Shown piece by piece: positions 1-63,265 of a DNA stretch of 63,265 bases. The DNA comes from a virus. The notes beneath the pieces were generated by a model. That model was given only the letters and a program-made list of their open reading frames with translations, made no database searches and was not told the DNA's origin. Every line of letters starts with the position of its first letter. The first letter of the stretch is position 1. The stretch covers positions 1-63,265 of the IMG/VR virus record IMGVR_UViG_3300009414_000002, one strand, 5' to 3'. The position numbers and the translations under genes were made by a program.

Positions 1-123
1 AAAAGTCCAAGAAGCGCAAGATGTTGAAGAACAGTTTGCCGCTTGGTACGACAAGGGAATCATTGAACCGCCAGATCCGGGACTCGTTTCCCTAATCATC
101 GGCGCATCCCAGTCAAACATCGT
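1..123. repeat. Terminal overlap repeat, left copy
   Basis: These 123 bases are identical to 63143-63265. The reading frame of the portal gene runs continuously across the join, so this is most simply the overlap left by assembling a circular or circularly permuted genome. It need not be a physical terminal repeat. Confidence 0.95.
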
Positions 124-1615
124 ACCGCAGTGCATCGATGCAATCGCTCGCAATCAAGGCGGGTTTGGAATCGACATCGAGCCAACGTTTGACGATCCCG
201 ATACACCACCAGATGGGTCTGAAGACCAGAGGGAAATCCTCGAGAAGTTCGTTGCAACATCGTGCAGTCCGAGTACGTTCGAAAGCATCAGGGCGATGAG
301 AGATCGGGACCGCGAAGAACAAGGAAACGGGTATTTGGAGTTCAGAACCACCGTGGGCGGCGAACTTGCCGCAATGAACCACGTTCCCGGCTTCACCATG
401 CGAATGGCTGGACTGTCTGAGCCGATGGTGGTGGAAAAAGACTGGATGAACCCGAGAAACGGCAAAGTCCACAAACTCTCCAGAATCCATCGGTTCAGGA
501 AGTACGTCCAAGTTCCCGGCAACGTATACCCCGGAACAAAAGGCAAGTTCATTTTCTTCAAGGAGTTTGGAGATCCACGCTACTTGGACAAAACAACAGG
601 AGAGTGGTCCGAAAACCCAATCCCGATTGAGAGCCAAGCAACCGAAGTCCACCATTCAAAGCGCTACTGCTCCTTTTCAATCTACGGATTCCCCGCTTGG
701 GCATACATGGCACCTGAAGTCTCTTCGTTGAGGGAGTTCAGTGAACTGGTGTGGTACTGGTTCCGACAAGGTTGCATCGGGACGAAGTTGATTACGACTT
801 CCAATGGATACATCACGTCGAGGTCGAGGAAGAAACTCCAAGACGCACTGAACAATACGCGAGGGCTGCAGCAATCATTCGGAGTATTGTTTGCTGAAGC
901 AGTCGCAGCCAACCCAGAAGACCCTTGGGAAGACGACACGAGTGCTGGTAAGCGCCGTGGTAACGTTGTCCACGTCGATGATCTCCAAAGCGAACTCACT
1001 CACCGGTTGGTTTTGGATTACCAAAAAGCAATGCGACCAGTTGTTCGTTCCGCGTATCGGTTGCCGCCGACATACACTGGCGAAGCGCAGGAATACACCC
1101 GAGCGAGTGTCATTACGAGTCAAACGGTTGCTGAAGAGCAGGTGTTTTCGCCACTTCGCCGGGAAGACGATGCGTTTTTCAATGGCGAAATATTGTCTCG
1201 CCTTGGGGTGTGGCACTGGAAGATCAAGTCCCGTGGCCCACTTACGACAAACGATGTCGATGTGGCTATGGCAATGGCACCTTACACGCCGCTGTTGACC
1301 TTCCGCGCAGTGTCTCAAGCGGTGAAGGAACTTTCTGGAATTGAAATGCAGGTCCCAAATGAGCCGTGGACCAACTTGCCGCTGGAAGTTCTCAGGTCGA
1401 GATTGCGCTCAGGCGTTGAAGTGAACAAGCCGGTATCGGAAGGAGACATGATCTCGGATGAGGTCGTTGAAAAGTCCGCTTTGCGAGGTGATCGCGTCTA
1501 TCAACGCGCCGTTTCAATGATGCAAGGACAGCCGACATATGATAAGTCGGTCGATACGGAGCAGGGCGAGGAGATTTATCAGCACGTTCGTTCTTTGTTG
1601 GGACTCGACGACTGA
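2..1615 (+). CDS. Portal protein (PBSX-type), main part; start lies at 63042
   Basis: Forms the dodecameric portal at the capsid vertex, through which DNA is packaged and to which the neck attaches. The frame is open from base 2 and continues the segment at 63042-63265; joined, the protein is 571 aa, the usual size for portals. The segment PPDPGLVSLIIGASQSNIV followed by a charged helix, and KFIFFKEFGDPRYLD about 200 residues later, are typical of the PBSX/phage_portal_2 family. The C-terminal third is charged and probably forms the crown or barrel. It lies directly downstream of the terminase and methyltransferase genes, the expected packaging order. Confidence 0.88.
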   Translation, partial: KVQEAQDVEEQFAAWYDKGIIEPPDPGLVSLIIGASQSNIVPQCIDAIARNQGGFGIDIEPTFDDPDTPPDGSEDQREILEKFVATSCSPSTFESIRAMRDRDREEQGNGYLEFRTTVGGELAAMNHVPGFTMRMAGLSEPMVVEKDWMNPRNGKVHKLSRIHRFRKYVQVPGNVYPGTKGKFIFFKEFGDPRYLDKTTGEWSENPIPIESQATEVHHSKRYCSFSIYGFPAWAYMAPEVSSLREFSELVWYWFRQGCIGTKLITTSNGYITSRSRKKLQDALNNTRGLQQSFGVLFAEAVAANPEDPWEDDTSAGKRRGNVVHVDDLQSELTHRLVLDYQKAMRPVVRSAYRLPPTYTGEAQEYTRASVITSQTVAEEQVFSPLRREDDAFFNGEILSRLGVWHWKIKSRGPLTTNDVDVAMAMAPYTPLLTFRAVSQAVKELSGIEMQVPNEPWTNLPLEVLRSRLRSGVEVNKPVSEGDMISDEVVEKSALRGDRVYQRAVSMMQGQPTYDKSVDTEQGEEIYQHVRSLLGLDD

Positions 1616-1672
1616 TTCACGGTTTGCCCCCCACTCGCAGCAACGCAAAGCACGGACGAGGTAATTTGTTCC

Positions 1673-2107
1673 ATGAGCATATCCGACCCACAAACACAGA
1701 GCCCAATTTCCAAACAAACGCTTTCAACATGGTCTGCAATCGCAATTGCCGGTTTTACCGCATTTAGCGCTTACATGGGCCAGAAAGATACGCAACATTT
1801 CGCCATGTCCTTTGAAGGCGGTCATTACGAAGCCATTGTGGATCTACGCAGCAAAGTGGATTTTCTTTTTACCAAGGTGGTTGCGTGTGAAGAAGCCGTT
1901 CGTCCACCCGGACCAGCACAGGAGTCCCCACCAGACCCAGATGCGGGGTCCACGTCCACCGTTGATGCTTCGACATCCCCGGATGCCAAAAGCGATCCCG
2001 TAAAACCGGTTCCAGAGGAAACATCACTTATTCCAGTTCAGCAAGTTGTCCCATTCGACTTGGACGACCTTGGCAGGCCAAAGTGGAAACCAGTCAAACG
2101 GAAATAA
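1673..2107 (+). CDS. Small membrane-anchored protein of unknown function
   Basis: 144 aa. One hydrophobic stretch lies near residues 20-38 (TWSAIAIAGFTAFSAYMG). It is followed by a soluble, Pro/Asp/Ser-rich tail that is probably disordered. It sits between the portal and the minor head protein, and its end overlaps the next gene by 25 bases. The position suggests a virion-associated or injected protein, but no family was recognised. The ATG at 1673 has only a weak Shine-Dalgarno upstream. Confidence 0.6.
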   Translation: MSISDPQTQSPISKQTLSTWSAIAIAGFTAFSAYMGQKDTQHFAMSFEGGHYEAIVDLRSKVDFLFTKVVACEEAVRPPGPAQESPPDPDAGSTSTVDASTSPDAKSDPVKPVPEETSLIPVQQVVPFDLDDLGRPKWKPVKRK

Positions 2108-3009
2108 ATCCACCAAGAGGATCGTTTAGGGAATACGAACACTGGTTTTGGTCTGATGCCAAAGTGATGGCGTTTTCTCTGATTTCCAAAACGGATGAAG
2201 ACCCAACTCAAGCGGCTGGAGAGTCTCTTTATGAAGAGATGTGGTCGCTGTACAAGGCGTTTCTCGCTGCGGGCATAGCGACAGCAATTGCATACGCAAA
2301 GCGTCGTGGTTTGCACAAAACACTCCCAGAGGAGTTTGCGGCGATTGTTTCGTTGTCTTTCAAGGAGTTCCCAGAACAGCTTGTGGACCCAATGAAGCAA
2401 GCTCTTGGGATCGCAAACGCTGCAGGTCGCGCAACTGTTCCTGTCGCGGAGATCACGACTTCATTCAACATGGTTGACGCAAGGGCTGTTGATGCTCTTT
2501 CGCGTGGCATTCCGCTATGGGTAAGCGAAAAAATAAAACGAATGCGCCCCGAGATAGCTGATTTGGTCCGCAGGGAAGTTTTGGAGAAAGGTGTTCATCC
2601 AAGAGACTTGGTTCCGGCACTGAAAGACGCTCTCAATTTGAAACAAAAGCGTGACGATCTCTATTTCAGGTTTTTGGCTCACAACGCAGCAGCTTCAGCG
2701 CGGAATCTTGGGGTCATCCGGTCGATGGTCATGGTTGGCATTGAAACTTACATCATCTACACGCAACTCGATGAACGGGTTTGCCCGATTTGCGCTCCAA
2801 TGCACGGTCAGGTGTTTCGAGTGGAGCACGCCAAGACTCTTTTGCGTGCCATTGACATGGCGTCTAACCCAGAAGTGCTTGCAGATGTATGGCCTTGGCA
2901 TACTCGAACTTCCCCAAATCGCGAGTCCCCGGAAGACATTGTTAGTTTTGGTGGTCACGTCCCCCCATTCCACTTTGGATGCCGATGCTACATTTACGCT
3001 CAGCAATGA
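2083..3009 (+). CDS. Minor head / head morphogenesis protein (Mu F / SPP1 gp7 type)
   Basis: 308 aa. The C-terminus carries the metal-binding signature of this family: LDERVCPICAPMHGQ, then HVPPFHFGCRCYIY at the end, giving the CxxC...H...H..CxC arrangement seen in the phage Mu F-like domain. These proteins bind the portal inside the procapsid and help initiate head assembly. The mostly helical N-terminal part fits the family. The GTG at 2083 overlaps the preceding gene; an alternative start is the ATG at 2167. The gene directly follows portal, the usual order. Confidence 0.85.
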   Translation: METSQTEINPPRGSFREYEHWFWSDAKVMAFSLISKTDEDPTQAAGESLYEEMWSLYKAFLAAGIATAIAYAKRRGLHKTLPEEFAAIVSLSFKEFPEQLVDPMKQALGIANAAGRATVPVAEITTSFNMVDARAVDALSRGIPLWVSEKIKRMRPEIADLVRREVLEKGVHPRDLVPALKDALNLKQKRDDLYFRFLAHNAAASARNLGVIRSMVMVGIETYIIYTQLDERVCPICAPMHGQVFRVEHAKTLLRAIDMASNPEVLADVWPWHTRTSPNRESPEDIVSFGGHVPPFHFGCRCYIYAQQ

Positions 3010-3027
3010 AATGTTTTGGTTCGCATA

Positions 3028-3041
3028 CCGTATCGATACGG
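3028..3041. promoter_or_regulatory. Perfect 14-bp palindrome, possible operator
   Basis: CCGTATCGATACGG is its own reverse complement. It lies in the 178-bp gap between the minor head and protease genes, upstream of a promoter-like sequence. Parts of it recur at 53120-53131, where the adjoining tandem repeat is also shared. Confidence 0.45.
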
Positions 3042-3058
3042 ACTGCGCGTGGGTCAGG

Positions 3059-3078
3059 ACAGTACAGAACAGTACAGC
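3059..3078. repeat. Tandem 10-bp repeat ACAGTACAG(A/C)
   Basis: Two adjacent copies, ACAGTACAGA and ACAGTACAGC. The 14-mer ACAGAACAGTACAG inside it (3064-3077) occurs again in reverse orientation at about 53074-53087, also near a CGATACGG half-palindrome. This suggests a binding site for a phage or host regulator at both loci. Confidence 0.5.
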
Positions 3079-3091
3079 ACATTCAACAATG

Positions 3092-3121
3092 TTGACCGCA
3101 GGCCCGATTGCGCGGTAGTGT
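3092..3121 (+). promoter_or_regulatory. Candidate promoter TTGACC-18-TAGTGT
   Basis: A sigma-70-like -35 (TTGACC, 3092-3097) is separated by 18 bp from TAGTGT (3116-3121). The same arrangement, TTGACA-18-TAGAGT, occurs at 23393. It would start transcription about 60 nt upstream of the protease gene, so it may boost head gene expression. Confidence 0.4.
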
Positions 3122-3187
3122 ACGGTAGTCTTATGGTAGCGCTAGTCTTTGTTGACGGGAGAGCTTCAACGCTATACGGTGCGTCAC

Positions 3188-3703
3188 ATGAGCATTGCTG
3201 ATTATGTCGTCTCGGATGCCAGAGATGGTAAAAAACAATCTGAAGTTACTGTAACGCTCCGTCTGAAAACGTCGGATGCAAAGCTGAAGCAGTACACTTA
3301 TGAAGTGTACACGCCGTTTGACCCAAATGATCCGGCACTCGATCAGATCGACAATCATGGGGAGTTCATGCTCCCATCTCATTTGACCAAACTTGCTCAT
3401 GACTTCATTTCAAACTGCCGCGTGGTGAAGATCGATCACCAAGGCGAAGATCAGTTTGTTGATGTGGTTGAAAGTTGGATCAATGATGATAGAGTTCAGT
3501 CGCCCAATTTTTACCCGAACGCATGGGTGATCACGTTGAGCGCCGCTAGGGCACCGGACATTGCTGAAAAGATTGAAAACGGGGAACTTCCCGCCGTTTC
3601 CTTCAGCGCACTTGTCCATGAGCAAGAAGTTCGAATTCCTAGTGCAGAAATCCCAGATGACCCGTATGGTGGTAAGTACGACCATACACTGGCAGCCGTC
3701 TAA
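3188..3703 (+). CDS. Prohead protease, XkdF-like (Peptidase_S78_2 type)
   Basis: 171 aa. The segments YEVYTPFDPNDP, NHGEFMLPSHLTKLAHDF, FVDVVESWI, NAWVITLSA and ENGELPAVSFSALV follow the order of the XkdF-type phage serine protease domain. The His in NHGEF or in the IDHQGE segment and the Ser in VSFSA are candidates for the catalytic pair. In the classical XkdF arrangement an N-terminal SLVDxGAN-type segment precedes this domain; here that segment is in the next gene. I chose the ATG at 3188; a TTG at 3149 is possible. No strong Shine-Dalgarno is adjacent, which is odd for a structural operon. Confidence 0.72.
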   Translation: MSIADYVVSDARDGKKQSEVTVTLRLKTSDAKLKQYTYEVYTPFDPNDPALDQIDNHGEFMLPSHLTKLAHDFISNCRVVKIDHQGEDQFVDVVESWINDDRVQSPNFYPNAWVITLSAARAPDIAEKIENGELPAVSFSALVHEQEVRIPSAEIPDDPYGGKYDHTLAAV

Positions 3704-3704
3704 G

Positions 3705-5018
3705 ATGTCCAAAACGAGAAGTCAGAAAAGAACGGAATTCTCAGATGAGGATGGATTTCTCCGTCTTAAGCAACTCATTCCAATCATGGATGGGTCTGCT
3801 TTGGAACTTTCCTTGGTTGCGAACGGGGCGAACAATCGAGTTCTTGCCGTTGCGAAGAGGGATACCCCATCGGAAAGGTATCTCGCGACTGAAGTTAACA
3901 AAGCCAAGACCCCTCCCGAAGTTCAGGAAAAAATACGACTTCTCATCTCTGAGGGTCGATCTCCAGAACAAGCCACAGCTATTGCGTGGGATATGCACCG
4001 AGAGGGGAAACTTTCGACAAAAGCGGTGCTTGATGCCGTAGAGGATGACGGGCATATGTCTGACGATGCTTCCACTGAAGAAAAAGGTTGGCACGAGTAC
4101 GGAAAGAAGAAGAAGCCACGCGAAGAAGAAGACGTGGCTGAAAAAGGCGCAACCACGGAAGATTCGTTTGTTCCTTCTGAAGTTGACGACCCAGTCGGTG
4201 CTGGAACGGAACTCACCATTCCAATTCCTGTTGACAACCCTTCATGGTCAATGTCATTCAGGGGCAAGGTGAAGAACTTCATGAGTTCTTTGTTTTCGGG
4301 TTTTGAATCTGAGGCAAAAGAAAACATGATTCCTTTCGAGGAACTCTCTCAAGTTGAAGAAATCTATAAATCATTCGACAATGGATCTTCTTTACTTTGG
4401 GAAGTTACTCTCAATGTGCTTGCTTCCGATAATTATTCTCCAGAGAGTCGCTCCGTTTTCGTTTCGAAGGCGTGCGATGCTTTCAAGGATGATCTTTTGA
4501 GCAAGGTGGACTTCAGCGGACTATCTTCGGGCGCAGCCATTGCCATGTCTAAGGCAGTGAGCAAAGCCAGAGAGTTTGGTGGTCCTGATACTGTCATCAA
4601 CGTTTTGAAAAATTCTGTTGAGGAGGACGCGATGAACAAGGACGAGCTTACCGCCGCCATCTCGGAAGCAGTTAAGAGCCAAATGGAACCCATCCAGAAT
4701 GAGCTTGCGGCTGTTAAAGAAGAACTGTCTGCGGTGAAGAAAGCGTATGGGTTGCCTGACAATGCTCTCAGTGATCAGTTTGGTCATTTGATGGGAACTG
4801 CGGACGGCGCTGACCCAGAAAGCAAGATTTCCGGTGCCACTGCGGCGCAAGCAGTCAAGACCGATTTTGTTTCCAAGACCGATCTTGAAGCTGCAATGTC
4901 TCGGTTGGAAGGGATTGTGCTCGGCTCCAGTAGCCGAGAACCTGAAATTACCAACAAGACCCACAATGAGTTGACTTTGGCCGCTCTTGAAGGCGGGCCT
5001 TTCAACTTCCAAGGCTAA
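3705..5018 (+). CDS. Protease-associated / scaffold protein with XkdF-like N-terminus
   Basis: 437 aa, starting one base after the protease stop, so translationally coupled. Residues around 25-45 contain ALELSLVANGANNRVLAVAK, like the beginning of XkdF proteins. A segment IRLLISEGRSPEQATAIAWD resembles short helical repeats in other phage proteins. The middle is acidic and Lys-rich, and the last 128 residues form an alanine/glutamate-rich coiled-coil typical of scaffolds. The C-terminal part can also be made from an internal start (see 4632). Protease and scaffold segments just before the capsid gene indicate procapsid assembly and maturation. Confidence 0.68.
   Translation: MSKTRSQKRTEFSDEDGFLRLKQLIPIMDGSALELSLVANGANNRVLAVAKRDTPSERYLATEVNKAKTPPEVQEKIRLLISEGRSPEQATAIAWDMHREGKLSTKAVLDAVEDDGHMSDDASTEEKGWHEYGKKKKPREEEDVAEKGATTEDSFVPSEVDDPVGAGTELTIPIPVDNPSWSMSFRGKVKNFMSSLFSGFESEAKENMIPFEELSQVEEIYKSFDNGSSLLWEVTLNVLASDNYSPESRSVFVSKACDAFKDDLLSKVDFSGLSSGAAIAMSKAVSKAREFGGPDTVINVLKNSVEEDAMNKDELTAAISEAVKSQMEPIQNELAAVKEELSAVKKAYGLPDNALSDQFGHLMGTADGADPESKISGATAAQAVKTDFVSKTDLEAAMSRLEGIVLGSSSREPEITNKTHNELTLAALEGGPFNFQG
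4632..5018 (+). CDS. Nested in-frame scaffolding protein from an internal start
   Basis: An ATG at 4632 lies in the same frame as the 3705 gene and is preceded by GAGGAGG with 5-6 bases spacing, a much better ribosome site than that of the parent gene. The product is 128 aa: MNKDELTAAISEAVKSQMEP, then a heptad-rich helix, as in scaffolding proteins. This mirrors lambda C/Nu3, where the scaffold is the separately initiated C-terminus of the protease gene. Internal initiation is inferred from sequence only. Confidence 0.65.
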   Translation: MNKDELTAAISEAVKSQMEPIQNELAAVKEELSAVKKAYGLPDNALSDQFGHLMGTADGADPESKISGATAAQAVKTDFVSKTDLEAAMSRLEGIVLGSSSREPEITNKTHNELTLAALEGGPFNFQG

Positions 5019-5038
5019 AGGCCTTTTAGGAGAAGACA

Positions 5039-6328
5039 ATGCCCACGAATGGAGATATTTTGCGGGAAACCAATCAGGTGATGAGCCAGATTGGAATTGC
5101 CCAGAAGGCCGATGGCGTAAACGAGACATCAGCGCTCACAGCCGGTCAGTTTTCAAATCGCGCACAGGTTGAGCGGCTTGTTGACTTGACGGTGAATCTT
5201 GGTGGTTGGACCAGCGATCTTACCCGATTCGTTCGGTCTCAGCGTGCTGGTCAGATTCCTCGAGCAACAATCACCGAGCCGGTGACTGAAGCAACGTCGG
5301 AAAACGTCCTTGCCGCCAATGATTACCAGCGCATTGAGCCGGATTTCCTCAGCTACAACTGCCAGAAGCTCCATGTGAAGTGGGCCGTTACGCTTGAAGA
5401 GATCCGCGAAGCCGCAGCGTCGGGAACCCCGATGATTGGAAACGCAATTCAGCAGATGATGGCAAAAGCCATGATCAATGATCTTGCGCGTCTTTTCGTC
5501 ATGGGAGACAACACGCTCGGCTCATCCACAAAAGAAAACCGCCTTCTGAAACGTTGGGACGGTGCTTTCAAGCAGGCAAAGACAAGCGCAAACGTTCGCT
5601 ACCCGACCACTGCGACGGGCAAAGCGTTCGATGGTGCCATGTTCGATGCCATGTATGACACCCTTCCCGACAAGTACAAGCATGACGATGGCTTGAACTG
5701 GTGGATGGCATCGCGGCTTGATCAGAGTTGGCGTCAGTCTTTGACGACACTCAACCAAGCTCCTGCCAGCCAAGTTCCAAGCAATCTTCGCGACTCCGTG
5801 ATTCAATCCCGAACCGGCCCGCCTCCGCTCGGAATTCCTCTCACGGTTCTCCCGCAGATCCCGACCAATGACAAAGGAACGACCTTAGCCATTGCACCCA
5901 CATCGGTAGCCGATGATGGTGACGGGACCTGCACTGTTGTTCTGACAACCTTGCTGTCCGGCTCGGACTTTTCGGGTCGCCGGGTCAAGGTGACGAACCT
6001 CACGACCGGTCAGTCCGAAACGCTAGTTGTGTCATATCCTGCCACTGTGAACACCATTTACACGGCAGGAAGTCTGGGCCAGTCGACCATTTCGACTGTG
6101 GCTGCCGACTACACCATTGAGCTTGCGGACATGACGTTCAGTATGCTTCTGAATCCCAAGAATATGTTCCTCGTATTCTGCGATCAGATTCGGTCGTACC
6201 GGGACTGGAACCAAGAGCTTGAGCGATGGGAAATCGACGTTCACTATGAAGTGGACTGGGGTTGCTTCAACTGGGATGCAGTTGTCATCCAGCATGGAGT
6301 TCTCCCGTCGTCAATGCTCTGGGAGTAA
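5039..6328 (+). CDS. Major capsid protein (HK97 fold)
   Basis: 429 aa. It follows the scaffold gene with a strong AGGAG site. The order of segments fits an HK97-type shell protein: a helical N-arm, then a spine-helix/P-domain region with WAVTLEEIREAA and MINDLARLFVMGDNT, and a C-terminal beta-rich A-domain. Residues about 283-364 look like an inserted beta domain (SVADDGDGTCTV ... LGQSTISTVAADYTI). Closely related segments occur in the baseplate gpJ-like protein and in the tail fibre, so it is probably a surface-exposed module on the capsid. Confidence 0.85.
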   Translation: MPTNGDILRETNQVMSQIGIAQKADGVNETSALTAGQFSNRAQVERLVDLTVNLGGWTSDLTRFVRSQRAGQIPRATITEPVTEATSENVLAANDYQRIEPDFLSYNCQKLHVKWAVTLEEIREAAASGTPMIGNAIQQMMAKAMINDLARLFVMGDNTLGSSTKENRLLKRWDGAFKQAKTSANVRYPTTATGKAFDGAMFDAMYDTLPDKYKHDDGLNWWMASRLDQSWRQSLTTLNQAPASQVPSNLRDSVIQSRTGPPPLGIPLTVLPQIPTNDKGTTLAIAPTSVADDGDGTCTVVLTTLLSGSDFSGRRVKVTNLTTGQSETLVVSYPATVNTIYTAGSLGQSTISTVAADYTIELADMTFSMLLNPKNMFLVFCDQIRSYRDWNQELERWEIDVHYEVDWGCFNWDAVVIQHGVLPSSMLWE

Positions 6329-6338
6329 GGAGTAGCCA

Positions 6339-6875
6339 ATGGCTTCGCAACGCCTTTGCATTTATGAGTGTTTGGCCGCATCCAACATGGGAGCGGTCCG
6401 TGGCGAAACTCGTACCGTTGCAGAAGGTGGTGACGGTCAAAGGGACTTGGAGGCAAATCCAGCTTGGCAATTGGTCCGTGCAGTCGATCAGAATGATTAT
6501 GACGTTGCACGGAACCAAGCCATGTTGGAGGTCGAGATTCTTCGCGGGGAAATCTCTCGCAACGACAACGACAGCGCCAAAAAGACAATTGGGCGACTCA
6601 GTGACTACCTCACCGAGAAGTCCTCAAGTGCCGCAGCATCCAAGAGGGCAAAGAAAGAAGCTGAAGCAGCAACAAAGAAAAATGATGCTGAAAAAGCCTC
6701 TGAAGCCGCCGAAACGCCAGAATATGAGCTTCCGTCTCTGTCTCAAGTCGATGGCTTGAGAAAAACTGAACTCATAAGAGCACTTAGCAACTTGGGCGTT
6801 GCGGAGCCAGATGCAGCTACTCGTACCGTGAAAGAACTAAAGCGCGATCTCAAGGAAGCGCTGAACGACCAGTAA
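6339..6875 (+). CDS. Head-proximal protein with SAP-like C-terminus
   Basis: 178 aa with an AAGGAG site 8 bases before the ATG. Residues 75-135 are Lys/Ala/Glu-rich helix. The end, about residues 140-178 (GLRKTELIRALSNLGV ... VKELKRDLKEAL), resembles SAP/HeH-type small helical DNA-binding folds often found at the ends of phage head-completion proteins. Located between capsid and connector genes, so a virion or connector role is likely. The family was not recognised with certainty. Confidence 0.6.
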   Translation: MASQRLCIYECLAASNMGAVRGETRTVAEGGDGQRDLEANPAWQLVRAVDQNDYDVARNQAMLEVEILRGEISRNDNDSAKKTIGRLSDYLTEKSSSAAASKRAKKEAEAATKKNDAEKASEAAETPEYELPSLSQVDGLRKTELIRALSNLGVAEPDAATRTVKELKRDLKEALNDQ

Positions 6876-6896
6876 CTCTGGTTTTGGAGAATCGTC

Positions 6897-7454
6897 ATGC
6901 TGACACACAAGTTGAAGACAATTAGTCACTCCGACGCAGATGTGGGCGCTCGGTTTCAGGTATATGGGTTCCACATCACTGACGGCACTACACCAAGCAC
7001 CCAAGCCACCGGAGCGGGAAACCTCGCGGTTCGCGCAAACGTTGGTGAAGGGTACGTTGTGATCGATGGGCACTACCGTGAGCAGTTCCAGCCAATCATC
7101 GACAATAACATTGCCGCAGCATACGCTGCCGGTCTTGTTGCGGGTGGTGCTCGATATTTGAGCATTGCTGTGGTTGCGTGGCTGAACCGGCTTACCGGGA
7201 CAATCAACATCGGCACGTTCAAGGGCTCGCCTTCTACGACGGTTTTGGGTGGCATGGCATCGATGGCAACCATCTTGGGAGTGATTGGAACAGACAATCC
7301 GGCCATTGTCCTTGGTGACATCAACATGGATCGAACCGGAGACACGACCGTGACTCAAAGCGTGACTTACACTCGCCGGATTGGTTCTTTGTGGGACGGC
7401 ATTGTCTACAACGCCACTCCGTTTGCGGATACGAGCTTCACGGAAATGAACTAG
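6897..7454 (+). CDS. Putative head decoration or head-associated structural protein
   Basis: 185 aa, Ala/Gly/Thr-rich and predicted mostly beta. It has no membrane segment and no recognised domain. The segment GEGYVVIDGHYREQFQPI is distinctive. It lies between the SAP-like protein and the head-tail connector with GGAG before the ATG. Position and composition favour a capsid-bound protein. Function is not established from sequence. Confidence 0.55.
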   Translation: MLTHKLKTISHSDADVGARFQVYGFHITDGTTPSTQATGAGNLAVRANVGEGYVVIDGHYREQFQPIIDNNIAAAYAAGLVAGGARYLSIAVVAWLNRLTGTINIGTFKGSPSTTVLGGMASMATILGVIGTDNPAIVLGDINMDRTGDTTVTQSVTYTRRIGSLWDGIVYNATPFADTSFTEMN

Positions 7455-7481
7455 TCTCCGCTATGACCTTGGAGGCTGGCT

Positions 7482-8216
7482 GTGGCGAGGAACTATGTAG
7501 GGGAGTATTTTGATAACCACGGCGCGCTTAGAGCGTTGTGTGGATTCTCTGCTTCGTCGCCAACGGATGACGATCTGACGACTGCGACTGCGCGGGCCGT
7601 TCAAATCGCTGAAAAAGCGATGGGCGGTCAGCGTGGTTTCGCTGAAACCAAAACATTGATTGTGTTTGGAAGCGGCGTTCGCGACCTGTACGTTCCGTAT
7701 CCGTTGTATTCGATCACTAGCATTGCTGAAGAGAACAAGTCTGGCTTGCTTACTGCAGGCGCCACGACTGGCTACACGCTTCTTTCCACCACCGTCATGG
7801 CAGATGGTGGCTGGGATGAGTTTCGCGTGTATCCGAGGATTGAAAAATACGACAGGACCAGTAAATGGAGCAACCATTTGCGGTATACCATTATTGGTTC
7901 ATGGGGTATGGTCACCGAAGACGGAACGACGCCTGAAGACATGAAACTGGCACTCGCCCGCCTCGTGGTTTTGAATAGCCATGTGGCTGGGGATGAAGAG
8001 GCGATCTTTCGGCGTAAACTTGGTAATATCGTCACCCACAGGGTTGGCGGTAGAACGGTCAGATTCAGGGGCTCATCGGTTGGCAAGTCGAATTTGATTG
8101 CCGAGCGTTGGGTATGGGAAACGCTGATGTCTTACCGCGTCGATCACATCAGCAGCTCTTCGAAGAGGATTGAAGACGTTCAGGCTTCTAGGCAGGAGCA
8201 AAGGAAAGGAATTTAG
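7482..8216 (+). CDS. Head-tail connector / adaptor protein
   Basis: 244 aa starting at a GTG with GGAGG 6 bases upstream. The N-terminus (TATARAVQIAEKAMGGQRGF), then short beta strands (RDLYVPYPLYSITSIAEE) and later helices (MKLALARLVVLNSHVAGD) resemble the gp6/gp15-like adaptor family that sits below the portal. The gene is in the usual place, after the capsid and before the neck and tail genes. Assignment is by pattern and context. Confidence 0.6.
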   Translation: MARNYVGEYFDNHGALRALCGFSASSPTDDDLTTATARAVQIAEKAMGGQRGFAETKTLIVFGSGVRDLYVPYPLYSITSIAEENKSGLLTAGATTGYTLLSTTVMADGGWDEFRVYPRIEKYDRTSKWSNHLRYTIIGSWGMVTEDGTTPEDMKLALARLVVLNSHVAGDEEAIFRRKLGNIVTHRVGGRTVRFRGSSVGKSNLIAERWVWETLMSYRVDHISSSSKRIEDVQASRQEQRKGI

Positions 8217-8218
8217 TC

Positions 8219-8545
8219 ATGGCAGCAACTAAGAAGCGCGTTCACTTGAATCAGAGCCGAGAGGTTCTTTTTAGTTTCAACTCCACCGGGAGAACAGTCC
8301 GACTGGCTTCAACGGAAGTTCTTGACGAATGCGAACTCGAGGAGTTGGATGATGCGTGGGTTGAAGCCATTGAAGACGTAGACCCGCCTGCACCCAAAGA
8401 GACAGAGAAGAAAGCATCTTCCAAAAAGAAGAGGCGAGCAAAGAAGAAAGACGGAACGTATGTCGCAGATGATCCCGCGACACCCGATGTGAACGAAGCG
8501 TGGGAAGACGGGAAAGGTCCAAACGCAAAGGACAAAGGTAAGTAA
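8219..8545 (+). CDS. Small lysine/glutamate-rich protein
   Basis: 108 aa. The first half is ordinary; the middle is very basic (KKASSKKKRRAKKKDG) and the end is charged and probably disordered. Its stop codon overlaps the start of the next gene by one base (TAATG). It may be a minor virion protein or a DNA-binding packaging accessory. No family was recognised. Confidence 0.6.
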   Translation: MAATKKRVHLNQSREVLFSFNSTGRTVRLASTEVLDECELEELDDAWVEAIEDVDPPAPKETEKKASSKKKRRAKKKDGTYVADDPATPDVNEAWEDGKGPNAKDKGK

Positions 8546-8877
8546 TGGCTCGCTACGGAAGAAATGCAAATCGTACGACTAGGTCGGTCACCGGAACCAA
8601 TAATGTTGCTGAGACTGGGGCAACGGTAACGCTGACACGAGAGCTCTCAACCGCAACAGGCAAACCTGTCTTTGACAATTGCGCGTTGTACTACCAAAAC
8701 GTCGGCACCACTGATGACTCGGTTTATGCCGTTGTGGATGGAACATCGTTCACTGTGGCCGCAGGCACGGCAATCAAAGGCGTTGTGACTTCAGTTGGCC
8801 CACATCCAGATTCGTACATTGTTGAAGCAACCATCGCTTCTAGTGATTCAATCACTTGCACCCTTTTGGAGTGGTAA
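8545..8877 (+). CDS. Small beta-rich structural protein
   Basis: 110 aa, Thr/Val/Ala-rich, with alternating short strands (GATVTLTRELSTATGKPVF, YAVVDGTSFTVAAGTAIKG). The size and composition resemble capsid decoration or spike-adaptor proteins. It lies between a charged small protein and the holin-like gene. No specific family was recognised. Confidence 0.5.
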   Translation: MARYGRNANRTTRSVTGTNNVAETGATVTLTRELSTATGKPVFDNCALYYQNVGTTDDSVYAVVDGTSFTVAAGTAIKGVVTSVGPHPDSYIVEATIASSDSITCTLLEW

Positions 8878-8879
8878 AC

Positions 8880-9104
8880 ATGGATTCGGCCAAAAATGCT
8901 CTCAAGAGCAAAACGATTCTAAGCGGCATAGCAACGATTGTGGTGGCTGCCCTGATGATTGCCCAAGAAAACGGCTGGCTAGCGCTTCCAGAGGCCGTTG
9001 CGGGCTTGTTGGAGTATGTTCTCGTTGCCACCGGAGCCGGCGCTTGCTACGGCAGGGTCAAAGCAAACACGGTGATCGGAAAGCCCACCGGGGCAGATGG
9101 TTGA
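8880..9104 (+). CDS. Holin-like small membrane protein
   Basis: 74 aa, starting at the ATG preceded by GGAG. It has a short polar N-terminus (DSAKNALKSK), a first hydrophobic helix at about residues 13-32 (LSGIATIVVAALMIAQENG), a second at about 40-60 (GLLEYVLVATGAGACYG), and a short charged tail. Size, topology and position immediately before an endolysin gene (3-base gap) fit a class II-type holin. It would form lesions in the inner membrane and time lysis. Confidence 0.68.
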   Translation: MDSAKNALKSKTILSGIATIVVAALMIAQENGWLALPEAVAGLLEYVLVATGAGACYGRVKANTVIGKPTGADG

Positions 9105-9107
9105 TAA

Positions 9108-9749
9108 ATGACGCCCGAAGAGTACAACAAAGGAAAGCTCGAGTCGGGCGACATAGGACCTGAACACATTTCAATCTTGTCTGCATTCTGGCAACAGAAC
9201 CACGATTTGGAAGCGGACGGAATGTGTGGAGCGAAGACCATCACGTCTTTGCTGGAATCACTCCCGAAATCAGAATCTACAATTGGCGCACTCGCTCTTG
9301 AAATCGCAATTGGCGAAATTGGGAACGGGGAAGTTGGCGGCAACAACAGTGGTCCCCACATTGCCAAGTACAAAGGCATAAAAGACGACGGTGACGACGA
9401 CGACGATGGCGCTTGGTGCGCCAGTTTTGTTTCGTGGTGCTGTCTTGAAGCCGCCAAACGTCTGGAGATTGATCTCCCGTTCAAGACGAGTCATGGCGCA
9501 AAGAGGCTTTTGAGGAATGTGATAAAAAGTGGGGGTGGAAGGATTTCAGATCCAAAGCCCGGGGACATCGTGTGTTGGGACAGGGGAAGGCCGGGGTCAT
9601 GGCAAGGCCACATTGGTTTTGTTGAAAACTTGAAAAACGGAATTTTGTATACCGTTGAAGGCAACGTCGGACGATTCCCTTCAAGAGTCAGAAAGTTTCA
9701 GCACGATTTTGATCGGGAAACGCGCTTGGAAGGTTTTGCGAGATTGTAA
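9108..9749 (+). CDS. Endolysin: peptidoglycan-binding segment plus CHAP domain
   Basis: 213 aa. Residues 10-50 resemble a small peptidoglycan-binding helical domain (FWQQNHDLEADGMCGAKTI). From about residue 60 a CHAP (NlpC/P60-like) amidase or endopeptidase domain begins; WCASFVSWC carries the catalytic Cys, GSWQGHIGFVEN the catalytic His, and the GNVG segment the third polar residue. The Asp-rich insert GDDDDDG precedes the catalytic Cys. There is no signal peptide, so it depends on the adjacent holin. It is the middle gene of the lysis cassette. Confidence 0.85.
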   Translation: MTPEEYNKGKLESGDIGPEHISILSAFWQQNHDLEADGMCGAKTITSLLESLPKSESTIGALALEIAIGEIGNGEVGGNNSGPHIAKYKGIKDDGDDDDDGAWCASFVSWCCLEAAKRLEIDLPFKTSHGAKRLLRNVIKSGGGRISDPKPGDIVCWDRGRPGSWQGHIGFVENLKNGILYTVEGNVGRFPSRVRKFQHDFDRETRLEGFARL

Positions 9750-9764
9750 GTTACAGGTAGTAAG

Positions 9765-10082
9765 ATGCATCAATGGGTCAAACAAAACGCTCCGACCATC
9801 GTGGGATGGCTTTTTGCCGGTGGTATGGCTGTGTGGGCTATTTCCGCTTGGCTTTCTGAAATCGAAATGGGTCAAAAGATTATCCACAAGGATGTGAATG
9901 GAGTTGTGACTGGTTTGGAAATGACAAAAAGCCAAGTTGCGAAAAATACTGGAGACATCAGGTCTCTAAAAGAGCGTCAGGTCGATATTGTCGTCAATCA
10001 GGAGCAAGTATCCGAAAACTTGACTGAGTTGGATCGGTTGACCGTAGAGCTCAGAACAATCGTCAAAGAGATCAAAAGATGA
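9765..10082 (+). CDS. Candidate inner-membrane spanin (Rz-like)
   Basis: 105 aa. An N-terminal transmembrane helix (residues 12-30, IVGWLFAGGMAVWAISAWL) is followed by a long periplasmic coiled-coil (residues 50-105). It overlaps by four bases (ATGA) the next gene, a small lipoprotein. This pairing is the hallmark of Rz/Rz1 spanins, which fuse the inner and outer membranes in the last step of lysis of Gram-negative cells. Identity rests on architecture and synteny, as spanins diverge strongly. Confidence 0.6.
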   Translation: MHQWVKQNAPTIVGWLFAGGMAVWAISAWLSEIEMGQKIIHKDVNGVVTGLEMTKSQVAKNTGDIRSLKERQVDIVVNQEQVSENLTELDRLTVELRTIVKEIKR

Positions 10083-10348
10083 AACTTTTCAGCGTAATTG
10101 TGTTTTTGATTTTTGCATCTGGGTGTGCCGCGACGTGGCCCGCCGCTTGCATTGTTGAGCCGGTTGAAATGGCAGGCAAAACCGAAAACATGAGGCGTTG
10201 CAAATGCGAAACGTTCAAATTCCGCATTTTGCCCTCTTCGGATGGAGCACCGTCCCCTGCTGGGCGTGTTTTGGTTGAATGCGACGGTCACCTTGTGCCG
10301 TTCCAAGTGAACGCAGCAACGATAAAGATGGGTCAAATGACGCCATGA
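10079..10348 (+). CDS. Candidate outer-membrane spanin lipoprotein (Rz1-like)
   Basis: 89 aa. The signal sequence MKLFSVIVFLIFASGCAATW contains a lipobox (ASGC) with the lipidated Cys at residue 16. The mature part has several Cys and a Pro/Ser segment, and is longer than typical Rz1 (about 60 aa). It starts inside the coiled-coil gene with an ATGA overlap. Lipidation and gene order suggest the outer-membrane spanin partner; a general phage lipoprotein is the alternative. Confidence 0.58.
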   Translation: MKLFSVIVFLIFASGCAATWPAACIVEPVEMAGKTENMRRCKCETFKFRILPSSDGAPSPAGRVLVECDGHLVPFQVNAATIKMGQMTP

Positions 10349-10629
10349 CGAACATCACCCCATCGGAACTTGCGGACAAGATCACCGGCACGGCAACAAC
10401 GGCTGCGGCGACATTTGCTGAATCGCTCATATCGAAAGCGTCGGATGTCCACCCTGCCCTTTCCCCGATTGTTTCTGCCATTATCCAGATGGCAATGACT
10501 GAAGAAAACGTTGAAAAGATGAAGGAAGTCATCGAAAACTTGTTGGTGGAGATCATGGGCGATGACTACCCGGTCATTGTCGATGCTGGCGTTGTAGAAT
10601 TCATCGATGAGAGAACAGATGCGGCTTGA
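10345..10629 (+). CDS. Small helical protein of unknown function
   Basis: 94 aa, starting at an ATG that overlaps the lipoprotein stop (ATGA). Helical: Thr/Ala-rich first half, then EENVEKMKEVIENLLVEIMG. No membrane segment is evident. It is coupled to the lysis genes on one side and to a neck-type gene on the other, so it could belong to either module. No family was recognised. Confidence 0.5.
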   Translation: MTNITPSELADKITGTATTAAATFAESLISKASDVHPALSPIVSAIIQMAMTEENVEKMKEVIENLLVEIMGDDYPVIVDAGVVEFIDERTDAA

Positions 10630-11048
10630 TACAAATGTTTTTTATCGATCCTGACGAAATACAAGTTGAAGTTGTTTCCGACAATCAAGTTTATGATCAG
10701 TATGCTGGTCGTCCTGTTGCCGTTGTCGGGAGAGACTCCTCTTTCACGGTTCGCGCATCGCTAGAGCCACTTCGCAGGGAAGACCGATTGCCAACGGACA
10801 TCGGCGCAACTCCAAAAACATCATATCTGGCGACCGTTAGAAGGTCTGACTGGGCAACGGCTGACAGCCGGTCCGACCCGAAACCAAGGGACGGAGATCG
10901 AGTCACTGGCCTTCGGAAGTTGTATTCCACGACTGAATCTTTTGAAACGGTGGATCTGTACATCAATGGCGTAAGCGCTTCTGGGTCCACTGCGGGTGGA
11001 TTCAGCTATTGGGCAATGACGCTTGTTGACAGGGAGGCGCGGGACTGA
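10626..11048 (+). CDS. Putative neck / head-closure protein
   Basis: 140 aa, overlapping its upstream neighbour by four bases and touching the downstream gene (TGATG). Mostly beta, with the segment SFTVRASLEPLRREDRLP. The gene order connector, this gene, gp10-like completion protein suggests a head-closure or stopper role. A TTG at 10626 and an ATG at 10635 are both possible starts. Family similarity is not certain. Confidence 0.5.
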   Translation: MIQMFFIDPDEIQVEVVSDNQVYDQYAGRPVAVVGRDSSFTVRASLEPLRREDRLPTDIGATPKTSYLATVRRSDWATADSRSDPKPRDGDRVTGLRKLYSTTESFETVDLYINGVSASGSTAGGFSYWAMTLVDREARD

Positions 11049-11659
11049 TGGTTGGCCCTCGCCATATGCGCGGAAGGATGAAACTCGGCTATTCCATGAA
11101 AGGCATGGACGAATGGCTGAGCATGACCGATCCAAAGCGCGTTGAAGTGGTATTGAAGCCAGCAGTTGCCGCTGGGCTCAAAGCAGCCAGCTTGTTCATG
11201 GAGAAGCGAATCAAAAGTGCGATTCATGACCGACATTATGCGCCTAATGCACCACTTACGGTTGCAATGAAGAACAGCAGTCTCCCTTTGGTCGATACAG
11301 GGCGCCTTGCGGGTTCAGTTTCACATAAACTCTTGAAGTGGAACCATGCAGTTGTCGGAGCATCTCTTTTTAGAGGAGGGGCAAATGTTGGCCTTGCAGT
11401 TCACGATGGATTTACGGTTGATCTAACACTCCCACAATACGCCGCGATGCGAAAGCTGCTTCATGCACAGGTGTCGAAATTAAAGAAAGGCGGTTTTTTG
11501 ACTGGTGGATCAATGTCTCCAATGTCCGGCTTTTTGGTGGTTCCACCTCGGCATTTCATTAAAAAACCGTTTAACAATCTTGCAAATATGAAGGCGGTTA
11601 AGAAGATACTGGGAAAATTTGTCCAAGCGGCCATGATCAAGTCCGCGTTTGCCAAGTAG
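11048..11659 (+). CDS. Neck / tail-completion protein (HK97 gp10 or Mu virion-morphogenesis type)
   Basis: 203 aa. LPLVDTGRLAGSVSHK in the middle and FLVVPPRHFIKKPF near the end are the characteristic turns of the gp10-like/virion morphogenesis family (typically 'LxDTGxLxxS...' then 'PxRxF'). These proteins terminate the tail and join it to the connector. An overlapping start (TGATGG) couples it to the previous gene. Confidence comes from both motifs together with position. Confidence 0.7.
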   Translation: MVGPRHMRGRMKLGYSMKGMDEWLSMTDPKRVEVVLKPAVAAGLKAASLFMEKRIKSAIHDRHYAPNAPLTVAMKNSSLPLVDTGRLAGSVSHKLLKWNHAVVGASLFRGGANVGLAVHDGFTVDLTLPQYAAMRKLLHAQVSKLKKGGFLTGGSMSPMSGFLVVPPRHFIKKPFNNLANMKAVKKILGKFVQAAMIKSAFAK

Positions 11660-11668
11660 GGGCGTAGA

Positions 11669-13021
11669 GTGCTTGTTGACACCGTAATGAAAGTCGAAGC
11701 AGCCCAAAGCGTGTATGGGTCGCCAATACTTACCGCAACGCAATCCGACAGCACCGCTAGAGCAGCCGATGGGTACAAGTGGTTAAGCGCGTACCGGTTG
11801 AAGTTCGATGGGCCAACATCGAAATACCCTGCTACCGGTAGGGTTGTGTTCCCTGCGGTTGTAAGTTTGAACTTGAAGTCGTTCCCAAAGATACGTCTTA
11901 CGTTTTTTGATTCCACGAGGCCAGACCCGGACGGTGAAGCATCGGACTACGCCGGAACAACGATCCAAGCCCGAGTTCACAATGGGACGGCATCGTTTTA
12001 CTGGAATGGTTCGACATGGGCTCCAGTAACGGACGACGATGCAAACTGGAACACGCCCACGGAAGTTGAAACAAACGCCTACCCAGCTCTTATTGCGACG
12101 ACTGGCTTTGGGCTCGAGTTCAAGCTCAACACAACGGATTTGACCAAAACTCCAAAATTGTATGGCGCATCATCGCTCTGGAGGTTGGATCTTTCTTCAA
12201 GGTCTGGCGCATACAAACTTGCTGATTCTTGGACGGATGATGCCGTACATAGGACTTTGATTCCTTGGCTTACCAGCTTGACGTTCCACAGGTCATTTGA
12301 AGCGGTTATTGCGGCTGGTGTTCTGGAAATACCACTGTCTTCTCTGGATGGGTATACGGTATCGAGCGTTACCAGCGCGTACTGGCTGGACACCGATCCT
12401 TACAGAAGAGGCACTGCGGAAACGGGAACTTACAATTCCTCAACAAATGTTTTCACATTGTCAGCAAACGCCAAATCTTCGCCAACAAGAATCCATTTGG
12501 ACTTGGAATGCACGGTTGGGGTTGTGTCTTCGCCCCATGAAGACTTGGTGACCGCAAAGGTCCCGGTAGTTGTTTTGACAACACTCGACAAGGAAGTCAC
12601 AAAAAACGTCGGAAAAACGGGCGTAAAAGACAATAGTGTGGTAATGGAAATACCAGCGCCACAATGTGTGAATCTCGGTCTTTCTTTGAGGATCGACGCG
12701 CCAGACCCCAAAGACTGCTGGTCAGTTTGGGAAAAAATTGAATCCCAGTTCAAAGCTGGGAAGAGCATATCACTGGTAAGTGAAGGCACTGCAAGGCCCG
12801 TGTATGTTGCAGTTCCAAGAGACGATGTTTTCCAATCACCGCAAGGTGGTGGTGTTTTATCTTCGCTAACCGCGACTATGGCCCTCAGATACCACACATG
12901 GTATGCTGGGACCGCTGTTCAAAAGGCACTTGTGGCCGAAGCGACCCAAGTTGGAGATGGCATCCCTGTGAGTGCCATTACTTTTGAAGTGGCGGCCTTG
13001 GATGTCCCGGTTAGCGTGTAG
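11669..13021 (+). CDS. Tail-region structural protein of unknown function
   Basis: 450 aa, beta-rich, with Thr/Ser/Trp-rich loops and a segment LNLKSFPKIRLTFFDSTRP. No membrane segment, signal peptide or known catalytic motif is seen. It lies between the neck protein and the tail sheath. It could be a tail terminator with an added domain, or an extra sheath- or collar-decorating protein. The GTG at 11669 is used; an ATG at 11687 is an alternative. Confidence 0.55.
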   Translation: MLVDTVMKVEAAQSVYGSPILTATQSDSTARAADGYKWLSAYRLKFDGPTSKYPATGRVVFPAVVSLNLKSFPKIRLTFFDSTRPDPDGEASDYAGTTIQARVHNGTASFYWNGSTWAPVTDDDANWNTPTEVETNAYPALIATTGFGLEFKLNTTDLTKTPKLYGASSLWRLDLSSRSGAYKLADSWTDDAVHRTLIPWLTSLTFHRSFEAVIAAGVLEIPLSSLDGYTVSSVTSAYWLDTDPYRRGTAETGTYNSSTNVFTLSANAKSSPTRIHLDLECTVGVVSSPHEDLVTAKVPVVVLTTLDKEVTKNVGKTGVKDNSVVMEIPAPQCVNLGLSLRIDAPDPKDCWSVWEKIESQFKAGKSISLVSEGTARPVYVAVPRDDVFQSPQGGGVLSSLTATMALRYHTWYAGTAVQKALVAEATQVGDGIPVSAITFEVAALDVPVSV

Positions 13022-13038
13022 AAATAGGAGCTTGAGTC

Positions 13039-15921
13039 ATGCCGCAGACTTATACGGTTGGAGCGAAGCCGGGAAAGGCAGGAACTTCTGTTAGCGTTGT
13101 TACACCTACTGGTGCTGGCGCTCTTTCTCCATTCGGAACAACGTGCTACGTCGGCGCGTTCCGGTGGGGTCCGATGGACAAAGCAATCAGCCATGTAGTC
13201 GGTGGAATCAATCACTACCGAACCCTTCGCGGAACTCCGATGAAGGACGATTATACCGCGCTCGCAATTGAGCACGGATATAAGGTTGCCGGTTCGTCAA
13301 TCAGGACGGTCACTTACCGCGTTGGCGATGGAAACCAAACTCAAGCGACCACAAGCTACTACCAGCGACTCATCCAGAGGAACATTACAGATCAGTTCAC
13401 CGTTGCCGGTAATCCAGCCCTTCCGCTGAACAGCGCTTTCACTTTGAGCGGAGCGTTCCCCGGTCGCAGGGGAGGCCGGTACATTCGGTTTGGCGCTGAG
13501 TACCCCACCGGGACTTACCCGATCTCTGGAAACACATTCGCCACGTCAGCGGTTGGCTGGGGAAAAGATGCGTACAAAGGATTCACGATCCATTTCGGAC
13601 CCGGCAGCACGTACGCATTCACGATCCTCGCCAACGACACTTCCGGCAACGTGACAATCGATGGGAGCTTTGCTCAGAAGATCGATGCCGCTGGAACGCT
13701 CCTCGGAACAGCACTGAACGCCCTTACGGCTGGTGTTGCTTCATGGTGGGTTTCGTCTGAGAACGTAAATGAGCTTGGTGTTACCGAGTCCGTCTCTCTC
13801 CGCATTGAAGAAGACCCAATATCGGCGCACAAGTTCCGCTTTGTTGTTGGGGCTGACGGTGTTGACTACGGAAGTTACGAGAATTTGGAAAACGGAGCCA
13901 ATCAGCCCCGACATTTCCAATCAATCGTAAATTCGGCGTCAGACACGCTTGCTGAAACCAACATCGCAATCTCTTCTGACCAGTTCCCCGCTTCAGGCGT
14001 GGCTCTGACGAACGAAGAATACAAGCCCGCTGGCTGGGTTGGACTTGGTGAGTGGGACGGGAACGGCTGGCAAGACCAGACGACAGCAACGCTTGGGTAC
14101 AACCAGTTCAAAGTGAACACGTACAAGTGGTCGCGGGTTGGAAGTCATGACTGTTACATCGAAAGAGGTACGGTCACACACCCGGCGAGCGCCGACGTGT
14201 TTCCTTGTGAAATTCGTTGCACGTTCATTTCTGGAACAAACTTCACAGTTGCGGTTTATCCTCATGGAAGCTCAACCGCCTTGTTCTATGCGACAAACGG
14301 CGGGGCTGGGTATGCAAGCGCAACCAACGTTCCTTTGAGGGAAATGTTTGGTATTTTGCCGACATTCCAAGTCAATGTTGGTGGTGGTCCGTCTATCGGC
14401 AATTCGGTATCGCTTTGGTACAATCCGCTGCCACCGGGTCTTTCCAAAAAGAACGCTTGGTTCTACCCGAACGGACTTTCTGCTGAAGGAGATCACCGGC
14501 TCAAGTACCGGGTTCTCAACAACACGCTCGACACAGCCACACTGAAAGTTCCTGTTGGGTCCAGCATCCACGATGAAATCGGCGCACCGCGGCCTGCAAT
14601 CGCGACAGCCCCAACGGCTGGTCCGTATGTTGTTGCTGGCGGCGCAAGCGATGTGATGATCTTCGTCGATGACTTGGGCAATACCCGAACCTTGGGCGCA
14701 GTTGCCGCTGGAACAGTCACGGCTACCGCTCTCGCGGCTCTGTTGAACGCAGAAGTGTTGTCGGTTTTGGGTGCAGCAAATCTTCGCGCTGTTTTCGGCG
14801 CTACGACCGTTTCTGGCGCATCTCATTTGACAATGAGGAATACGTTCTCGTTTGGACCCGGAACCACTATTGGCGTTGGTGCTGGGAACATGAACACCAT
14901 CACTGGCTATGTCGCCGGGACAACCAACGGGACAGACGGTGGGACTGCAGTCATTCAGTACGACAAGACGCCCGCTGGCGGCAGGGATGGTCTTGGAGCT
15001 CTCGGTGAAAACAACGAATACGAGAACGCCTTTGACGCCACAGACAGCCATTTGAATACGATGGCTACGGAAAACTTCGGTCTGGTCAAGTTGGCAAATC
15101 CGGGGATTTCAACTCCAGCGGTAATCAATGCTGGCGTTGACTATGCGTTTGCCGCGGGTTGGCGTTATGCGCCGACGTTGCCCGTCCCCGCTACGGTTGC
15201 TAATGAAGCCGCTGCGGTTGCTTGGGTGTTGGCGAACATCACATTGGCCGATGATGCGAGAAACATGATGGGTGCGTACTGGCCCGCATGGGGAACGGCA
15301 AAAATCAATCCGTTCGACAAGGGCGAATTGCAAGTCCCAATCGTTGGACCGGCTCTTGGTTTGCAGGCGAAGTACGCAGCAGACTTCAATGGTTATCATC
15401 GGGCAACCGCTGGGTTGAATGCGGACATTTCCACAATCATTTCCAAGTTGCCAACGGATGACAATGGAATAGGCATCGAGACGGATGACTACACTCTCAA
15501 TCAAATCGGACTTGTGGCTGTAAACCATTACGGTCCGAAGATTGTTCTCTGGGGTGCCCGGTCGCCTGAGCTTCAAGGTTCCGGTCAAATTTGGTCACAC
15601 AAGTGGGATTGTCTGCTGCACATTGCTGCGGAACTCCGCGTGTTGAGCAAGAAGTACGTGTTTGAAATGATTCCTGACGTATGGCCTGAGATTGTAGGGT
15701 TCACCCAAGCTCTATTGGCACCCAAGTATGCTGCCGGGTGGTTCATTGGAGGAACGTTTGGTGAGGCGGTTCAGATCGTTTGCGACACGTCAAACAATCC
15801 AACTGCAATTCAAGATGCCGGTAAGGTCATTTGTACGGTAACGATTCTCGGGATCAAAGGTGTTGCCGAGAAGATTGAGTTCACTGTCGGCACTAGCGGC
15901 GTTGCAGTCGCCATTGGCTAG
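13039..15921 (+). CDS. Tail sheath protein, unusually large (960 aa)
   Basis: Forms the contractile outer tail tube. The N-terminus (GAGALSPFGTTCYVGAFRWGP) and the C-terminal third (VGPALGLQAKYAADFNGYH; LAPKYAAGWFIGGTFGEAV; a last strand VICTVTILGIKGVAEKIEFT) fit sheath subunits, whose conserved core is at the C-terminus. Typical sheaths are about 350-660 aa; here several beta-rich insertions between residues about 130 and 620 add roughly 400-500 residues and would project outward. GGAG lies before the ATG, and the tube gene follows after 17 bases. Confidence 0.82.
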   Translation: MPQTYTVGAKPGKAGTSVSVVTPTGAGALSPFGTTCYVGAFRWGPMDKAISHVVGGINHYRTLRGTPMKDDYTALAIEHGYKVAGSSIRTVTYRVGDGNQTQATTSYYQRLIQRNITDQFTVAGNPALPLNSAFTLSGAFPGRRGGRYIRFGAEYPTGTYPISGNTFATSAVGWGKDAYKGFTIHFGPGSTYAFTILANDTSGNVTIDGSFAQKIDAAGTLLGTALNALTAGVASWWVSSENVNELGVTESVSLRIEEDPISAHKFRFVVGADGVDYGSYENLENGANQPRHFQSIVNSASDTLAETNIAISSDQFPASGVALTNEEYKPAGWVGLGEWDGNGWQDQTTATLGYNQFKVNTYKWSRVGSHDCYIERGTVTHPASADVFPCEIRCTFISGTNFTVAVYPHGSSTALFYATNGGAGYASATNVPLREMFGILPTFQVNVGGGPSIGNSVSLWYNPLPPGLSKKNAWFYPNGLSAEGDHRLKYRVLNNTLDTATLKVPVGSSIHDEIGAPRPAIATAPTAGPYVVAGGASDVMIFVDDLGNTRTLGAVAAGTVTATALAALLNAEVLSVLGAANLRAVFGATTVSGASHLTMRNTFSFGPGTTIGVGAGNMNTITGYVAGTTNGTDGGTAVIQYDKTPAGGRDGLGALGENNEYENAFDATDSHLNTMATENFGLVKLANPGISTPAVINAGVDYAFAAGWRYAPTLPVPATVANEAAAVAWVLANITLADDARNMMGAYWPAWGTAKINPFDKGELQVPIVGPALGLQAKYAADFNGYHRATAGLNADISTIISKLPTDDNGIGIETDDYTLNQIGLVAVNHYGPKIVLWGARSPELQGSGQIWSHKWDCLLHIAAELRVLSKKYVFEMIPDVWPEIVGFTQALLAPKYAAGWFIGGTFGEAVQIVCDTSNNPTAIQDAGKVICTVTILGIKGVAEKIEFTVGTSGVAVAIG

Positions 15922-15938
15922 AGGAGGATTTAGGCAAA

Positions 15939-16412
15939 ATGGGATTGCAAAACCCTGTACATGATTTCGCACAGCTAAACACGCTTAATTTCAAGCTGAA
16001 TTCTGTGCCTTGGGGCGAGTTTAAATTGGAATCGTTCGGTACTCTGGCGAGAACGCTTTCTATTGCCAATGCCCCGACGAACCAAGCGATTTCGACCGGG
16101 AAGCAGTCACACGAAACCCCGGAGTTTTCAATTCTCGCTGGCAATCAAACCGACTGCGTACTCATGGAACTCTGGTATCAAGCGGTAAAAGCAGGCGTCC
16201 TTGGATACAAAGTCACTGGAACGCTGTCTGGATATTCGGAACATCAATCCACTAGCGGTGACGATCAGACGAAGTTGCTCGTGATTATGAGCGAGATTTT
16301 CCCGATTGAGTTTTCGACTCCCGCATTCAGTACCGATGGCGACGGGGAAGCTGGAATGATGACTGGCAGATTCAGCGTATTTGGAACACATCCACTGTTC
16401 CTTGCTGGCTAG
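15939..16412 (+). CDS. Tail tube protein
   Basis: 157 aa, the standard size for the inner tube subunit of contractile tails (gpFII/XkdM type). It has a strong GAGGAGG ribosome site and immediately follows the sheath, the conserved pair order. The protein is beta-rich with a helix around QTDCVLMELWYQAVKAG, as in the tube fold, and ends GRFSVFGTHPLFLAG. Confidence 0.8.
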   Translation: MGLQNPVHDFAQLNTLNFKLNSVPWGEFKLESFGTLARTLSIANAPTNQAISTGKQSHETPEFSILAGNQTDCVLMELWYQAVKAGVLGYKVTGTLSGYSEHQSTSGDDQTKLLVIMSEIFPIEFSTPAFSTDGDGEAGMMTGRFSVFGTHPLFLAG

Positions 16413-16444
16413 TCGGTTCGCGAAAGTTCGATTGCCGAAAGGCA

Positions 16445-16455
16445 CAACAAGGAGG
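16445..16455 (+). promoter_or_regulatory. Extended ribosome-binding motif CAACAAGGAGG
   Basis: An 11-base motif upstream of the tail chaperone gene. The same 11-mer serves three leftward genes (complement at 39403-39413, 44735-44745 and 50781-50791). It is perfectly complementary to part of a predicted small RNA at 23435-23445. Confidence 0.6.
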
Positions 16456-16461
16456 GTGTAG

Positions 16462-17400
16462 ATGCGTTTGGTTGAAAATACCGCTGTATCAATTCGTCCA
16501 GATGAGGGCGTGATTCGAGCGGTTGAAGATTTGCTCACAAGTGAGTTGGAAAAAGGCGAATTTGCGTTTACGCATAGGCCGATCACAACAACTCTTGGAG
16601 AGCACGGCTCGAAATTCCTCATGGGCTACGCCGCTGTAGACGGAAGTGGCCCACCCCAAGGCAGATTCGAACTCCGCTCACCGACAATCAGAGAACAAGT
16701 TCAAGCAACTCAAAAGATCCGCGCTGCGTCGAAACAAGGCGCAACGCCCGGTCAGCAAGTTGCTTTGATTTTGAGTCGCTACCTCGTGAGTGCGGAAGGC
16801 ATCCCGATGGAGGGCCTTGCAGAGCGAAAAAAAGAAGCCATGTTGACCAAACTCCCCACTGGCGACATTGGCTACATGACCTTGTATCTCCAATACATTT
16901 TGGAAGATGGTGAACAGCGCCTTCCTGTTGTTTACGATTGCCTAGCGTGTGCTCTCAAAGTTGAAGCCCCAACTGTTGATCTGGGAAAACGCCAAGTCCA
17001 TTACTTTGACTACGATTCCGAGCATCAGCCATATGCCGTTTACAATCTACGTCACCCAGTCAAGCTAAGAGACCACGTAGCCAAAGCGGTCGTCCTTGGC
17101 CCCACACAGTTCAACATGACCATGCTGAATGCCACTGATAAACAGCTTCCGGTTGGTGTTGACTATCAGGCAAAAGTTCTTGCGAACGCGATCAAAGGAA
17201 CCGATGAAGGTCCTTTGAAGGGCACATTGAGCGAGTTGGAAGTTTTTCAGATGCACATGAAAGACTTGACCAATTGCTTCAATGCAGTGAATCAGTTGAA
17301 TTGTGAACCGGCAGAGTGGTTGAATCACGACTGCCCCAAGTGTGGAACGGAAAACAATCTCCAATTTGCGTGGACGGACCGCAATTTTTTTGGGGAATAG
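16462..17400 (+). CDS. Tail assembly chaperone, zero-frame product
   Basis: 312 aa. Located between tube and tape-measure genes, the position of the gpG-like chaperone. Mostly helical with a C-terminal zinc-ribbon motif (CLACALK near residue 160 and CPKCGTENN near the end). It is longer than common chaperones (100-200 aa). It ends just after a run of seven T (17385-17391) in the zero frame AAT TTT TTT GGG, the site for a -1 frameshift that adds a C-terminal extension. Confidence 0.72.
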   Translation: MRLVENTAVSIRPDEGVIRAVEDLLTSELEKGEFAFTHRPITTTLGEHGSKFLMGYAAVDGSGPPQGRFELRSPTIREQVQATQKIRAASKQGATPGQQVALILSRYLVSAEGIPMEGLAERKKEAMLTKLPTGDIGYMTLYLQYILEDGEQRLPVVYDCLACALKVEAPTVDLGKRQVHYFDYDSEHQPYAVYNLRHPVKLRDHVAKAVVLGPTQFNMTMLNATDKQLPVGVDYQAKVLANAIKGTDEGPLKGTLSELEVFQMHMKDLTNCFNAVNQLNCEPAEWLNHDCPKCGTENNLQFAWTDRNFFGE

Positions 17401-17597
17401 GGCTCAGTGATGAAGAATACGCTGCATTATTGTGGGAACTTCGCGCCTTGGGTCCGGGCGTAGTAGATAGGTCCACAAGGAGTGAAGTTCATGCGTTGAT
17501 AGACGCAAAGTGGAAGCATATGCACAAGCTCCACTACGATCAAAAGGAAGGAAAAAGCAATCTAGCTGGCGTGATTGCTTTCGGCGTTTATGGCTAA
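16462..17597 (+). CDS. Frameshifted tail assembly chaperone (gpGT-like fusion), -1 shift at 17385-17391
   Basis: Slippage on T-TTT-TTT moves the ribosome into the -1 frame, where TGG GGA ATA GGG continues as WGIGLSDEEYAALLWELRAL and so on to 17597. The fusion is about 378 aa, with about 67 residues added. The extension is acidic then basic and helical, as in the T domains that recruit tail subunits to the tape measure. The second frame has no ribosome site of its own, and it ends just inside the tape-measure gene. This is the classical arrangement of tailed phages. Confidence 0.75.
17385..17391 (+). promoter_or_regulatory. Programmed -1 frameshift slippery site (UUUUUUU)
   Basis: Seven consecutive T in the phase N-NNT-TTT-TTT, so both tRNAs can re-pair one base back. 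A G-rich stretch (GGGG) follows immediately. The location 9 bases before the zero-frame stop, with an open -1 frame beyond, is as expected. Confidence 0.75.
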
Positions 17598-19983
17598 AAG
17601 ATTTTCCATTGTAGGCCATATTGATGTCAGCGGCATTCCCCGTGCCGTTTCCAACATGAGAACCTTGCACATGGCGTCACGCCAAGTGGCGCATTCAATG
17701 GATGGAGTGTTTCGCGCATCTGGCCGGGCTTCTGTAGGGATGTCCAGTATGGCTAAAAGCGCTGTTCTTGCAAAACTGGCAATGACTGGTGTCGGAGTGG
17801 CTGCAAGGACTGCCCTTGGACTCATGCAAAGCATTGCCGTTGGCGCTACTGTTGGCGGGATTGCGGTCGGTCACGCTGCAAAGACGTGGGGTGATTTCAC
17901 TCTTGCGATTGGAGAGGTCAATACGCTCTTGGACCCCGGGTCAAGTGCTATGGATATGTTTGGCGAAAAGATTAAAAAGCTGGCTGTAGACACAGGGCAG
18001 TCAACTGGTGACATCACTCGAGGGCTGTACCAAGCCATTTCAGCAGGCATCCGTGTTGGCGAAGGCGGTTTGAACGTCTGGGAGTTCGTAACAAAGTCGG
18101 CACAAACTGCTGTTGGCGGTCTTACGGACGTTGAAGTTGCCGTAGATGGGCTAACAACACTCGTCAATGCGTATGGAGAGTCTACTGTTGGTGTGGATCG
18201 TGCCCAGCGCATGATGTTCGAAACAATGAAGCTCGCCAAAATGCGTATTCCAGACCTCGCATCAAATCTTGGAATGGTTGTTCCTTTTGCGTCTCGCCTT
18301 GGCGTCAGCATCGAAGAACTCGGATCGATGTACGTGGCGTTGACCCGTGCCGGGATGAGTTCTGAGCAAGCGGGAACCAGAATTCGTAACATAATGATGG
18401 CTTTGATCAAGCCATCCAAGGACGCGACTGAAGCAGGCAGGGGAATGGGCATGGCATGGACTGGCGCTGCAAACGCGGCACTGGTTCAAAAATACGGACT
18501 CCTCCCTGTTTTGGAGTTGATCAAGGAAAGAACTGGCGGGACCATATCTGAAATCACCAAACTGTTTCCCAACATTCGTGCGTTGGCTGGTGCACTGCAC
18601 ATCCTTGGAGAGGAAGGCAACTTTTTGATGACATCTGCCTTTGGGGATCTTGAAAAAGAGATGGGCGGGATAACAAACAACGCCGAAAAAGCGGTCAAGG
18701 ATATTCAAAAAACATTCGGGTTCCAGTTCAAGCAACTGATGATTGCTATCCAAGTTGGATGGGCAGAAGTTGGGCGCGGACTTGTGGAAGGAATGGGGCT
18801 GAATCTTGGAGAAGCCGCTGACACCATGCTAAACGCAAAACCGAGCTTCCGTGCAAACGCGAAAGCGTTTGGAGAAGGTTTGGTAGAGGGTTGGACGGCA
18901 AGCGGTGCCGCCGATATGTTTTCAGATCTCTTCGAAGGAGGGGCGAAAGGAGAAAACGCATGGAAAGGCTTTGCTCGGGTTTTCTCGCGAGTAACTGGCG
19001 AAATGACCGTTCAGATCGGTAACTTGGTGACGGCAGTCGACGGCATTTCTGAAGCATTCAATGGTCTTGGCAATGCCATACTCTTCGTTGGAGGCATTTG
19101 GGCGGCAAGCAAGCTCTTCGCCTTGTTCACATGGATGAAAGGTGCTGGACTCATCGGTGGCGCTGCTGCCGCAGGGTCTCAATTGTCATTGCCTCTAGCA
19201 ACTGGGGCTGCAAGCGCAGGTAAAATGGCTGCCATTGGCGCAATGGCAGTTCCGGGGGCTATTGCCGGGGCGGGTTTGGCTGCTGCCGGTGGGTTCATGT
19301 CTGAAACAGGCGCAACGGACAACATATTTCACCAGATGACTGGTGGGTTTTTCAAAGAAAGTGGCGGGCTCGACTTCGCATCGAGGCAAGGGGTCATTGT
19401 TGCCGGTAAACTTAGATCGCTTACGAACTTGGCCGGAGGACAATCCCCAGCAGAGTGGCACAAGCCTGTGGGAGTTAAAGGTTATACAGCCCAACAGCAA
19501 AGGGACATGACTCGAACGGGAATCGCTCAAGCCAAAGCAAAACAAGCAGAAAGCATGAAGTGGTGGAACGCAACAGGAAGGGGTGCTGCTTCAAAACTTG
19601 GGTCCGATCTCAAAGCCAAAACGATGGGTCAGTTCGCAAGCAAATACGAACCGTGGTCAAAGATGCTATTTGGGCGTGACTTGAGCACTTTGTCGGAAGA
19701 TTTCAAAGAAGTGGGGAGAGCCATTGTCCTTGGTTACGCAGATATCCAAGAAGCATTCAGTCAAGACATCAACATGGAAAACACCGTCAATGTGAAAGTC
19801 GAAGATGACGAAAAGAAAGGCGGGTCGAAAAGCAGCAAAAAGAAAATACGTCTCAAGGAGCGCGGTATTGGAGCGGCGACTGGTCGGCGTTACTCCATGA
19901 GCAACTACTTCATTCTCAGGGGAGATGAAATCTTGCCCGTCCCAGATGAGTTCATTTATCAAGTGGGTGCGCCAAGGGGGTAG
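17590..19983 (+). CDS. Tape measure protein (phage tail minor protein, TP901 core)
   Basis: 797 aa. Sets tail length and is ejected with the DNA. Residues about 90-290 form the TP901-type core: SAMDMFGEKIKKLAVDTGQS, ITRGLYQAISAGIR, LTTLVNAYG, LGVSIEELGSMYVALTRAG. Hydrophobic, Ala/Gly-rich segments lie at about residues 490-590. It has no lysozyme or peptidase domain. By the usual rule of about 1.5 angstrom per residue, the tail should be roughly 120 nm (an inference). The ATG at 17590 overlaps the frameshift product by eight bases; a TTG at 17575 is an alternative. Confidence 0.85.
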   Translation: MAKRFSIVGHIDVSGIPRAVSNMRTLHMASRQVAHSMDGVFRASGRASVGMSSMAKSAVLAKLAMTGVGVAARTALGLMQSIAVGATVGGIAVGHAAKTWGDFTLAIGEVNTLLDPGSSAMDMFGEKIKKLAVDTGQSTGDITRGLYQAISAGIRVGEGGLNVWEFVTKSAQTAVGGLTDVEVAVDGLTTLVNAYGESTVGVDRAQRMMFETMKLAKMRIPDLASNLGMVVPFASRLGVSIEELGSMYVALTRAGMSSEQAGTRIRNIMMALIKPSKDATEAGRGMGMAWTGAANAALVQKYGLLPVLELIKERTGGTISEITKLFPNIRALAGALHILGEEGNFLMTSAFGDLEKEMGGITNNAEKAVKDIQKTFGFQFKQLMIAIQVGWAEVGRGLVEGMGLNLGEAADTMLNAKPSFRANAKAFGEGLVEGWTASGAADMFSDLFEGGAKGENAWKGFARVFSRVTGEMTVQIGNLVTAVDGISEAFNGLGNAILFVGGIWAASKLFALFTWMKGAGLIGGAAAAGSQLSLPLATGAASAGKMAAIGAMAVPGAIAGAGLAAAGGFMSETGATDNIFHQMTGGFFKESGGLDFASRQGVIVAGKLRSLTNLAGGQSPAEWHKPVGVKGYTAQQQRDMTRTGIAQAKAKQAESMKWWNATGRGAASKLGSDLKAKTMGQFASKYEPWSKMLFGRDLSTLSEDFKEVGRAIVLGYADIQEAFSQDINMENTVNVKVEDDEKKGGSKSSKKKIRLKERGIGAATGRRYSMSNYFILRGDEILPVPDEFIYQVGAPRG

Positions 19984-19986
19984 CAA

Positions 19987-20919
19987 GTGGGCTGGAGTAT
20001 AGGAGGCGGTAAAGAGGGTGAAGCCGGTACATTTGCCGGGCTTCACTGGGGTGCCGGTGTTGGCTCTGGCGCTTTCCAAGGCGTTCCGTTTCTTTCGGGT
20101 GCTGATGTTATTGGCGATGCCATGTTTGGCAGCGGGTCACTGTCAAAAGACGAGTGGCGTTTGGTCTTTGCCGATGAAATCCCAGAATTCCAAGTTGGCG
20201 GCAATCAGATGTTCGTATTCAATGGATACGGTCCCATCAGTATGCGCCAAGCGTGGGAAGAAAACGTAGCCGTAGTTTCAACGTTTGCCCCGGAGCCGTC
20301 AGTTATGACGACCCCGGGACAACCGATGAGAATTGATGTTGAAGGGTTTTTCCCTGCTCAACACAGTATGCACGATGTTACAGACATCATAGATCGTCTG
20401 GAAATGATGCGCCGGTTCGATCCAACTCTCGGAAGAAAGCCACGAATCACATTTGACTGGGGTGGCGTCTACGTCACGGGGTACCTCACTTCTCTCTCAA
20501 TTGACTACAACGACACGAAGTTTTTCGTAACAGGGTCTCATACAGGGTTCACTGTTTCTTTCAGTTTGGTTTCAGAAAGAGTTCTGAAGCCAATGATGGT
20601 GGATGTGACAACTGGCGAAATTGAAACGAAGTTAGTCACGTTAGGCGAATATGAAACCTTCGAATGGCTTGCATACAAGGAACTTGGAGATCCCAAAAAA
20701 GGATTTCATCTTCGATTTTACAATGAACACGTCACTGACGACGAGTTCGGCACTCAAGTAAAGGTGTTCGGAAAAGGGCACTCGCTGAATGTTGGCGCAC
20801 CAAAGATGAGAAGCTATGTGTTCGCTGGAGAATGGGAATCTGATTTCCAAACGTACGCTTCTGGACTTGAAGGCGGGTATGGGGACTGGAATTCTATACC
20901 CAGCGAGTACACCGCATGA
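19987..20919 (+). CDS. Baseplate hub adaptor, XkdP / CIS-tube-like
   Basis: 310 aa. The N-terminus is Gly-rich (GWSIGGGKEGEAGTFAG). The central part, PRITFDWGGVYVTGYLTSLS followed by VSFSL, matches the beta pattern of the XkdP/contractile-injection-system tube-adaptor family, which joins the tube or tape measure to the hub. It starts with GTG three bases after the tape-measure stop, and overlaps the next gene by four bases (ATGA). Confidence 0.6.
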   Translation: MGWSIGGGKEGEAGTFAGLHWGAGVGSGAFQGVPFLSGADVIGDAMFGSGSLSKDEWRLVFADEIPEFQVGGNQMFVFNGYGPISMRQAWEENVAVVSTFAPEPSVMTTPGQPMRIDVEGFFPAQHSMHDVTDIIDRLEMMRRFDPTLGRKPRITFDWGGVYVTGYLTSLSIDYNDTKFFVTGSHTGFTVSFSLVSERVLKPMMVDVTTGEIETKLVTLGEYETFEWLAYKELGDPKKGFHLRFYNEHVTDDEFGTQVKVFGKGHSLNVGAPKMRSYVFAGEWESDFQTYASGLEGGYGDWNSIPSEYTA

Positions 20920-22487
20920 GCGCCACTCCATCTCTTATCCTTTCTGTGAACGGCAAACAATACACTCCAGACAAAGATATGTGGCTCTGGCAGCACATAA
21001 TCTTGATTGCCGTTGAGCACGTTGCCGATGGCGCAGACGAACTGACCATTGAGTTTGACGCTTGGAACGAAGAGGAGTCCAACTTCACCATTTTGGGCCA
21101 AAACATCTTTGCAGTTGGAAACCTCATTGAACTCCAGTCGGGGTATGAAGGAGACATAGACTTCCATCATGGCCGATATGAGATCGTGAGGCATGAGCCT
21201 GTTTTTGCTGACAATGGGCGTCCTTCTTTGACGGTGCGAGGTTATGATGCCATGCACAGGATGATCAGCCCCGGTTCCAAGCAGCCAAGAGCATTTATGA
21301 ACGTAGATTACGATCATGAGATAATTATCGAGTATTCCTTGTTGTATGGCTTGATGATCGAGTTTGAAGAAACCCCGAAAAACCCACAGTTTGAGATCAC
21401 CAGAAAAAAGGGCCACAAAATAAAGTCCAAGGACAAGAGAAAGGCAAAAGAAACGGTATCACCAAGTTGGATCAAAAGGGCGGGAACGACTGACTTGGCA
21501 GACTTGAAGATGCTGTGCATGAGGAACGGGTTTGCAAGTCCTCGAGTTCGATATGACCCAAAACTTGGTAAAGATGTTTTGCTGTGCAAGCGCCCAAATT
21601 CATTGAAAGACCAAACCATTGACACCGATGGGAAGGCTCATTTGTGGAAATGGAGGCATACGCTAGGAGCGGGTAATTTTGAAGCAACCGTAGCTAGTTC
21701 TGTGTTCGGTGCTGGACCCGGTGATTATCAAGGTGACTGCACACTAAGCTCTTTCTCTCCAAGATATTCCACGCATGGGCTTGCGCTTGCAGTTCGTTTG
21801 ATAGCGCCAACTCCTGACGGGGAATTCCGTGTTGTAGAAATGGAGTTGAAGCCCGGATCTAAAAAACCAACACTGGTGTTCGATGGGTCAAATGTGGAGG
21901 AAATTGCTGATTACGTCGAAGAAGAGTTCAAGGTTTTTGTTTCTGCTGTCAAAGGTGACGCGCCAGACTTCAAAAACCCGATGGCAGATTCAACAACCGT
22001 ACTTGTTGAAGTTCTTGGCGAGTATTCGAAGCAGACATCTGAAGCGGAAGAAGTGGCAGTGAAGCTCAACAAGCTCGGAAGCGACGAGATGAAGGAGTGG
22101 TGGGGCAGGGAAATCGCATTCCGCACATTGGCAACAAATACTGGCGACTTGGTTGAATACGCCACGAAGTGGCTTGAGATGCGTAGGAATTTGTGGCAAC
22201 GCGCAAACTTCGAATTCGGAAACATACAAACAACAAACAAGCTCGATTCATACGTGGTTCAGCCCGTTGTTGGTGTGAGTCCAGAATACGAAGGTTGGTG
22301 GATGATATGGGACGTGACTCATACTTGGACGCACGGCATTCACTCGGTTACTGGTGTTGCAAATAGGGTCATTTCCGAAAGACCCCCAATCCCCGGATTA
22401 ATGGATTCATCTAATGTCGCAGATAAACTAAGTGGTGAAAAGTGGGAAGCGCCCGGTACGGCAGGAACTATTGCAGGCGCGCAATGA
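20916..22487 (+). CDS. Baseplate hub protein (gpD / gp27 / XkdQ-like)
   Basis: 523 aa. The N-terminal half has the two-barrel pattern of hub proteins: ILIAVEHVADGADELTIEFD, NLIELQSGYEG, LTVRGYDAMHRM, the last being typical of late-control gpD. Later segments include a Trp-rich WWMIWDVTHTWTHG strand. The central Lys-rich loop (residues 165-185) is an insertion. It would form the trimeric hub under the tube and carry the spike encoded next. Confidence 0.72.
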   Translation: MSATPSLILSVNGKQYTPDKDMWLWQHIILIAVEHVADGADELTIEFDAWNEEESNFTILGQNIFAVGNLIELQSGYEGDIDFHHGRYEIVRHEPVFADNGRPSLTVRGYDAMHRMISPGSKQPRAFMNVDYDHEIIIEYSLLYGLMIEFEETPKNPQFEITRKKGHKIKSKDKRKAKETVSPSWIKRAGTTDLADLKMLCMRNGFASPRVRYDPKLGKDVLLCKRPNSLKDQTIDTDGKAHLWKWRHTLGAGNFEATVASSVFGAGPGDYQGDCTLSSFSPRYSTHGLALAVRLIAPTPDGEFRVVEMELKPGSKKPTLVFDGSNVEEIADYVEEEFKVFVSAVKGDAPDFKNPMADSTTVLVEVLGEYSKQTSEAEEVAVKLNKLGSDEMKEWWGREIAFRTLATNTGDLVEYATKWLEMRRNLWQRANFEFGNIQTTNKLDSYVVQPVVGVSPEYEGWWMIWDVTHTWTHGIHSVTGVANRVISERPPIPGLMDSSNVADKLSGEKWEAPGTAGTIAGAQ

Positions 22488-22499
22488 TGGTGAGTTTGA

Positions 22500-23282
22500 A
22501 TGAAAGACGGTTTTGACCTTGGAGATGTCATTGAGCATCTCGGAATTTGCATCGAAGTGAATGATGACGGGACTTGTGATTTGCAAGTTCCAACTTACGC
22601 TGGCGATCAGATAATAGATAGCATCAAGGGCGTTTTCCCTCTCAACGGACCATTTTCAACTCCTCGCATTGGCGAGCGCGTAGTTGTCGAAGAACGGCAC
22701 CCAAGTCACAACCCAAGTGACGCACTTCGTTGGGTTGGAACGGATTTGGAAACCCCAAAGCTCCTCGACGCAGATCGCGTTGTCATTACTTCAAAAAACA
22801 AAACGATGGCTATCATCTTCGATGATGATGCGCTTGGAGACGAATCCAACCACCCACACTTGTACATTGGCGCACTAAGCAACACGCAACCAGCAGTCCT
22901 TGGTCACACTTTGATAGCCAAGCTGGACGAACTTCACGAATTGCTGAAACCGTGGAACAACTCCCTTGGGTTGCAAATGTCCGTGGAAGGAGTGGCTCTG
23001 ATGTCGGCTCTTTCGGCTTGGGTCACGCTTGTCGCCGCTGCGTCCGCTGGCGTTGCGGCAAACCCCGGCACACCGGCTTCATTGCTCGCGCTGACAACGG
23101 CAATAACAAACTACACCACGCAATTGACTACCAGAGGCACCGACGCGATAGCGTTGGAAACCGCTATGGATGCTTTGAGAGAAACGTACAAGGCATTCAA
23201 TTCTTATTTTGTGAAAATAGCCGGTGCGGAGCCAACGGTAATTGAAGAGGCAGATGGGTATGATTTTTCAGGTCACAGTTAG
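22500..23282 (+). CDS. Baseplate spike / assembly protein (gpV / gp5-like OB fold)
   Basis: 260 aa. The N-terminal half has an OB-fold-like pattern (GICIEVNDDGTCDLQVPTY; GERVVVEERHP) like gpV/gp5 N-domains. The second half is a helical Ala-rich region (residues 130-240) rather than the usual beta-helix needle, so the cell-puncturing tip may be elsewhere or unusual. It follows the hub gene directly. A 270-bp gap with transcription signals follows. Confidence 0.6.
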   Translation: MKDGFDLGDVIEHLGICIEVNDDGTCDLQVPTYAGDQIIDSIKGVFPLNGPFSTPRIGERVVVEERHPSHNPSDALRWVGTDLETPKLLDADRVVITSKNKTMAIIFDDDALGDESNHPHLYIGALSNTQPAVLGHTLIAKLDELHELLKPWNNSLGLQMSVEGVALMSALSAWVTLVAAASAGVAANPGTPASLLALTTAITNYTTQLTTRGTDAIALETAMDALRETYKAFNSYFVKIAGAEPTVIEEADGYDFSGHS

Positions 23283-23392
23283 GCGCAAGCAATCGCTTGA
23301 TGCTGGCGGTTTGGGTTGTTAGGTATGGGTTGGTATTCGCAATTGGTCAAAATGCCGTTGAATCGAAGCATAACGGTCTGCTTGGGTTTGCG

Positions 23393-23422
23393 TTGACACG
23401 TTGCGGATCGTTGGATTAGAGT
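23393..23422 (+). promoter_or_regulatory. Candidate promoter TTGACA-18-TAGAGT
   Basis: A perfect -35 hexamer (23393-23398) and a 4/6 match -10 (TAGAGT, 23417-23422) at 18-bp spacing. It has the same layout as the one at 3092. Transcription would begin about 23428-23430. Confidence 0.5.
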
Positions 23423-23429
23423 GTGAACG

Positions 23430-23516
23430 CAACACCTCCTTGTTGTCGCTACTTTTGTGATAACTACCGTTGCTGTGCCGGTTGGGCGTTTCGCCAGCGT
23501 CTAGCCGGCGCTTTTA
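23430..23516 (+). ncRNA. Predicted anti-Shine-Dalgarno small RNA
   Basis: Between the promoter and terminator lies an RNA of about 85-90 nt. Its 5' end folds as CAACA-CCTCCT-TGTTG (23430-23445), a five-pair stem showing CCUCCU in the loop, the sequence that pairs with Shine-Dalgarno sites. The hairpin is also exactly complementary to CAACAAGGAGG, the extended ribosome site of at least four phage genes. C-rich loop RNAs are known to repress translation in other bacteria. This RNA is predicted only; an alternative is a relic ribosome site on the opposite strand. Confidence 0.45.
23492..23516 (+). terminator. Rho-independent terminator
   Basis: Stem CGCCAGC (23492-23498) and GCCGGCG (23504-23510) with a 5-base loop and one mismatch, followed by CTTTTATT. 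It lies 36 bases before the next gene, so it would end a short transcript or attenuate the baseplate genes. Confidence 0.55.
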
Positions 23517-23552
23517 TTCACTCATCCAATTTAACATGGTAGTGTACTCACA

Positions 23553-23945
23553 ATGAGTGAAGTGAAGGGAAAAGTGGGTCTAAAGTGGCCCCCGAAAATC
23601 AACGATACCGGAGGGTTGGATCTTACAAATCCGACCGGTGGTGGCTGGGAATCTTTGAAGCAACTAATTGCCATTGCTCATTTGCCGAGGATGAGTTCCG
23701 ACCCATACGTGGACTCGTTTGGCATTGGATCTCCAATGGAAGGGTTTGACACCGTTCAAGGAACAGTCCCGAACAAGCTAAAGAAGTACATCTTCCAGTT
23801 TTACTCGAGGATGGAATTTATGAAACGGGCAAAGTTGATCAGCGGACCAAACATCACTTTGACCGACCCCGCAACCGGGAAGCTGGAAATCAAAGAATTG
23901 GTTTTGAATCTCCAATCCAGTGACACCGAGGAGATTGTAGCATGA
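23553..23945 (+). CDS. Baseplate wedge protein, gp25-like
   Basis: 130 aa. The N-terminus GLKWPPKINDTGGLDL and the length resemble gp25/gpW-like baseplate wedge proteins, which nucleate the sheath. The helical middle (WESLKQLIAIA) fits. It overlaps the gpJ-like gene by four bases (ATGA), matching the conserved W-J gene order. Similarity is weak beyond this. Confidence 0.55.
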   Translation: MSEVKGKVGLKWPPKINDTGGLDLTNPTGGGWESLKQLIAIAHLPRMSSDPYVDSFGIGSPMEGFDTVQGTVPNKLKKYIFQFYSRMEFMKRAKLISGPNITLTDPATGKLEIKELVLNLQSSDTEEIVA

Positions 23946-26281
23946 CTGCGCCTTACTTTTCGGTAGTCACCAGAGATGGAATTTACAAAATGCTTCTTGA
24001 ACTAAAGAAGCAACTTCTGCCGGAACATACCGAAGACAATCCTGAAGATCCGCTCAATGCGTTGCTTTCTGTTTTTTCATATGAAGGCCAGCGTCAGTCA
24101 GCAATGTTGGACATGGCTGCATTGGAAATGGACTGGCTGAACTGTCGAAGAAGAGCATCATTGATAGCAATGGGCTATTTGACTGGTTTTTCATTGGATG
24201 GAAACAAGCCAGCCAAGATCAAGATCCTTGCAGATGTCACAACGGAATCTCCTTCTGGTTCCATATTGGTTGAAAAAAACGCGGCTTTTGGAGCGCCCAA
24301 CGGTGTCCAATTTGAAGCGCTTGCTCAAGTAGCTATGCCTGCTCAGCTTCTAAACATACCTTATGGCGCAACGCCATCATTGACGCTAAAGTCTCTTTCC
24401 AGTGTTTTTTCTGCAAACGACGGTTTGCCCGCATCCATGCCGATCAGCGTTGCGAATGATGCGCTGTACTACTGCCATGAAGCACTTGTTCCAGAGGGAT
24501 TCAATGTGACGATTGCGGCGCTGACATCTGCCGCAAAGTATAGCGTTGAGTATTACGAAGGCCATTCAAAACAAGGCCACCCAAGCTCAGTCACCAACAA
24601 CGGCGATGGAACGCTCACATTCAAAGCTGATTCATTCTTCGGGTGGTCACAAGATACTTCATGGAACTACTCGACCGCGCTTTCAATTTACGTTGGAGGT
24701 CCGCGCTACAATGCAAACGATGCGGTTGGTCTGGTTGTTCGAATCAAGAGCTTGGAAACTGGCACTTATGAAGACGTGTCCGTCGTTTCCAGCACGGGAC
24801 CATCGTTTTCGACCGCCACTGTTCTGGGACAAACATCAGTATCTACAGATGTAACAAAATATATTGTCTCGTGTGAGTGGAGGCCCTTCAAGTGGTATTG
24901 GGACAAGGAAGTGACTGGATCGGCAGCCGACATAACGGCGAAGATGCGGTGGGTTATGCCTTTCGAAGAGCAACAGTTGGTCACGGCAACAGATACTTAC
25001 TTGAACTTGAATGAAACACAGCAAGGCGGGCGCGAGTGGAAATCAACGTCAGTCAACGGCGTCACTGGGTACTGGATGCGTATCCGCATGACAGCCACTA
25101 CCGGCGCAGCGCCAATGAATTTTTCGGATCTTTCATTCGATGCAGATGATACGGCCTACACAACGCTTGCCGGTGGAACGCTCGCATACACGGTTCCAGT
25201 GGACTGCATTCAAGGGAAAACAATCACAGAGAGCTTTGGAATTTCAACCGGCACGGCAAACCAGATTTTTTCGCTTGGCAATGTTCCTGTCAACGATTCC
25301 CCGTTGTCTATGGAAGTCGGAAGCGTGGTGTATTCGAAAGTGGAAACTCTGTTTGGCTCAGGCCCAAACGGAACGAACTTTTTGCTGATTGAAAATCCAG
25401 ACGGGACATTTTCGGTCAAGTTTGGAGATGGCGTCGATGGAAAAATCCCCCCAACGTCAGACGAAATAATCATGACTTATCGCATTGGAGCGGAGTCGTC
25501 TGGAAATGTTGGAGCTCTGACTGTTTCAACAAACAAATCGGGTCAACCGTTCCTTGGAAACATAAGGAACCCTTCTCCGGGTAGGTTTTGGGAAATCAAA
25601 CAAGCAGATACTTCACTCGGGACCGAAGGAATGGAGGTTGCGAGAAGGGCTGGGTCGGCATTCGTTCGGTCCGTCAGTGGCGTAAACACCCCCACGACGC
25701 TCGATCTACACCTTACAAAGATGGAACTGGCCGATGGCTCCAGCCCTATAGACAGGGCAATCGTTTATGAAAACCAAGGCGGGTACAATCAAGCTACCGT
25801 CCGCGTTGTTGGGAACGGAGGGGCCTTGCTTACTGCTCCTGAACTTTCAGAGGTCGGAACTGCGGTAAATGGAACAACGCAAAACTTCGCCAGATACGGT
25901 GGCATTGGTCCAATAAACAGCTTGTTCACATTCATAAACTACACGCCGGTCGTTGTGACAATTACTGCAACCGTTACGGTGCCAAACGGCAAGTCCGGCG
26001 GCGTTGCTGGAAATGTAAAAGCAGCGCTTTCTTCATATCTCAATCCAACGTCACTCAATGAAGACGGAACGTTTGCCCACAATCCGGGTGGGACCATTTA
26101 CGACTCAAAAATAAAAATGACTGTTGCTGCAGCGGTAGACAACTTGGTGGACTTGACACTCACAATGTCCACACCGGCTTCATCTCCAGCGGCAGGTAGC
26201 AATTTGGTTTTGGCGACCGGGGAACTTCCAGACCCAAACAGTGCAGCGAACGCGGTTATTTCAGTTGCGGAGTTGGCTTAA
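23942..26281 (+). CDS. Baseplate protein J-like (gp47 type) with an inserted beta module
   Basis: 779 aa, longer than most gpJ proteins (300-500 aa). The N-terminus is helical. Residues about 475-545 carry the Baseplate_J signature: FSVKFGDGVDGKIPPTSDEI, then TYRIGAESSGNVGAL. In the first half, residues about 210-310 contain SVTNNGDGTLTF ... LGQTSVSTDVTKYIV, a module also found in the capsid and fibre. Wedge proteins of this class drive the baseplate conformational change that triggers sheath contraction. Confidence 0.8.
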   Translation: MTAPYFSVVTRDGIYKMLLELKKQLLPEHTEDNPEDPLNALLSVFSYEGQRQSAMLDMAALEMDWLNCRRRASLIAMGYLTGFSLDGNKPAKIKILADVTTESPSGSILVEKNAAFGAPNGVQFEALAQVAMPAQLLNIPYGATPSLTLKSLSSVFSANDGLPASMPISVANDALYYCHEALVPEGFNVTIAALTSAAKYSVEYYEGHSKQGHPSSVTNNGDGTLTFKADSFFGWSQDTSWNYSTALSIYVGGPRYNANDAVGLVVRIKSLETGTYEDVSVVSSTGPSFSTATVLGQTSVSTDVTKYIVSCEWRPFKWYWDKEVTGSAADITAKMRWVMPFEEQQLVTATDTYLNLNETQQGGREWKSTSVNGVTGYWMRIRMTATTGAAPMNFSDLSFDADDTAYTTLAGGTLAYTVPVDCIQGKTITESFGISTGTANQIFSLGNVPVNDSPLSMEVGSVVYSKVETLFGSGPNGTNFLLIENPDGTFSVKFGDGVDGKIPPTSDEIIMTYRIGAESSGNVGALTVSTNKSGQPFLGNIRNPSPGRFWEIKQADTSLGTEGMEVARRAGSAFVRSVSGVNTPTTLDLHLTKMELADGSSPIDRAIVYENQGGYNQATVRVVGNGGALLTAPELSEVGTAVNGTTQNFARYGGIGPINSLFTFINYTPVVVTITATVTVPNGKSGGVAGNVKAALSSYLNPTSLNEDGTFAHNPGGTIYDSKIKMTVAAAVDNLVDLTLTMSTPASSPAAGSNLVLATGELPDPNSAANAVISVAELA

Positions 26282-27601
26282 TTGAACGCTGACGCACAAT
26301 CAAAATCCATCTTTCTGTACCAGTGCTTGCTGGGAGGGGTGAAGAACGAAGACTCGAGAGAGTTTTTGGATTCCCTGTTCCAAATGGTTGCTTCGATTGG
26401 GGTTTTGACAGAGCGTCAGCGGAAGCAGCTCTCAACTTTCAGAGATCCAGCAAGCGTTCCGCTGGTGGCGTTGAAAGCTCTTGCCGCTCTAGCTGGGCTG
26501 GATTCAACCCAAAAGCTCTATTACTTCTACACAGAAGACAGATGGAGGCGCATTTCTGAAAACTTGATTTCAATCTGGAGGAGCTTGAACCAGCGCCCCG
26601 GAATGGAAGCGGTCGGTGTTGGAACAACTTCTAGACCTTGCGTTGTCAGCGGGTACAACGATGTGAAAGATGTTTTTGATTCCGGTCAAGCCCCCGTTCT
26701 TGGTCTTGGGGCACCGGGTGAAGCATTGGATCTTCGAACGATCCACGTACGTGTTGCTGACGATGAAAGTTCAGCCACAAAAAAAGCGTTCGCTCAAGCC
26801 GCGCTGTCCGACATAAGGCCAGTCAATCATCAACTCAGGGTCAACTGGCTTGGTTTGGTGGAAAACTGGACTCAAGGTCCTTTCAATTGGGTGGACCTTG
26901 CTGGAACGGTTGAATACGGCATCTACACATATCCAGATGGGGAAGATCCAGCCACCGGTCTTCCACTATTCAATCGATGGGCAAAGTTCATGGAGAGAAC
27001 AACCCCCGGAGCCGGCACCCACATCTTGTCCGCTGGTGGAAACGCGACGGAGTACACAAACACATTCATTCGGACATATCTCCAGTGCGTGCCTAGATAC
27101 ACCGCAGTATCGGTTGGTTCGGCTTCGACAACAATTTGGCTTGTAGCAAGAGCTAACTTGTCTTTTACCGGATATGTGTATCTTCAAATCATCGTGGCCG
27201 GTTCGACTACATTGTCCGGTCCCGGCGAAGCAACATTGCAATTTTTCAATCATGCGTCCACGGCGATAGGTCCAAGCGTGACGGTGCCGTGGGGTCCTAC
27301 GGATTCGTTTGAAGGTTTGACGGGCGGTTATGGAGTGATTACTGACTTCAACCCGTCGCATCCAATTCACAGCATTGTGCTTCAAGTGGAAACTCTTCTT
27401 GGATCTGGCTCGACAGTTACCAGCTTCACAGCGTATTTAGATGGGGATGAGATTCTGAAGGTGCACGATACGACGACTTTGATAAGTGCCACTGGATTCA
27501 CGGGAATCAAAGTTACTCACGGGGTACTCGGCAACGCAGCATTTTGTACTTACTATGAAGTTTCAGAAGGTCCGCATACCACCGCGACCATTACAGGCTG
27601 A
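26282..27601 (+). CDS. Baseplate / tail protein I-like with C-terminal lectin-like domain
   Basis: 439 aa, starting with TTG immediately after the gpJ-like stop. Residues 1-190 are helical and fit gpI-like proteins that join wedge and fibre (QKLYYFYTEDRWRRISENLI; LSDIRPVNHQLRVNW). From about residue 200 a beta-sandwich-like domain follows, with strands typical of LamG/concanavalin folds (GYVYLQIIVAGS, HSIVLQVETLLGSG). The C-domain may bind surface glycans or dock the large fibre encoded next. Confidence 0.65.
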   Translation: MNADAQSKSIFLYQCLLGGVKNEDSREFLDSLFQMVASIGVLTERQRKQLSTFRDPASVPLVALKALAALAGLDSTQKLYYFYTEDRWRRISENLISIWRSLNQRPGMEAVGVGTTSRPCVVSGYNDVKDVFDSGQAPVLGLGAPGEALDLRTIHVRVADDESSATKKAFAQAALSDIRPVNHQLRVNWLGLVENWTQGPFNWVDLAGTVEYGIYTYPDGEDPATGLPLFNRWAKFMERTTPGAGTHILSAGGNATEYTNTFIRTYLQCVPRYTAVSVGSASTTIWLVARANLSFTGYVYLQIIVAGSTTLSGPGEATLQFFNHASTAIGPSVTVPWGPTDSFEGLTGGYGVITDFNPSHPIHSIVLQVETLLGSGSTVTSFTAYLDGDEILKVHDTTTLISATGFTGIKVTHGVLGNAAFCTYYEVSEGPHTTATITG

Positions 27602-27622
27602 TAGTTCAGCATAGGCGAGACA

Positions 27623-30610
27623 ATGGCTACAAATCACCAGCAGTTCAGGCCAGAGTATTTGGTTCCATTCGGATACTCGGACATAAAGTCCTACACGGTT
27701 GGATGGATGGACACGGCTCTCGCTCACTGCTTGAACATTCAGTTCGAAGGTGCTGCCGCTCAAATCACTAATTACGCCACTGTTTCGCTTACAGGCACCC
27801 CTCCAGATCAGCGCGTGATAATGACCGCAACCGGTCTTCCTTCAGGAACAACGGACTACAAAGCAATTGCCGTTGAAGGGAATCAAGGGGTGGTGGTAAA
27901 CGCGGACCCTTACAAAACCCGAATGCTTCGTTACGTCAACGGTCAATCGATTTTCGGCCTTACTGACTTGTGGGATGCCCCGATAGAAATGGATTCGGGC
28001 AAGGACTACCACGTCGGACTTCGGGCGAATGATTACCCGGTTGAGTCCCGTCTTTCAGATAGCGGCGCATACCAGTACACGAGATTTGCAGAAGGAATTG
28101 GAGAGGTTGGAGATCCAAACACCGTCACAGACAATGGCAACTCAACGATAACCTTCAGGGTGAATACCGTATGTGGAGGGTATGCGTGGCCCAACACAAG
28201 CACTACTTCAAAGAGACACGTTTCAATCTGGCTGGATACGCCACTGACATCGCAATCGAGAACTGAAGCTCAAACAATCGCAACTTCAACCGGAACTGGG
28301 AATGCCATTTTCCACGGCACTGTGGATGCTGATGGCTCAAACATTGAAGTCACTGTTCCTCACACGATGGGCCAAACTACAATTTCCACCACAGCCGCAC
28401 ACTACAAAGTGATGTGCCACGGGTTTACCGTGACAGACAAGGCTGTCTTGAACATGACCACATACACGGAAACGCTCTCTGGCGTTGCTGTTAAACCGTA
28501 TGTGGTGGTTGCTGAAGTCGATGGAGCCACCGGAACGATAAGCTACGCGTCGGCAGCGCTTTTGACTCAGCCAAACATGGCGACCGTCAGTCTTAATTTC
28601 GCACAGCTTGCGAAAGACATTTATTTCAATACGACTGCAACTTTGGACAATGACGGTAATCCGAATTTGCCAGAGCCACTTATCAAATTGGTTTGGAGAC
28701 TGTTTAGTTCGTGGAAAGTCCAAAATCAACGCGGACCTGACAAGCCAGGGAGTTATCTTGGATCAAGCGACGAGCAAAGGCTTTGGAACGCTTCACTGGC
28801 GGTAGTCATTTCCGATGCCGCAACCAACAGGTTGACTGTAACTGGCTTGACCGAGCCAAACTGGACAATCGCCCAAACGCAAACATCCAAAGCGTCCAAT
28901 TGGATTTGTTCAAAAATAGTTTCAAGTACAGGAGCTTATGTTGGGTCAGGTGGTTCTCCATACAGCGGACTCGGAACTCTTGCGACGGTTTTGAATCCAG
29001 ACGCAATAGACGACTTCAATGCTCCATCTTTTGGATACGAAACGTTTGCAGACACAAACGGGGTTAAGTTCAACTGGGCTGCGTTCCAGCACATCGTTAC
29101 GGCTCCCGGGTGGCATTACATCGTTGCCGTATGTGAACCCGCATTCCCAGATTCCGCAGTGTTAGCAACATATGAAGCCACGCCAAGGGTCACCGTTCGC
29201 CTCCACGTAATACCTGCTTCGGTATACGGGTGGTCTAACGGAGCCACCGGAACGTACAAGGAAGTTTTGGAAGATGGGTTTTTCCCAGTTGGGTGTTTCA
29301 ACGTCGTTTCGGTAAGCCCGGTTGTTTTGGACAGCTTTGCAGCAAACACCCAAATAGCCAGAGTCGAGCAATTCCGTGGGGTGAATCGGCATCTATCAAC
29401 TGGAAGTGGGTATTTTGCAGATGGCACCGCAGCCACGATGGGAGATGTTTTCCGCTACCCAGCCATCGGAAAAGACAAATCCAGAGCTCTCGAAACAATT
29501 GGTGAAGTAGCCAACAGGCCGGTTTGGGCGACGTACATACAGCCGAACAGCACGGTTAGTGGTTTTACGCTGACCACAGCGATGACTGAAACAAACACGT
29601 ACCTTTATAAATACGAAGGCTACTCGACACCTACCTTGTTCGGTCGGGCGTCAGAAATTCATAACGTTGAATGGGCATCTGGATCTCACGGGTCAACGAC
29701 TGCCGATGACGAAGGCGTGTCTCTTAAACTCGGAATGGATACCGAGGATTTTCAAATAACGGCTTTAAGGCACGCTGTCGATGGCGACAAACTGTACATC
29801 CATAGAGACGTTAACCACGCTTACCTTCACATTAACCAGCGTGGTGGTGGTGCTGTGGATACGGTCGATGGGATGAGGCCGCGGGTTGAAGTTCCAGATT
29901 TGCATTTCATCGGAGATACTGATGGTGGGACCAATTTAGGAAAAATACATTATGAGCCCGTTCCGCTCACCACTGGAGTAGCCGGGTACTACGGCAGCGG
30001 ATCTGCGATCCCCGCTCGTTTCCACGAGATACCCATTACTGGTGACTATATTGGGTGGGCATGGAATGATGGCTACGCGAATGTCAACAACGTAGATAAT
30101 TATGTCCTCTTCCCGCTTCCTTACCAAGCTGGAAACGCACTTATGTACGACGCGACGTACAACCCGAACTTTGGGCATTGGAGATTCAAAGGTTTTTACG
30201 CGAACATTCGTTTCACGACGACTACCACAATCGCAGATTCTCAAGTCCGCTTTTGCCTTATAAAGCAGCATCTTTCTTTAGACCATACAGCCAATAACGG
30301 GTTCGATTGGGATCAGACTGGTGGAACAGATGTTGGAAATTTGGAATGTATCCCTCTCGTGACTTACACCGGCGCGAGCACGAGTACACACGGGCAGCAG
30401 TTATCTAGTGCTTTCAACGAGGGCGTGGTTTTTATTTACGCTGGTGCTGGACCCGGTGCCGAACCTTCCGCTCCAACTGGGGTGATTGCGACCAACGACC
30501 CTCAGATTTGGTACCTCCGAGTTGACGATGTTTCCACCAATGGCGGGGGTACTAATTCGGCAATTTATCTCACGGCTTTGTCTATTGCTTGGGGACGGGA
30601 TCAGATTTAG
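27623..30610 (+). CDS. Large tail fibre / receptor-binding protein
   Basis: 995 aa, beta-rich, Thr/Gly/Asn-rich, the last gene of the late operon. Residues about 165-275 repeat the module of the capsid and baseplate (TVTDNGNSTITF ... GQTTISTTAAHYKV). The C-terminal 300 residues, with NVEWASGSHGSTTADDEG and YIHRDVNHAYLHINQ, look like a receptor-binding fibre tip. No enzymatic depolymerase motif was recognised. Its stop overlaps the stop of the convergent leftward gene. Confidence 0.75.
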   Translation: MATNHQQFRPEYLVPFGYSDIKSYTVGWMDTALAHCLNIQFEGAAAQITNYATVSLTGTPPDQRVIMTATGLPSGTTDYKAIAVEGNQGVVVNADPYKTRMLRYVNGQSIFGLTDLWDAPIEMDSGKDYHVGLRANDYPVESRLSDSGAYQYTRFAEGIGEVGDPNTVTDNGNSTITFRVNTVCGGYAWPNTSTTSKRHVSIWLDTPLTSQSRTEAQTIATSTGTGNAIFHGTVDADGSNIEVTVPHTMGQTTISTTAAHYKVMCHGFTVTDKAVLNMTTYTETLSGVAVKPYVVVAEVDGATGTISYASAALLTQPNMATVSLNFAQLAKDIYFNTTATLDNDGNPNLPEPLIKLVWRLFSSWKVQNQRGPDKPGSYLGSSDEQRLWNASLAVVISDAATNRLTVTGLTEPNWTIAQTQTSKASNWICSKIVSSTGAYVGSGGSPYSGLGTLATVLNPDAIDDFNAPSFGYETFADTNGVKFNWAAFQHIVTAPGWHYIVAVCEPAFPDSAVLATYEATPRVTVRLHVIPASVYGWSNGATGTYKEVLEDGFFPVGCFNVVSVSPVVLDSFAANTQIARVEQFRGVNRHLSTGSGYFADGTAATMGDVFRYPAIGKDKSRALETIGEVANRPVWATYIQPNSTVSGFTLTTAMTETNTYLYKYEGYSTPTLFGRASEIHNVEWASGSHGSTTADDEGVSLKLGMDTEDFQITALRHAVDGDKLYIHRDVNHAYLHINQRGGGAVDTVDGMRPRVEVPDLHFIGDTDGGTNLGKIHYEPVPLTTGVAGYYGSGSAIPARFHEIPITGDYIGWAWNDGYANVNNVDNYVLFPLPYQAGNALMYDATYNPNFGHWRFKGFYANIRFTTTTTIADSQVRFCLIKQHLSLDHTANNGFDWDQTGGTDVGNLECIPLVTYTGASTSTHGQQLSSAFNEGVVFIYAGAGPGAEPSAPTGVIATNDPQIWYLRVDDVSTNGGGTNSAIYLTALSIAWGRDQI

Positions 30611-31275
30611 TCCGTCGTTCCAGACGCAACGGCCCATGCCGACAACAAGCCAGCAATCGCCGTTTCATCCGGCGTCAAATGGTCTTTCAGCGTACTTCCC
30701 TCTTCGCAAATCTTAAGTCGCGCATTGACGTACTTTTCATACAGTTCTCGAGGTAGTTCCATGTGCAGTGGAATGAGATCGTTTTCCAATGCTTGGCCTT
30801 CCAACTCCCCTGCGCCAACTTGATTCGGGTTGATGTCCGCATCGCTTAAGTCTGCAATTGCTGAAAGTGCGTCCAACTCATCTTCCAAAAACGGGAACAG
30901 TGCGTCTGCATCCATTGCTTGAATGTTTTCCACCAGCTTTGCGAGCATGATTTGATCTGGTTCGCCGCGAAGATGATTCAAGATCAACGTCAATTGCTTG
31001 GCTTGCGACTCGCTTATCTTGCCGAGTGTGTTCACTTCGACATCTTCCCATCCGAGTTCCTTCAACAGTTTCCAACGGTGGAACCCGTCGATGATTTCGA
31101 ACCCGGCAGACTCCTCGACTTGCCTGACGGTAATGGGCTGAACGTATCCGAACTTCTCCAAGCTCTCGCGCTCTTTTTCGTAGATTTCATGGTCCATTTG
31201 ATTTGGATTCCACGAGTTCGGTCTTAGTTCGTTGATGTCAACTTTGATCACATTGATATTGCTTACTGTTCCCAT
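30607..31275 (-). CDS. ParB-like N-terminal domain protein
   Basis: 222 aa. Residues 5-90 match the ParB/sulfiredoxin fold: INELRPNSWNPNQMD, GYVQPITVRQ, FEIIDGFHRWKLLKELG. The C-terminal part is helical and acidic. Phage proteins of this type occur near DNA-modification and packaging genes; some bind DNA or hydrolyse CTP, but no function can be assigned here. I chose the start at 31275 (GGAAAGGTGTGTC before ATG), which overlaps the DpdA-like gene by 13 bases. It is the last gene of the leftward arm. Confidence 0.7.
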   Translation of the reverse strand: MGTVSNINVIKVDINELRPNSWNPNQMDHEIYEKERESLEKFGYVQPITVRQVEESAGFEIIDGFHRWKLLKELGWEDVEVNTLGKISESQAKQLTLILNHLRGEPDQIMLAKLVENIQAMDADALFPFLEDELDALSAIADLSDADINPNQVGAGELEGQALENDLIPLHMELPRELYEKYVNARLKICEEGSTLKDHLTPDETAIAGLLSAWAVASGTTD

Positions 31276-32084
31276 GACACACCTTTCCTGTCCCAAAATT
31301 CAGTTATTTCTCTCGCCATCTGCGTGTACTTTCTGATAACCATCGGAACGCAATCGTGCGCCCTGTTTCTAGATAGCCTCCTCTTTGCCGTTGCTTTGCT
31401 CGGATGCCACCTTTTCCCAACTTGGAACTTTCCTCGTGGGTCCGCAACGAGTCCGTACTTGTAAGGATTCGTCCACGTCGTTGAATCCGCTGAATACAAA
31501 GGCGCTCGATACCACACTTCCGTCTTGGTGATTGCGAACCCATGAACTTTGACGCCAGCGTCATACGCCCGCATTACCATAGCCGGCGCGTCTTTCAACC
31601 CGTCGTTGGTAAACCCAACGTAGTCGAACTCTTCCAGCCATTCATCCCACACCTTGTAAGCGTTTGGAATGATGCTGTGCCAAACGGGCAATACGCGATG
31701 ACCTTCGTCTTGAAGCTCTTTTCTCATTTCCAGAACAAGCCCGTATGGGATGAGAGCGTAGATGTCCAGTTCGGCAACCCAGAGAAGTTGCCCTTTCATT
31801 TTGCGGGCAAGTTTTTTCAACTTGTCGAACGTGTCACGCACTTTTGGAACTTTGGTTCTTGGTTTTGTCGGCGTATGCCGTCTCCAAGCATCAGACCCGT
31901 AAACATTGATCAGCGTGTGTGCCCCGGAATCCAAAACGAAATCTGCCCCGTCATAGAGGTCTATCTCGATGTTTTTTTCTGCCAATGGGCTCCCAAGCCG
32001 CCCTAGCAAGTCCGGGTTTTGGTTGATTGCTTCTGCAATCATTGGCTCGGACTCCTGCCCGCCACCAGCAAAGTAAACTTTCAT
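31263..32084 (-). CDS. dpdA: DpdA-like 7-deazaguanine DNA transglycosylase (TGT superfamily)
   Basis: 273 aa. Its likely role is exchanging guanine in DNA for a 7-deazaguanine base. The segments GADFVLDSGAHTLIN, LDIYALIPYG, YVGFTNDG and VHGFAITKTE ... PLYSADSTTWTNPYKYG match the short phage DpdA-like branch of tRNA-guanine transglycosylases. The Asp in VLDSGA and the Asp in SADSTTW are candidate catalytic residues. Association with QueD, QueE and FolE in one operon supports this strongly. It is ATGA-coupled to the glycosyltransferase upstream. A few related phage enzymes remain uncharacterised. Confidence 0.72.
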   Translation of the reverse strand: MKVYFAGGGQESEPMIAEAINQNPDLLGRLGSPLAEKNIEIDLYDGADFVLDSGAHTLINVYGSDAWRRHTPTKPRTKVPKVRDTFDKLKKLARKMKGQLLWVAELDIYALIPYGLVLEMRKELQDEGHRVLPVWHSIIPNAYKVWDEWLEEFDYVGFTNDGLKDAPAMVMRAYDAGVKVHGFAITKTEVWYRAPLYSADSTTWTNPYKYGLVADPRGKFQVGKRWHPSKATAKRRLSRNRAHDCVPMVIRKYTQMAREITEFWDRKGVSWEQ

Positions 32085-33211
32085 TCCGTAATCCCCGCTG
32101 AAATTGAAGCTATTTTTGAAGACGCCGCTTCATGATCTCGCCACCAGTATTTCCTCATCACATCATCTCTGAAATCAACAACACGTCTCTCTCCCTTCAA
32201 ACACTCAATCATCATGTTGAGGGCTTGTTGCTTTTCTTCATACAAAAACGGGTACCTTTCACTCAACGTGTCATTGAGAATTTGCGGAAGGACCTCTGGA
32301 TAAGATTTGTTGTTTGGTGCGATTGGAAGAGCTCCATTCAGCGCCGCTTCCAAGCATGAGTATCCAAAGTTCTCTTGCTTCGCCAACGAAATCCAGCACG
32401 TCGCCTTGCCAAGAAGGTTCAAATAATCGGGTCGGTCCAAGGGACCCCCATTTGGACCCGCTTGCATGGTCCAGACGAATTCGCCCCTACCGGCGATCTG
32501 AATCGCTCGTTTCGCCCATTTCACTGCGTCGGTCTGGCGTTTTTCGGGGTGATCGCGACCCGTGAACACAATCAACGGTTGCCTGTCGTCTGCTGGCATC
32601 CTCTTGGCAGCAACGTGGTCGTCCGTGTGGAACGGCAATCCGGTGGCATGGACCTTTCGGTCAATGCCTGACTTGTTAACCCTCCAGTGTTCATGGCAAA
32701 GCTCTCGCTTGTGGTGGTTCGTTCCAACGTAGATGTGCCGGAACAGTTGAAGGAACGTGCGTTCGAAGCAACTAACCCACTCGCCATTTGTTTTTCTGGA
32801 CATCGACGCCACGGAATCGCTTGCTGTCCATGACCCGGCATGGAGGATGGCGTCGAAATGGAGTTCGATTCCTTTCATTTGCGCCGCATAAGCAACGCCT
32901 TCGATGCCGGGGAACCATCCGTCCCCCAGCAAAATCACATCCCCGCTTGAAACTTCTCCGGTTTGTATCATCGAGCAAAGCAATGAAATTTGTTTGCTTT
33001 TGTATTTGATTGTTCCGGTTGCGCTCAAAAACTCATGTGATTCAAGGGCTTCTGACATATAGCTCGGGGTGACTGAAGCGACATCCACACCTTTCAGATT
33101 GCCAAGCGATTCTAAAATTCTCTCGTTGAAATGTTTGCAGTACCTCGACGGGATCTCTTCAATGCCGACGTACACTATTTTTTCAGGTGATTTGCGCTTG
33201 GACGTGAACAT
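32081..33211 (-). CDS. Glycosyltransferase, GT-B fold (GT4-like)
   Basis: 376 aa. The C-terminal half has GT4-type motifs: LIVFTGRDHPEKRQTDAV, then ISLAKQENFGYSCLEAALNG and ALPIAPNNKSYPEVLP, where the E-x7-E pattern of nucleotide-sugar binding sits around QENFGYSCLEA. It is flanked by the DpdA-like gene (ATGA overlap) and the EndoIII-like fusion, so it may glycosylate the modified base in DNA or a precursor. A surface or virion glycan is the alternative. I chose the ATG at 33211 with GAGGAACA before it. Confidence 0.7.
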   Translation of the reverse strand: MFTSKRKSPEKIVYVGIEEIPSRYCKHFNERILESLGNLKGVDVASVTPSYMSEALESHEFLSATGTIKYKSKQISLLCSMIQTGEVSSGDVILLGDGWFPGIEGVAYAAQMKGIELHFDAILHAGSWTASDSVASMSRKTNGEWVSCFERTFLQLFRHIYVGTNHHKRELCHEHWRVNKSGIDRKVHATGLPFHTDDHVAAKRMPADDRQPLIVFTGRDHPEKRQTDAVKWAKRAIQIAGRGEFVWTMQAGPNGGPLDRPDYLNLLGKATCWISLAKQENFGYSCLEAALNGALPIAPNNKSYPEVLPQILNDTLSERYPFLYEEKQQALNMMIECLKGERRVVDFRDDVMRKYWWRDHEAASSKIASISAGITE

Positions 33212-34169
33212 TGTTCCTCTCTTGAAAGTGACGGACTGTCGCGTCGTTTTCTCCATCTTCCGAAACCGTTACGCGAACCCACGGAATTTCTGGAAATTCA
33301 GAGCAAATTGCAGATGCCAAGGCGTTCCCAATCTCTTCGCACGACGCAGTTTCAAAAATGTTGTTGAGCGTTTTGCACAAAAGATCGTCACAGCATGACT
33401 GGAGTATGTGGAATTCGATTTGACGCGATTTCAAAATCGGAACCGTCGCGGAGCATTTGAACAAATGCCGATGATTTTTCCTCAAATACATGACTTCATC
33501 TGGGGCATCCGGCCAATGATGGAAACCAACGGCTTGGAACCTGACTGTTATCGAAGTGTGTTCGTCGGTTTTTGAATATTCACAACCTTGGCTCAATGGG
33601 CATTCCAAGCAAGCTGGAGTTGTGTTGTGGCAAACCAGTTCGCCAATGTCTTTCAGCGCGATCATCAGGTCGTAGTTGCGATGCCTTGTCATCGTCAATG
33701 ACGCCAAGAATCGCTTTGGATCGCCTTTCAGCCTACTCGCAACCCTGATTATGTGAGCATCCGTTGGTGGTGGAGTGTCGGTTTCACCACGAGCCATTTT
33801 GATCAGAGGTATTGCAGACCCCCAGTCAAATGAAGACTTGGATGCTGGAACGCCTATTTCCCCATCCAGCCACATCGCGACGGAAGTGACGATTGATCTC
33901 TGATACCACGGAAGTGGGAGGTTGCTCAGGCGGTTTTTCTGGGCTTCAGGTGTCAGCTTAAGCCAGTCGCCAAACGTTGAAATTCCGGTGAAAATGCCCT
34001 TGAACTCTGATTCAAGTACCGGTGTGTCCGTGTACTCAAGAAGAGCCAAAGACATGAAAAACACATCCGGTGGACAGTCCGGTGTTCGCCAAGGCAAAGC
34101 TCTTCTTTCGCAATTATGGCTGTAGTAAATGGCAAGTGTGTCTTGTAGGTATTTCAGGTCGCCAGACAA
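33183..34169 (-). CDS. Fusion: EndoIII/MutY-like HhH-GPD domain with [4Fe-4S] motif plus QueD-like T-fold domain
   Basis: 328 aa. Residues 1-195 look like a DNA glycosylase of the EndoIII/MutY family: RRALPWRTPDCPPDVFFMSL resembles the MutY start, and CHNTTPACLECPLSQGC gives the C-x6-C-x2-C-x5-C iron-sulfur loop. Residues 210-328 resemble a 6-pyruvoyl-tetrahydropterin synthase (T-fold): FHHWPDAP and NHRHLF supply the three zinc-binding His, and SEDGENDATV resembles the conserved end, but the usual catalytic Cys before HxH is absent. TTG start with AGGAGG five bases upstream. Both halves are recognised by motif only; the fusion appears unusual. Confidence 0.65.
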   Translation of the reverse strand: MSGDLKYLQDTLAIYYSHNCERRALPWRTPDCPPDVFFMSLALLEYTDTPVLESEFKGIFTGISTFGDWLKLTPEAQKNRLSNLPLPWYQRSIVTSVAMWLDGEIGVPASKSSFDWGSAIPLIKMARGETDTPPPTDAHIIRVASRLKGDPKRFLASLTMTRHRNYDLMIALKDIGELVCHNTTPACLECPLSQGCEYSKTDEHTSITVRFQAVGFHHWPDAPDEVMYLRKNHRHLFKCSATVPILKSRQIEFHILQSCCDDLLCKTLNNIFETASCEEIGNALASAICSEFPEIPWVRVTVSEDGENDATVRHFQERNNVHVQAQIT

Positions 34170-34193
34170 ATGTTCCTCCTTGCTGTCAGATCG

Positions 34194-34736
34194 TCAAAAA
34201 GCGATGTGCAGGAATTCTGACCTGCAAGCCGCATCTTCTTTCATGCACCCCCTGAGTGCCGATGTTGTTGTTTGTGCGCCGGTTCTCTGGACGCCTCGCA
34301 TGGACATACACAAGTGTTCTGCTTGCAACACAACTCCAGCACCGAGTGGTGCCAGTTGGTTGTAAAGGTAGTCCGCGATTTGATTTGTGAGATATTCTTG
34401 CGTTTGCGGCCTTAGTGAAAACTTGTCCACTACTCGAGCTAGCTTGCTCAACCCGCATATCTTTCCACTTGGATCTGGAATGTACGCGACCACCGCAGTG
34501 CCGAAAAATGGAAGCAAATGATGCTCACAGAACGAATAGAACATTATCTCCGAACAAACGATCATTTCATCTGTGCCGTTTGCAGGAAACGTCGTCAAAT
34601 TAAAGTCTGATCTCGCCTCGAACTCCTTCCACATTCGAGCGACTCGATCTGGCGTTTCAAGAGTGCCTTCAACCCCATTGTGTGGGATTTGAGACAACAT
34701 CGCTTCAACGGCTCCTTTTATGATCGATTCGTTCAT
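34194..34736 (-). CDS. folE: GTP cyclohydrolase I
   Basis: 180 aa. Converts GTP to dihydroneopterin triphosphate, the first step of both folate and 7-deazaguanine synthesis. Family motifs are clear: MFYSFCEHHLLPFFG (zinc Cys/His), GLSKLARVVDKFSLRPQTQE and EHLCMSMRGVQRTGAQTTT. The start ATG overlaps the QueE stop (ATGA). Its neighbours QueE, QueD and DpdA show that it serves DNA modification rather than folate. Full-length and apparently intact. Confidence 0.92.
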   Translation of the reverse strand: MNESIIKGAVEAMLSQIPHNGVEGTLETPDRVARMWKEFEARSDFNLTTFPANGTDEMIVCSEIMFYSFCEHHLLPFFGTAVVAYIPDPSGKICGLSKLARVVDKFSLRPQTQEYLTNQIADYLYNQLAPLGAGVVLQAEHLCMSMRGVQRTGAQTTTSALRGCMKEDAACRSEFLHIAF

Positions 34737-35413
34737 GGCAACCCAATGAACTTGTGTGTTTGGACTGAAAGTCTCCAATCGGTGTTGTTTTTCAAAAACT
34801 CAATGCACTGTGCGGTGTTGTCGCTTGAAATGCGTGGATCAACATCCCACTGGGGTTGGATGTACTTGTGTGAAATGTGCTCGGGTCCGCAAAGCGTTTC
34901 AACTTGCGTGTTCAATTCCAATGGGTCGAACTCTGGGCAAACGACTTTCAACTCATCATAACGCTGAGGAACAAACGGCATTGGGGGCTTTGGGCTCAAT
35001 GTCACCCAAGCCACTTCCTTTGGAAGCTCATTCGAACCATTTGTTTCGACGTGGACTCGAATTGCGTGCCTAGTCATTTGTTTCACAAGTTCCGTGTCGA
35101 TTTGAAGCGACGGTTCCCCACCAGTCATTACCGCAGTGGCTTCGCTGTTGTTGGGCCACAGCTTCCTTATCGTGTGAGCCAGTTCCGATGCCGTGTATTT
35201 GCCTCCAAGTGGACCATCTGTACCCACAAAATCCGTGTCACACCACAACGCACAACGGCCCTTCTCTACGTTCCGCTTGCGGTCCTCTTCGCGCCCCGTC
35301 CATACGTTACACCCCGCATACCGGACGAACACCACGGGACAGCCCGAATAAGCACCCTCGCCTTGAATTGAAAAGTACACTTCTTTAATCGCGTACGTTT
35401 TGTTCTCGTCCAT
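34733..35413 (-). CDS. queE: 7-carboxy-7-deazaguanine synthase QueE (radical SAM)
   Basis: 226 aa. Converts 6-carboxytetrahydropterin to 7-carboxy-7-deazaguanine (CDG). FSIQGEGAYSGCPVVFVRYA at the start and GCNVWTGREEDR ... GRCALWCDTDFVG provide the three Cys of the iron-sulfur cluster, in the longer-spaced form seen in proteobacterial enzymes. TGGEPSLQ is the SAM-binding strand and ETNGS a further conserved segment. GGAGTGCTAAC precedes the ATG. It sits between QueD and FolE. Confidence 0.92.
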   Translation of the reverse strand: MDENKTYAIKEVYFSIQGEGAYSGCPVVFVRYAGCNVWTGREEDRKRNVEKGRCALWCDTDFVGTDGPLGGKYTASELAHTIRKLWPNNSEATAVMTGGEPSLQIDTELVKQMTRHAIRVHVETNGSNELPKEVAWVTLSPKPPMPFVPQRYDELKVVCPEFDPLELNTQVETLCGPEHISHKYIQPQWDVDPRISSDNTAQCIEFLKNNTDWRLSVQTHKFIGLP

Positions 35414-35446
35414 GTTAGCACTCCAATTTGAATCCGGTCCAGCGTA

Positions 35447-35521
35447 TTACCAGCAATTTCGAATCCAAAGGAAAGTCGACGCTCCGCACAAGAATCCGAC
35501 AATGAATGTGCTGATGTCCAT
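35447..35521 (-). CDS. Tiny membrane protein (24 aa)
   Basis: MDISTFIVGFLCGASTFLWI, then four more residues: a single hydrophobic helix with a Met start, preceded by AAGGATTATTTAGAAC. It lies in the 148-bp gap between QueD and QueE in the same direction. Such one-helix proteins are frequent in phage early regions. It is short, so it could be chance, but the composition is strongly biased. Confidence 0.45.
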   Translation of the reverse strand: MDISTFIVGFLCGASTFLWIRNCW

Positions 35522-35561
35522 GTTCTAAATAATCCTTTTTTATGCCCAGACCCCGCAAAAG

Positions 35562-36005
35562 TTAAGACACAGGGTAGTCAGCCCAGCAGTTTGGGGTTTC
35601 ATACAGACGGACTGACTTGATCTCAACGCCGGTATTGTCCTTGGAGAACAGATCCGAAGCCGTTGAAAACAGAAGTTTTACCATATTTTCGGCTGTTGGA
35701 TTGCATTCCATGATGAATACTTTCATGCTTCGCTCAAGAAAAGCGTCTGCCAAATCGTCGTCTTCATGCAAGATCATCCCGTGGTCCAAATTGAGGTCTA
35801 TCCACGAGCCAAACAGTTCTTTTATGACGGAGAAGTCTACTACCCTACCAATGCCGTCAAGAGAGCCGTCTTCCGCTACGCAGCAAGTCAACTCAACCAC
35901 ATACCGGTGTCCGTGGTAATGTTCACACTTGCCTCCGTGATTTATCAGCCTATGTCCTGCGTCAAACTCGAGCTTCCTTGTGCAGGTCGGTTCTTGTGAA
36001 CTCAA
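35562..36005 (-). CDS. queD: 6-carboxy-5,6,7,8-tetrahydropterin synthase QueD
   Basis: 147 aa. Acts between FolE and QueE in 7-deazaguanine synthesis. Conserved residues are in place: FDAGHRLINHGGKCEHYHGHRY has the zinc His, the catalytic Cys (GGKCEHYHGH) and the HGH pair; VVDFSVIKEL, NLDHGMIL and MECNPTAENM follow as in the family, and the end has LYETPN. The start is TTG, overlapping the upstream stop as TTGA with GAGGAT before it. Confidence 0.92.
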   Translation of the reverse strand: MSSQEPTCTRKLEFDAGHRLINHGGKCEHYHGHRYVVELTCCVAEDGSLDGIGRVVDFSVIKELFGSWIDLNLDHGMILHEDDDLADAFLERSMKVFIMECNPTAENMVKLLFSTASDLFSKDNTGVEIKSVRLYETPNCWADYPVS

Positions 36006-36604
36006 TGTAGATCCTCATCATTCGTGGGCCTTTCCCGGTCATTGGAAAACGCAATCGCTTCTTCAAGACTCAAATTGACATCGTGCATGGTCACGGTCGA
36101 ATATTCTTCATCTGAGTTGTCACTCGACAACACTTTGTACACCGCCTTCATCACTGCATCTTTGTTTTCTGGTTCCACGGCAACCATCGCGGCAAGAATT
36201 TGGTCTGCGTGAATTCTTAAGATCATGGGAACGAGCAGTGTTTCTCCCGGCATTTGAGATTTTTCGTAAGGGTCTGAGTACATTGTCATTTCAAGTTCTC
36301 CATCCCCAACACGAACGGTTTTTTTGTTCATGTCTTTGTACCATTCGGAAATAACCTCTTGAAAGGTTTCGTTGGGTGGATTCTTCCTTGACCAAGGGAC
36401 GAGTTCCGTGAGCGTTAAGCCGAGCATATAAAACATGGTTCCAATGACAGGATGGTCGCGAAATACTTCAGGCACATCCTTGTTGGTGCCGTTTAAGTGC
36501 TCGAACAATTCAGCGGCCGCGATTAGCGCTCCCGGGATGTCACGGTCGCACACTTTGTCGCATATCTCTTGCAACGCGGCGTTTGTGTCTTTTTGTTCTT
36601 TCAT
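36002..36604 (-). CDS. Hypothetical protein in the modification operon
   Basis: 200 aa, soluble, acidic, mostly helical, with no recognised domain. It is coupled on both sides: ATGA overlap with RuvC upstream and TTGA overlap with QueD downstream. The tight coupling suggests a role linked to the modification pathway or its regulation, but this is inference only. Confidence 0.65.
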   Translation of the reverse strand: MKEQKDTNAALQEICDKVCDRDIPGALIAAAELFEHLNGTNKDVPEVFRDHPVIGTMFYMLGLTLTELVPWSRKNPPNETFQEVISEWYKDMNKKTVRVGDGELEMTMYSDPYEKSQMPGETLLVPMILRIHADQILAAMVAVEPENKDAVMKAVYKVLSSDNSDEEYSTVTMHDVNLSLEEAIAFSNDRERPTNDEDLH

Positions 36605-37104
36605 TTTGCAACGCCCTCCATGCGCCGACCATATTCGCCAAGCAAAAGAGCCGATGCGCGGTTATGGTCTTTTTTTCTGCTGAAATCCATTTCCGGCCAG
36701 AGGCGCGATGCCGCCAATATCGCCCTCCCTTTCGTGTCCGTCCCTTCTACGTCAGCGAGCATCGACTTCATCCACCTCTGAGGCGTAACAAGCTCATACG
36801 GTGTTTTGAGTGTGGCGATACACCCTTCCAGCATTCCAAATGAGCGCCCGAAAGAAAAAACGCTTACAACTCCTTGGCCGGGACGCGAATTTACCTTCTC
36901 GAGTATGACTTTTGACCTTTTGGAATACGGCTTGATTAAGTTCACTAGATGCGACAAGTGAAGCTCCTTTCTTTTCCCCACTTTTATCGTTGGGAAATCG
37001 GAACTGAGTATCGAACGACCGGCGTGGTCTACTATGCCGATGGCACCGCTCAACCCGGGATCTAGCCCGATATAGAAGTCATATTTTTTATCTTCTCCAA
37101 CCAT
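36601..37104 (-). CDS. RuvC-like Holliday junction resolvase
   Basis: 167 aa. Phage-type RuvC: FYIGLDPGLSGAIGIVD carries the first catalytic Asp, KVILEKVNSRPGQGVVS the Glu, VTPQRWM a conserved stretch, and KKDHNRASALLLGEYG the C-terminal acidic/His region. It cleaves branched DNA before packaging. I used the start at 37104, preceded by GAGGAGTTCC, rather than upstream in-frame codons. Confidence 0.85.
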   Translation of the reverse strand: MVGEDKKYDFYIGLDPGLSGAIGIVDHAGRSILSSDFPTIKVGKRKELHLSHLVNLIKPYSKRSKVILEKVNSRPGQGVVSVFSFGRSFGMLEGCIATLKTPYELVTPQRWMKSMLADVEGTDTKGRAILAASRLWPEMDFSRKKDHNRASALLLGEYGRRMEGVAK

Positions 37105-37312
37105 TGGAACTCCTCTATGTGAATGAGGCATCTGTATCGGGCCATGCCTCCCTGCGCCCGCCAGTGTTGCTTTGTGATCAAGGGAGATACGCGGCAAGCA
37201 CTGACTTCCCGAGATTCACGCCTTACTCGGGCTGGCGACCGTGGAAAGCGAAACAACACACGTTGCGAGTTATTACTCAACGTAATCGCTGTCCACGGAT
37301 TTAGAGTCACTG
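37105..37312 (-). ncRNA. Structured intergenic RNA candidate
   Basis: 208 bases without a gene, rich in complementary segments. CCGTGGA (37239-37245) pairs with TCCACGG (37292-37298), enclosing ACGTTG-cGAGT-tatt-ACTC-AACGT (about 37260-37283). CCCGAG/CTCGGG form a hairpin nested between CGCCAG and CTGGCG. CTGC-ATA-GCAG occurs near the upstream end. This density suggests a folded RNA in the leader of RuvC. It does not fit a tRNA, and its family is unknown. Confidence 0.4.
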
Positions 37313-37546
37313 CTATGCAGCGCTGTTGGGATTGAGTTCATGTTGCCTCGCTTGCCATGCCGTGGCAATTTCTTTGAACTTTTTCCCTGAGACGGGCAAC
37401 TTGAAATCAGCGCCGCACTCCTTGCACTGCCTGTGCGTTTTTTTGATATATTCCATCTTGCTGCTACCGCATGACCCACATTGGTCGTGCTTGCAATCCG
37501 AAAGATGCCATTGGATCGGTAAATCCAAGAACAATTGATCAGCCAT
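37313..37546 (-). CDS. Small zinc-ribbon protein
   Basis: 77 aa. CKHDQCGSCGSSKMEY and HRQCKECGADFKLP give two CxxC-type pairs, a zinc ribbon. The rest is helical and basic. AGGAGGTGTTAAAA lies before the ATG at 37546. Its function is unknown; such proteins may be DNA-binding accessories. Confidence 0.65.
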   Translation of the reverse strand: MADQLFLDLPIQWHLSDCKHDQCGSCGSSKMEYIKKTHRQCKECGADFKLPVSGKKFKEIATAWQARQHELNPNSAA

Positions 37547-37558
37547 TTTTAACACCTC

Positions 37559-37897
37559 CTATCGTTGGCGGTTTTGGTGTAAACCCCAAATGTATTCAGT
37601 CTCCAAATCATTCACCCAACCAAGTTCCTTCAGCCGATCTCTGACATCTTCAGGCCAACGAGATTTGTTTTTGAAAAGGACCATGAACAACCATTTGACT
37701 TGCGGTTCCGTCACACGACAGTGCGTCAAACCAAGTCCGGTTTTTTCAATCATCTCTTCTACAAACTCCTTCGCTTTGTCGGACAACCTGCTTTCTGGAT
37801 TCTCGATAACATAGACAAGTGCTTTTAGTGCCACTATGGACCTGTCGTATTGTGTTACTTCTGAAATAACATACTGCATTGGGTCAAACACGTTCAC
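37559..37897 (-). CDS. Hypothetical helical protein
   Basis: 112 aa beginning with GTG overlapping the upstream stop (GTGA). Mostly helical; the segment VKWLFMVLFKNKSRWPEDVRDRL is distinctive but not recognised. It is separated from the zinc-ribbon gene by 12 bases. Confidence 0.55.
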   Translation of the reverse strand: MNVFDPMQYVISEVTQYDRSIVALKALVYVIENPESRLSDKAKEFVEEMIEKTGLGLTHCRVTEPQVKWLFMVLFKNKSRWPEDVRDRLKELGWVNDLETEYIWGLHQNRQR

Positions 37898-38271
37898 TTG
37901 TCAATTGACCCCTGTTCCGTTTCCATAGCCAGAGTAACGCGCTCCAAAAATTTCACCGCTGGAGTTGAGCCACTCGAGTCCCCATGATTTTTTATCCATG
38001 CAAGTAAGCAGCATATTACTGCTTGCTGTAGATCCACATCGTGCTTTTCTTGAAATGACTTCCAGCCAATCTGATGGCCTTCTCTGTGGTGACCATTGCA
38101 CAATGGCACTACCGCGTAGTCCGTGACTTTCATGCCCATGCCTTTTTGGGTCACTCCTTGGATGGAGTGATGGTGGGCATCGACTGGAAAGCCAGTATCA
38201 CCGCAAATCCAGCAGTGATTTAACTCGCTGACGTACCGGAGGTACTTTTTGTCACGGACTGGTTTACCCAT
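37894..38271 (-). CDS. HNH-type nuclease (DUF968/Ref-like)
   Basis: 125 aa. LNHCWICGDTGFPVDAHHHS, MGMKVTDYAVVPLCNGHHRE and GHQIGWKSFQ match the zinc-binding, His-rich core of DUF968/RecA-dependent-nuclease-like HNH proteins. It might nick displaced or recombination DNA. It overlaps neighbouring small genes at both ends and belongs to the leftward operon. Confidence 0.72.
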   Translation of the reverse strand: MGKPVRDKKYLRYVSELNHCWICGDTGFPVDAHHHSIQGVTQKGMGMKVTDYAVVPLCNGHHREGHQIGWKSFQEKHDVDLQQAVICCLLAWIKNHGDSSGSTPAVKFLERVTLAMETEQGSIDK

Positions 38272-38458
38272 GCCCTTTCACCTCAAAACCACGTTTGTAC
38301 GATTGCGCTTGGCTTCTATTGAGGCCAGAAACAATTGGTGTCGCTTCTCCGAAAAACACTACACCTCGATGGCTTTTCGGCAGATCCGATTGGCGGAACA
38401 CTGCCCAACTGTAAAGGTCATCTCCATTGTATTTTCTGGTTGTGTACTTGGATGTCAT
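38264..38458 (-). CDS. Small protein of unknown function
   Basis: 64 aa, ATGA-coupled to the gene upstream and overlapping the HNH gene by eight bases. Basic, with WAVFRQSDLPKSHRGVVFFG; the remainder is polar. No family was recognised. Gene coupling on both sides is the main support. Confidence 0.5.
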   Translation of the reverse strand: MTSKYTTRKYNGDDLYSWAVFRQSDLPKSHRGVVFFGEATPIVSGLNRSQAQSYKRGFEVKGHG

Positions 38459-38940
38459 GCGCTGCCCGCTTCAACTGTCGCGTAAGGTCCACACGCAGGG
38501 CAATCAGATTTAGAAAACACAACACCGCATGGATCGGGTGGTTCTACACCAACACTTTTTCGAACATCTTGGGCCAATGGTGCTGTATGACGTATCGCTC
38601 CAGTTCCTTTGCAGTCATCGCACTTCCAGAAAATGCCACCCAATTTAACGACATCCGAGTGTTCTTGTAACTCGGTTTCGCACGCCTCGCATGGACCAAG
38701 TGGGATTTTTTCCGTCGATCTTAGCTCACCAAGTTTTTCTACTTTTGCTTCGCAGCACTTTTTCGCCGCACTCATGTCCCCAATGAACACTTGATTGCAC
38801 CCAGTGCATTTGTGCTTTAGCGAATGAGCGCCAACGAGAAGGATTTCGTTCATGTCCAACCCGCACCGATAACAGTACGTCAAGCGAGGGTTCAATCCTT
38901 CCGTGGGGTGCAGTGATAGCGTTTTGTCGTCATCATTCAT
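38455..38940 (-). CDS. Cysteine-rich multi-zinc-ribbon protein
   Basis: 161 aa. Multiple CxxC knuckles: YCYRCG, HKCTGCN, KKCCEA, GPCEACET, WKCDDCKGTG, SDCPACG. No catalytic motif was seen. Several small zinc-ribbon proteins lie in this operon, so a nucleic-acid-binding role is plausible. The start at 38940 follows GGAGGAAAGTG. Confidence 0.6.
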   Translation of the reverse strand: MNDDDKTLSLHPTEGLNPRLTYCYRCGLDMNEILLVGAHSLKHKCTGCNQVFIGDMSAAKKCCEAKVEKLGELRSTEKIPLGPCEACETELQEHSDVVKLGGIFWKCDDCKGTGAIRHTAPLAQDVRKSVGVEPPDPCGVVFSKSDCPACGPYATVEAGSA

Positions 38941-39395
38941 CACTTTCCTCCGATCTGCTTCACCGAGTCGAGATCGGGGTCTGGCTCGTAGTTCGGACCT
39001 CGAGTCACTTCACATGATTCGATGCCTTCCACTTCATCGACCAACTCCTCCTCCACTTCGAGGACTGAGATCACATTTATGTCTTCGTGATCTTTTCCCA
39101 CCGGGTGACTGCCAAGGTAAATGACGGCAGCATCCCCGCATTTGAACTTGTGCCCAACTGACCGTGCGTCCATGACTGCTGAAACGTCTCCAATCTTGAA
39201 GTACCCGTATGTGTTGTCATTAACCAAAACACGGAATTCTTCTTTCTTTCCTTCCAGTTTCCCGCTTACTGAAATCTGGCAATCAAATTCCGATTCAGTC
39301 CCATTCACGCACGGAGCTTTCATCCAATGGACACGCACTTGCTCGCCAAGCAAGCCAAACAACGATTTTGAAAACTTTTCCAAACTGCAATACAT
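38940..39395 (-). CDS. Hypothetical protein with extended ribosome site
   Basis: 151 aa. Mixed alpha/beta; the last third is acidic. Preceded by CAACAAGGAGG, the recurrent extended ribosome site, which could be a target of the small RNA at 23430. Stop and start overlap with the downstream Cys-rich gene (TGATG). No family was recognised. Confidence 0.55.
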   Translation of the reverse strand: MYCSLEKFSKSLFGLLGEQVRVHWMKAPCVNGTESEFDCQISVSGKLEGKKEEFRVLVNDNTYGYFKIGDVSAVMDARSVGHKFKCGDAAVIYLGSHPVGKDHEDINVISVLEVEEELVDEVEGIESCEVTRGPNYEPDPDLDSVKQIGGK

Positions 39396-39601
39396 TGACC
39401 TTCCTCCTTGTTGAAAATGCCCAGCTTCACCCGTTTGTTCGCCACGACCTTGCTTGGAAAAATCAAAAACAAGCTGAGTCGCTGCTGGGCGGGCTACTAT
39501 TTGGAGCCCCTGTAGCGTGAGTACCGATTCATTGCGCCGGCTACAGGGACACACGGTGTGCTCATGTTCAATGTCAGGCGCAATCTCCAACCCATTCCAT
39601 T
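39396..39601 (-). ncRNA. Structured leader with two overlapping hairpins
   Basis: 206 bases without a gene. A perfect 9-pair hairpin CCCTGTAGC ... GCTACAGGG (about 39507-39549) is preceded by GGGCT-actatttgg-AGCCC, which shares the CCC strand, so the two stems are mutually exclusive. GGCTAC occurs in both. Alternative pairing of this kind suggests a regulatory leader for the 38940 gene. Confidence 0.35.
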
Positions 39602-39751
39602 TCAGTTGCCTCCTTTTGACTTAGATTCAATCTCTTTGAATTTGACATCGGACCACGAATTAATCGCTTTGCCAAAGGTCCCAATCACACTCAAAGCGAC
39701 AGTCACCCACGCCAAGTCCAAAATGAATTCTGAAAATTTCCACCAATCCAT
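39602..39751 (-). CDS. Small single-pass membrane protein
   Basis: 49 aa. One helix, ILDLAWVTVALSVIGTFGKA, with a short N-terminus and a basic tail. The start codon follows GGAG and overlaps the kinase gene stop region. Role unknown. Confidence 0.5.
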   Translation of the reverse strand: MDWWKFSEFILDLAWVTVALSVIGTFGKAINSWSDVKFKEIESKSKGGN

Positions 39752-39753
39752 CA

Positions 39754-40269
39754 TCACTCCTTCGCTTGCGCTTCCGCTCGATCCCACGGGGCCTTCGGGT
39801 TTCCGATTTTCCAATCGTGTTCCCATCGGCTTCTCATTATCTTGATTGAAACAAGAGGCACTCGGTGGCCTGTTCGTACGGTCCTCATGGCTAAATCCTC
39901 GTCCGACAGACCGGAATCAAACAAATCAACAACGAAAACCCGGGCGCAGTACTCGCTAGCAATCTTAAAATACGGCTCAAGCTCCCATCTTTCGCTGAAT
40001 GTGTTTGCAACGGCTGCCGACTGACCATGATTCAGCGCGTGCGCGGCATTGGTTTGGCACCAGATATGCGCTTCAGGCAGCTTGTCCGGGGCAAAGATGT
40101 ATTGATCATCCACCATGAAAAAATCGTCAGCAGCAAATACTCTAGCGCTTGTTGGGCTGCCAATGAGATCAGCGAACCCATGCATTAGCTGCTTTGCGAA
40201 TGTTGTTTTGCCAGACCCGGGCAAACCCCTAACAAGAACCAAATCCAAACGACCAACTGTTTCAGTCAT
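39754..40269 (-). CDS. P-loop kinase-like AAA protein
   Basis: 171 aa. Walker A GLPGSGKTTFAKQ at about residues 14-26 and VFAADDFFMVDD resemble NEDD4BP2/polynucleotide-kinase-like P-loop proteins. It may phosphorylate a nucleic acid end or a nucleotide; the substrate is unknown. GGAGG precedes the start at 40269. It overlaps the upstream gene by eight bases. Confidence 0.68.
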   Translation of the reverse strand: MTETVGRLDLVLVRGLPGSGKTTFAKQLMHGFADLIGSPTSARVFAADDFFMVDDQYIFAPDKLPEAHIWCQTNAAHALNHGQSAAVANTFSERWELEPYFKIASEYCARVFVVDLFDSGLSDEDLAMRTVRTGHRVPLVSIKIMRSRWEHDWKIGNPKAPWDRAEAQAKE

Positions 40270-40765
40270 CTTCAAACACCTCCGATAAAGAATTGTCTAC
40301 CTTTGCTTCACTACCGGGTTCTTCAGCCGCGAAGTACCCGTACGACGACATGAAGTCTGCACAGATGTATTCCAGACAGACGCCGTGCCATGTTCGTTTT
40401 TTGACCTTTTCATGTTGGTCGTCATATTCAAGGAGCATTGAGCGAACAACCTGTAAGGCGTTCCGAACAACTTCCCGCTGTTCCTTGGTTATCCTGAAAC
40501 GCAACCACAGCCAGTCGGCGTCAGATTTGCTTTCAGATGGGGGCGCGGCATCGTGTTGAGGTTCAATTGCATTTAGACGCGCTTTTTCGATTTCATCTCC
40601 ATCGATGTCAATATCCAAAGGCATGATCGCCACATTTTTGACGTTTGCAAAAGCACCACACTCTCCACACTCAAGTCTCAGATAGCCCGTTCGCCACGGC
40701 TTCGCGTTGAAGTCATTCCCATTCCCACACGTCATACAATTCAATGCTGTAACTCGCTTAGTCAT
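40262..40765 (-). CDS. Zinc-ribbon protein beside the primase
   Basis: 167 aa. The N-terminal zinc ribbon (CMTCGNGN ... LECGECGAF) is followed by an acidic linker and a C-terminal helical part (EQREVVRNALQVVRSML). It overlaps the primase-helicase by eight bases. May bind DNA near the replication machinery; function unknown. Confidence 0.55.
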   Translation of the reverse strand: MTKRVTALNCMTCGNGNDFNAKPWRTGYLRLECGECGAFANVKNVAIMPLDIDIDGDEIEKARLNAIEPQHDAAPPSESKSDADWLWLRFRITKEQREVVRNALQVVRSMLLEYDDQHEKVKKRTWHGVCLEYICADFMSSYGYFAAEEPGSEAKVDNSLSEVFEDD

Positions 40766-42596
40766 CGTATATCCCTGCTTGATTGTCTGGGGTGAATGGA
40801 TTCACCGAATACCTCAGCGACTCTTTGTCGAAATGGAGCACGATGTTTCCTTCTTCACCGTAATCACTCCTGACTTTCAATGTCGTTAAAAGCATTCTGT
40901 TCAAGTCATCATCTTTATCGGTTCGAACGTGTGTTCTTTTTCTATGGCATCTAATGACCCCATCGGCGTATTGCTTGATGCCTGAAGACCCGCGAATGTC
41001 GTCCAGTTCGATGAGCATTGGCTCACCCGTTTTCGGGTTTTTGGGCATCTTTTTAGGGTGACATACGAGCCCTATCCAAATATCCAGCTTGTGGGACATA
41101 TCCACGATTTCCTGAATGGCTTCGTCTTGATCAGCATAGTCGTCTCTTGCCCTTACGAAGTAGTCCAAGTGGTCCAAAACAACGTGCCTGACTCCCAACC
41201 GCCTGACGGCATACTCAACACGTATCGAAAGCTCCGATCTATCCATTCGCCCCGATTGTCGGAACGTGAACAAGTTCATTGATTTCAAAACCTCTGCGCT
41301 GTAATCGAACTCAGACTCTTCCATGTCTCTGGCTCGACGCTTTCCAATCATAGAAATTAGTTTCTGGGCTATTTGCCGAGGTTGCATTTCCGGTGGAACG
41401 AATAAAGTGGGATTCCCCGTGACAACCAAATTCCTTACCAAGTCCGTCAAAAACGTTGTCTTTCCAGTCCCAGTGTCCCCCGTGAAAATCCAAACCTCAC
41501 CACCGCGCAATCCACCACCGAGCAATTGATTCAAGGGCTCCCACTGCGTTTTCGTGCCGGAATTTTTTGGGTCCAATACGTCGCGCGCTTCATCTGCGAA
41601 ATCCCCCATCCGAACCACATCCCCCGCGCAAGGGACTGCTTTGCCGATACATTGTTGAATGATCTCTTTTGGAATCTTGTGCTCCAAACACGCTGAAGCA
41701 TCTTTTTCCGGTAGTGTTACTATGCTGCATCGGTAATGACCGAGCTTCTCTGCCGCAAGAGCGGCACCTTTTATTCCAGCATCGTCGTTGTCGTAAACGA
41801 AGATTATTTCGTCAAATATCGAAAGGTCCTCCAACCATGAGTCGGGCCAAGAACCCGCTCCAGCGGTAACGGAAATACATGGCTCGAACCCATATTGGTG
41901 GAGTGCAACCGCGTCGAGTTCCGCTTCGGTTATGAATACCTTCCGGTAGTCCCCTTCTTTCATTGCTTGGTCGAGCCCAAACAACTCTGTCTTACCGCCT
42001 TTTAGCCGTTTCCACTTCGGACCATCTTCAAAAGGTCCGCTTCCGACACGTCGTAGCTTAACCAGTGCAGGGGAACCATCTTTGAACGATGGCAAAACAA
42101 CGTACTCCCGCCCTTGTTCCATTGCAGACCCGATTTCAAACACATCCAAGGCGTCTTTGGTAAAACCACGCGAAGCCAAGTAGTGCATCGCTGGATTGTC
42201 CGGGTATCCGAATAAGACCTTTGTGGCTTCGGCAACGTAAGCGGAAAACTTTGCTTTTATGTTATCGGATAAGCCGTGTTCTGATTTCGACGCGGTTGTC
42301 TTGTGACGCGCCGAGATGTCTTTTATGGACTGGCTGTAAACGGGTGCTGGCAAATCGCCCAACTCGCGTCTCAGCGTGACCATGTTTCCGTTTTTGTTGC
42401 AACACCATGTGTGGAACACTCCACTATCCGCATTGATATAGAGCGGTCGTTTTTTTCCACCACTTTTTGACTTGCCGTACTTCTGCCCGCAAAAAGGGCA
42501 GTCGAATATCAACTCAAGACCGTTGGTGTTGTTTTCTGTGGCCTTGAGAGCCCAACCTTTCTGGTGGGCGTATGTGGTTATGTCGGACTGCGACAT
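40758..42596 (-). CDS. DNA primase-helicase (T7 gp4-like, TOPRIM plus DnaB-type)
   Basis: 612 aa. An N-terminal zinc finger (FDCPFCGQKYG ... HTWCCNKNG) is followed by a TOPRIM domain (VFITEAELDAVALHQYG; IFVYDNDDAGIKG) and a hexameric RecA-like helicase: Walker A GDTGTGKTTFLTDL, Walker B HVVLDHLDYF, then GSSGIKQYAD. It would synthesise primers and unwind DNA. The start after GAGGAGAAACCGA is preferred to upstream ATGs. No DNA polymerase gene is near. Confidence 0.9.
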   Translation of the reverse strand: MSQSDITTYAHQKGWALKATENNTNGLELIFDCPFCGQKYGKSKSGGKKRPLYINADSGVFHTWCCNKNGNMVTLRRELGDLPAPVYSQSIKDISARHKTTASKSEHGLSDNIKAKFSAYVAEATKVLFGYPDNPAMHYLASRGFTKDALDVFEIGSAMEQGREYVVLPSFKDGSPALVKLRRVGSGPFEDGPKWKRLKGGKTELFGLDQAMKEGDYRKVFITEAELDAVALHQYGFEPCISVTAGAGSWPDSWLEDLSIFDEIIFVYDNDDAGIKGAALAAEKLGHYRCSIVTLPEKDASACLEHKIPKEIIQQCIGKAVPCAGDVVRMGDFADEARDVLDPKNSGTKTQWEPLNQLLGGGLRGGEVWIFTGDTGTGKTTFLTDLVRNLVVTGNPTLFVPPEMQPRQIAQKLISMIGKRRARDMEESEFDYSAEVLKSMNLFTFRQSGRMDRSELSIRVEYAVRRLGVRHVVLDHLDYFVRARDDYADQDEAIQEIVDMSHKLDIWIGLVCHPKKMPKNPKTGEPMLIELDDIRGSSGIKQYADGVIRCHRKRTHVRTDKDDDLNRMLLTTLKVRSDYGEEGNIVLHFDKESLRYSVNPFTPDNQAGIYDD

Positions 42597-42610
42597 TCGG
42601 TTTCTCCTCA

Positions 42611-43516
42611 TCAAAAAGGCGCATCGTCCAATGAAATGGAATGCTCTGTCATTTCTTTTTCAGCTTGCGAAAACAGTTCATCGGTTTCGGTTGTGACGGA
42701 TGCAGTTGTTGTTTGTGATTTCATTATTCCAGCTTCAACCCGCTCGTCAGATGCAAACATGGTTAAAAACTCGTTTGCGTTTGCGTTGTCTCGCCACCAT
42801 TTGTCGCTGTGATACCCGGTCAAACACTCACGTAGTTGCTCGAGTGACCAGTTTTTCAAGCGAGCTCTGGCTTTGGAAATCCTCTTTGGCGTGACTCTGG
42901 ACTTGCCCGAACGAAACAGCTTACTCCATTCGCTTATCAAGCTATCTGCTTGACCATCGTTCACTGGTGGTTGCTTTTTCCTCGGCTTTCGTTCAGGGGT
43001 TGGCTTTTCGGCTGGTTTCGCGTTTGGAGTGAACAAGTGCGATACTGGAATTTCTGAGATTTTAGCTTCCAAAAGTTTTCCAAGCTCCAACCCGTATGTT
43101 TCGCACTCCTCTTGAACGCGCTTTGCTACGTCTGGTTTCGAAAGCAGCTTTTTGTTGTGTGCAAACCAACCGTTTTTGAAACCATCACTTTCCAGCGTTA
43201 TGACTTGCCGGACTGCCGCCAAAGTGAATTTCCACGAACCTTGCTGTTCTTTGAAGAACGTTTTCACCCACATGAGGTGTTCGTCACCGTCGTAGACGAT
43301 GAGATCACGCTGCTCCAGTTCCACCATGCCCACGAGAAGACGTTTCGCGTCCATTCGCGACTCAAAGCACGCAACGTCCAAATGAAGCCGGTAGACGCCA
43401 GATGCTTGCGTGTGCGTGTTGCAACACAGGTAAAAATAAAGACCCATCGCGTCGAACGACAAACCAAGTCTGTCGGGGTCCGACCAATATTCGTCATTCC
43501 ACAGACGTTTCGCCAT
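42611..43516 (-). CDS. DnaD-like replication initiator / helicase loader
   Basis: 301 aa. The N-terminal winged-helix-like region (RLGLSFDAMGLYFYLCCNTH; GVYRLHLDVACFESRM) and a C-terminal helical region (WSLEQLRECLTGYHSDKWW) resemble phage replisome-organiser proteins. The end DDAPF looks like an SSB C-terminal tip. It lies directly upstream of the primase-helicase it may load. Start preceded by AGAGGG. Confidence 0.65.
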   Translation of the reverse strand: MAKRLWNDEYWSDPDRLGLSFDAMGLYFYLCCNTHTQASGVYRLHLDVACFESRMDAKRLLVGMVELEQRDLIVYDGDEHLMWVKTFFKEQQGSWKFTLAAVRQVITLESDGFKNGWFAHNKKLLSKPDVAKRVQEECETYGLELGKLLEAKISEIPVSHLFTPNAKPAEKPTPERKPRKKQPPVNDGQADSLISEWSKLFRSGKSRVTPKRISKARARLKNWSLEQLRECLTGYHSDKWWRDNANANEFLTMFASDERVEAGIMKSQTTTASVTTETDELFSQAEKEMTEHSISLDDAPF

Positions 43517-44138
43517 TGGAACCCTCTTTACTGTCTGCTTCATCGGCCAAATCACTGCAGTGTTTCACCAACTCCTGCCACTTCAAGACACCAAACTCGC
43601 TACACCCCTCTGCGTTGTGATGAGCTTCAAACTCAAGCTGCCTTGCGCCCGTGAACGAAGAAGACAATTCCTTTGTTTCTTTGTCCACTTTATCTAGAAG
43701 CTCTTGTGTGCCTTCATCCGTACTCACCAAGCGCTCTGGATATCCAAACGGAACAATTACGCCGGGAGGTAAACAAAACAGGTGATACTGATTTGCCGTG
43801 TCCACAAGCCGCTTCTCACATGGGAAAAGTTGCACCGCTTCACACGCCGTCCCGCAAAGCTCGTTTTTGATTCTCTGGAAGTCTCTCCAGTACCCCTTTA
43901 TTGCTTTTTTGTCGAGCCGCTTTATCGATAAGTGCGCCAAAGGAGGATTTCTTCGCGAATCGACAGGAACGCAATAACGAACTCCAACCTGATAGCGGCT
44001 GTTTACCCACACTTCATCTTCGCCGGAAAGTTCTTTTATCTTTTTCGGCACATCGACTTGTTTGAATTGCGTCCAAGTTGGGTTCTCTTTTTTCATGTGA
44101 CGCTTGCTTTGTTTCGATGTCTTGTTCGGCATTGCCAT
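43494..44138 (-). CDS. DUF7694-like phage protein
   Basis: 214 aa. The segments WRDFQRIKNELCGTACEAVQLFP and EKRLVDTANQYHLFCLPPG with VIVPFGYPERLV match a small family widespread in phages (DUF7694-like) whose function is unknown. It overlaps the DnaD-like gene by 23 bases. GGAGAAA precedes the start at 44138. Confidence 0.68.
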   Translation of the reverse strand: MAMPNKTSKQSKRHMKKENPTWTQFKQVDVPKKIKELSGEDEVWVNSRYQVGVRYCVPVDSRRNPPLAHLSIKRLDKKAIKGYWRDFQRIKNELCGTACEAVQLFPCEKRLVDTANQYHLFCLPPGVIVPFGYPERLVSTDEGTQELLDKVDKETKELSSSFTGARQLEFEAHHNAEGCSEFGVLKWQELVKHCSDLADEADSKEGSNGETSVE

Positions 44139-44212
44139 TTTCTCCAATCGCAGGGCGTTGGCGGGACAACACCCGCCACAACCCCACGCATTGAGCACCG
44201 TTCATTGCTTCA

Positions 44213-44728
44213 CTAGAACGGAATGTCGTCGTCGTCGGGTGGTACGATGCCCGGTTGGACCCCGGAAACCGGAGCCGACGGAGATGCTGCACCGGCACCC
44301 GAATTGCCACCGCTATTTGCGTTTGCCGCTCCAAGTGCCAGTCCATCGACTTCTGAATTCGTGAGCCGGTAACATTTTCGGACTTCGTTTCTTGGTTCCC
44401 CTCGAAACTCCGTTTGGCTAACTTGCACCGCAAGCGACTTCCCCATGAATGCCCCGGTGACCGCTTCTTCGGAATCCAGATCGAACTTCTCGGAATGGGA
44501 ACACGCCGAGCAAAACTCTCCCCACATTCCATACGCGGACTCAACCACGGTCAGTCTGTGGAAAACCGAAAGCCCTTTGTTCGGGACACTCAACCGAAGT
44601 GAGTAGTAGTAATTGCCGTTTTTCGACGGCCCTTTCTTGGTAACGTCAGCTACCGTGACAACGTATCTGCCCGTTGGGAGCACATCCGGTATTTGGCTGT
44701 GCCCTTGAGGGTCAAAAATTTGCGACAT
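44213..44728 (-). CDS. Single-stranded DNA-binding protein, DUF669-like
   Basis: 171 aa. Residues 15-110 are an OB-type fold (LPTGRYVVTVADVTKKG, NYYYSLRLSVPNKG). A Gly/Ala/Pro-rich linker then leads to DDDDIPF at the C-terminus, the SSB tip that recruits partner proteins. The CAACAAGGAGG ribosome site lies before it. Confidence 0.75.
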   Translation of the reverse strand: MSQIFDPQGHSQIPDVLPTGRYVVTVADVTKKGPSKNGNYYYSLRLSVPNKGLSVFHRLTVVESAYGMWGEFCSACSHSEKFDLDSEEAVTGAFMGKSLAVQVSQTEFRGEPRNEVRKCYRLTNSEVDGLALGAANANSGGNSGAGAASPSAPVSGVQPGIVPPDDDDIPF

Positions 44729-44803
44729 GATTCTCCTCCTTGTTGCAAAACGTACGCCTTAAAAAACAAACACGAGTCCACGCTCATTCGCGGACGAGTT
44801 TGA

Positions 44804-45610
44804 TTACTCGAGTTCCAATTCTGATTCGCTGTTGGCCTCTTCGGCCTCGACTTTCTTTTTCTTGGGAGCTTTCTTTTTCTTCACTTGGGTTTCGTCTGCT
44901 TTGCGCTCAGACTCCGTTGCGAGTTTCAATGCTTCGTTCATGTCCAGCATCATTATTGGCGGCAAACCCTCGTGGGCCTTGACTATCACCCTGTCGTCAC
45001 TTTTGTCCCAACAAACTTTGTACTCAATTTCGCCGCCAGACCCGGTTTTAAAAGCATACCCGCAAGCGTGAACCATGCCCATCAACTTGCCAACTGACTT
45101 GCGCCCAACCATCTGTGGCCGAACCAAGGTACGCATGGACTCCCCATCAGAATCTTGCGTTTCCTCTGCGAGACAAACATAAACAACACTGACTGGCAAA
45201 TCCCTGAATGCGCGAAACAGGTCAAATGACATATCGATTATTCGGCCCCACTCGGAAATCGATGGCGTAACGTTCTTGCTTGTTGAAAGAACTTGTCGTT
45301 TCGCCATAGACATCACATCGGTCGCACTGTCCAATGCGACTGCGCGAATGCCGTTTTCGATCGCTTTGTCTCTGATTGTCAAATACACCTGACGCAACTC
45401 GTCCCACGTTGTGACTGGGAAAAGAATTGCCTCTGGATTCGACGCCTTCACAGTTGAAATGTGGTGCCGTTCGCTCAGAACAACGGCAACGTTTGTGATT
45501 TTTGAAACGGAAGTTGTTTTGCCAACACCACTGTGACCAAACAAAACGAAATTTCTCTTTGTTGAACCTTCGTGGTTGCCTGCGCTGACAAATTCAAGAT
45601 AGTTACTCAC
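44804..45610 (-). CDS. RecA-like ATPase, Sak4-type recombinase
   Basis: 268 aa. Walker A FVLFGHSGVGKTTSV at about residues 22-36; Walker B-like GIRAVALDSATDV. Phage Sak4/AAA_24 proteins are annealing recombinases that act with an SSB; the SSB-like gene lies just downstream. The Lys/Glu-rich C-terminus is low complexity. Confidence 0.72.
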   Translation of the reverse strand: MSNYLEFVSAGNHEGSTKRNFVLFGHSGVGKTTSVSKITNVAVVLSERHHISTVKASNPEAILFPVTTWDELRQVYLTIRDKAIENGIRAVALDSATDVMSMAKRQVLSTSKNVTPSISEWGRIIDMSFDLFRAFRDLPVSVVYVCLAEETQDSDGESMRTLVRPQMVGRKSVGKLMGMVHACGYAFKTGSGGEIEYKVCWDKSDDRVIVKAHEGLPPIMMLDMNEALKLATESERKADETQVKKKKAPKKKKVEAEEANSESELELE

Positions 45611-45630
45611 GTCAACACCTCCTAGTGCCG

Positions 45631-46083
45631 TTAGTTCGTTTCAGTTTCGCTTTCATCCGTTTCGCTTTCATCCGTTTCGGGAATAAGCGGAACCCCAACA
45701 TCTCCATCGCCAACCAAGCTCAGTTTCATCCCAACCGACTGGGATATCTCTTCTGCCATTTTTTCCTTCTCTTCGTCGTCCAACCCATCGACTAGCATAT
45801 CCAGAACGTTTTTGAGGTTCTCCGCGTCCTTGTTGGCTGGGTCGTCCAACAAGCCCGCCACGGCACCCAACGGGAACAGTGCCGACATGAGGAGTTCCAA
45901 GTCAGCTATGTCGCTGATCGGCATCCGTTCAGCCGGCAATTCAGCCAGCATTTTCAAATAATTGTAAATTGCCTTCCCAATGAGAAAGTTTCCCCTTGGG
46001 CTGTTTGCAATTTGTCTTGCTTTGAACACGTCGTCCGTCTCTCCCGGCAAGCGGTCTACAACCGGCCCTTGCATGATTGCCAC
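45631..46083 (-). CDS. Hypothetical acidic protein with terminal repeat
   Basis: 150 aa. The helical body ends in an acidic tail encoded by two tandem 15-bp repeats (45645-45674), giving DESETDESETE. No family was recognised. It overlaps no neighbour and sits between the Sak4-like and 95-aa genes. Confidence 0.55.
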   Translation of the reverse strand: MAIMQGPVVDRLPGETDDVFKARQIANSPRGNFLIGKAIYNYLKMLAELPAERMPISDIADLELLMSALFPLGAVAGLLDDPANKDAENLKNVLDMLVDGLDDEEKEKMAEEISQSVGMKLSLVGDGDVGVPLIPETDESETDESETETN

Positions 46084-46084
46084 G

Positions 46085-46372
46085 TTACACCTCCTCTTCG
46101 TCTAGCTCAGCGATGGTTTGTTCGCCAAGCGCATAGTCCGCTGTATTGACCAGCGCAAGCCTCAGGTCCGAATGGACTTCCTCTAAAAGTCCCGAATCAG
46201 GTCGCTTGTTTCTCGCTCCCAATGGAGTGATTTTAGTCGCTGATTCAGCAAGTGCGTGTGTGATTACATTGGACAGGGCAACTGCCTGACCGAGCGAGAG
46301 CTGCAAGTGTATTTTTTGTTGTTTCATATCAATGTCAAAAATTCGTTTCTCTAGTCCAGCTAAAGCTGCCAC
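46085..46372 (-). CDS. Hypothetical helical protein
   Basis: 95 aa. Residues 15-45 (MKQQKIHLQLSLGQAVALSN) and an acidic end. Tightly spaced between the nuclease and the acidic protein, in the same operon. Not recognised. Confidence 0.5.
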   Translation of the reverse strand: MAALAGLEKRIFDIDMKQQKIHLQLSLGQAVALSNVITHALAESATKITPLGARNKRPDSGLLEEVHSDLRLALVNTADYALGEQTIAELDEEEV

Positions 46373-46380
46373 ATGATCTC

Positions 46381-47529
46381 CTAAAACGGTGCTGGCGCAA
46401 TACCGGAAGTTGATTCCTGCTGAATTTCAACGGGACCTTCCCCTCCGATTTCATTGAACATCAATTGGATTCTCTCTTCATCATCTATGCCCCCGTATGG
46501 ATCTACGCAAATGTCCAGAAATTCGCACCTGCGCCCCAACGGATTGCATTGATTCGTGCTTCGACGCCAAGCGTTTGCTTCGTGACCGGCATCGATTTCT
46601 TTGGTCACCGCAACGGCATCACTCAACCATTGTTCGATGACGGAACTTTGCGGTTGAGTATCCACGCGGAACAAAAACGCATCGCCTTTCTTCGACAACA
46701 TCGCAAGCTGGTCTTCGTAATCAGTGAACACTTGGTTTGCATCGCGCAACGCATTCGTGAAAACCTTGTACGTCGTATCGCACGACGCTTTGGAAATGGT
46801 TCCGTTTTTCAAAACCTTGGGAACCGATGGGATCTTTTTCCGAAGGAAGTTGTACAAAAATCCAATTTGGGGAGCTTTGTCTTTGAACTCTGCCAATTTG
46901 TTCCGGTCAACAGATATTGAAATGTCGTCGCTGTCGGAATACATGGCAGTCCGAATGGCGTACAGGTACGCCCACGATTGAGGGGACATTTCGTAAGTGC
47001 GCTTGGCCGCTTGCGGCGAATACGCGGCAGTTGTTTTGTGGTCAATGACAATGATCCTGTTCGATGATGGCTCGTACACAAGCAAATCGATTGCCCCAGT
47101 CAACCTCCACCCCGGGGCAAGGGTGTTTGAAAGCGGGATGTCGAACACAACTTCCGTTCCAAGAATCACCCAGTCCCCCATGTCCCCTTGATACTTGTCT
47201 ATGTATCGAGACATCATGCTTCTTGCGAGTTCAGATGCTTTTTCGATGGCTTCTTCGTCAAATGACACTTGGTCTTGCAAACCCTCTTGCTCGCATTCGG
47301 ACAACTTTTTGGACATCCCTTCTTCCCACTCAGTGATGAGTCCTTCGTGTATGAAGTTGCCTTTGTAAAACTCTTCCAAACATGAGTGGACCAGCGTGCC
47401 AAACACCAACGGCATTTTCGGGGCCTTGGGTCGAAGCCGTCGGACACGGGAGTAGTAATACTTCCGTGGGCATTCGCAAAACGATACCATTGTGCTGTTT
47501 GACAGTATTTTGAATTGGTGGTCACTCAC
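46381..47529 (-). CDS. PD-(D/E)XK exonuclease, Cas4/RecB-like
   Basis: 382 aa from a GTG at 47529. MVSFCECPRKYYY is the typical entry motif, LTGAIDLLVYEPSSNRIIVI and DHKTTAAYSP supply the D...DxK site, and QCNPLGRRCEFLDIC supplies further Cys for an iron-sulfur cluster. Likely a 5'-3' or recombination exonuclease partner of the Sak4-like ATPase. It ends in APAPF. An alternative start is the ATG at 47559. Confidence 0.82.
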   Translation of the reverse strand: MSDHQFKILSNSTMVSFCECPRKYYYSRVRRLRPKAPKMPLVFGTLVHSCLEEFYKGNFIHEGLITEWEEGMSKKLSECEQEGLQDQVSFDEEAIEKASELARSMMSRYIDKYQGDMGDWVILGTEVVFDIPLSNTLAPGWRLTGAIDLLVYEPSSNRIIVIDHKTTAAYSPQAAKRTYEMSPQSWAYLYAIRTAMYSDSDDISISVDRNKLAEFKDKAPQIGFLYNFLRKKIPSVPKVLKNGTISKASCDTTYKVFTNALRDANQVFTDYEDQLAMLSKKGDAFLFRVDTQPQSSVIEQWLSDAVAVTKEIDAGHEANAWRRSTNQCNPLGRRCEFLDICVDPYGGIDDEERIQLMFNEIGGEGPVEIQQESTSGIAPAPF

Positions 47530-47983
47530 TTGATGACCCCGCTTCGGTTCCAGTTCCATCGCAACCAACGCACGTTGTATTGTGAGCTTGTGCTGGATCA
47601 CGTTCCCCGCGAATCTCTGCGGAACCGTCTGTCCAACCAGAACCACCGCAAATCCGGCAATCGTTAGTGGACTTTACAGCGGACGTTGGCCTCAACTCCT
47701 CAAGCGCAATGCTTGGGTTTATGAGCTTGAACGGCCCATCCATGCCGAAAGCCGCCGCGATGGTACACAGTGTCTTGACCGTGATGTTTTCGCTTTGATT
47801 CATAATCCTCGACATCCCGCTCGTGGATAGCCCGTTTTCGGCGCAAAACCCGCGAAGGGACTGATTCCTAAGCGTCAACGACAAACTGATTCTTTCGCTC
47901 AAGGTCGCCATCAAATTGTCAGTCATTACCGAAGCCGCACTTTCATGCTTTCGGTCGTGATCTACGTCAAAATTGTCTTGCAT
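47522..47983 (-). CDS. XRE-type regulator with C-terminal zinc ribbon
   Basis: 153 aa. Residues 25-95 form a Cro/CI-like helix-turn-helix (LRGFCAENGLSTSGMSRIM; ITVKTLCTIAAAFG). The C-terminus has CRICGGSGW and CVGCDGTG, a DnaJ-type zinc ribbon. Probably binds operator DNA to control the leftward operon. Fusion of HTH with a zinc ribbon is uncommon. Confidence 0.65.
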   Translation of the reverse strand: MQDNFDVDHDRKHESAASVMTDNLMATLSERISLSLTLRNQSLRGFCAENGLSTSGMSRIMNQSENITVKTLCTIAAAFGMDGPFKLINPSIALEELRPTSAVKSTNDCRICGGSGWTDGSAEIRGERDPAQAHNTTCVGCDGTGTEAGSSSE

Positions 47984-47991
47984 ACTTCCTC

Positions 47992-49566
47992 CTATTCACC
48001 CAAAACCAGATCCAGTGCGCCTGAATCGTTGTTCAAGGTTCCTTTCCAAGTTTTGTCTGCCAACTTATCGATGGTTTGTTCCCACCCGCTCGACGCACCA
48101 ATCAAAACCCCGTAGCACGTCACTTCATGCTGTTCCCTAAATTGACGCCAAAGTGTTTCGCAATCTTCGTCAATGTCACACTCTCCATCCGTTATGAATA
48201 TGATATCTGCTCGTTTGAATTCGTTTGGTCGGTCGGTTGTTTCTTGTTCACGGTCGCTGTATTGCCCTCGCGACAAAATTTCCATCGAACTGATCAATGG
48301 TCTTTCCCACGAAGTTCCCCCGCCTGAAAACGTGCGGACAATATCCAGCATCGAATTCATTTTGGCTTGTTGGCTGTCGCCCTTCACGACGAAGCGTGTC
48401 AGTTGAACTTCTCCATCGAACAACACGGCTGCAAACGGACGGTTCTGTGAAACCGCTTTGTGCATGAGCGCAAACGCCATTGCTTTCGACCAAATTTCCC
48501 TGTGACCATCCATCGAACCAGATACGTCCACGCACGCAATGATTGGTCCCTTCCCAAGCGTTTCTCTGTCTTTCAGCGACCATTGCAAAAGCTGTTTTTC
48601 AACGTACTTCGACATGAACAACGCTTTGAGTTCTTTTTTGTTCGCCCATGCGTACTGGTGCGGCAAAAGCCGACGGAACTCGGCACCAAGTTCCACGTCA
48701 TCGATTTCCGCTGTACTTGCGCGGGCCTTGGTAGCGCGTTTGGTTCCATCGATTCGAATGAAACGACCTGCAAGATTCATTATTTCAGCAAACTTGTGAT
48801 CGTCCATGACGCGCTTTGCGAGGGCGATTCTTTCTTGAGCAGATACTTTTGTGATTTGACCGGATGAGTCTCCCCATCCCATCACTTCGGCCAACTTCTG
48901 CTCTTCGTCGATTTTCTCTTCTGCATCATTCGCAGCAGAACGAATCGCTGTTCTCAAAGCCGATTCATCTATTGAAGCATTGAATTCGTCCAATTCCTTA
49001 TCTATCCGGTCGGCTTTGTGCATGGCGCACCGGACTCCAGTTTCCAATTGTTCAAGTTCACCCGGGTCGTTCCCGCTGTATTCGGACAGCGCATCTTTTG
49101 CGTCGTCAATTTCGTCAGCAGCTTTGCCGAGATCCATGTTGTCGTTTGGTGCTGGTATGTTGCGTAGCACTTGTTCCGCAATGACCGACGCCGCCATTCC
49201 CGCGAAGACCTTATCCCCGCGTGTCCGGCTTATCAGCGGCTCCCATTGTCGGACCGATTGCGCCGCATCATGCGCCACCCGTGCCCAATGCGATTGCTTT
49301 GGAAGCTCCGGGTTTTCCAATGGGTTGTCAGATGAATACAACCGTTGAAACAACTCACGGTAAAACGCCTCCAACCCCGGGAGTCGCTCTTGTTCTTCCT
49401 CATACGGAACCGGCATTGCAAGACCCGACTTGATGAGGTTTTTGTACTGATAGCGGGACCATTTCAACGCCCGATGAACTTGGTCTTCCGTGTCAGCAAG
49501 CAACCATTCGTCATCGGTATTGGACGGCCTGAGATTGATTGTTCTTTCGTTTGTTGATTCACTCAT
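47992..49566 (-). CDS. VWA-domain protein (ViaA-like)
   Basis: 524 aa. The C-terminal VWA domain contains IIACVDVSGSMDGHREI, the MIDAS motif, and DIIFITDGECDIDED. The N-terminal 330 residues are helical. Together with the MoxR-type ATPase encoded upstream it forms a RavA-ViaA-like pair, which remodels protein complexes. Targets in phage infection are unknown. Confidence 0.82.
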   Translation of the reverse strand: MSESTNERTINLRPSNTDDEWLLADTEDQVHRALKWSRYQYKNLIKSGLAMPVPYEEEQERLPGLEAFYRELFQRLYSSDNPLENPELPKQSHWARVAHDAAQSVRQWEPLISRTRGDKVFAGMAASVIAEQVLRNIPAPNDNMDLGKAADEIDDAKDALSEYSGNDPGELEQLETGVRCAMHKADRIDKELDEFNASIDESALRTAIRSAANDAEEKIDEEQKLAEVMGWGDSSGQITKVSAQERIALAKRVMDDHKFAEIMNLAGRFIRIDGTKRATKARASTAEIDDVELGAEFRRLLPHQYAWANKKELKALFMSKYVEKQLLQWSLKDRETLGKGPIIACVDVSGSMDGHREIWSKAMAFALMHKAVSQNRPFAAVLFDGEVQLTRFVVKGDSQQAKMNSMLDIVRTFSGGGTSWERPLISSMEILSRGQYSDREQETTDRPNEFKRADIIFITDGECDIDEDCETLWRQFREQHEVTCYGVLIGASSGWEQTIDKLADKTWKGTLNNDSGALDLVLGE

Positions 49567-49575
49567 TGAACCACC

Positions 49576-50775
49576 TCAATCCAATCCGCGACCACGAAAA
49601 ATCTCGTGGTTCAGCCGTTCTTGCAAATCAGTCCACATTTGGCGAATGCCGCCAATCAGCGTGTCAACCGAACCCGATACCCGGTCTTGCCGTGACGAAA
49701 TCACCGATGCTTGCTTTCCGATGTTCTCTAGTTGCTCCAATATGGTGGACCCACCATCCAAAAATTCAGCGCGACTCTCTTTCGGGTTTGGAAGCTGTGA
49801 AACCAGTTCCTTCGCGGCGTCATACAACTCCTGCACTTCGTTCAAGACCGGATTGGCGATTTTGCTGACTACACGGACGATGGTTGGCTTGTCTTCTGGT
49901 TTTCCCCAAAGGAGGTCTGCCAAAATTTCGAACGATTCAACTTCCAGTTTGCCGTACCCGGACAAGACCGAATGCGCCGCCAGAATTGGTACGGTTTGTC
50001 TCCAACGCCTATCGCTGTACTCCAAACCTTCGTTCTTCAGCGCCTCGCTAATTTCAATCAGCGCGTCTTCAAATTCATCGTTGTCGTTTTCAAGGAACGC
50101 GGCGACTTTCGACCGAAGCTCTTCGAGTGATTTCGATGAAAGCGTGCATTGTGGATTGGGTGCTGGTCCGAACACGATTCGTTTTCTGTCAGCCGGATCT
50201 CCAGCCCACTTCACGTTGAGTCGAACCATGAACCTGTCGTAAATGGCATTCAACGTGTCGTCTTCTGGGAGTTCGTTCGATGCAGTGATCATCGTTTCCA
50301 GCGGAACGTCCTCGACAACCAACCCGTTGTGAAACTTGCGTTCGTTGACCACACATAGGAGCGTATTCAACAATGCGTGATTGCACTTCCACACTTCATC
50401 CAAAAGAACGACCTCGCACGTTGGAAGGTACCCTTCCGTTTTGCGATAAAACTCGTCGTTCATCAGCTTGGTGACGCTGTACGGACCAAGCACTTCATCT
50501 GGCAGCGTTGTTTTGGATACGAGGTACTCGAAATACGTTTTCCCGAGTGCCTTCGCGATTGCCCTCGCAAGCATTGACTTTGCAGTGCCCGGTGGGCCGA
50601 GGATGAAAACGTGCTCTTTTGCCAGAAATGCCGCCATTATTGCGACAATTTCACTGCGCCGGTCCACGAAGTGCTTGTCGAACTCATTTATGAATTCGAT
50701 CACTTCAACTTGGCAATCTTCTGGTTGTTCGCTTTGCTCGGTTCCGTCGATACTGACAATTGTTGCGTCCGTCAT
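49576..50775 (-). CDS. MoxR-family AAA ATPase (RavA-like)
   Basis: 399 aa. FILGPPGTAKSMLARAIA is Walker A; GYLPTCEVVLLDEVWKCNHA is Walker B; LNTLLCVVNERKFHNG and MITASNELPEDD are sensor 1 regions, all like RavA. The C-terminal helical part matches RavA-type length. The gene is next to the VWA gene (10-base gap). The extended ribosome site CAACAAGGAGG precedes it. Confidence 0.85.
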   Translation of the reverse strand: MTDATIVSIDGTEQSEQPEDCQVEVIEFINEFDKHFVDRRSEIVAIMAAFLAKEHVFILGPPGTAKSMLARAIAKALGKTYFEYLVSKTTLPDEVLGPYSVTKLMNDEFYRKTEGYLPTCEVVLLDEVWKCNHALLNTLLCVVNERKFHNGLVVEDVPLETMITASNELPEDDTLNAIYDRFMVRLNVKWAGDPADRKRIVFGPAPNPQCTLSSKSLEELRSKVAAFLENDNDEFEDALIEISEALKNEGLEYSDRRWRQTVPILAAHSVLSGYGKLEVESFEILADLLWGKPEDKPTIVRVVSKIANPVLNEVQELYDAAKELVSQLPNPKESRAEFLDGGSTILEQLENIGKQASVISSRQDRVSGSVDTLIGGIRQMWTDLQERLNHEIFRGRGLD

Positions 50776-50810
50776 GGACTCCTCCTTGTTGCACTTCAAA
50801 TTCCGATGGG

Positions 50811-51116
50811 TCAATCAACTCGCCAGCCCTCATCGAAAAGTTTGTCTGCAGTAACCGGTCTCGACAACGCTGAAACCGCTTCATGCGAGTCCAGCGTTCC
50901 GTAAATGTTTGCTCCTTCCAAAATGCCTAGCTTGAAGCCGCCACCTTGCGTTTTCATGAAATTGGAAACCAAAACAGCGGTGACTGGGAGTTCCAGACCA
51001 CCTTCCGAAACTTTCTTGAGTGGGCAACACGCGATCCCGTTGAATTTGAACTTCCAACGCAATGGATTTTTCATCCACCCAACGTGCCTGTCTTTGTTCG
51101 AAGACAAAATGAACAT
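50811..51116 (-). CDS. Hypothetical protein
   Basis: 101 aa, beta-rich, with the segment GWMKNPLRWKFKFNGIACC. Start at 51116 after GGAGGTTCA. The 35-base gap to the MoxR gene suggests co-transcription. No family was recognised. Confidence 0.55.
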   Translation of the reverse strand: MFILSSNKDRHVGWMKNPLRWKFKFNGIACCPLKKVSEGGLELPVTAVLVSNFMKTQGGGFKLGILEGANIYGTLDSHEAVSALSRPVTADKLFDEGWRVD

Positions 51117-51223
51117 TGAACCTCCAAAAACGGGATGGGACTGCTCTGAAGCGGCAAAAGTATTAAAAATAACACAACAAAACAGCCCCACCCCTACCGA
51201 CAACAGCGCGAACAACGCTGTAT

Positions 51224-52234
51224 CTAAAACGGTGCCGACGCGAGGTTTCGCTGAACAACATCTATCGGTTGTTCATTCTTCAAAACCTTGCCCAACTCAT
51301 CCATGACACGCTGCGTAGCGTTTACCATGTTTTTTTGTTCGACACCAAGAACGGTTGCCCACATTTTGGACTGATTCATCAGTTCCTCTGCGCGGGTAAT
51401 CCTTTTCTGTAGTGTGGAATCACGCGGGGCATCTACCCACTCTTCGACCTCCTCTTTGAGCTTTCGCAACTTTGTCGCGATGTCCTCTTCTGCCGACTCG
51501 GCAACCCATTCGCGCATCGCTTTTGTGTCAACGATTGGAATGAGGTTTATTCGACCACCGAGTGCGGCAATTGCGCTTCGGAGTGCAATCAAACCGGGAC
51601 CACCGCCCATCCTGACGAACCGTTGACCCCGCTGGACCGGAATCGACCCGAGCGCGATAAGCTCATTCTTGATGAATGTTCCAACCGTTTGAGTCGCGAA
51701 CGTGTCTTCTGCGGTCCTGCGGTCAATCAGTTCCTTGGCGTGTGAAAACACAAAACGTACGCGCTCCAAAAACGACACTTCGTCACCTGTGGACGTTGTT
51801 TCGTTCGAAGTTGGGTCCATGTTGATGCATGCTCTCCCGTTGATGATGGAAACCAAAAGTCTGCCAACCCTGCTATGGGCGTCATTTTCCCGGTCGTACT
51901 CATGCAACGAGTACATCGTGTAAAGCGATGTTTTGTCCGCAACTTCGAGCCGAAGACGCTGCGATTTCGGAAGTGCGTTGACTGCCTCGCTCACACTTCG
52001 TTCTGCCCACGTCAGCTTGCTTGGAGCTTTCGGTATGGCAGATTCGAAATGAGGACAATGGGTGGTCAACTCTTCTTCAAAACGAGCGGCGGTTGGCTCA
52101 ATACCGCGAAGGTTGTACCCAACGAGGTGACCGAGGATCACTAAGTCCTTAACGTCTCCGATGAGCGCGTCAAGTTGACTTTGCGTATCGACAACCGCTG
52201 GGTGTTCACTCTTGCTGGCATTGGACTCTGGCAT
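51224..52234 (-). CDS. DUF6744-like phage protein, first large gene of the leftward replication operon
   Basis: 336 aa, starting after AAGGAGGTGTTTC. The segment QRGQRFVRMGGGPGLIALRS and a C-terminal coiled-coil (LRKLKEEVEEW) loosely resemble DUF6744-type phage proteins; function unknown. The end is SAPF, like an SSB tip. Upstream is a 1.1-kb noncoding control region. Confidence 0.55.
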   Translation of the reverse strand: MPESNASKSEHPAVVDTQSQLDALIGDVKDLVILGHLVGYNLRGIEPTAARFEEELTTHCPHFESAIPKAPSKLTWAERSVSEAVNALPKSQRLRLEVADKTSLYTMYSLHEYDRENDAHSRVGRLLVSIINGRACINMDPTSNETTSTGDEVSFLERVRFVFSHAKELIDRRTAEDTFATQTVGTFIKNELIALGSIPVQRGQRFVRMGGGPGLIALRSAIAALGGRINLIPIVDTKAMREWVAESAEEDIATKLRKLKEEVEEWVDAPRDSTLQKRITRAEELMNQSKMWATVLGVEQKNMVNATQRVMDELGKVLKNEQPIDVVQRNLASAPF

Positions 52235-53070
52235 GAAACACCTCCTTGTTTTCACTGCCCTTGTTCTTTGTCGCCATGCCGGGATTGCCGACACCCCGAT
52301 ATGTTCGCACGGGTGGATAGATAATGCAACCATAAAACAACGTTTATGTGAAAAAAAACAAAATCGTCGTGACGCAAAGCAATTGCATGAGGGTCGCGTT
52401 TTTGTCCATTGGTGCGACCGGGTGGGCGCGTTGCACCCGACGCCGTTGCTTGGACAGTGCTTTAAAGACCGGTTTTTCCTCATGGAATCGCGGTTGTAGA
52501 CTGGGTGGGGTAGGGTTTTGAAAACGCCGGGTTTCTGGTAAAAAGACTCCAGAGGGTCTCCAGCAAGGAATTAGCTGTTTTGTGCCGTTCATTCCCAACC
52601 AAATTCCTACTATTCCTTCTCCATGAGATGGGTTTGTACGACGTTCGATGTGCTTCGGTCGCAGATAATGGATGTTGCTGTGTGCGGCACTCAGGTCATT
52701 TTGGCAATCATGTTAGCGGGGATGAGGAAACTTTTTGGATCTGAAAGCATGAATTCTTTATTCAGCAATGGTTGTTAAAGACTCACACGTAGTGGTCTGA
52801 TCCGTTTAAGCCTCAACGAAGCTTTAACTACGGAGCTACGCTTTGAGGTCTTTTCCAAAGTTTCGAATTCAAGTCCAGTTTCGCGAGTCAGCCTACTCAA
52901 TTGCTAAACTTAACGGCTGCTGAAAGAAATGAATGAAATCTGGGCCGCCGTCCTCTTATTTGTGGCTCGACCTCTTTCTTCGCTGAGCGCTGTTTGGTGA
53001 AGCTTGCTCGAGTGTAATTCGAAAAGGCTGGTTGGAGTCCCAATCTTGCAACACCTGCTGTAAATCAATT

Positions 53071-53090
53071 CTGTACTGTACTGTTCTGTT
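53071..53090. repeat. CTGTACTGTACTGTTCTGTT, inverse of the 3059 repeat
   Basis: The reverse complement contains ACAGAACAGTACAG, identical to 3064-3077. Nearby, 53120-53131 shares CCGTATCGA with the palindrome at 3028. The paired motifs in two control regions suggest a common regulator. Confidence 0.5.
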
Positions 53091-53141
53091 CCGCCCGCGG
53101 TCGCTATCGGTGGGGTATCTATACCGTATCGAGGATGAATC

Positions 53142-53175
53142 TTGGCACGCAGGCGAGATTGGCACGGAGGCGAGA
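53142..53175. repeat. Two tandem 17-bp repeats TTGGCACG(C/G)AGGCGAGA
   Basis: Adjacent copies with one difference. Each begins with TTGGCACG, the -24 element of sigma-54 promoters, but no -12 GC follows at the right distance, so these are probably protein-binding repeats rather than promoters. Confidence 0.5.
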
Positions 53176-53323
53176 CAATTTTACAAATCGGAGGTATAAC
53201 TGGACGACATCATTCGCTGCAGTTTGGCGGTTGGTGGGTCAACGGCGTCTGCGGTACCCCATTCCCCGAAAGCCGTGGTCGTCGTTGATTTTTTGGATCT
53301 TGACTTGGCTGAGTCCAACATGG

Positions 53324-53346
53324 TACGCTACGAAACGTAGCGTACG
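53324..53346. promoter_or_regulatory. Perfect 10-bp inverted repeat
   Basis: GTACGCTACG-AAA-CGTAGCGTAC. No T-tract follows on either strand, so a protein-binding dyad or RNA hairpin is more likely than a terminator. It lies eight bases past the stop of the 53354 gene. Confidence 0.5.
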
Positions 53347-53353
53347 AAATTGG

Positions 53354-53596
53354 CTATCGACGGGCGTTTCTTTCGCTTGTCCAATTCGAATGCGCTCTAT
53401 CAATCACAAATTGAACGCTGACATTTTCCGAGTCGCACAAATGGAAAAGGTCGGTCACCAAATCGATGATCAAGTCCACCGCGGTTGGGGATTTCTGGGG
53501 CCTCGTTTGCGATTTGCTGTATGCCCTTAATATCTTCGATGCCGTTCGGGACACGGCTTTCACCGCACCAGTCAACTCCATGTTGGGTCGCTCCAT
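53354..53596 (-). CDS. Small phage protein, leftward early
   Basis: 80 aa. AVDLIIDLVTDLFHLCDSEN and VQFVIDRAHSNWTSE are a pattern shared by many small phage proteins (helical, Asp/His-rich). GGAGG lies ten bases before the ATG. It precedes the replication operon on the same strand. Function unknown. Confidence 0.65.
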   Translation of the reverse strand: MERPNMELTGAVKAVSRTASKILRAYSKSQTRPQKSPTAVDLIIDLVTDLFHLCDSENVSVQFVIDRAHSNWTSERNARR

Positions 53597-53748
53597 TTTC
53601 CATTCACCTCCGGTTGTGCCCGCGAAGGGCGTTCATTTACATGAGCAGCGTTTCAAATTGACCGTTGCTCGCATTGTTCGTTGTTTTGCGTCGAATGGTA
53701 TTCGGTTGAACGCGAAATCGCGAGCAACGCAAAATGCTTGTGCCGGTT

Positions 53749-54162
53749 TTAGTCATCATCGGTTGTTTGTTGTTGCGCTTCCGTTGCGATGGCTGCGTAC
53801 ACGTTGATGAGGTCTTTCGTTGCGAATGCGAAAGCGAATATCGCGGCCCAGAATGATTGCAACAAAATGCCGCAACCAACTGCGAACGCGAGTGGAATTA
53901 ACAACGGTGTCAACAGCGGCCAATTGACGAAATACCGCGGTGCTGTGACGTATTGCGTCTCCGTTGGTTCGTTGGACTCACCGGAAAAACATTCCCGAAG
54001 CAAACTGGTTGCCCGTTCATTGCCATCTGACGCCAACGCCCGAAGCACCATGAATTGGGCTTCTGTCGGGTATTTGCCCTCGGAAATTCTTCGTTCCGCA
54101 TAGGCAACGACACCGGACAACTGCTTCGGCACTCGTTGCGAATGTTTCTTTCTTTTACCCAT
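53749..54162 (-). CDS. Membrane protein with two C-terminal helices
   Basis: 137 aa. The N-terminal half is basic and helical (GKRKKHSQRVPKQLSGV). Two hydrophobic helices follow (WPLLTPLLIPLAFAVGCGIL; FWAAIFAFAFATKDLINVYA). It may modify the host envelope or block superinfection, but no family was recognised. GGTGG precedes the start at 54162. Confidence 0.55.
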   Translation of the reverse strand: MGKRKKHSQRVPKQLSGVVAYAERRISEGKYPTEAQFMVLRALASDGNERATSLLRECFSGESNEPTETQYVTAPRYFVNWPLLTPLLIPLAFAVGCGILLQSFWAAIFAFAFATKDLINVYAAIATEAQQQTTDDD

Positions 54163-54266
54163 TGTAAACCACCTTTGGCGTGCTCCGCATTTGTCGGCAC
54201 GTTGCCCGTCCATTGTAAAAAACGGACAAACGCCGTGCTCGGCAAATGCGTTGCAGCCATTCCGTA

Positions 54267-54428
54267 TCAATCCCCCGTTTTTCGGTCCAAATCGCCGCGT
54301 GGAGTGTTGTCCACGGTGACGAGCTTGGACACCCAGAATTTATCGCAAACGGAACACGAGCACTTGTACACATGGCGCTCGCTAACGTTACGCGGACTCA
54401 AAACAATCGGACGATGAATGCACTGCAC
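54267..54428 (-). CDS. Short Cys-rich protein (53 aa)
   Basis: A GTG start follows GAGGGAGACATATT (good spacing). The product has YKCSCSVCDKFWVSKLVTVD, a zinc-knuckle-like motif, and a charged end. It overlaps the gene upstream by 31 bases. Residue content and the ribosome site support a real small gene. Confidence 0.55.
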   Translation of the reverse strand: MQCIHRPIVLSPRNVSERHVYKCSCSVCDKFWVSKLVTVDNTPRGDLDRKTGD

Positions 54429-54634
54429 AATATGTCTCCCTCATGGATGCCCGATGGCAGCCAATGCAATGGAATGTCGACTTGCCGCTCCCCGTCCAAT
54501 ACAACCGCCCAGTCGCCCTCGATCCGGTCAACGTGGTTGTGCTGATGGGCGGGAACATCACTATGATGCCCCGGTGGGACGTAGTGCGGTATTGTGTTTC
54601 CCAAAAGCGCCGCCAACAAAATAAGCGTGTTCAT
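54398..54634 (-). CDS. DUF3006-like small exported protein
   Basis: 78 aa. A short hydrophobic N-terminus (MNTLILLAALLGNTI) is likely a signal or anchor. It is followed by a His-rich linker and VDRIEGDWAVVLDGERQVD with LPSGIHEGD, the DUF3006 pattern. The function of that family is unknown. ATGA overlap with the upstream gene. Confidence 0.65.
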   Translation of the reverse strand: MNTLILLAALLGNTIPHYVPPGHHSDVPAHQHNHVDRIEGDWAVVLDGERQVDIPLHWLPSGIHEGDILCSAFIVRLF

Positions 54635-54801
54635 GCCGTCACCTCTTGGAACTGACGGTTGAAACGCTCCTTCAATTGCTGAACACTCGGCTCGAGTTCC
54701 GCTTCCGTTTTGGATGCTTCACGGATCTCTCGTGCCTCTTTGGTTTCGATTGGCTTGCCATCGCGCTTGATGACCACGCCTCGTCGTCGGATAACTGTCA
54801 T
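54631..54801 (-). CDS. Small charged protein (56 aa)
   Basis: MTVIRRRGVVIKRDGKPIET followed by a Glu-rich helix. AGGAGG precedes the start at 54801. Short but well placed, coupled by ATGA to the DUF3006-like gene. No family known. Confidence 0.55.
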   Translation of the reverse strand: MTVIRRRGVVIKRDGKPIETKEAREIREASKTEAELEPSVQQLKERFNRQFQEVTA

Positions 54802-54815
54802 TGCAAAAACCTCCT

Positions 54816-54867
54816 GCCGGTTCCCAAAAACCGGCTCAATTTGTCGAACCCGACCCCCTTGTGGGGG
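54816..54867 (-). promoter_or_regulatory. Two hairpins before a ribosome site
   Basis: GCCGGTT/AACCGGC (54816-54835) lies directly next to the AGGAGG of the 56-aa gene; CCCCC-ttgt-GGGGG (54854-54867) lies beyond it. They could control translation or stabilise the processed RNA end. Confidence 0.35.
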
Positions 54868-54892
54868 CCGACGCATTGGGCCTAATCGACAA

Positions 54893-55660
54893 TCACCGCG
54901 TAGCGTAATTGCAATCCGCGCATTGCATACGCTCCTCTTGACTTGCCGCGTGGGTATCAGCGGGACTTCCGCATGAACACAACGCAACCGGCTCGATACC
55001 CGCACACTTGTCGCACGCAAGCTCTTCGGGGGGAACGTCACCGCATTCGTCTGGCGTCATTTCCCGCTTGCATTCGGTGCAGCGGTACATTTGACGTTTT
55101 ACTTCCAAAACCCGTTGTCCCAAATCCCCGTCGTCCCGCAACGCGGAAGCACCGTCAAACCCATATTTGCTCGCATGGCCCGCTGTGGCAATTTCCGTGA
55201 CCAAGTTCTGCAAATAATTGAGATTGTCAATTTTCCGTGTTTTCCCGCTCGGACGAACGGGGCCACGAGTCATCGCAAATGCGAAAATCGATTCCGCTTC
55301 ATCGTCGTCGCGGGGCGAAATTGCTTGTTGGATCAAAGAAATTCTTTCCAAATCCGGTTCCGTGCGGGGCTTCACGCCGGTAAGGTGGCTGTACGGTGAC
55401 GTGACGTGCCGAACTGTAATTTTGGCAAACCATCCCATCTTGATTGGCGTGCCGTCACCGTAGGTTTTGTGTGCGATTCGTTTGAAGGTAATGTCATCAG
55501 CCGGCCAAACACATTCGCGGTCAAAGCACTGCTCGAACACGTTGTCGGGTGTGCGCTCGAAACCGTACCAATGATCGCGATTATCGCGATTTCTCCGATG
55601 GTGTGCAAACAGCGCGTACGTTTTTGCGCTGATTGTAAATTCCATTTCAATCGTCTTCAC
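54893..55660 (-). CDS. Hypothetical protein with C-terminal zinc ribbons
   Basis: 255 aa from a GTG preceded by AGGAGGTGTCCC. The N-terminus is beta/alpha with a basic HHRRNRDNRDHWYG stretch. The last 80 residues contain CTECKREMTPDECG, ACDKC, CSCG and CADC knuckles. Uncharacterised; may bind nucleic acid. Confidence 0.55.
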   Translation of the reverse strand: MKTIEMEFTISAKTYALFAHHRRNRDNRDHWYGFERTPDNVFEQCFDRECVWPADDITFKRIAHKTYGDGTPIKMGWFAKITVRHVTSPYSHLTGVKPRTEPDLERISLIQQAISPRDDDEAESIFAFAMTRGPVRPSGKTRKIDNLNYLQNLVTEIATAGHASKYGFDGASALRDDGDLGQRVLEVKRQMYRCTECKREMTPDECGDVPPEELACDKCAGIEPVALCSCGSPADTHAASQEERMQCADCNYATR

Positions 55661-55682
55661 GGGACACCTCCTGTTGTCGTTG

Positions 55683-56471
55683 TTAAAATTCGTCCTTCCG
55701 GTTTGTTTGCCAAAAATCATCTCGAACGCGAAACCCGTGCAAAGATGCTGCGGGCGTGTTGCGCTCTTCCGAATCACGAAACGAATATTGATCTTGCGGA
55801 ATACCCCATGAAGGGCTTCTCAATTCATGGAACATGGCGCGCTCTTCCGGTGTCAGATAACCGCAAAAAGGACTCTTGTACCGGAGCGGCTCTGGCGATT
55901 CCGCGTCCACACGATTCTCCCACCGCGAAAAAATGAATTCTCTCAAATCGGGGTTTGCGGCTTTGTTGGCCCGGTCGATGATTTTTTTCATCGCGGGGTC
56001 GGTGGTTGTCTTTAGCGGGGGTGTGTTCGGGGTGAGCGCTGCTTGCAACGTGTACATCATCCAATCTTGGATGTCCGTTATCGCGTCAGCCCATCCGTTC
56101 GGGGATGGATACACGGCTATATGCCGCGCAAATTCGCCACCCTGTTGCGTCACGTACCATTTGGTGGACTTCAAATACAGCATATCCCGGGGTTTGGGCT
56201 CGTCGAATCCCCACACCACGAATTTGCTGATACCGCCGTCCAAACTGAAGTCCGGACCAAACGACCACACACGGAAGCACAACCGATTGGTGTGAACGAG
56301 CCGCTCGGTGCCGTCCACATCGACCGGCTCGATTGCTTCGACCCACGTTCCCAATTCAGTGTTGTAATGATTGATGTCCCAATGGTCTTCTGAAACAACG
56401 GTCCCCGAAGGGGCGTTGCGTCGGAACCGCGAGCACGGAACCGGTAATCGCGAATAAGCTTGCGTTTTCAT
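55683..56471 (-). CDS. Hypothetical protein, paralogue of 56498
   Basis: 262 aa. It shares with the neighbouring upstream gene a segment order: LCFRVWSFGPDFSLDGG, a helical DAITDIQDWMMYTLQAAL, and a C-terminal helical part. This suggests tandem duplication. GGAG precedes the ATG at 56471. Function unknown. Confidence 0.55.
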   Translation of the reverse strand: MKTQAYSRLPVPCSRFRRNAPSGTVVSEDHWDINHYNTELGTWVEAIEPVDVDGTERLVHTNRLCFRVWSFGPDFSLDGGISKFVVWGFDEPKPRDMLYLKSTKWYVTQQGGEFARHIAVYPSPNGWADAITDIQDWMMYTLQAALTPNTPPLKTTTDPAMKKIIDRANKAANPDLREFIFSRWENRVDAESPEPLRYKSPFCGYLTPEERAMFHELRSPSWGIPQDQYSFRDSEERNTPAASLHGFRVRDDFWQTNRKDEF

Positions 56472-56497
56472 TGCTGACTCCATTTTGTCGAATCGTT

Positions 56498-57079
56498 TCA
56501 CTTGGACCATTGTGTGTTTTTGAAAATTTCCGACATCGCACGCTCTATCGGTGCGTCGTCGCGGCCCTCTTCGCACAATTCCATCCCCCATCGCTCTTGG
56601 TAAAATCCAGCGTCCGCGAGCAGCTCTTCGGTCATGTTGCGTTCGACGTACTGTTTGAATGTCAGCGGCCCGTTGGCCGACCCGTAGATAGCCGCGTGCA
56701 ATGCCCCGTATATCCAATGCTGGATTTCCAACATCGCATCGTCCAAGTCCGAATAACGCGCCACATGGACCGGCTCACAACGACCCGACTCGTCGGGTGG
56801 GAAGTTCGTTTGATCGGTGACGACCCACGCTTCTCCATCGTTCCAAACGGCCATAACGCTGAACCCACCGTCCACGGAAGCACCCGGTGTGTTGGTGTCG
56901 GTAATGACTCGCGTCGAAAACCGAAACACTTCGATGGGCGCGTCATTGGTTTCTGGTCCACGGATTGTCTCTGTGGACCAATAGCCAATTTTTGTGCGCC
57001 ATATCTCTTGCGTCCGGTCGTGGTCTGCGAAATTTTCGGTGTTGGCGAACTTCGTGTGAAATTGCTGGATTTCGTACAT
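56498..57079 (-). CDS. Hypothetical protein, paralogue of 55683
   Basis: 193 aa with an AAAGGAG ribosome site. VFRFSTRVI ... GASVDGGFSVMAVW and DDAMLEIQHWIYGALHAAI align with the corresponding segments of the next gene. Probably a duplicated accessory gene of unknown role. Confidence 0.55.
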   Translation of the reverse strand: MYEIQQFHTKFANTENFADHDRTQEIWRTKIGYWSTETIRGPETNDAPIEVFRFSTRVITDTNTPGASVDGGFSVMAVWNDGEAWVVTDQTNFPPDESGRCEPVHVARYSDLDDAMLEIQHWIYGALHAAIYGSANGPLTFKQYVERNMTEELLADAGFYQERWGMELCEEGRDDAPIERAMSEIFKNTQWSK

Positions 57080-57148
57080 TGTGAAACTCCTTTGGATGCG
57101 GCCCGATTCAAAAACTGGGGAACCAACGTGGTGTGCCCCATGTCAACA

Positions 57149-57177
57149 ATAATACCATATCCACGCAGTACTATCCA
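57149..57177 (-). promoter_or_regulatory. Candidate leftward promoter, extended -10
   Basis: On the minus strand TGGATA is followed, 17 bases later, by TATTAT with a TG motif one base before it (TGgTATTAT). It would start transcription about 70 bases upstream of the 56498 gene. Confidence 0.35.
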
Positions 57178-57283
57178 CATAAATGTGAACGGGTGGTAGA
57201 TATATGGAACGGGCAATCTGTTCGATTATGAAAACCCATTCCCCCCCATGCTGTGGACCCACCGTGACTGGATACCCACTGAT

Positions 57284-57318
57284 ACTGGGCACCCTTGGTT
57301 TTTGAAGGGTCCGGGTTT
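57284..57318 (+). terminator. Possible terminator hairpin
   Basis: ACCCTT-ggtttttg-AAGGGT followed by CCGGGTTTTT in the rightward direction, just past the end of the 57319 gene. The T-tract is short, and the direction is opposite to the nearby genes. Confidence 0.3.
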
Positions 57319-57624
57319 TTACAAAACGGCTGCTGCTCGGACCGCGAGCGTGACCCACGACAACAACAACTCGTCACTGTTGATCCGCGCCGCATGAAGC
57401 GTTCGTGCCACGCTCTTCAAAATCGTGGCCTCCTTGGACCAACCACCACGGGCAAGCGCAATTTCGGATGCAAACGCTTGCTTCTCCGCGTTGAGATAAT
57501 CACCGGGACGACGCGCAAGCGCATAACGCAACGACATCGCATAGCCGTCATGGCCGACGTGAAACAACGCTTTGGTACCTGCCATCAAAGCAAGCTGGCA
57601 CAACTGGTCTCTGTTCTCTAACAT
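57319..57624 (-). CDS. Hypothetical helical protein, leftmost accessory gene
   Basis: 101 aa, Ala/Leu-rich and helical, no known motif. Start ATG at 57624 follows AAGAAGGAG. It lies at the head of the leftward accessory block. Upstream is an AT-rich stretch (TATATATATAA on the minus strand) that could contain its promoter. Confidence 0.5.
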   Translation of the reverse strand: MLENRDQLCQLALMAGTKALFHVGHDGYAMSLRYALARRPGDYLNAEKQAFASEIALARGGWSKEATILKSVARTLHAARINSDELLLSWVTLAVRAAAVL

Positions 57625-57748
57625 CGCGAACTCCTTCTTGTTTTCTGGGGCAGGCTCGAAATCGAGCCTACTACCTACTTATATATATAAACACTGTCGC
57701 TGGACTGTGCTCACGCGAGATTTCCGTGAAGAAATCCGAAAATCGGAC

Positions 57749-57764
57749 TGGCACGACGCTTGCA
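57749..57764 (+). promoter_or_regulatory. Sigma-54 promoter candidate 1, perfect GG-N10-GC
   Basis: TGGCACGACGCTTGCA. The -24 GG (57750-57751) and -12 GC (57762-57763) are exactly ten bases apart and the flanks match the consensus. It points right; the start would be near 57775, just where the 36-bp repeats begin. Confidence 0.7.
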
Positions 57765-57776
57765 TGTCGGACATCC

Positions 57777-57848
57777 GTTCACCGGTGATCAAATGTTCAC
57801 CACTGAACAACTGTTCACCGGTGATCAAATGTTCAACACTGAACAACC
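57777..57848. repeat. Two tandem 36-bp repeats with internal dyads
   Basis: Unit GTTCACCGGTGATC followed by AAATGTTCA(C/A)CACTGAACAAC. Each unit contains the palindrome TCACCGGTGA and the inverted repeat TGTTCA-nnnn-TGAACA. The copies start at 57777 and 57813 and differ at two positions. They look like regulator-binding sites or a folded RNA leader. Confidence 0.7.
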
Positions 57849-57872
57849 GTTCCGTGCTAATTATTTTCGCAT

Positions 57873-57908
57873 TTGGCACAATTCTTGAACCATGCAATCC
57901 CCATGCCA
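57873..57908 (+). promoter_or_regulatory. Sigma-54-like site 2 and conserved downstream element
   Basis: TTGGCACAATTCTTGAA has GG-N10-GA in place of GC. The following 24 bases (57885-57908) match 59267-59290 at 21 of 24 positions, so the whole block is duplicated in the other control segment. Confidence 0.45.
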
Positions 57909-58210
57909 TAACTCGGTTTCGAAAAATGGCGTAAGTGTCCGATCCCGGCGATTGTCATCGAGACAATCGCACGGGGCCGGAACGTGAAAAACCCCGGGGT
58001 GTCAACCCCGGGGTGTTGTGGTTTACACAAATGCGGAAATTGCGATAACCGCACAAATCGAAATTGCGTATATGGTCAATGCCATTGTTTTACCCGTTGT
58101 TCATTGTTGTTGCCGGTGCCGGATCCGGGCAACCCCGGAAACCCACGGTTATTACCCGTGGCGATTATCCCGGGGTGTGAACCCCGGGACAATCCGCACA
58201 ATCCCGACCG

Positions 58211-58726
58211 TTATGATTTCCGGCCCACGTTACGCGTGCATGAAACCATTCGAACCGTTGCGTGCAACGTGCCGGATTTTTTGTCGCCGGTACGTTCAAT
58301 CGCGTACGTGCGATCGGCCGTGTCGGACGCGGTCAAAACCCGTGCCGTGACGGCAAATTCGCGGATAACGGAATCGATCATGGATACGATTTTATCGATG
58401 TCCAAATCCCGCGCATCATATCCGGCGTTGGCCATTGCCGTCGTCGCATAATCCACGTTCACACCGTTTTCGCCGAACGCCAACGTTGTGATAATTTCCC
58501 GTTTGCCCGGTCGCGCCATTCGCGCCGCACGTTCCGCGGCACGTTGGGATTTCAATGCAATCCCGGTTGCGGCCGCCAATGGTGCCAACGCGGCACGTAA
58601 CACGTCCAATTGTTCGCCCGTCATATCACCGATCGTTGCGGGATCCAACGTGGACAAATCCACGGGGGCCGCGGTATCGGTCGTTTCAACAACGGGGGAA
58701 TTTTTGCGGTTTTTCGTTTTTGACAT
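58211..58726 (-). CDS. Hypothetical Ala-rich protein
   Basis: 171 aa, helical, with Lys-rich N-terminus. Segments LDVLRAALAPLAAATGIALK and DIDKIVSMIDSVIREFA. GGAACA precedes the start at 58726. It lies inside the GC-rich palindromic region and uses more CG-ending codons than the arms, suggesting separate origin. No family was recognised. Confidence 0.55.
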   Translation of the reverse strand: MSKTKNRKNSPVVETTDTAAPVDLSTLDPATIGDMTGEQLDVLRAALAPLAAATGIALKSQRAAERAARMARPGKREIITTLAFGENGVNVDYATTAMANAGYDARDLDIDKIVSMIDSVIREFAVTARVLTASDTADRTYAIERTGDKKSGTLHATVRMVSCTRNVGRKS

Positions 58727-59040
58727 TGTTCCAAATCCAATCCCGGTTGCCCGGGCGTTATCGTTTCATCCCGTCCCCGGGAATCATCGGGCCGTTTCAA
58801 TCCCGGGAAATTCCCGGGGTTGTGGAACCGGCGACGATTGGAACAACGGATATTGTTTCCAACCCCCGGATAACCGGTGATTGGGTCCATATTGTCAATG
58901 TCCGGCCGGGGGCCGTCCCCCGTCGATACGGGGGCATGTGTTAAACGTACACGATTGAACCATTATTCACAACGTTATTGTACCTCTATGATATCATTGG
59001 CGTTTTTTGGTGCCGTTGTTCGTGTTTGTGTTAACGGTCC

Positions 59041-59071
59041 GCAACCCCGCGTTATCGTTGGGGTTTTTTTT
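59041..59071 (+). terminator. Rightward terminator (hairpin plus T8)
   Basis: AACCCC pairs with GGGGTT around GCGTTATCGTT, followed by a run of T (59064-59071). It would stop rightward transcripts from the 57.7-57.9 kb promoters before the terminase operon. Confidence 0.5.
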
Positions 59072-59135
59072 CGAAACCGCGGCCCGTAACGGGTCCGGGG
59101 ACACCGGCACCGGTCGCACCGTAACCACAAACGGC

Positions 59136-59166
59136 GCAACCCCGTGTTATCGTTGGGGAAAAAAAA
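59136..59166. repeat. Second copy of the 23-base hairpin, followed by A8
   Basis: GCAACCCCGTGTTATCGTTG plus GGG; it differs from 59041-59063 at one base. It is followed by eight A instead of eight T, so it is not a rightward terminator. Confidence 0.6.
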
Positions 59167-59210
59167 CGACATCGGCCGAAAATAAACCGAATACGGTACC
59201 GATACGGTAT

Positions 59211-59226
59211 TGGCACGGCATTTGCA
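59211..59226 (+). promoter_or_regulatory. Sigma-54 promoter candidate 3, perfect GG-N10-GC
   Basis: TGGCACGGCATTTGCA, with GG at 59212-59213 and GC at 59224-59225. Directly upstream are two ATACGGTA repeats (59191-59198 and 59202-59209). The GTCGAAC after it resembles the GTCGGAC after site 1. It points toward the terminase genes. Confidence 0.7.
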
Positions 59227-59255
59227 CGTCGAACGGGGGCCGTTTCGCCCGTATA

Positions 59256-59290
59256 TGGCATGCCAATTGAACAATGCAATCACTATGCCA
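59256..59290 (+). promoter_or_regulatory. Sigma-54-like site 4 with conserved downstream element
   Basis: TGGCATGCCAATTGAAC, a GG-N10-GA form like site 2, followed by AATGCAATCACTATGCCA, which corresponds to 57891-57908. Confidence 0.4.
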
Positions 59291-59711
59291 ACGCGTACGT
59301 TTATCTCTTGGTTTGGTTACGCCGGATCCTCTGATTGTACCAGTCGGTACGGTCGGCCGATCGGGTCGGGGTTCGCCGGTTGACGGTGCGAACGGGACTC
59401 GCGATCGGTCGGCCCCGGATGGTAACGCGGGATCGCACCACATCTCCCGCTCGGTTCGGTTGTGACCACCTCCCATCTGGGGCCGCTCGGTCTCCGGTCT
59501 CCGCGCTCTGTCTGGTCCGGTCTGTAATCGAAAATAATTCGGCGCACCATATCGGGGGGCCTGTGGTTTGATCGCGTGCCCCCGGTCTGGGGTGTTCACG
59601 CTCCCGCTCTGACCGTGCCCACGGCTCTGAATGCCGACCTCTGCCCGGGGCAATCCGCGGCCGGTCTGATCCCGCAACGGCCCGCATACACTGTGACCGG
59701 ATCGCATTTTT

Positions 59712-59785
59712 TGGCACGATTCTTTCCGGGTTACACCACACCGAAATTACTTTCGGAATTCGGTGAAACTTGCACGGAACTTGCA
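59712..59785 (+). promoter_or_regulatory. Two further sigma-54-like sites before terminase
   Basis: TTGGCACGATTCTTTCC (59711-59727) resembles site 2 but lacks the -12 GC. CTTGCACGGAACTTGCA (59769-59785) has the -12 TTGCA and one mismatch in -24 (TG for GG). Both point right, 100-175 bases before the small terminase gene. Confidence 0.4.
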
Positions 59786-59850
59786 TGATGCGCTCCTGGG
59801 TACCCACAAATTGCTAGCACGCTACAGCAGGGTGTAAGGCTACCAGTTCT

Positions 59851-59880
59851 TGACAGCAACATTACCGCGTTGCAGGATTG
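59851..59880 (+). promoter_or_regulatory. TTGACA box before the small terminase gene
   Basis: TTGACA at 59851-59856 lies 30 bases before the ATG. No good -10 is found 17-18 bases downstream (CAGGAT or AGGATT), and the AGGA there is the ribosome site, so it is a doubtful promoter. Confidence 0.25.
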
Positions 59881-59885
59881 GCGTC

Positions 59886-60545
59886 ATGGCAGAAGAAACC
59901 CCACGGCACCGACGCGCATTCGACTTATACACGAAGCTCCGCAGCACCCGTAAGGTTGCGCCGGTAATCGGTGTGCATGAGGTTACCGTTCGTCAGTGGT
60001 CGCGTATGTTCGGTTGGCAAGAGCGTTTACGTGAGCACGACTCCCAGCTATCGAAATCTGCCGAAGCCGCCAAACGGCAAAAGGCCGAGGCCAAGGCACC
60101 CAAGACCGAAAGCACCCCTGCAATCGGCCCTTCCATTGGAGAATCCGCACCAGCACCCCCACCCCCCCAAAAGACTGGTGACGGGAACACCTCTCCAACA
60201 GACTTGCGGGTAGTAGAAGGATTGCTGGCTCGCTCAGTTCGCGATCTGGCTACCCGCAAGTCTCCTTCCATTAAGGCATCGTGTCCCAAGTGTTCAGCAC
60301 GTTTTGATGCAAAAGTCCCGTGGACGGTTGCCGATACGAAGACGAATGTTGGAGATGTGGAACGGTTGATGCGTTTGAAATGGCAATTGGAAGGGGGTGG
60401 ACCGGGTTCTGGGGGTGAAGATGCGGAATACCGGGACGAACGTTCGACAACCGAAGTTGCTCGGTCTCTAGTCAACCACCTCGAACGTCTTGGTGGGTTG
60501 AATCACATGATCGGACTGTACTTGGATGCCCAACCCGATGACTGA
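59886..60545 (+). CDS. Small terminase subunit
   Basis: 219 aa. The N-terminal helix-turn-helix (KVAPVIGVHEVTVRQWSRMF) is as in small terminases that recognise packaging sites. A Pro-rich linker and a zinc-knuckle-like CPKCSARF follow, and the C-terminus is helical. It lies eight bases into the large terminase gene. AGGA seven bases before the ATG at 59886 sets the start. Confidence 0.72.
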   Translation: MAEETPRHRRAFDLYTKLRSTRKVAPVIGVHEVTVRQWSRMFGWQERLREHDSQLSKSAEAAKRQKAEAKAPKTESTPAIGPSIGESAPAPPPPQKTGDGNTSPTDLRVVEGLLARSVRDLATRKSPSIKASCPKCSARFDAKVPWTVADTKTNVGDVERLMRLKWQLEGGGPGSGGEDAEYRDERSTTEVARSLVNHLERLGGLNHMIGLYLDAQPDD

Positions 60546-62367
60546 CCCCACCCCACCATTGAGCCATGCCATTTTGGATGGTGATTGGGAACCATCTTGG
60601 GAGTCGTTGGGCCGAGCCGGCGTTTCATTGCGCGGTCGCATGAACCAACTCTCTGCTGAACTGTCGCGCAAATCCGGTCTTTCCGGTGATTTCTTCGTAT
60701 CTCTCCGTGGCATGGAACGCGACCTTGCGCGACTCGAACAAATCGCTTCGACCGAGGATTTTTTCCGTTGGTGCCGACGTTACATACCGCGACAAGTGAA
60801 CCGTCAACCGGCATCCATGCACCAGCGTGTCGTTGCTGACCTTTCGTGTTTTTTGAATCGGGAAGAACCCGATCCCGTACGTTTTCCCGGTGCTGATCGA
60901 TACGGTGCGTACGCTCTCCCCCGTGGTCACGGCAAAAGCACTTTGTTGGGGTTCGCATGGCCTTTGTACCTTTTATGCAACTGGAAGAAGTTCGATCTCT
61001 TCGGCTACGACGACGAAAACGGCGAGCGTCAGATCGACCAACGACCATTCATCGTGATCATCAGTGCCACCGAGTGGCAGGCTGCGGATCGTGTTCGCGC
61101 AATCCGCGTAGAACTTGAACGAAATCAAGAGCTTGCGGAAGACTACGGCGACCTAAGAACATATGGTCGCGGGATCAAATGGTCTGACCATGATCTTATC
61201 ACAGCCGACGGGTCACGAATAGTGTGCGCGGGCATGGATACGGCTTTCCGTGGCCTTGTTGAGGGCGAATCCCGACCCAATGTGGTTTTGCTGGATGACA
61301 TCGACGACAAGAAGACAATCACCACCACGGAATTGAGAAACAAGGCAGCTAGAAAGATTTCTGAGGAAGTGATCGGACTCGGCATCGAGGGCGAGTTCAT
61401 GATGGTCGCATGGGGCACCATCCTCCACTACGATTCCGTCTTGGCCCGACTGCTTGATACGGCTGGTGAATTCCAAGGGTACGTGCGCCGGAAGTACAAG
61501 GCGTTGCCAGACGAAGACACACTCGACCAAAAAGCCGGTGAAGTTGCATTTCCAGCAAAGTGGCCCAAACATCTCCTTCTCAGAAGAAAAAAGAGCATCC
61601 CGCCACTCGCATGGTCCACCGAGTATCAAAATGAACCGATGGACGACAGCACCACCGTGTTCCCAATGCACTGGCTCCGTGCAGCAATGGGACGAGGTGC
61701 GGATAGGGAAACGCCAATCATGCCACTACTTCCCGTCGAAAAAGGCGGTGAGTTCATCGTCGTCGCCCAAGGATGGGACTTGGCATTCGTGGACAACAAG
61801 CGCCATGCAGAAAAGAAACGTACGTCTTTCAATGCTGGAATCACTGGAGCCGTTGACATCCACGGGAACCTTCATTTATGCCATCTGATTCGCAACCGTG
61901 GGCTCAACCCTCTCGAAATGGATGAGATGATCTCAGCAAATGCCGCTTTGCTTGAGCCCGATGTGGTGGTAATTGAAGCCAACCATGCGGGGCACGTTCA
62001 TATTCACACGATCCGAGAAGAAACGGGTATCCCGGTTGTCGGAAGAACAACTGGCGTGGAAGTGAACGATCTCTACAAAGGGGTCCCGGCACTACAAAGA
62101 CCATTTGCCAATGGGCAGGTCATCATGTGGTGCGGAGATGAATACGGACGACGAATGATGGAAGCAATCGTAGAAGAATTGCACCGCTTCCCACAAGGGC
62201 GTAGAGGGGATACCGTCATGGCCTTGTGGCATTTGTGGTCCGTGCTGCGCCCAGCAATGATGAAGGCAGAGCGTTTGAGGAAAGAGGGAGTTGCCCACAA
62301 ATTCCGAGAAACATTCAAACTTGGCGATTTCAAAGTCGATGTGAGGACTGGCGATGATGCTGAATAA
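60538..62367 (+). CDS. Large terminase subunit (ATPase-nuclease)
   Basis: 609 aa. Powers DNA packaging and cuts the concatemer. The Walker A-like motif ALPRGHGKSTLLGFA at about residues 125-140 and Walker B VVLLDDIDD mark the ATPase. The RNase H-like nuclease has GWDLAFVDNKR, VVVIEANHAGHVH and RRGDTVMALWHLWS with the acidic residues in place. Starts at the ATG overlapping the small subunit. Confidence 0.88.
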   Translation: MTDPTPPLSHAILDGDWEPSWESLGRAGVSLRGRMNQLSAELSRKSGLSGDFFVSLRGMERDLARLEQIASTEDFFRWCRRYIPRQVNRQPASMHQRVVADLSCFLNREEPDPVRFPGADRYGAYALPRGHGKSTLLGFAWPLYLLCNWKKFDLFGYDDENGERQIDQRPFIVIISATEWQAADRVRAIRVELERNQELAEDYGDLRTYGRGIKWSDHDLITADGSRIVCAGMDTAFRGLVEGESRPNVVLLDDIDDKKTITTTELRNKAARKISEEVIGLGIEGEFMMVAWGTILHYDSVLARLLDTAGEFQGYVRRKYKALPDEDTLDQKAGEVAFPAKWPKHLLLRRKKSIPPLAWSTEYQNEPMDDSTTVFPMHWLRAAMGRGADRETPIMPLLPVEKGGEFIVVAQGWDLAFVDNKRHAEKKRTSFNAGITGAVDIHGNLHLCHLIRNRGLNPLEMDEMISANAALLEPDVVVIEANHAGHVHIHTIREETGIPVVGRTTGVEVNDLYKGVPALQRPFANGQVIMWCGDEYGRRMMEAIVEELHRFPQGRRGDTVMALWHLWSVLRPAMMKAERLRKEGVAHKFRETFKLGDFKVDVRTGDDAE

Positions 62368-63049
62368 TGTCGAAACACAAAACTCTTTCTTGGGTAACTG
62401 GCTGCAACTTAGGCCGGGAAGCTCATATGAAACAACGATGGAACTAAGATGCTGGCTCCCATTGTTCGCTCGCGCTGTTGCGGCACACACACTGCTGGAT
62501 TTTGGCTGTGGAGCGCGTGGCTGGATGGAAAGTTGTGACATTAGACCCACCAGATACATCGGAGTGGACATCGATGCGGAAACCATTGCTTACAACCAAG
62601 AGCAGTGCCCCGAAACCGAGTTCCATGTGATCGGACGGAATCCAACGGACTTGCCGCAAGCAGACATTGTTTTTTGCAAGGACGTGTTTCAGCATCTTTC
62701 AAACAGTGATGTCCTTGGACTCATCGAAACAATCTGCTCCACAAGAGCTCGCTTCCTGATAACGTCAGCAGACAGCTATCCACCACCACCGACGAATGAG
62801 TCACGCGATTTTGAAAGCGTCGGGGTTTGCGATGGTGCCGGGTATGTTCCTGAAAACTTGAAGATCGAGCCGTTCCATTTGACCCATTTGATTGGGACGG
62901 TGATCTTGGATCACAAGTTCTACCAAGTTTGGGACTTGGATGAAGAACCCATTTCGCACAGAATCCTCTATTCTGTGACTCCATATGATAAGGTGCTGCT
63001 GAATGACTACAAGGTATGCGCCGCTAACATTGGTATCGTAAATGTCTGA
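62354..63049 (+). CDS. Class I SAM-dependent methyltransferase
   Basis: 231 aa. LLDFGCGARGWMESC is motif I, YIGVDIDAETIAYNQE motif II, and ADIVFCKDVFQHLSN a motif IV-like segment. It lies between terminase and portal, overlapping the terminase gene by 14 bases and the portal start by eight. The target (DNA, protein or small molecule) cannot be inferred; a substrate linked to packaging is possible. Confidence 0.75.
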   Translation: MMLNNVETQNSFLGNWLQLRPGSSYETTMELRCWLPLFARAVAAHTLLDFGCGARGWMESCDIRPTRYIGVDIDAETIAYNQEQCPETEFHVIGRNPTDLPQADIVFCKDVFQHLSNSDVLGLIETICSTRARFLITSADSYPPPPTNESRDFESVGVCDGAGYVPENLKIEPFHLTHLIGTVILDHKFYQVWDLDEEPISHRILYSVTPYDKVLLNDYKVCAANIGIVNV

Positions 63050-63265
63050 AAAAATTGCGAACAAGTTTTTCATCGACACCGGCAAGGACAGCCATCCTTC
63101 CAAATCAAGCGATCCATATGCCGATGCCGGGAAAGACACCGCAAAAGTCCAAGAAGCGCAAGATGTTGAAGAACAGTTTGCCGCTTGGTACGACAAGGGA
63201 ATCATTGAACCGCCAGATCCGGGACTCGTTTCCCTAATCATCGGCGCATCCCAGTCAAACATCGT
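63042..63265 (+). CDS. Portal protein, N-terminal part (continues at base 1)
   Basis: Start ATG at 63042, overlapping the methyltransferase stop. 74 residues are visible before the window ends: MSEKIANKFFIDTGKD, then an acidic segment, and from VQEAQDVEEQ onward the same frame as bases 2-123. Joined to the 2-1615 part it forms the 571-aa portal. Confidence 0.9.
   Translation, partial: MSEKIANKFFIDTGKDSHPSKSSDPYADAGKDTAKVQEAQDVEEQFAAWYDKGIIEPPDPGLVSLIIGASQSNI
63143..63265. repeat. Terminal overlap repeat, right copy
   Basis: Exact copy of 1-123. Removing one copy gives a circle of 63,142 bp and restores an uninterrupted portal gene that begins at 63042. Confidence 0.95.

Follow-up and report, generated by a model that had tools for sequence, protein, structure and literature searches.

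DUF6744 as a recurrent third gene beside viral MoxR-VWA pairs: a possible three-component remodelling machine in the early region of an uncultured phage

Pairs of a MoxR ATPase and a VWA protein have been reported from several viruses, and the roles ascribed to them are scattered through the literature as tail chaperone, cobaltochelatase or conflict system, with one tested case. Such pairs are known from haloviruses (PMC7911831) and from Bacillus phage 0305phi8-36 (PMC2147016), a virion-assembly role has been proposed for those of jumbo phages (PMC7824862), and in Acidianus two-tailed virus (ATV) the virion contains a MoxR ATPase, p618, whose binding partner is the VWA protein p892 (PMC4124505). 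Viral CobST has been interpreted as belonging to cobalamin metabolism, possibly in the service of a class II reductase (PMC8651126), and MoxR-vWA ternary systems have been proposed to act against viruses (PMC7159879). In NorQD the VWA protein inserts a finger into the pore of MoxR, and its MIDAS is required for the target (PMC9976466), and in Escherichia coli the LARA domain of RavA and the arginine-rich C-terminal helix of ViaA bind lipids (PMC9489729). Viral MoxR-VWA pairs were thus already known, and what is new in the present analysis is a constant third gene, DUF6744, together with its spread over several types of MoxR-VWA engine.

The locus studied here belongs to an uncultured phage known from a virus record in IMG/VR that is 63,265 bases long (the window, that is, the whole stretch of DNA analysed), which also encodes a terminase large subunit, a tape measure protein, a virion structural protein and a primase/helicase. 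Identical copies are present in two more IMG/VR contigs (100% over the 1,000 bases aligned from one of them); these are the same virus and give no independent support. The gene pair that the earlier note had read at 47992-50775 is confirmed by coordinates, strand and family matches: on the minus strand, a MoxR AAA+ ATPase of 399 aa (49576..50775) is followed after 9 bases by a VWA protein of 524 aa (47992..49566), each gene being preceded by a Shine-Dalgarno-like sequence.

The best Pfam match of the MoxR protein is bpMoxR (4.9e-51), followed by AAA_5 (3.8e-22) and AAA_lid_8 (2.7e-9), and its PHROG family is phrog_19600 (5e-70). The Walker A, Walker B, sensor and arginine residues of a MoxR-type AAA domain are all present, with labels that we assigned by reading (Walker A, G60, G63 and K66; Walker B, D126 and E127; further N167, R181 and R256), and none of these eight residues varies across the 45 rows aligned. 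The adjoining VWA protein carries a complete MIDAS (DxSxS, T, D), and D347, S349, S351, T418, D454 and D460 are likewise identical in 55 of 55 rows, both alignments being selections from the relatives fetched. It matches phrog_24053 (2.7e-41) and, in Pfam, VWA families only, each marginally below its gathering score; the N-terminal half is helical, and the VWA domain with its intact MIDAS is C-terminal. A predicted model of the protein (pLDDT 87.3) matches VWA folds with Z scores of up to 18 over about residues 277-524, the Rea1 MIDAS domain aligns to it from residue 250 (203 residues, rmsd 4.0, Z 16.5), and the NorQD chain 9qhe_G is found among its Foldseek matches. Families, motifs and predicted fold support the chaperone-type reading that the earlier note had suggested. 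NorQ-NorD provides a mechanistic model for such a pair, with its VWA finger and MIDAS, although NorQD matures nitric oxide reductase and no such enzyme was identified in the window.

The earlier note had likened the two genes to host RavA-ViaA, and the likeness stands as far as families, motifs and fold are concerned: as in E. coli, MoxR comes before a VWA protein with a helical N-terminal part, and the Walker, sensor and MIDAS residues are shared. Membership of these families, on the other hand, does not follow. In NCBIfam the two proteins are matched best by RavA and ViaA, but over their cores only, the RavA model matching MoxR at residues 30-293 (1.5e-50; 172.7 bits against an equivalog cut-off of 681) and the ViaA model matching the VWA protein at residues 282-438 (1.7e-17; 63.8 bits against a cut-off of 500). 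The AAA core of RavA aligns to MoxR residues 30-294, and because this alignment stops at residue 294 of 399, leaving 105 residues compared with about 200 in RavA, there is no room for a LARA domain. An arginine-rich C-terminal helix like that of ViaA is also missing, no arginine being seen by eye in the last 26 residues of the translated VWA protein, and, unlike the E. coli genes, the pair lies near DUF6744 in a viral early region. Judged by sequence, then, the pair is neither RavA nor ViaA proper. In a quick tree built from 132 MoxR rows, the window MoxR falls inside an all-viral set of 21 (SH-aLRT 95), and four host-type RavA rows form a separate group (support 100); the tree has many long branches, so only this coarse separation of viral from host sequences is used here, and as such it gives no indication that the gene was recently taken from a host.

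The strongest lead came from a third gene that the earlier note had missed. The next large gene upstream of MoxR (51224..52234, minus strand; ATG at 52234 behind AAGGAGG) encodes a divergent DUF6744 protein of 336 aa, which we propose as a third component. A family HMM built from relatives, with the window left out, matches this protein at an E value of 2e-23; Pfam DUF6744 (PF20529) alone gives 0.011 and 15.1 bits, below its gathering score of 27, and five members of the HMM set plus the locus L004 score 59-207 bits in the same Pfam model. The AlphaFold model (residues from 52216 on; pLDDT 82.9, pTM 0.77) predicts mixed alpha/beta parts followed by long C-terminal helices, and its first elements look winged-helix-like by eye. 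Searched against the PDB, the model returned weak matches and no confident one. METTL16 VCR and KA1-domain chains (Z about 7), as well as the helices of CorA and ribosome recycling factor (Z 8-10), were rejected as its fold; these matches lie within a common structural arrangement, and therefore no function is drawn from them. Four viral predicted structures, one of them from HVTV-1, match the model well. A literature search whose reach left most subscription journals outside yielded no paper naming DUF6744.

Between DUF6744 and MoxR lies an ORF of 101 aa on the same strand (50811..51116; ATG at 51116 behind GGAGG), for which phmmer matches occur only in copies of the same virus and no PHROG match was obtained. 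Downstream of the trio, all on the minus strand, come an HTH regulator-like gene of 153 aa that adjoins the VWA gene (47522..47983; weak PHROG transcription-regulator matches, best E 0.0016), a PDDEXK (RecB-like) exonuclease (46381..47646, start codon uncertain; PDDEXK_1 4.6e-30, phrog_1218 exonuclease 1.9e-40), two small genes, a Sak4-like single-strand annealing protein (44804..45610; phrog_124, 4.2e-30), a single-strand DNA-binding protein (SSB; 44213..44728; phrog_378, 2.3e-7), a DnaD-like gene and the primase/helicase (40758..42614; phrog_239, 5.6e-89). The trio is thus part of a minus-strand early block, with the structural genes elsewhere on the plus strand. One point of the earlier note needs correction: the pair does not quite head the operon, as DUF6744 and the 101-aa ORF lie upstream on the same strand. 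Scanning the gap upstream revealed no promoter, and terminators were no more frequent than in shuffled sequence. The HTH gene and the 101-aa ORF were considered as fourth parts and discarded, neither being conserved beside the pair elsewhere.

Relatives of the pair were gathered by alignment-based scans, which gave 13 viral loci by VWA, 80 by MoxR out of 142 that were confirmed, and 76 genome loci by VWA. Among the resulting 180 sequences, HMM searches detected MoxR in 157, VWA in 179 and both in 156, a count to be read in the knowledge that most of the sequences had been fetched by MoxR or VWA and that some are duplicates. Reduction at 90% identity left 149 loci (81 viral or phage and 68 from genomes), and clustering of their neighbours singled out one family, Pfam DUF6744, in 62 of the 149, 53 of them viral. 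When whole records were searched, DUF6744 was found in 29 of 40 and 34 of 36 of the non-redundant viral records that have the pair, together 63 of 76, by a search model that includes many of these sequences; three further records found by DUF6744 itself, all matching, were kept out of this count. Also outside the 76 are five of the 81 non-redundant viral or phage entries (L006, L007, L010, L011 and L012). Entries treated as host-type RavA-ViaA were left out, namely Campylobacter phage A11a/A18a, three Salmonella records and one Escherichia record, and the gut fragments L010-L012; the gut fragment L006 was left out likewise.

Linkage within these records is usually close. The centres of DUF6744 and MoxR are at most 3 kb apart in 51 of the 63 records, and on contigs of at least 40 kb this holds for 35 of 45, where about 3.7 would be expected (Fisher 3e-22), a comparison biased towards near cases because the family was first noticed within about 7 kb of the pair. 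Three of the 63 DUF6744 genes are more than 7 kb from MoxR, the furthest at 20.6 kb. Among the 81 viral or phage loci the predominant order is DUF6744-MoxR-VWA (33 loci), followed by MoxR-VWA-DUF6744 (12), MoxR-DUF6744-VWA (5) and others (4). The remaining 13 of the 76 records have the pair without DUF6744, and in loci from bacterial or archaeal genomes DUF6744 is found in only 10 of 68. With the same trio present in many other viruses, it has the look of a viral machine rather than one borrowed from a host.

The reverse search, starting from DUF6744, led to the same partners. The first DUF6744 alignment was too diverse for scanning; the DUF6744 alignment scan gave seven loci, four on contigs already in the set and three new, and all seven have a MoxR-type AAA gene and a VWA gene nearby, belonging to three subfamilies. 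Five of them carry a RavA-like MoxR and VWA. In L185, DUF6744 (9512-10474) accompanies a CobS/CobT-type pair, that is, an AAA protein with a CbbQ_C match (13250-14440) and a CobT VWA protein (14526-16397), and in L183 an AAA_5 protein (815-1978) and a VWA protein with a DUF2201 metallopeptidase domain (2056-3387) precede DUF6744 (3492-4376). These two loci had been taken for DUF6744 without a pair, a view dropped once the other AAA types were found there, and they indicate that DUF6744 stays constant while the type of engine changes. Queried by tblastn with two DUF6744 proteins, a set of 50,697 phage records yielded only Moorella phage MTATph1, which carries the trio; the window's own DUF6744 protein gave no match there. 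The HVTV-1 protein gp25 is itself a DUF6744 member (Pfam 69.5 bits; HMM 6e-30), and tblastn with it returned 8 haloarchaeal virus records, two of which, HVTV-1 and HCTV-1, were checked for trio content. In HVTV-1 the AAA gp59 and VWA gp57 lie about 15 kb from gp25 and are unlinked to it, and HCTV-1 has the same three genes with DUF6744 again unlinked; the CobS/CobT genes of such viruses have been ascribed to cobalamin metabolism (PMC8651126). HCTV-2 (Saparoviridae) gave no DUF6744 match in stretches 1-5000 and 30000-54291.

As for neighbouring functions, several contigs have PDDEXK and/or Sak4 shortly after VWA. Another group of contigs has RecE-like and RecT-like genes. Pooled over the records possessing each gene, Sak4 is within 7 kb of MoxR in 7 of 20 (4.7 expected; Fisher p 0.15) and PDDEXK in 8 of 20 (3.8 expected; p 0.08). 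Since neither proximity is significant, an association with recombination modules across all relatives was abandoned and serves only as a contextual clue in the case of the window and some of the contigs, so that a DNA-metabolism target is a hypothesis drawn from the window's operon and not a demonstrated property of the family. A sliding clamp was likewise rejected as a constant partner, being present in an Aphanizomenon phage and a gut-bacterial group but not generally; the upstream gene of the same Aphanizomenon phage, tried as DUF6744, proved to be LPD29.

We therefore read the locus as a possible viral three-component remodelling machine of MoxR, VWA and DUF6744, placed in the early region and directed at a nucleoprotein target, and put the probability of this statement as a whole at roughly 0.45. 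That the three genes form a functional trio is likely; that its target in the window phage belongs to DNA metabolism is a good deal more tentative, with the odds leaning against it. Going by its motifs, the MoxR AAA+ ring would be the motor, supplying ATP-driven force. The VWA protein would dock on this ring as an adaptor, as NorQD and RavA-ViaA suggest, with its finger and MIDAS probably arranged as in NorQD and the MIDAS metal site holding the target. DUF6744, given its constant association across engine types, may be either a cofactor that selects the target or the client that is remodelled. Points against the three-part reading are the 13 viral records that lack DUF6744, its unlinked position in the haloviruses and its presence in only 10 of 68 genome loci; moreover, gene linkage does not amount to physical binding. 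The likeliest target in the window phage would be a nucleoprotein complex with which the phage replicates or recombines its DNA, to judge from the place of the trio in the early minus-strand module ahead of the exonuclease, Sak4, SSB and primase genes.

Other explanations were weighed against this remodelling machine. That a host RavA-ViaA was captured and keeps its host role in respiration or membrane lipids fits with RavA and ViaA topping the NCBIfam matches, yet scores far below both cut-offs, the absence of the LARA region and of the arginine-rich helix, and a MoxR set that is all viral and apart from the four host-type rows make it very unlikely. The earlier note had also raised defence or counter-defence. 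A conflict device related to MoxR-vWA ternary systems would agree with the best Pfam match of the MoxR domain, since bpMoxR (PF20030) is the MoxR of the MoxR-vWA-beta-propeller systems, for which the antiviral proposal was made (PMC7159879). We nevertheless give it little credence: the scanned neighbours include no beta-propeller, VMAP, STAND or FtsH partner, no propeller is fused to the VWA protein, where Pfam reports VWA matches only, and the third component is DUF6744 instead. The catalytic residues are moreover uniform and not varied, and PADLOC returned nothing credible, with VWA unmatched and MoxR hitting P-loop models only weakly, which leaves the defence suggestion with no support beyond the family name.

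A chaperone for virion or tail assembly, with the pair shaping structural proteins, has its precedent in ATV, whose p618 is found in virions and binds p892 (PMC4124505), and other archaeal viruses also encode a MoxR ATPase with a VWA partner; the proposal for jumbo phages (PMC7824862) points the same way, as does one DUF6744-less group (L019, L021, L025, L065, L089, L092, L098 and L100) in most of which the locus includes a portal-like gene. We consider it unlikely for the window, however, where the trio sits among the early genes of the minus strand and the structural genes are found elsewhere, on the plus strand. Sequence similarity to p618 is distant (28% identity over half the length), and the window VWA protein has no match to the metallopeptidase domain of the jumbo phage pair described in PMC7824862, although L183 does have DUF6744 beside such a VWA. 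None of 11 records has terminase within 7 kb of MoxR (1.6 expected), which is weak evidence against assembly. Maturation of a metal cofactor or metalloenzyme, for example cofactor insertion for a viral ribonucleotide reductase, would follow the cobalamin interpretation of viral CobST (PMC8651126), whose AAA plus VWA composition in Druskaviridae, Saparoviridae and cyanophages resembles that of the window, and MTATph1, HVTV-1 and HCTV-1 each have a ribonucleotide reductase gene a short way upstream of DUF6744. Such a role is quite unlikely here: a partial scan of about 37 window proteins contained no reductase or cobalamin gene, DUF6744 is found with three engine types, and the AAA and VWA subfamilies differ, the window VWA protein having no match to the CobT_C VWA or CobT domains that L185 possesses.

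On a bolder and rather doubtful reading, DUF6744 might be a virus-specific cofactor that plugs into engines of separate origins, the RavA-like, CobS/CobT-like and metallopeptidase-VWA types, in bacterial and archaeal tailed viruses and steers them to a viral nucleoprotein complex. The constancy of DUF6744 offers a handle on what viral MoxR-VWA pairs have in common and makes a direct test possible, the trio being available in viruses already in culture, namely Moorella phage MTATph1, HVTV-1 and HCTV-1. The trio also calls into question the automatic metabolic reading of some viral CobST genes: if the proposal is true, viral genes labelled 'CobST' that neighbour DUF6744 would encode a remodelling machine instead of serving vitamin B12 metabolism.

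A ribonucleotide reductase gene was found upstream of the gene for DUF6744, the proposed third component, and at most a few genes from it, in Moorella phage MTATph1 (the stretch holding both spans 3771-7245 of locus L004), HVTV-1 (5957-10966 of L192) and HCTV-1 (7803-13005 of L200). DUF6744 was absent from one group of MoxR-VWA loci (L019, L021, L025, L065, L089, L092, L098 and L100), most of which possess a portal-like gene (neighbour-gene family f20); in most, too, the VWA gene is followed by a polymerase-family gene (f21). The VWA gene of L025 is seemingly in two pieces (6446-7543 and 8477-8932) with another ORF between them, perhaps as the result of an insertion.

In a gut Bacillota group (L006, L023 and many of the Oscillospiraceae loci L121-L166) the MoxR and VWA genes often have an SSB-family gene between them, and genes for a sliding clamp and a helicase are close by. 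This is likely a mobile element, and several genomes carry more than one copy.

Elsewhere in the window, the minus strand encodes an ATPase or polynucleotide kinase-like protein (39754-40275; PHROG profile phrog_2071, 2e-26). The block at 31263-36005, also on the minus strand, contains queuine tRNA-ribosyltransferase-like (31263-32084), QueE-like (34733-35413) and QueD-like (35562-36005) genes that likely constitute a deazaguanine pathway, possibly serving DNA modification.
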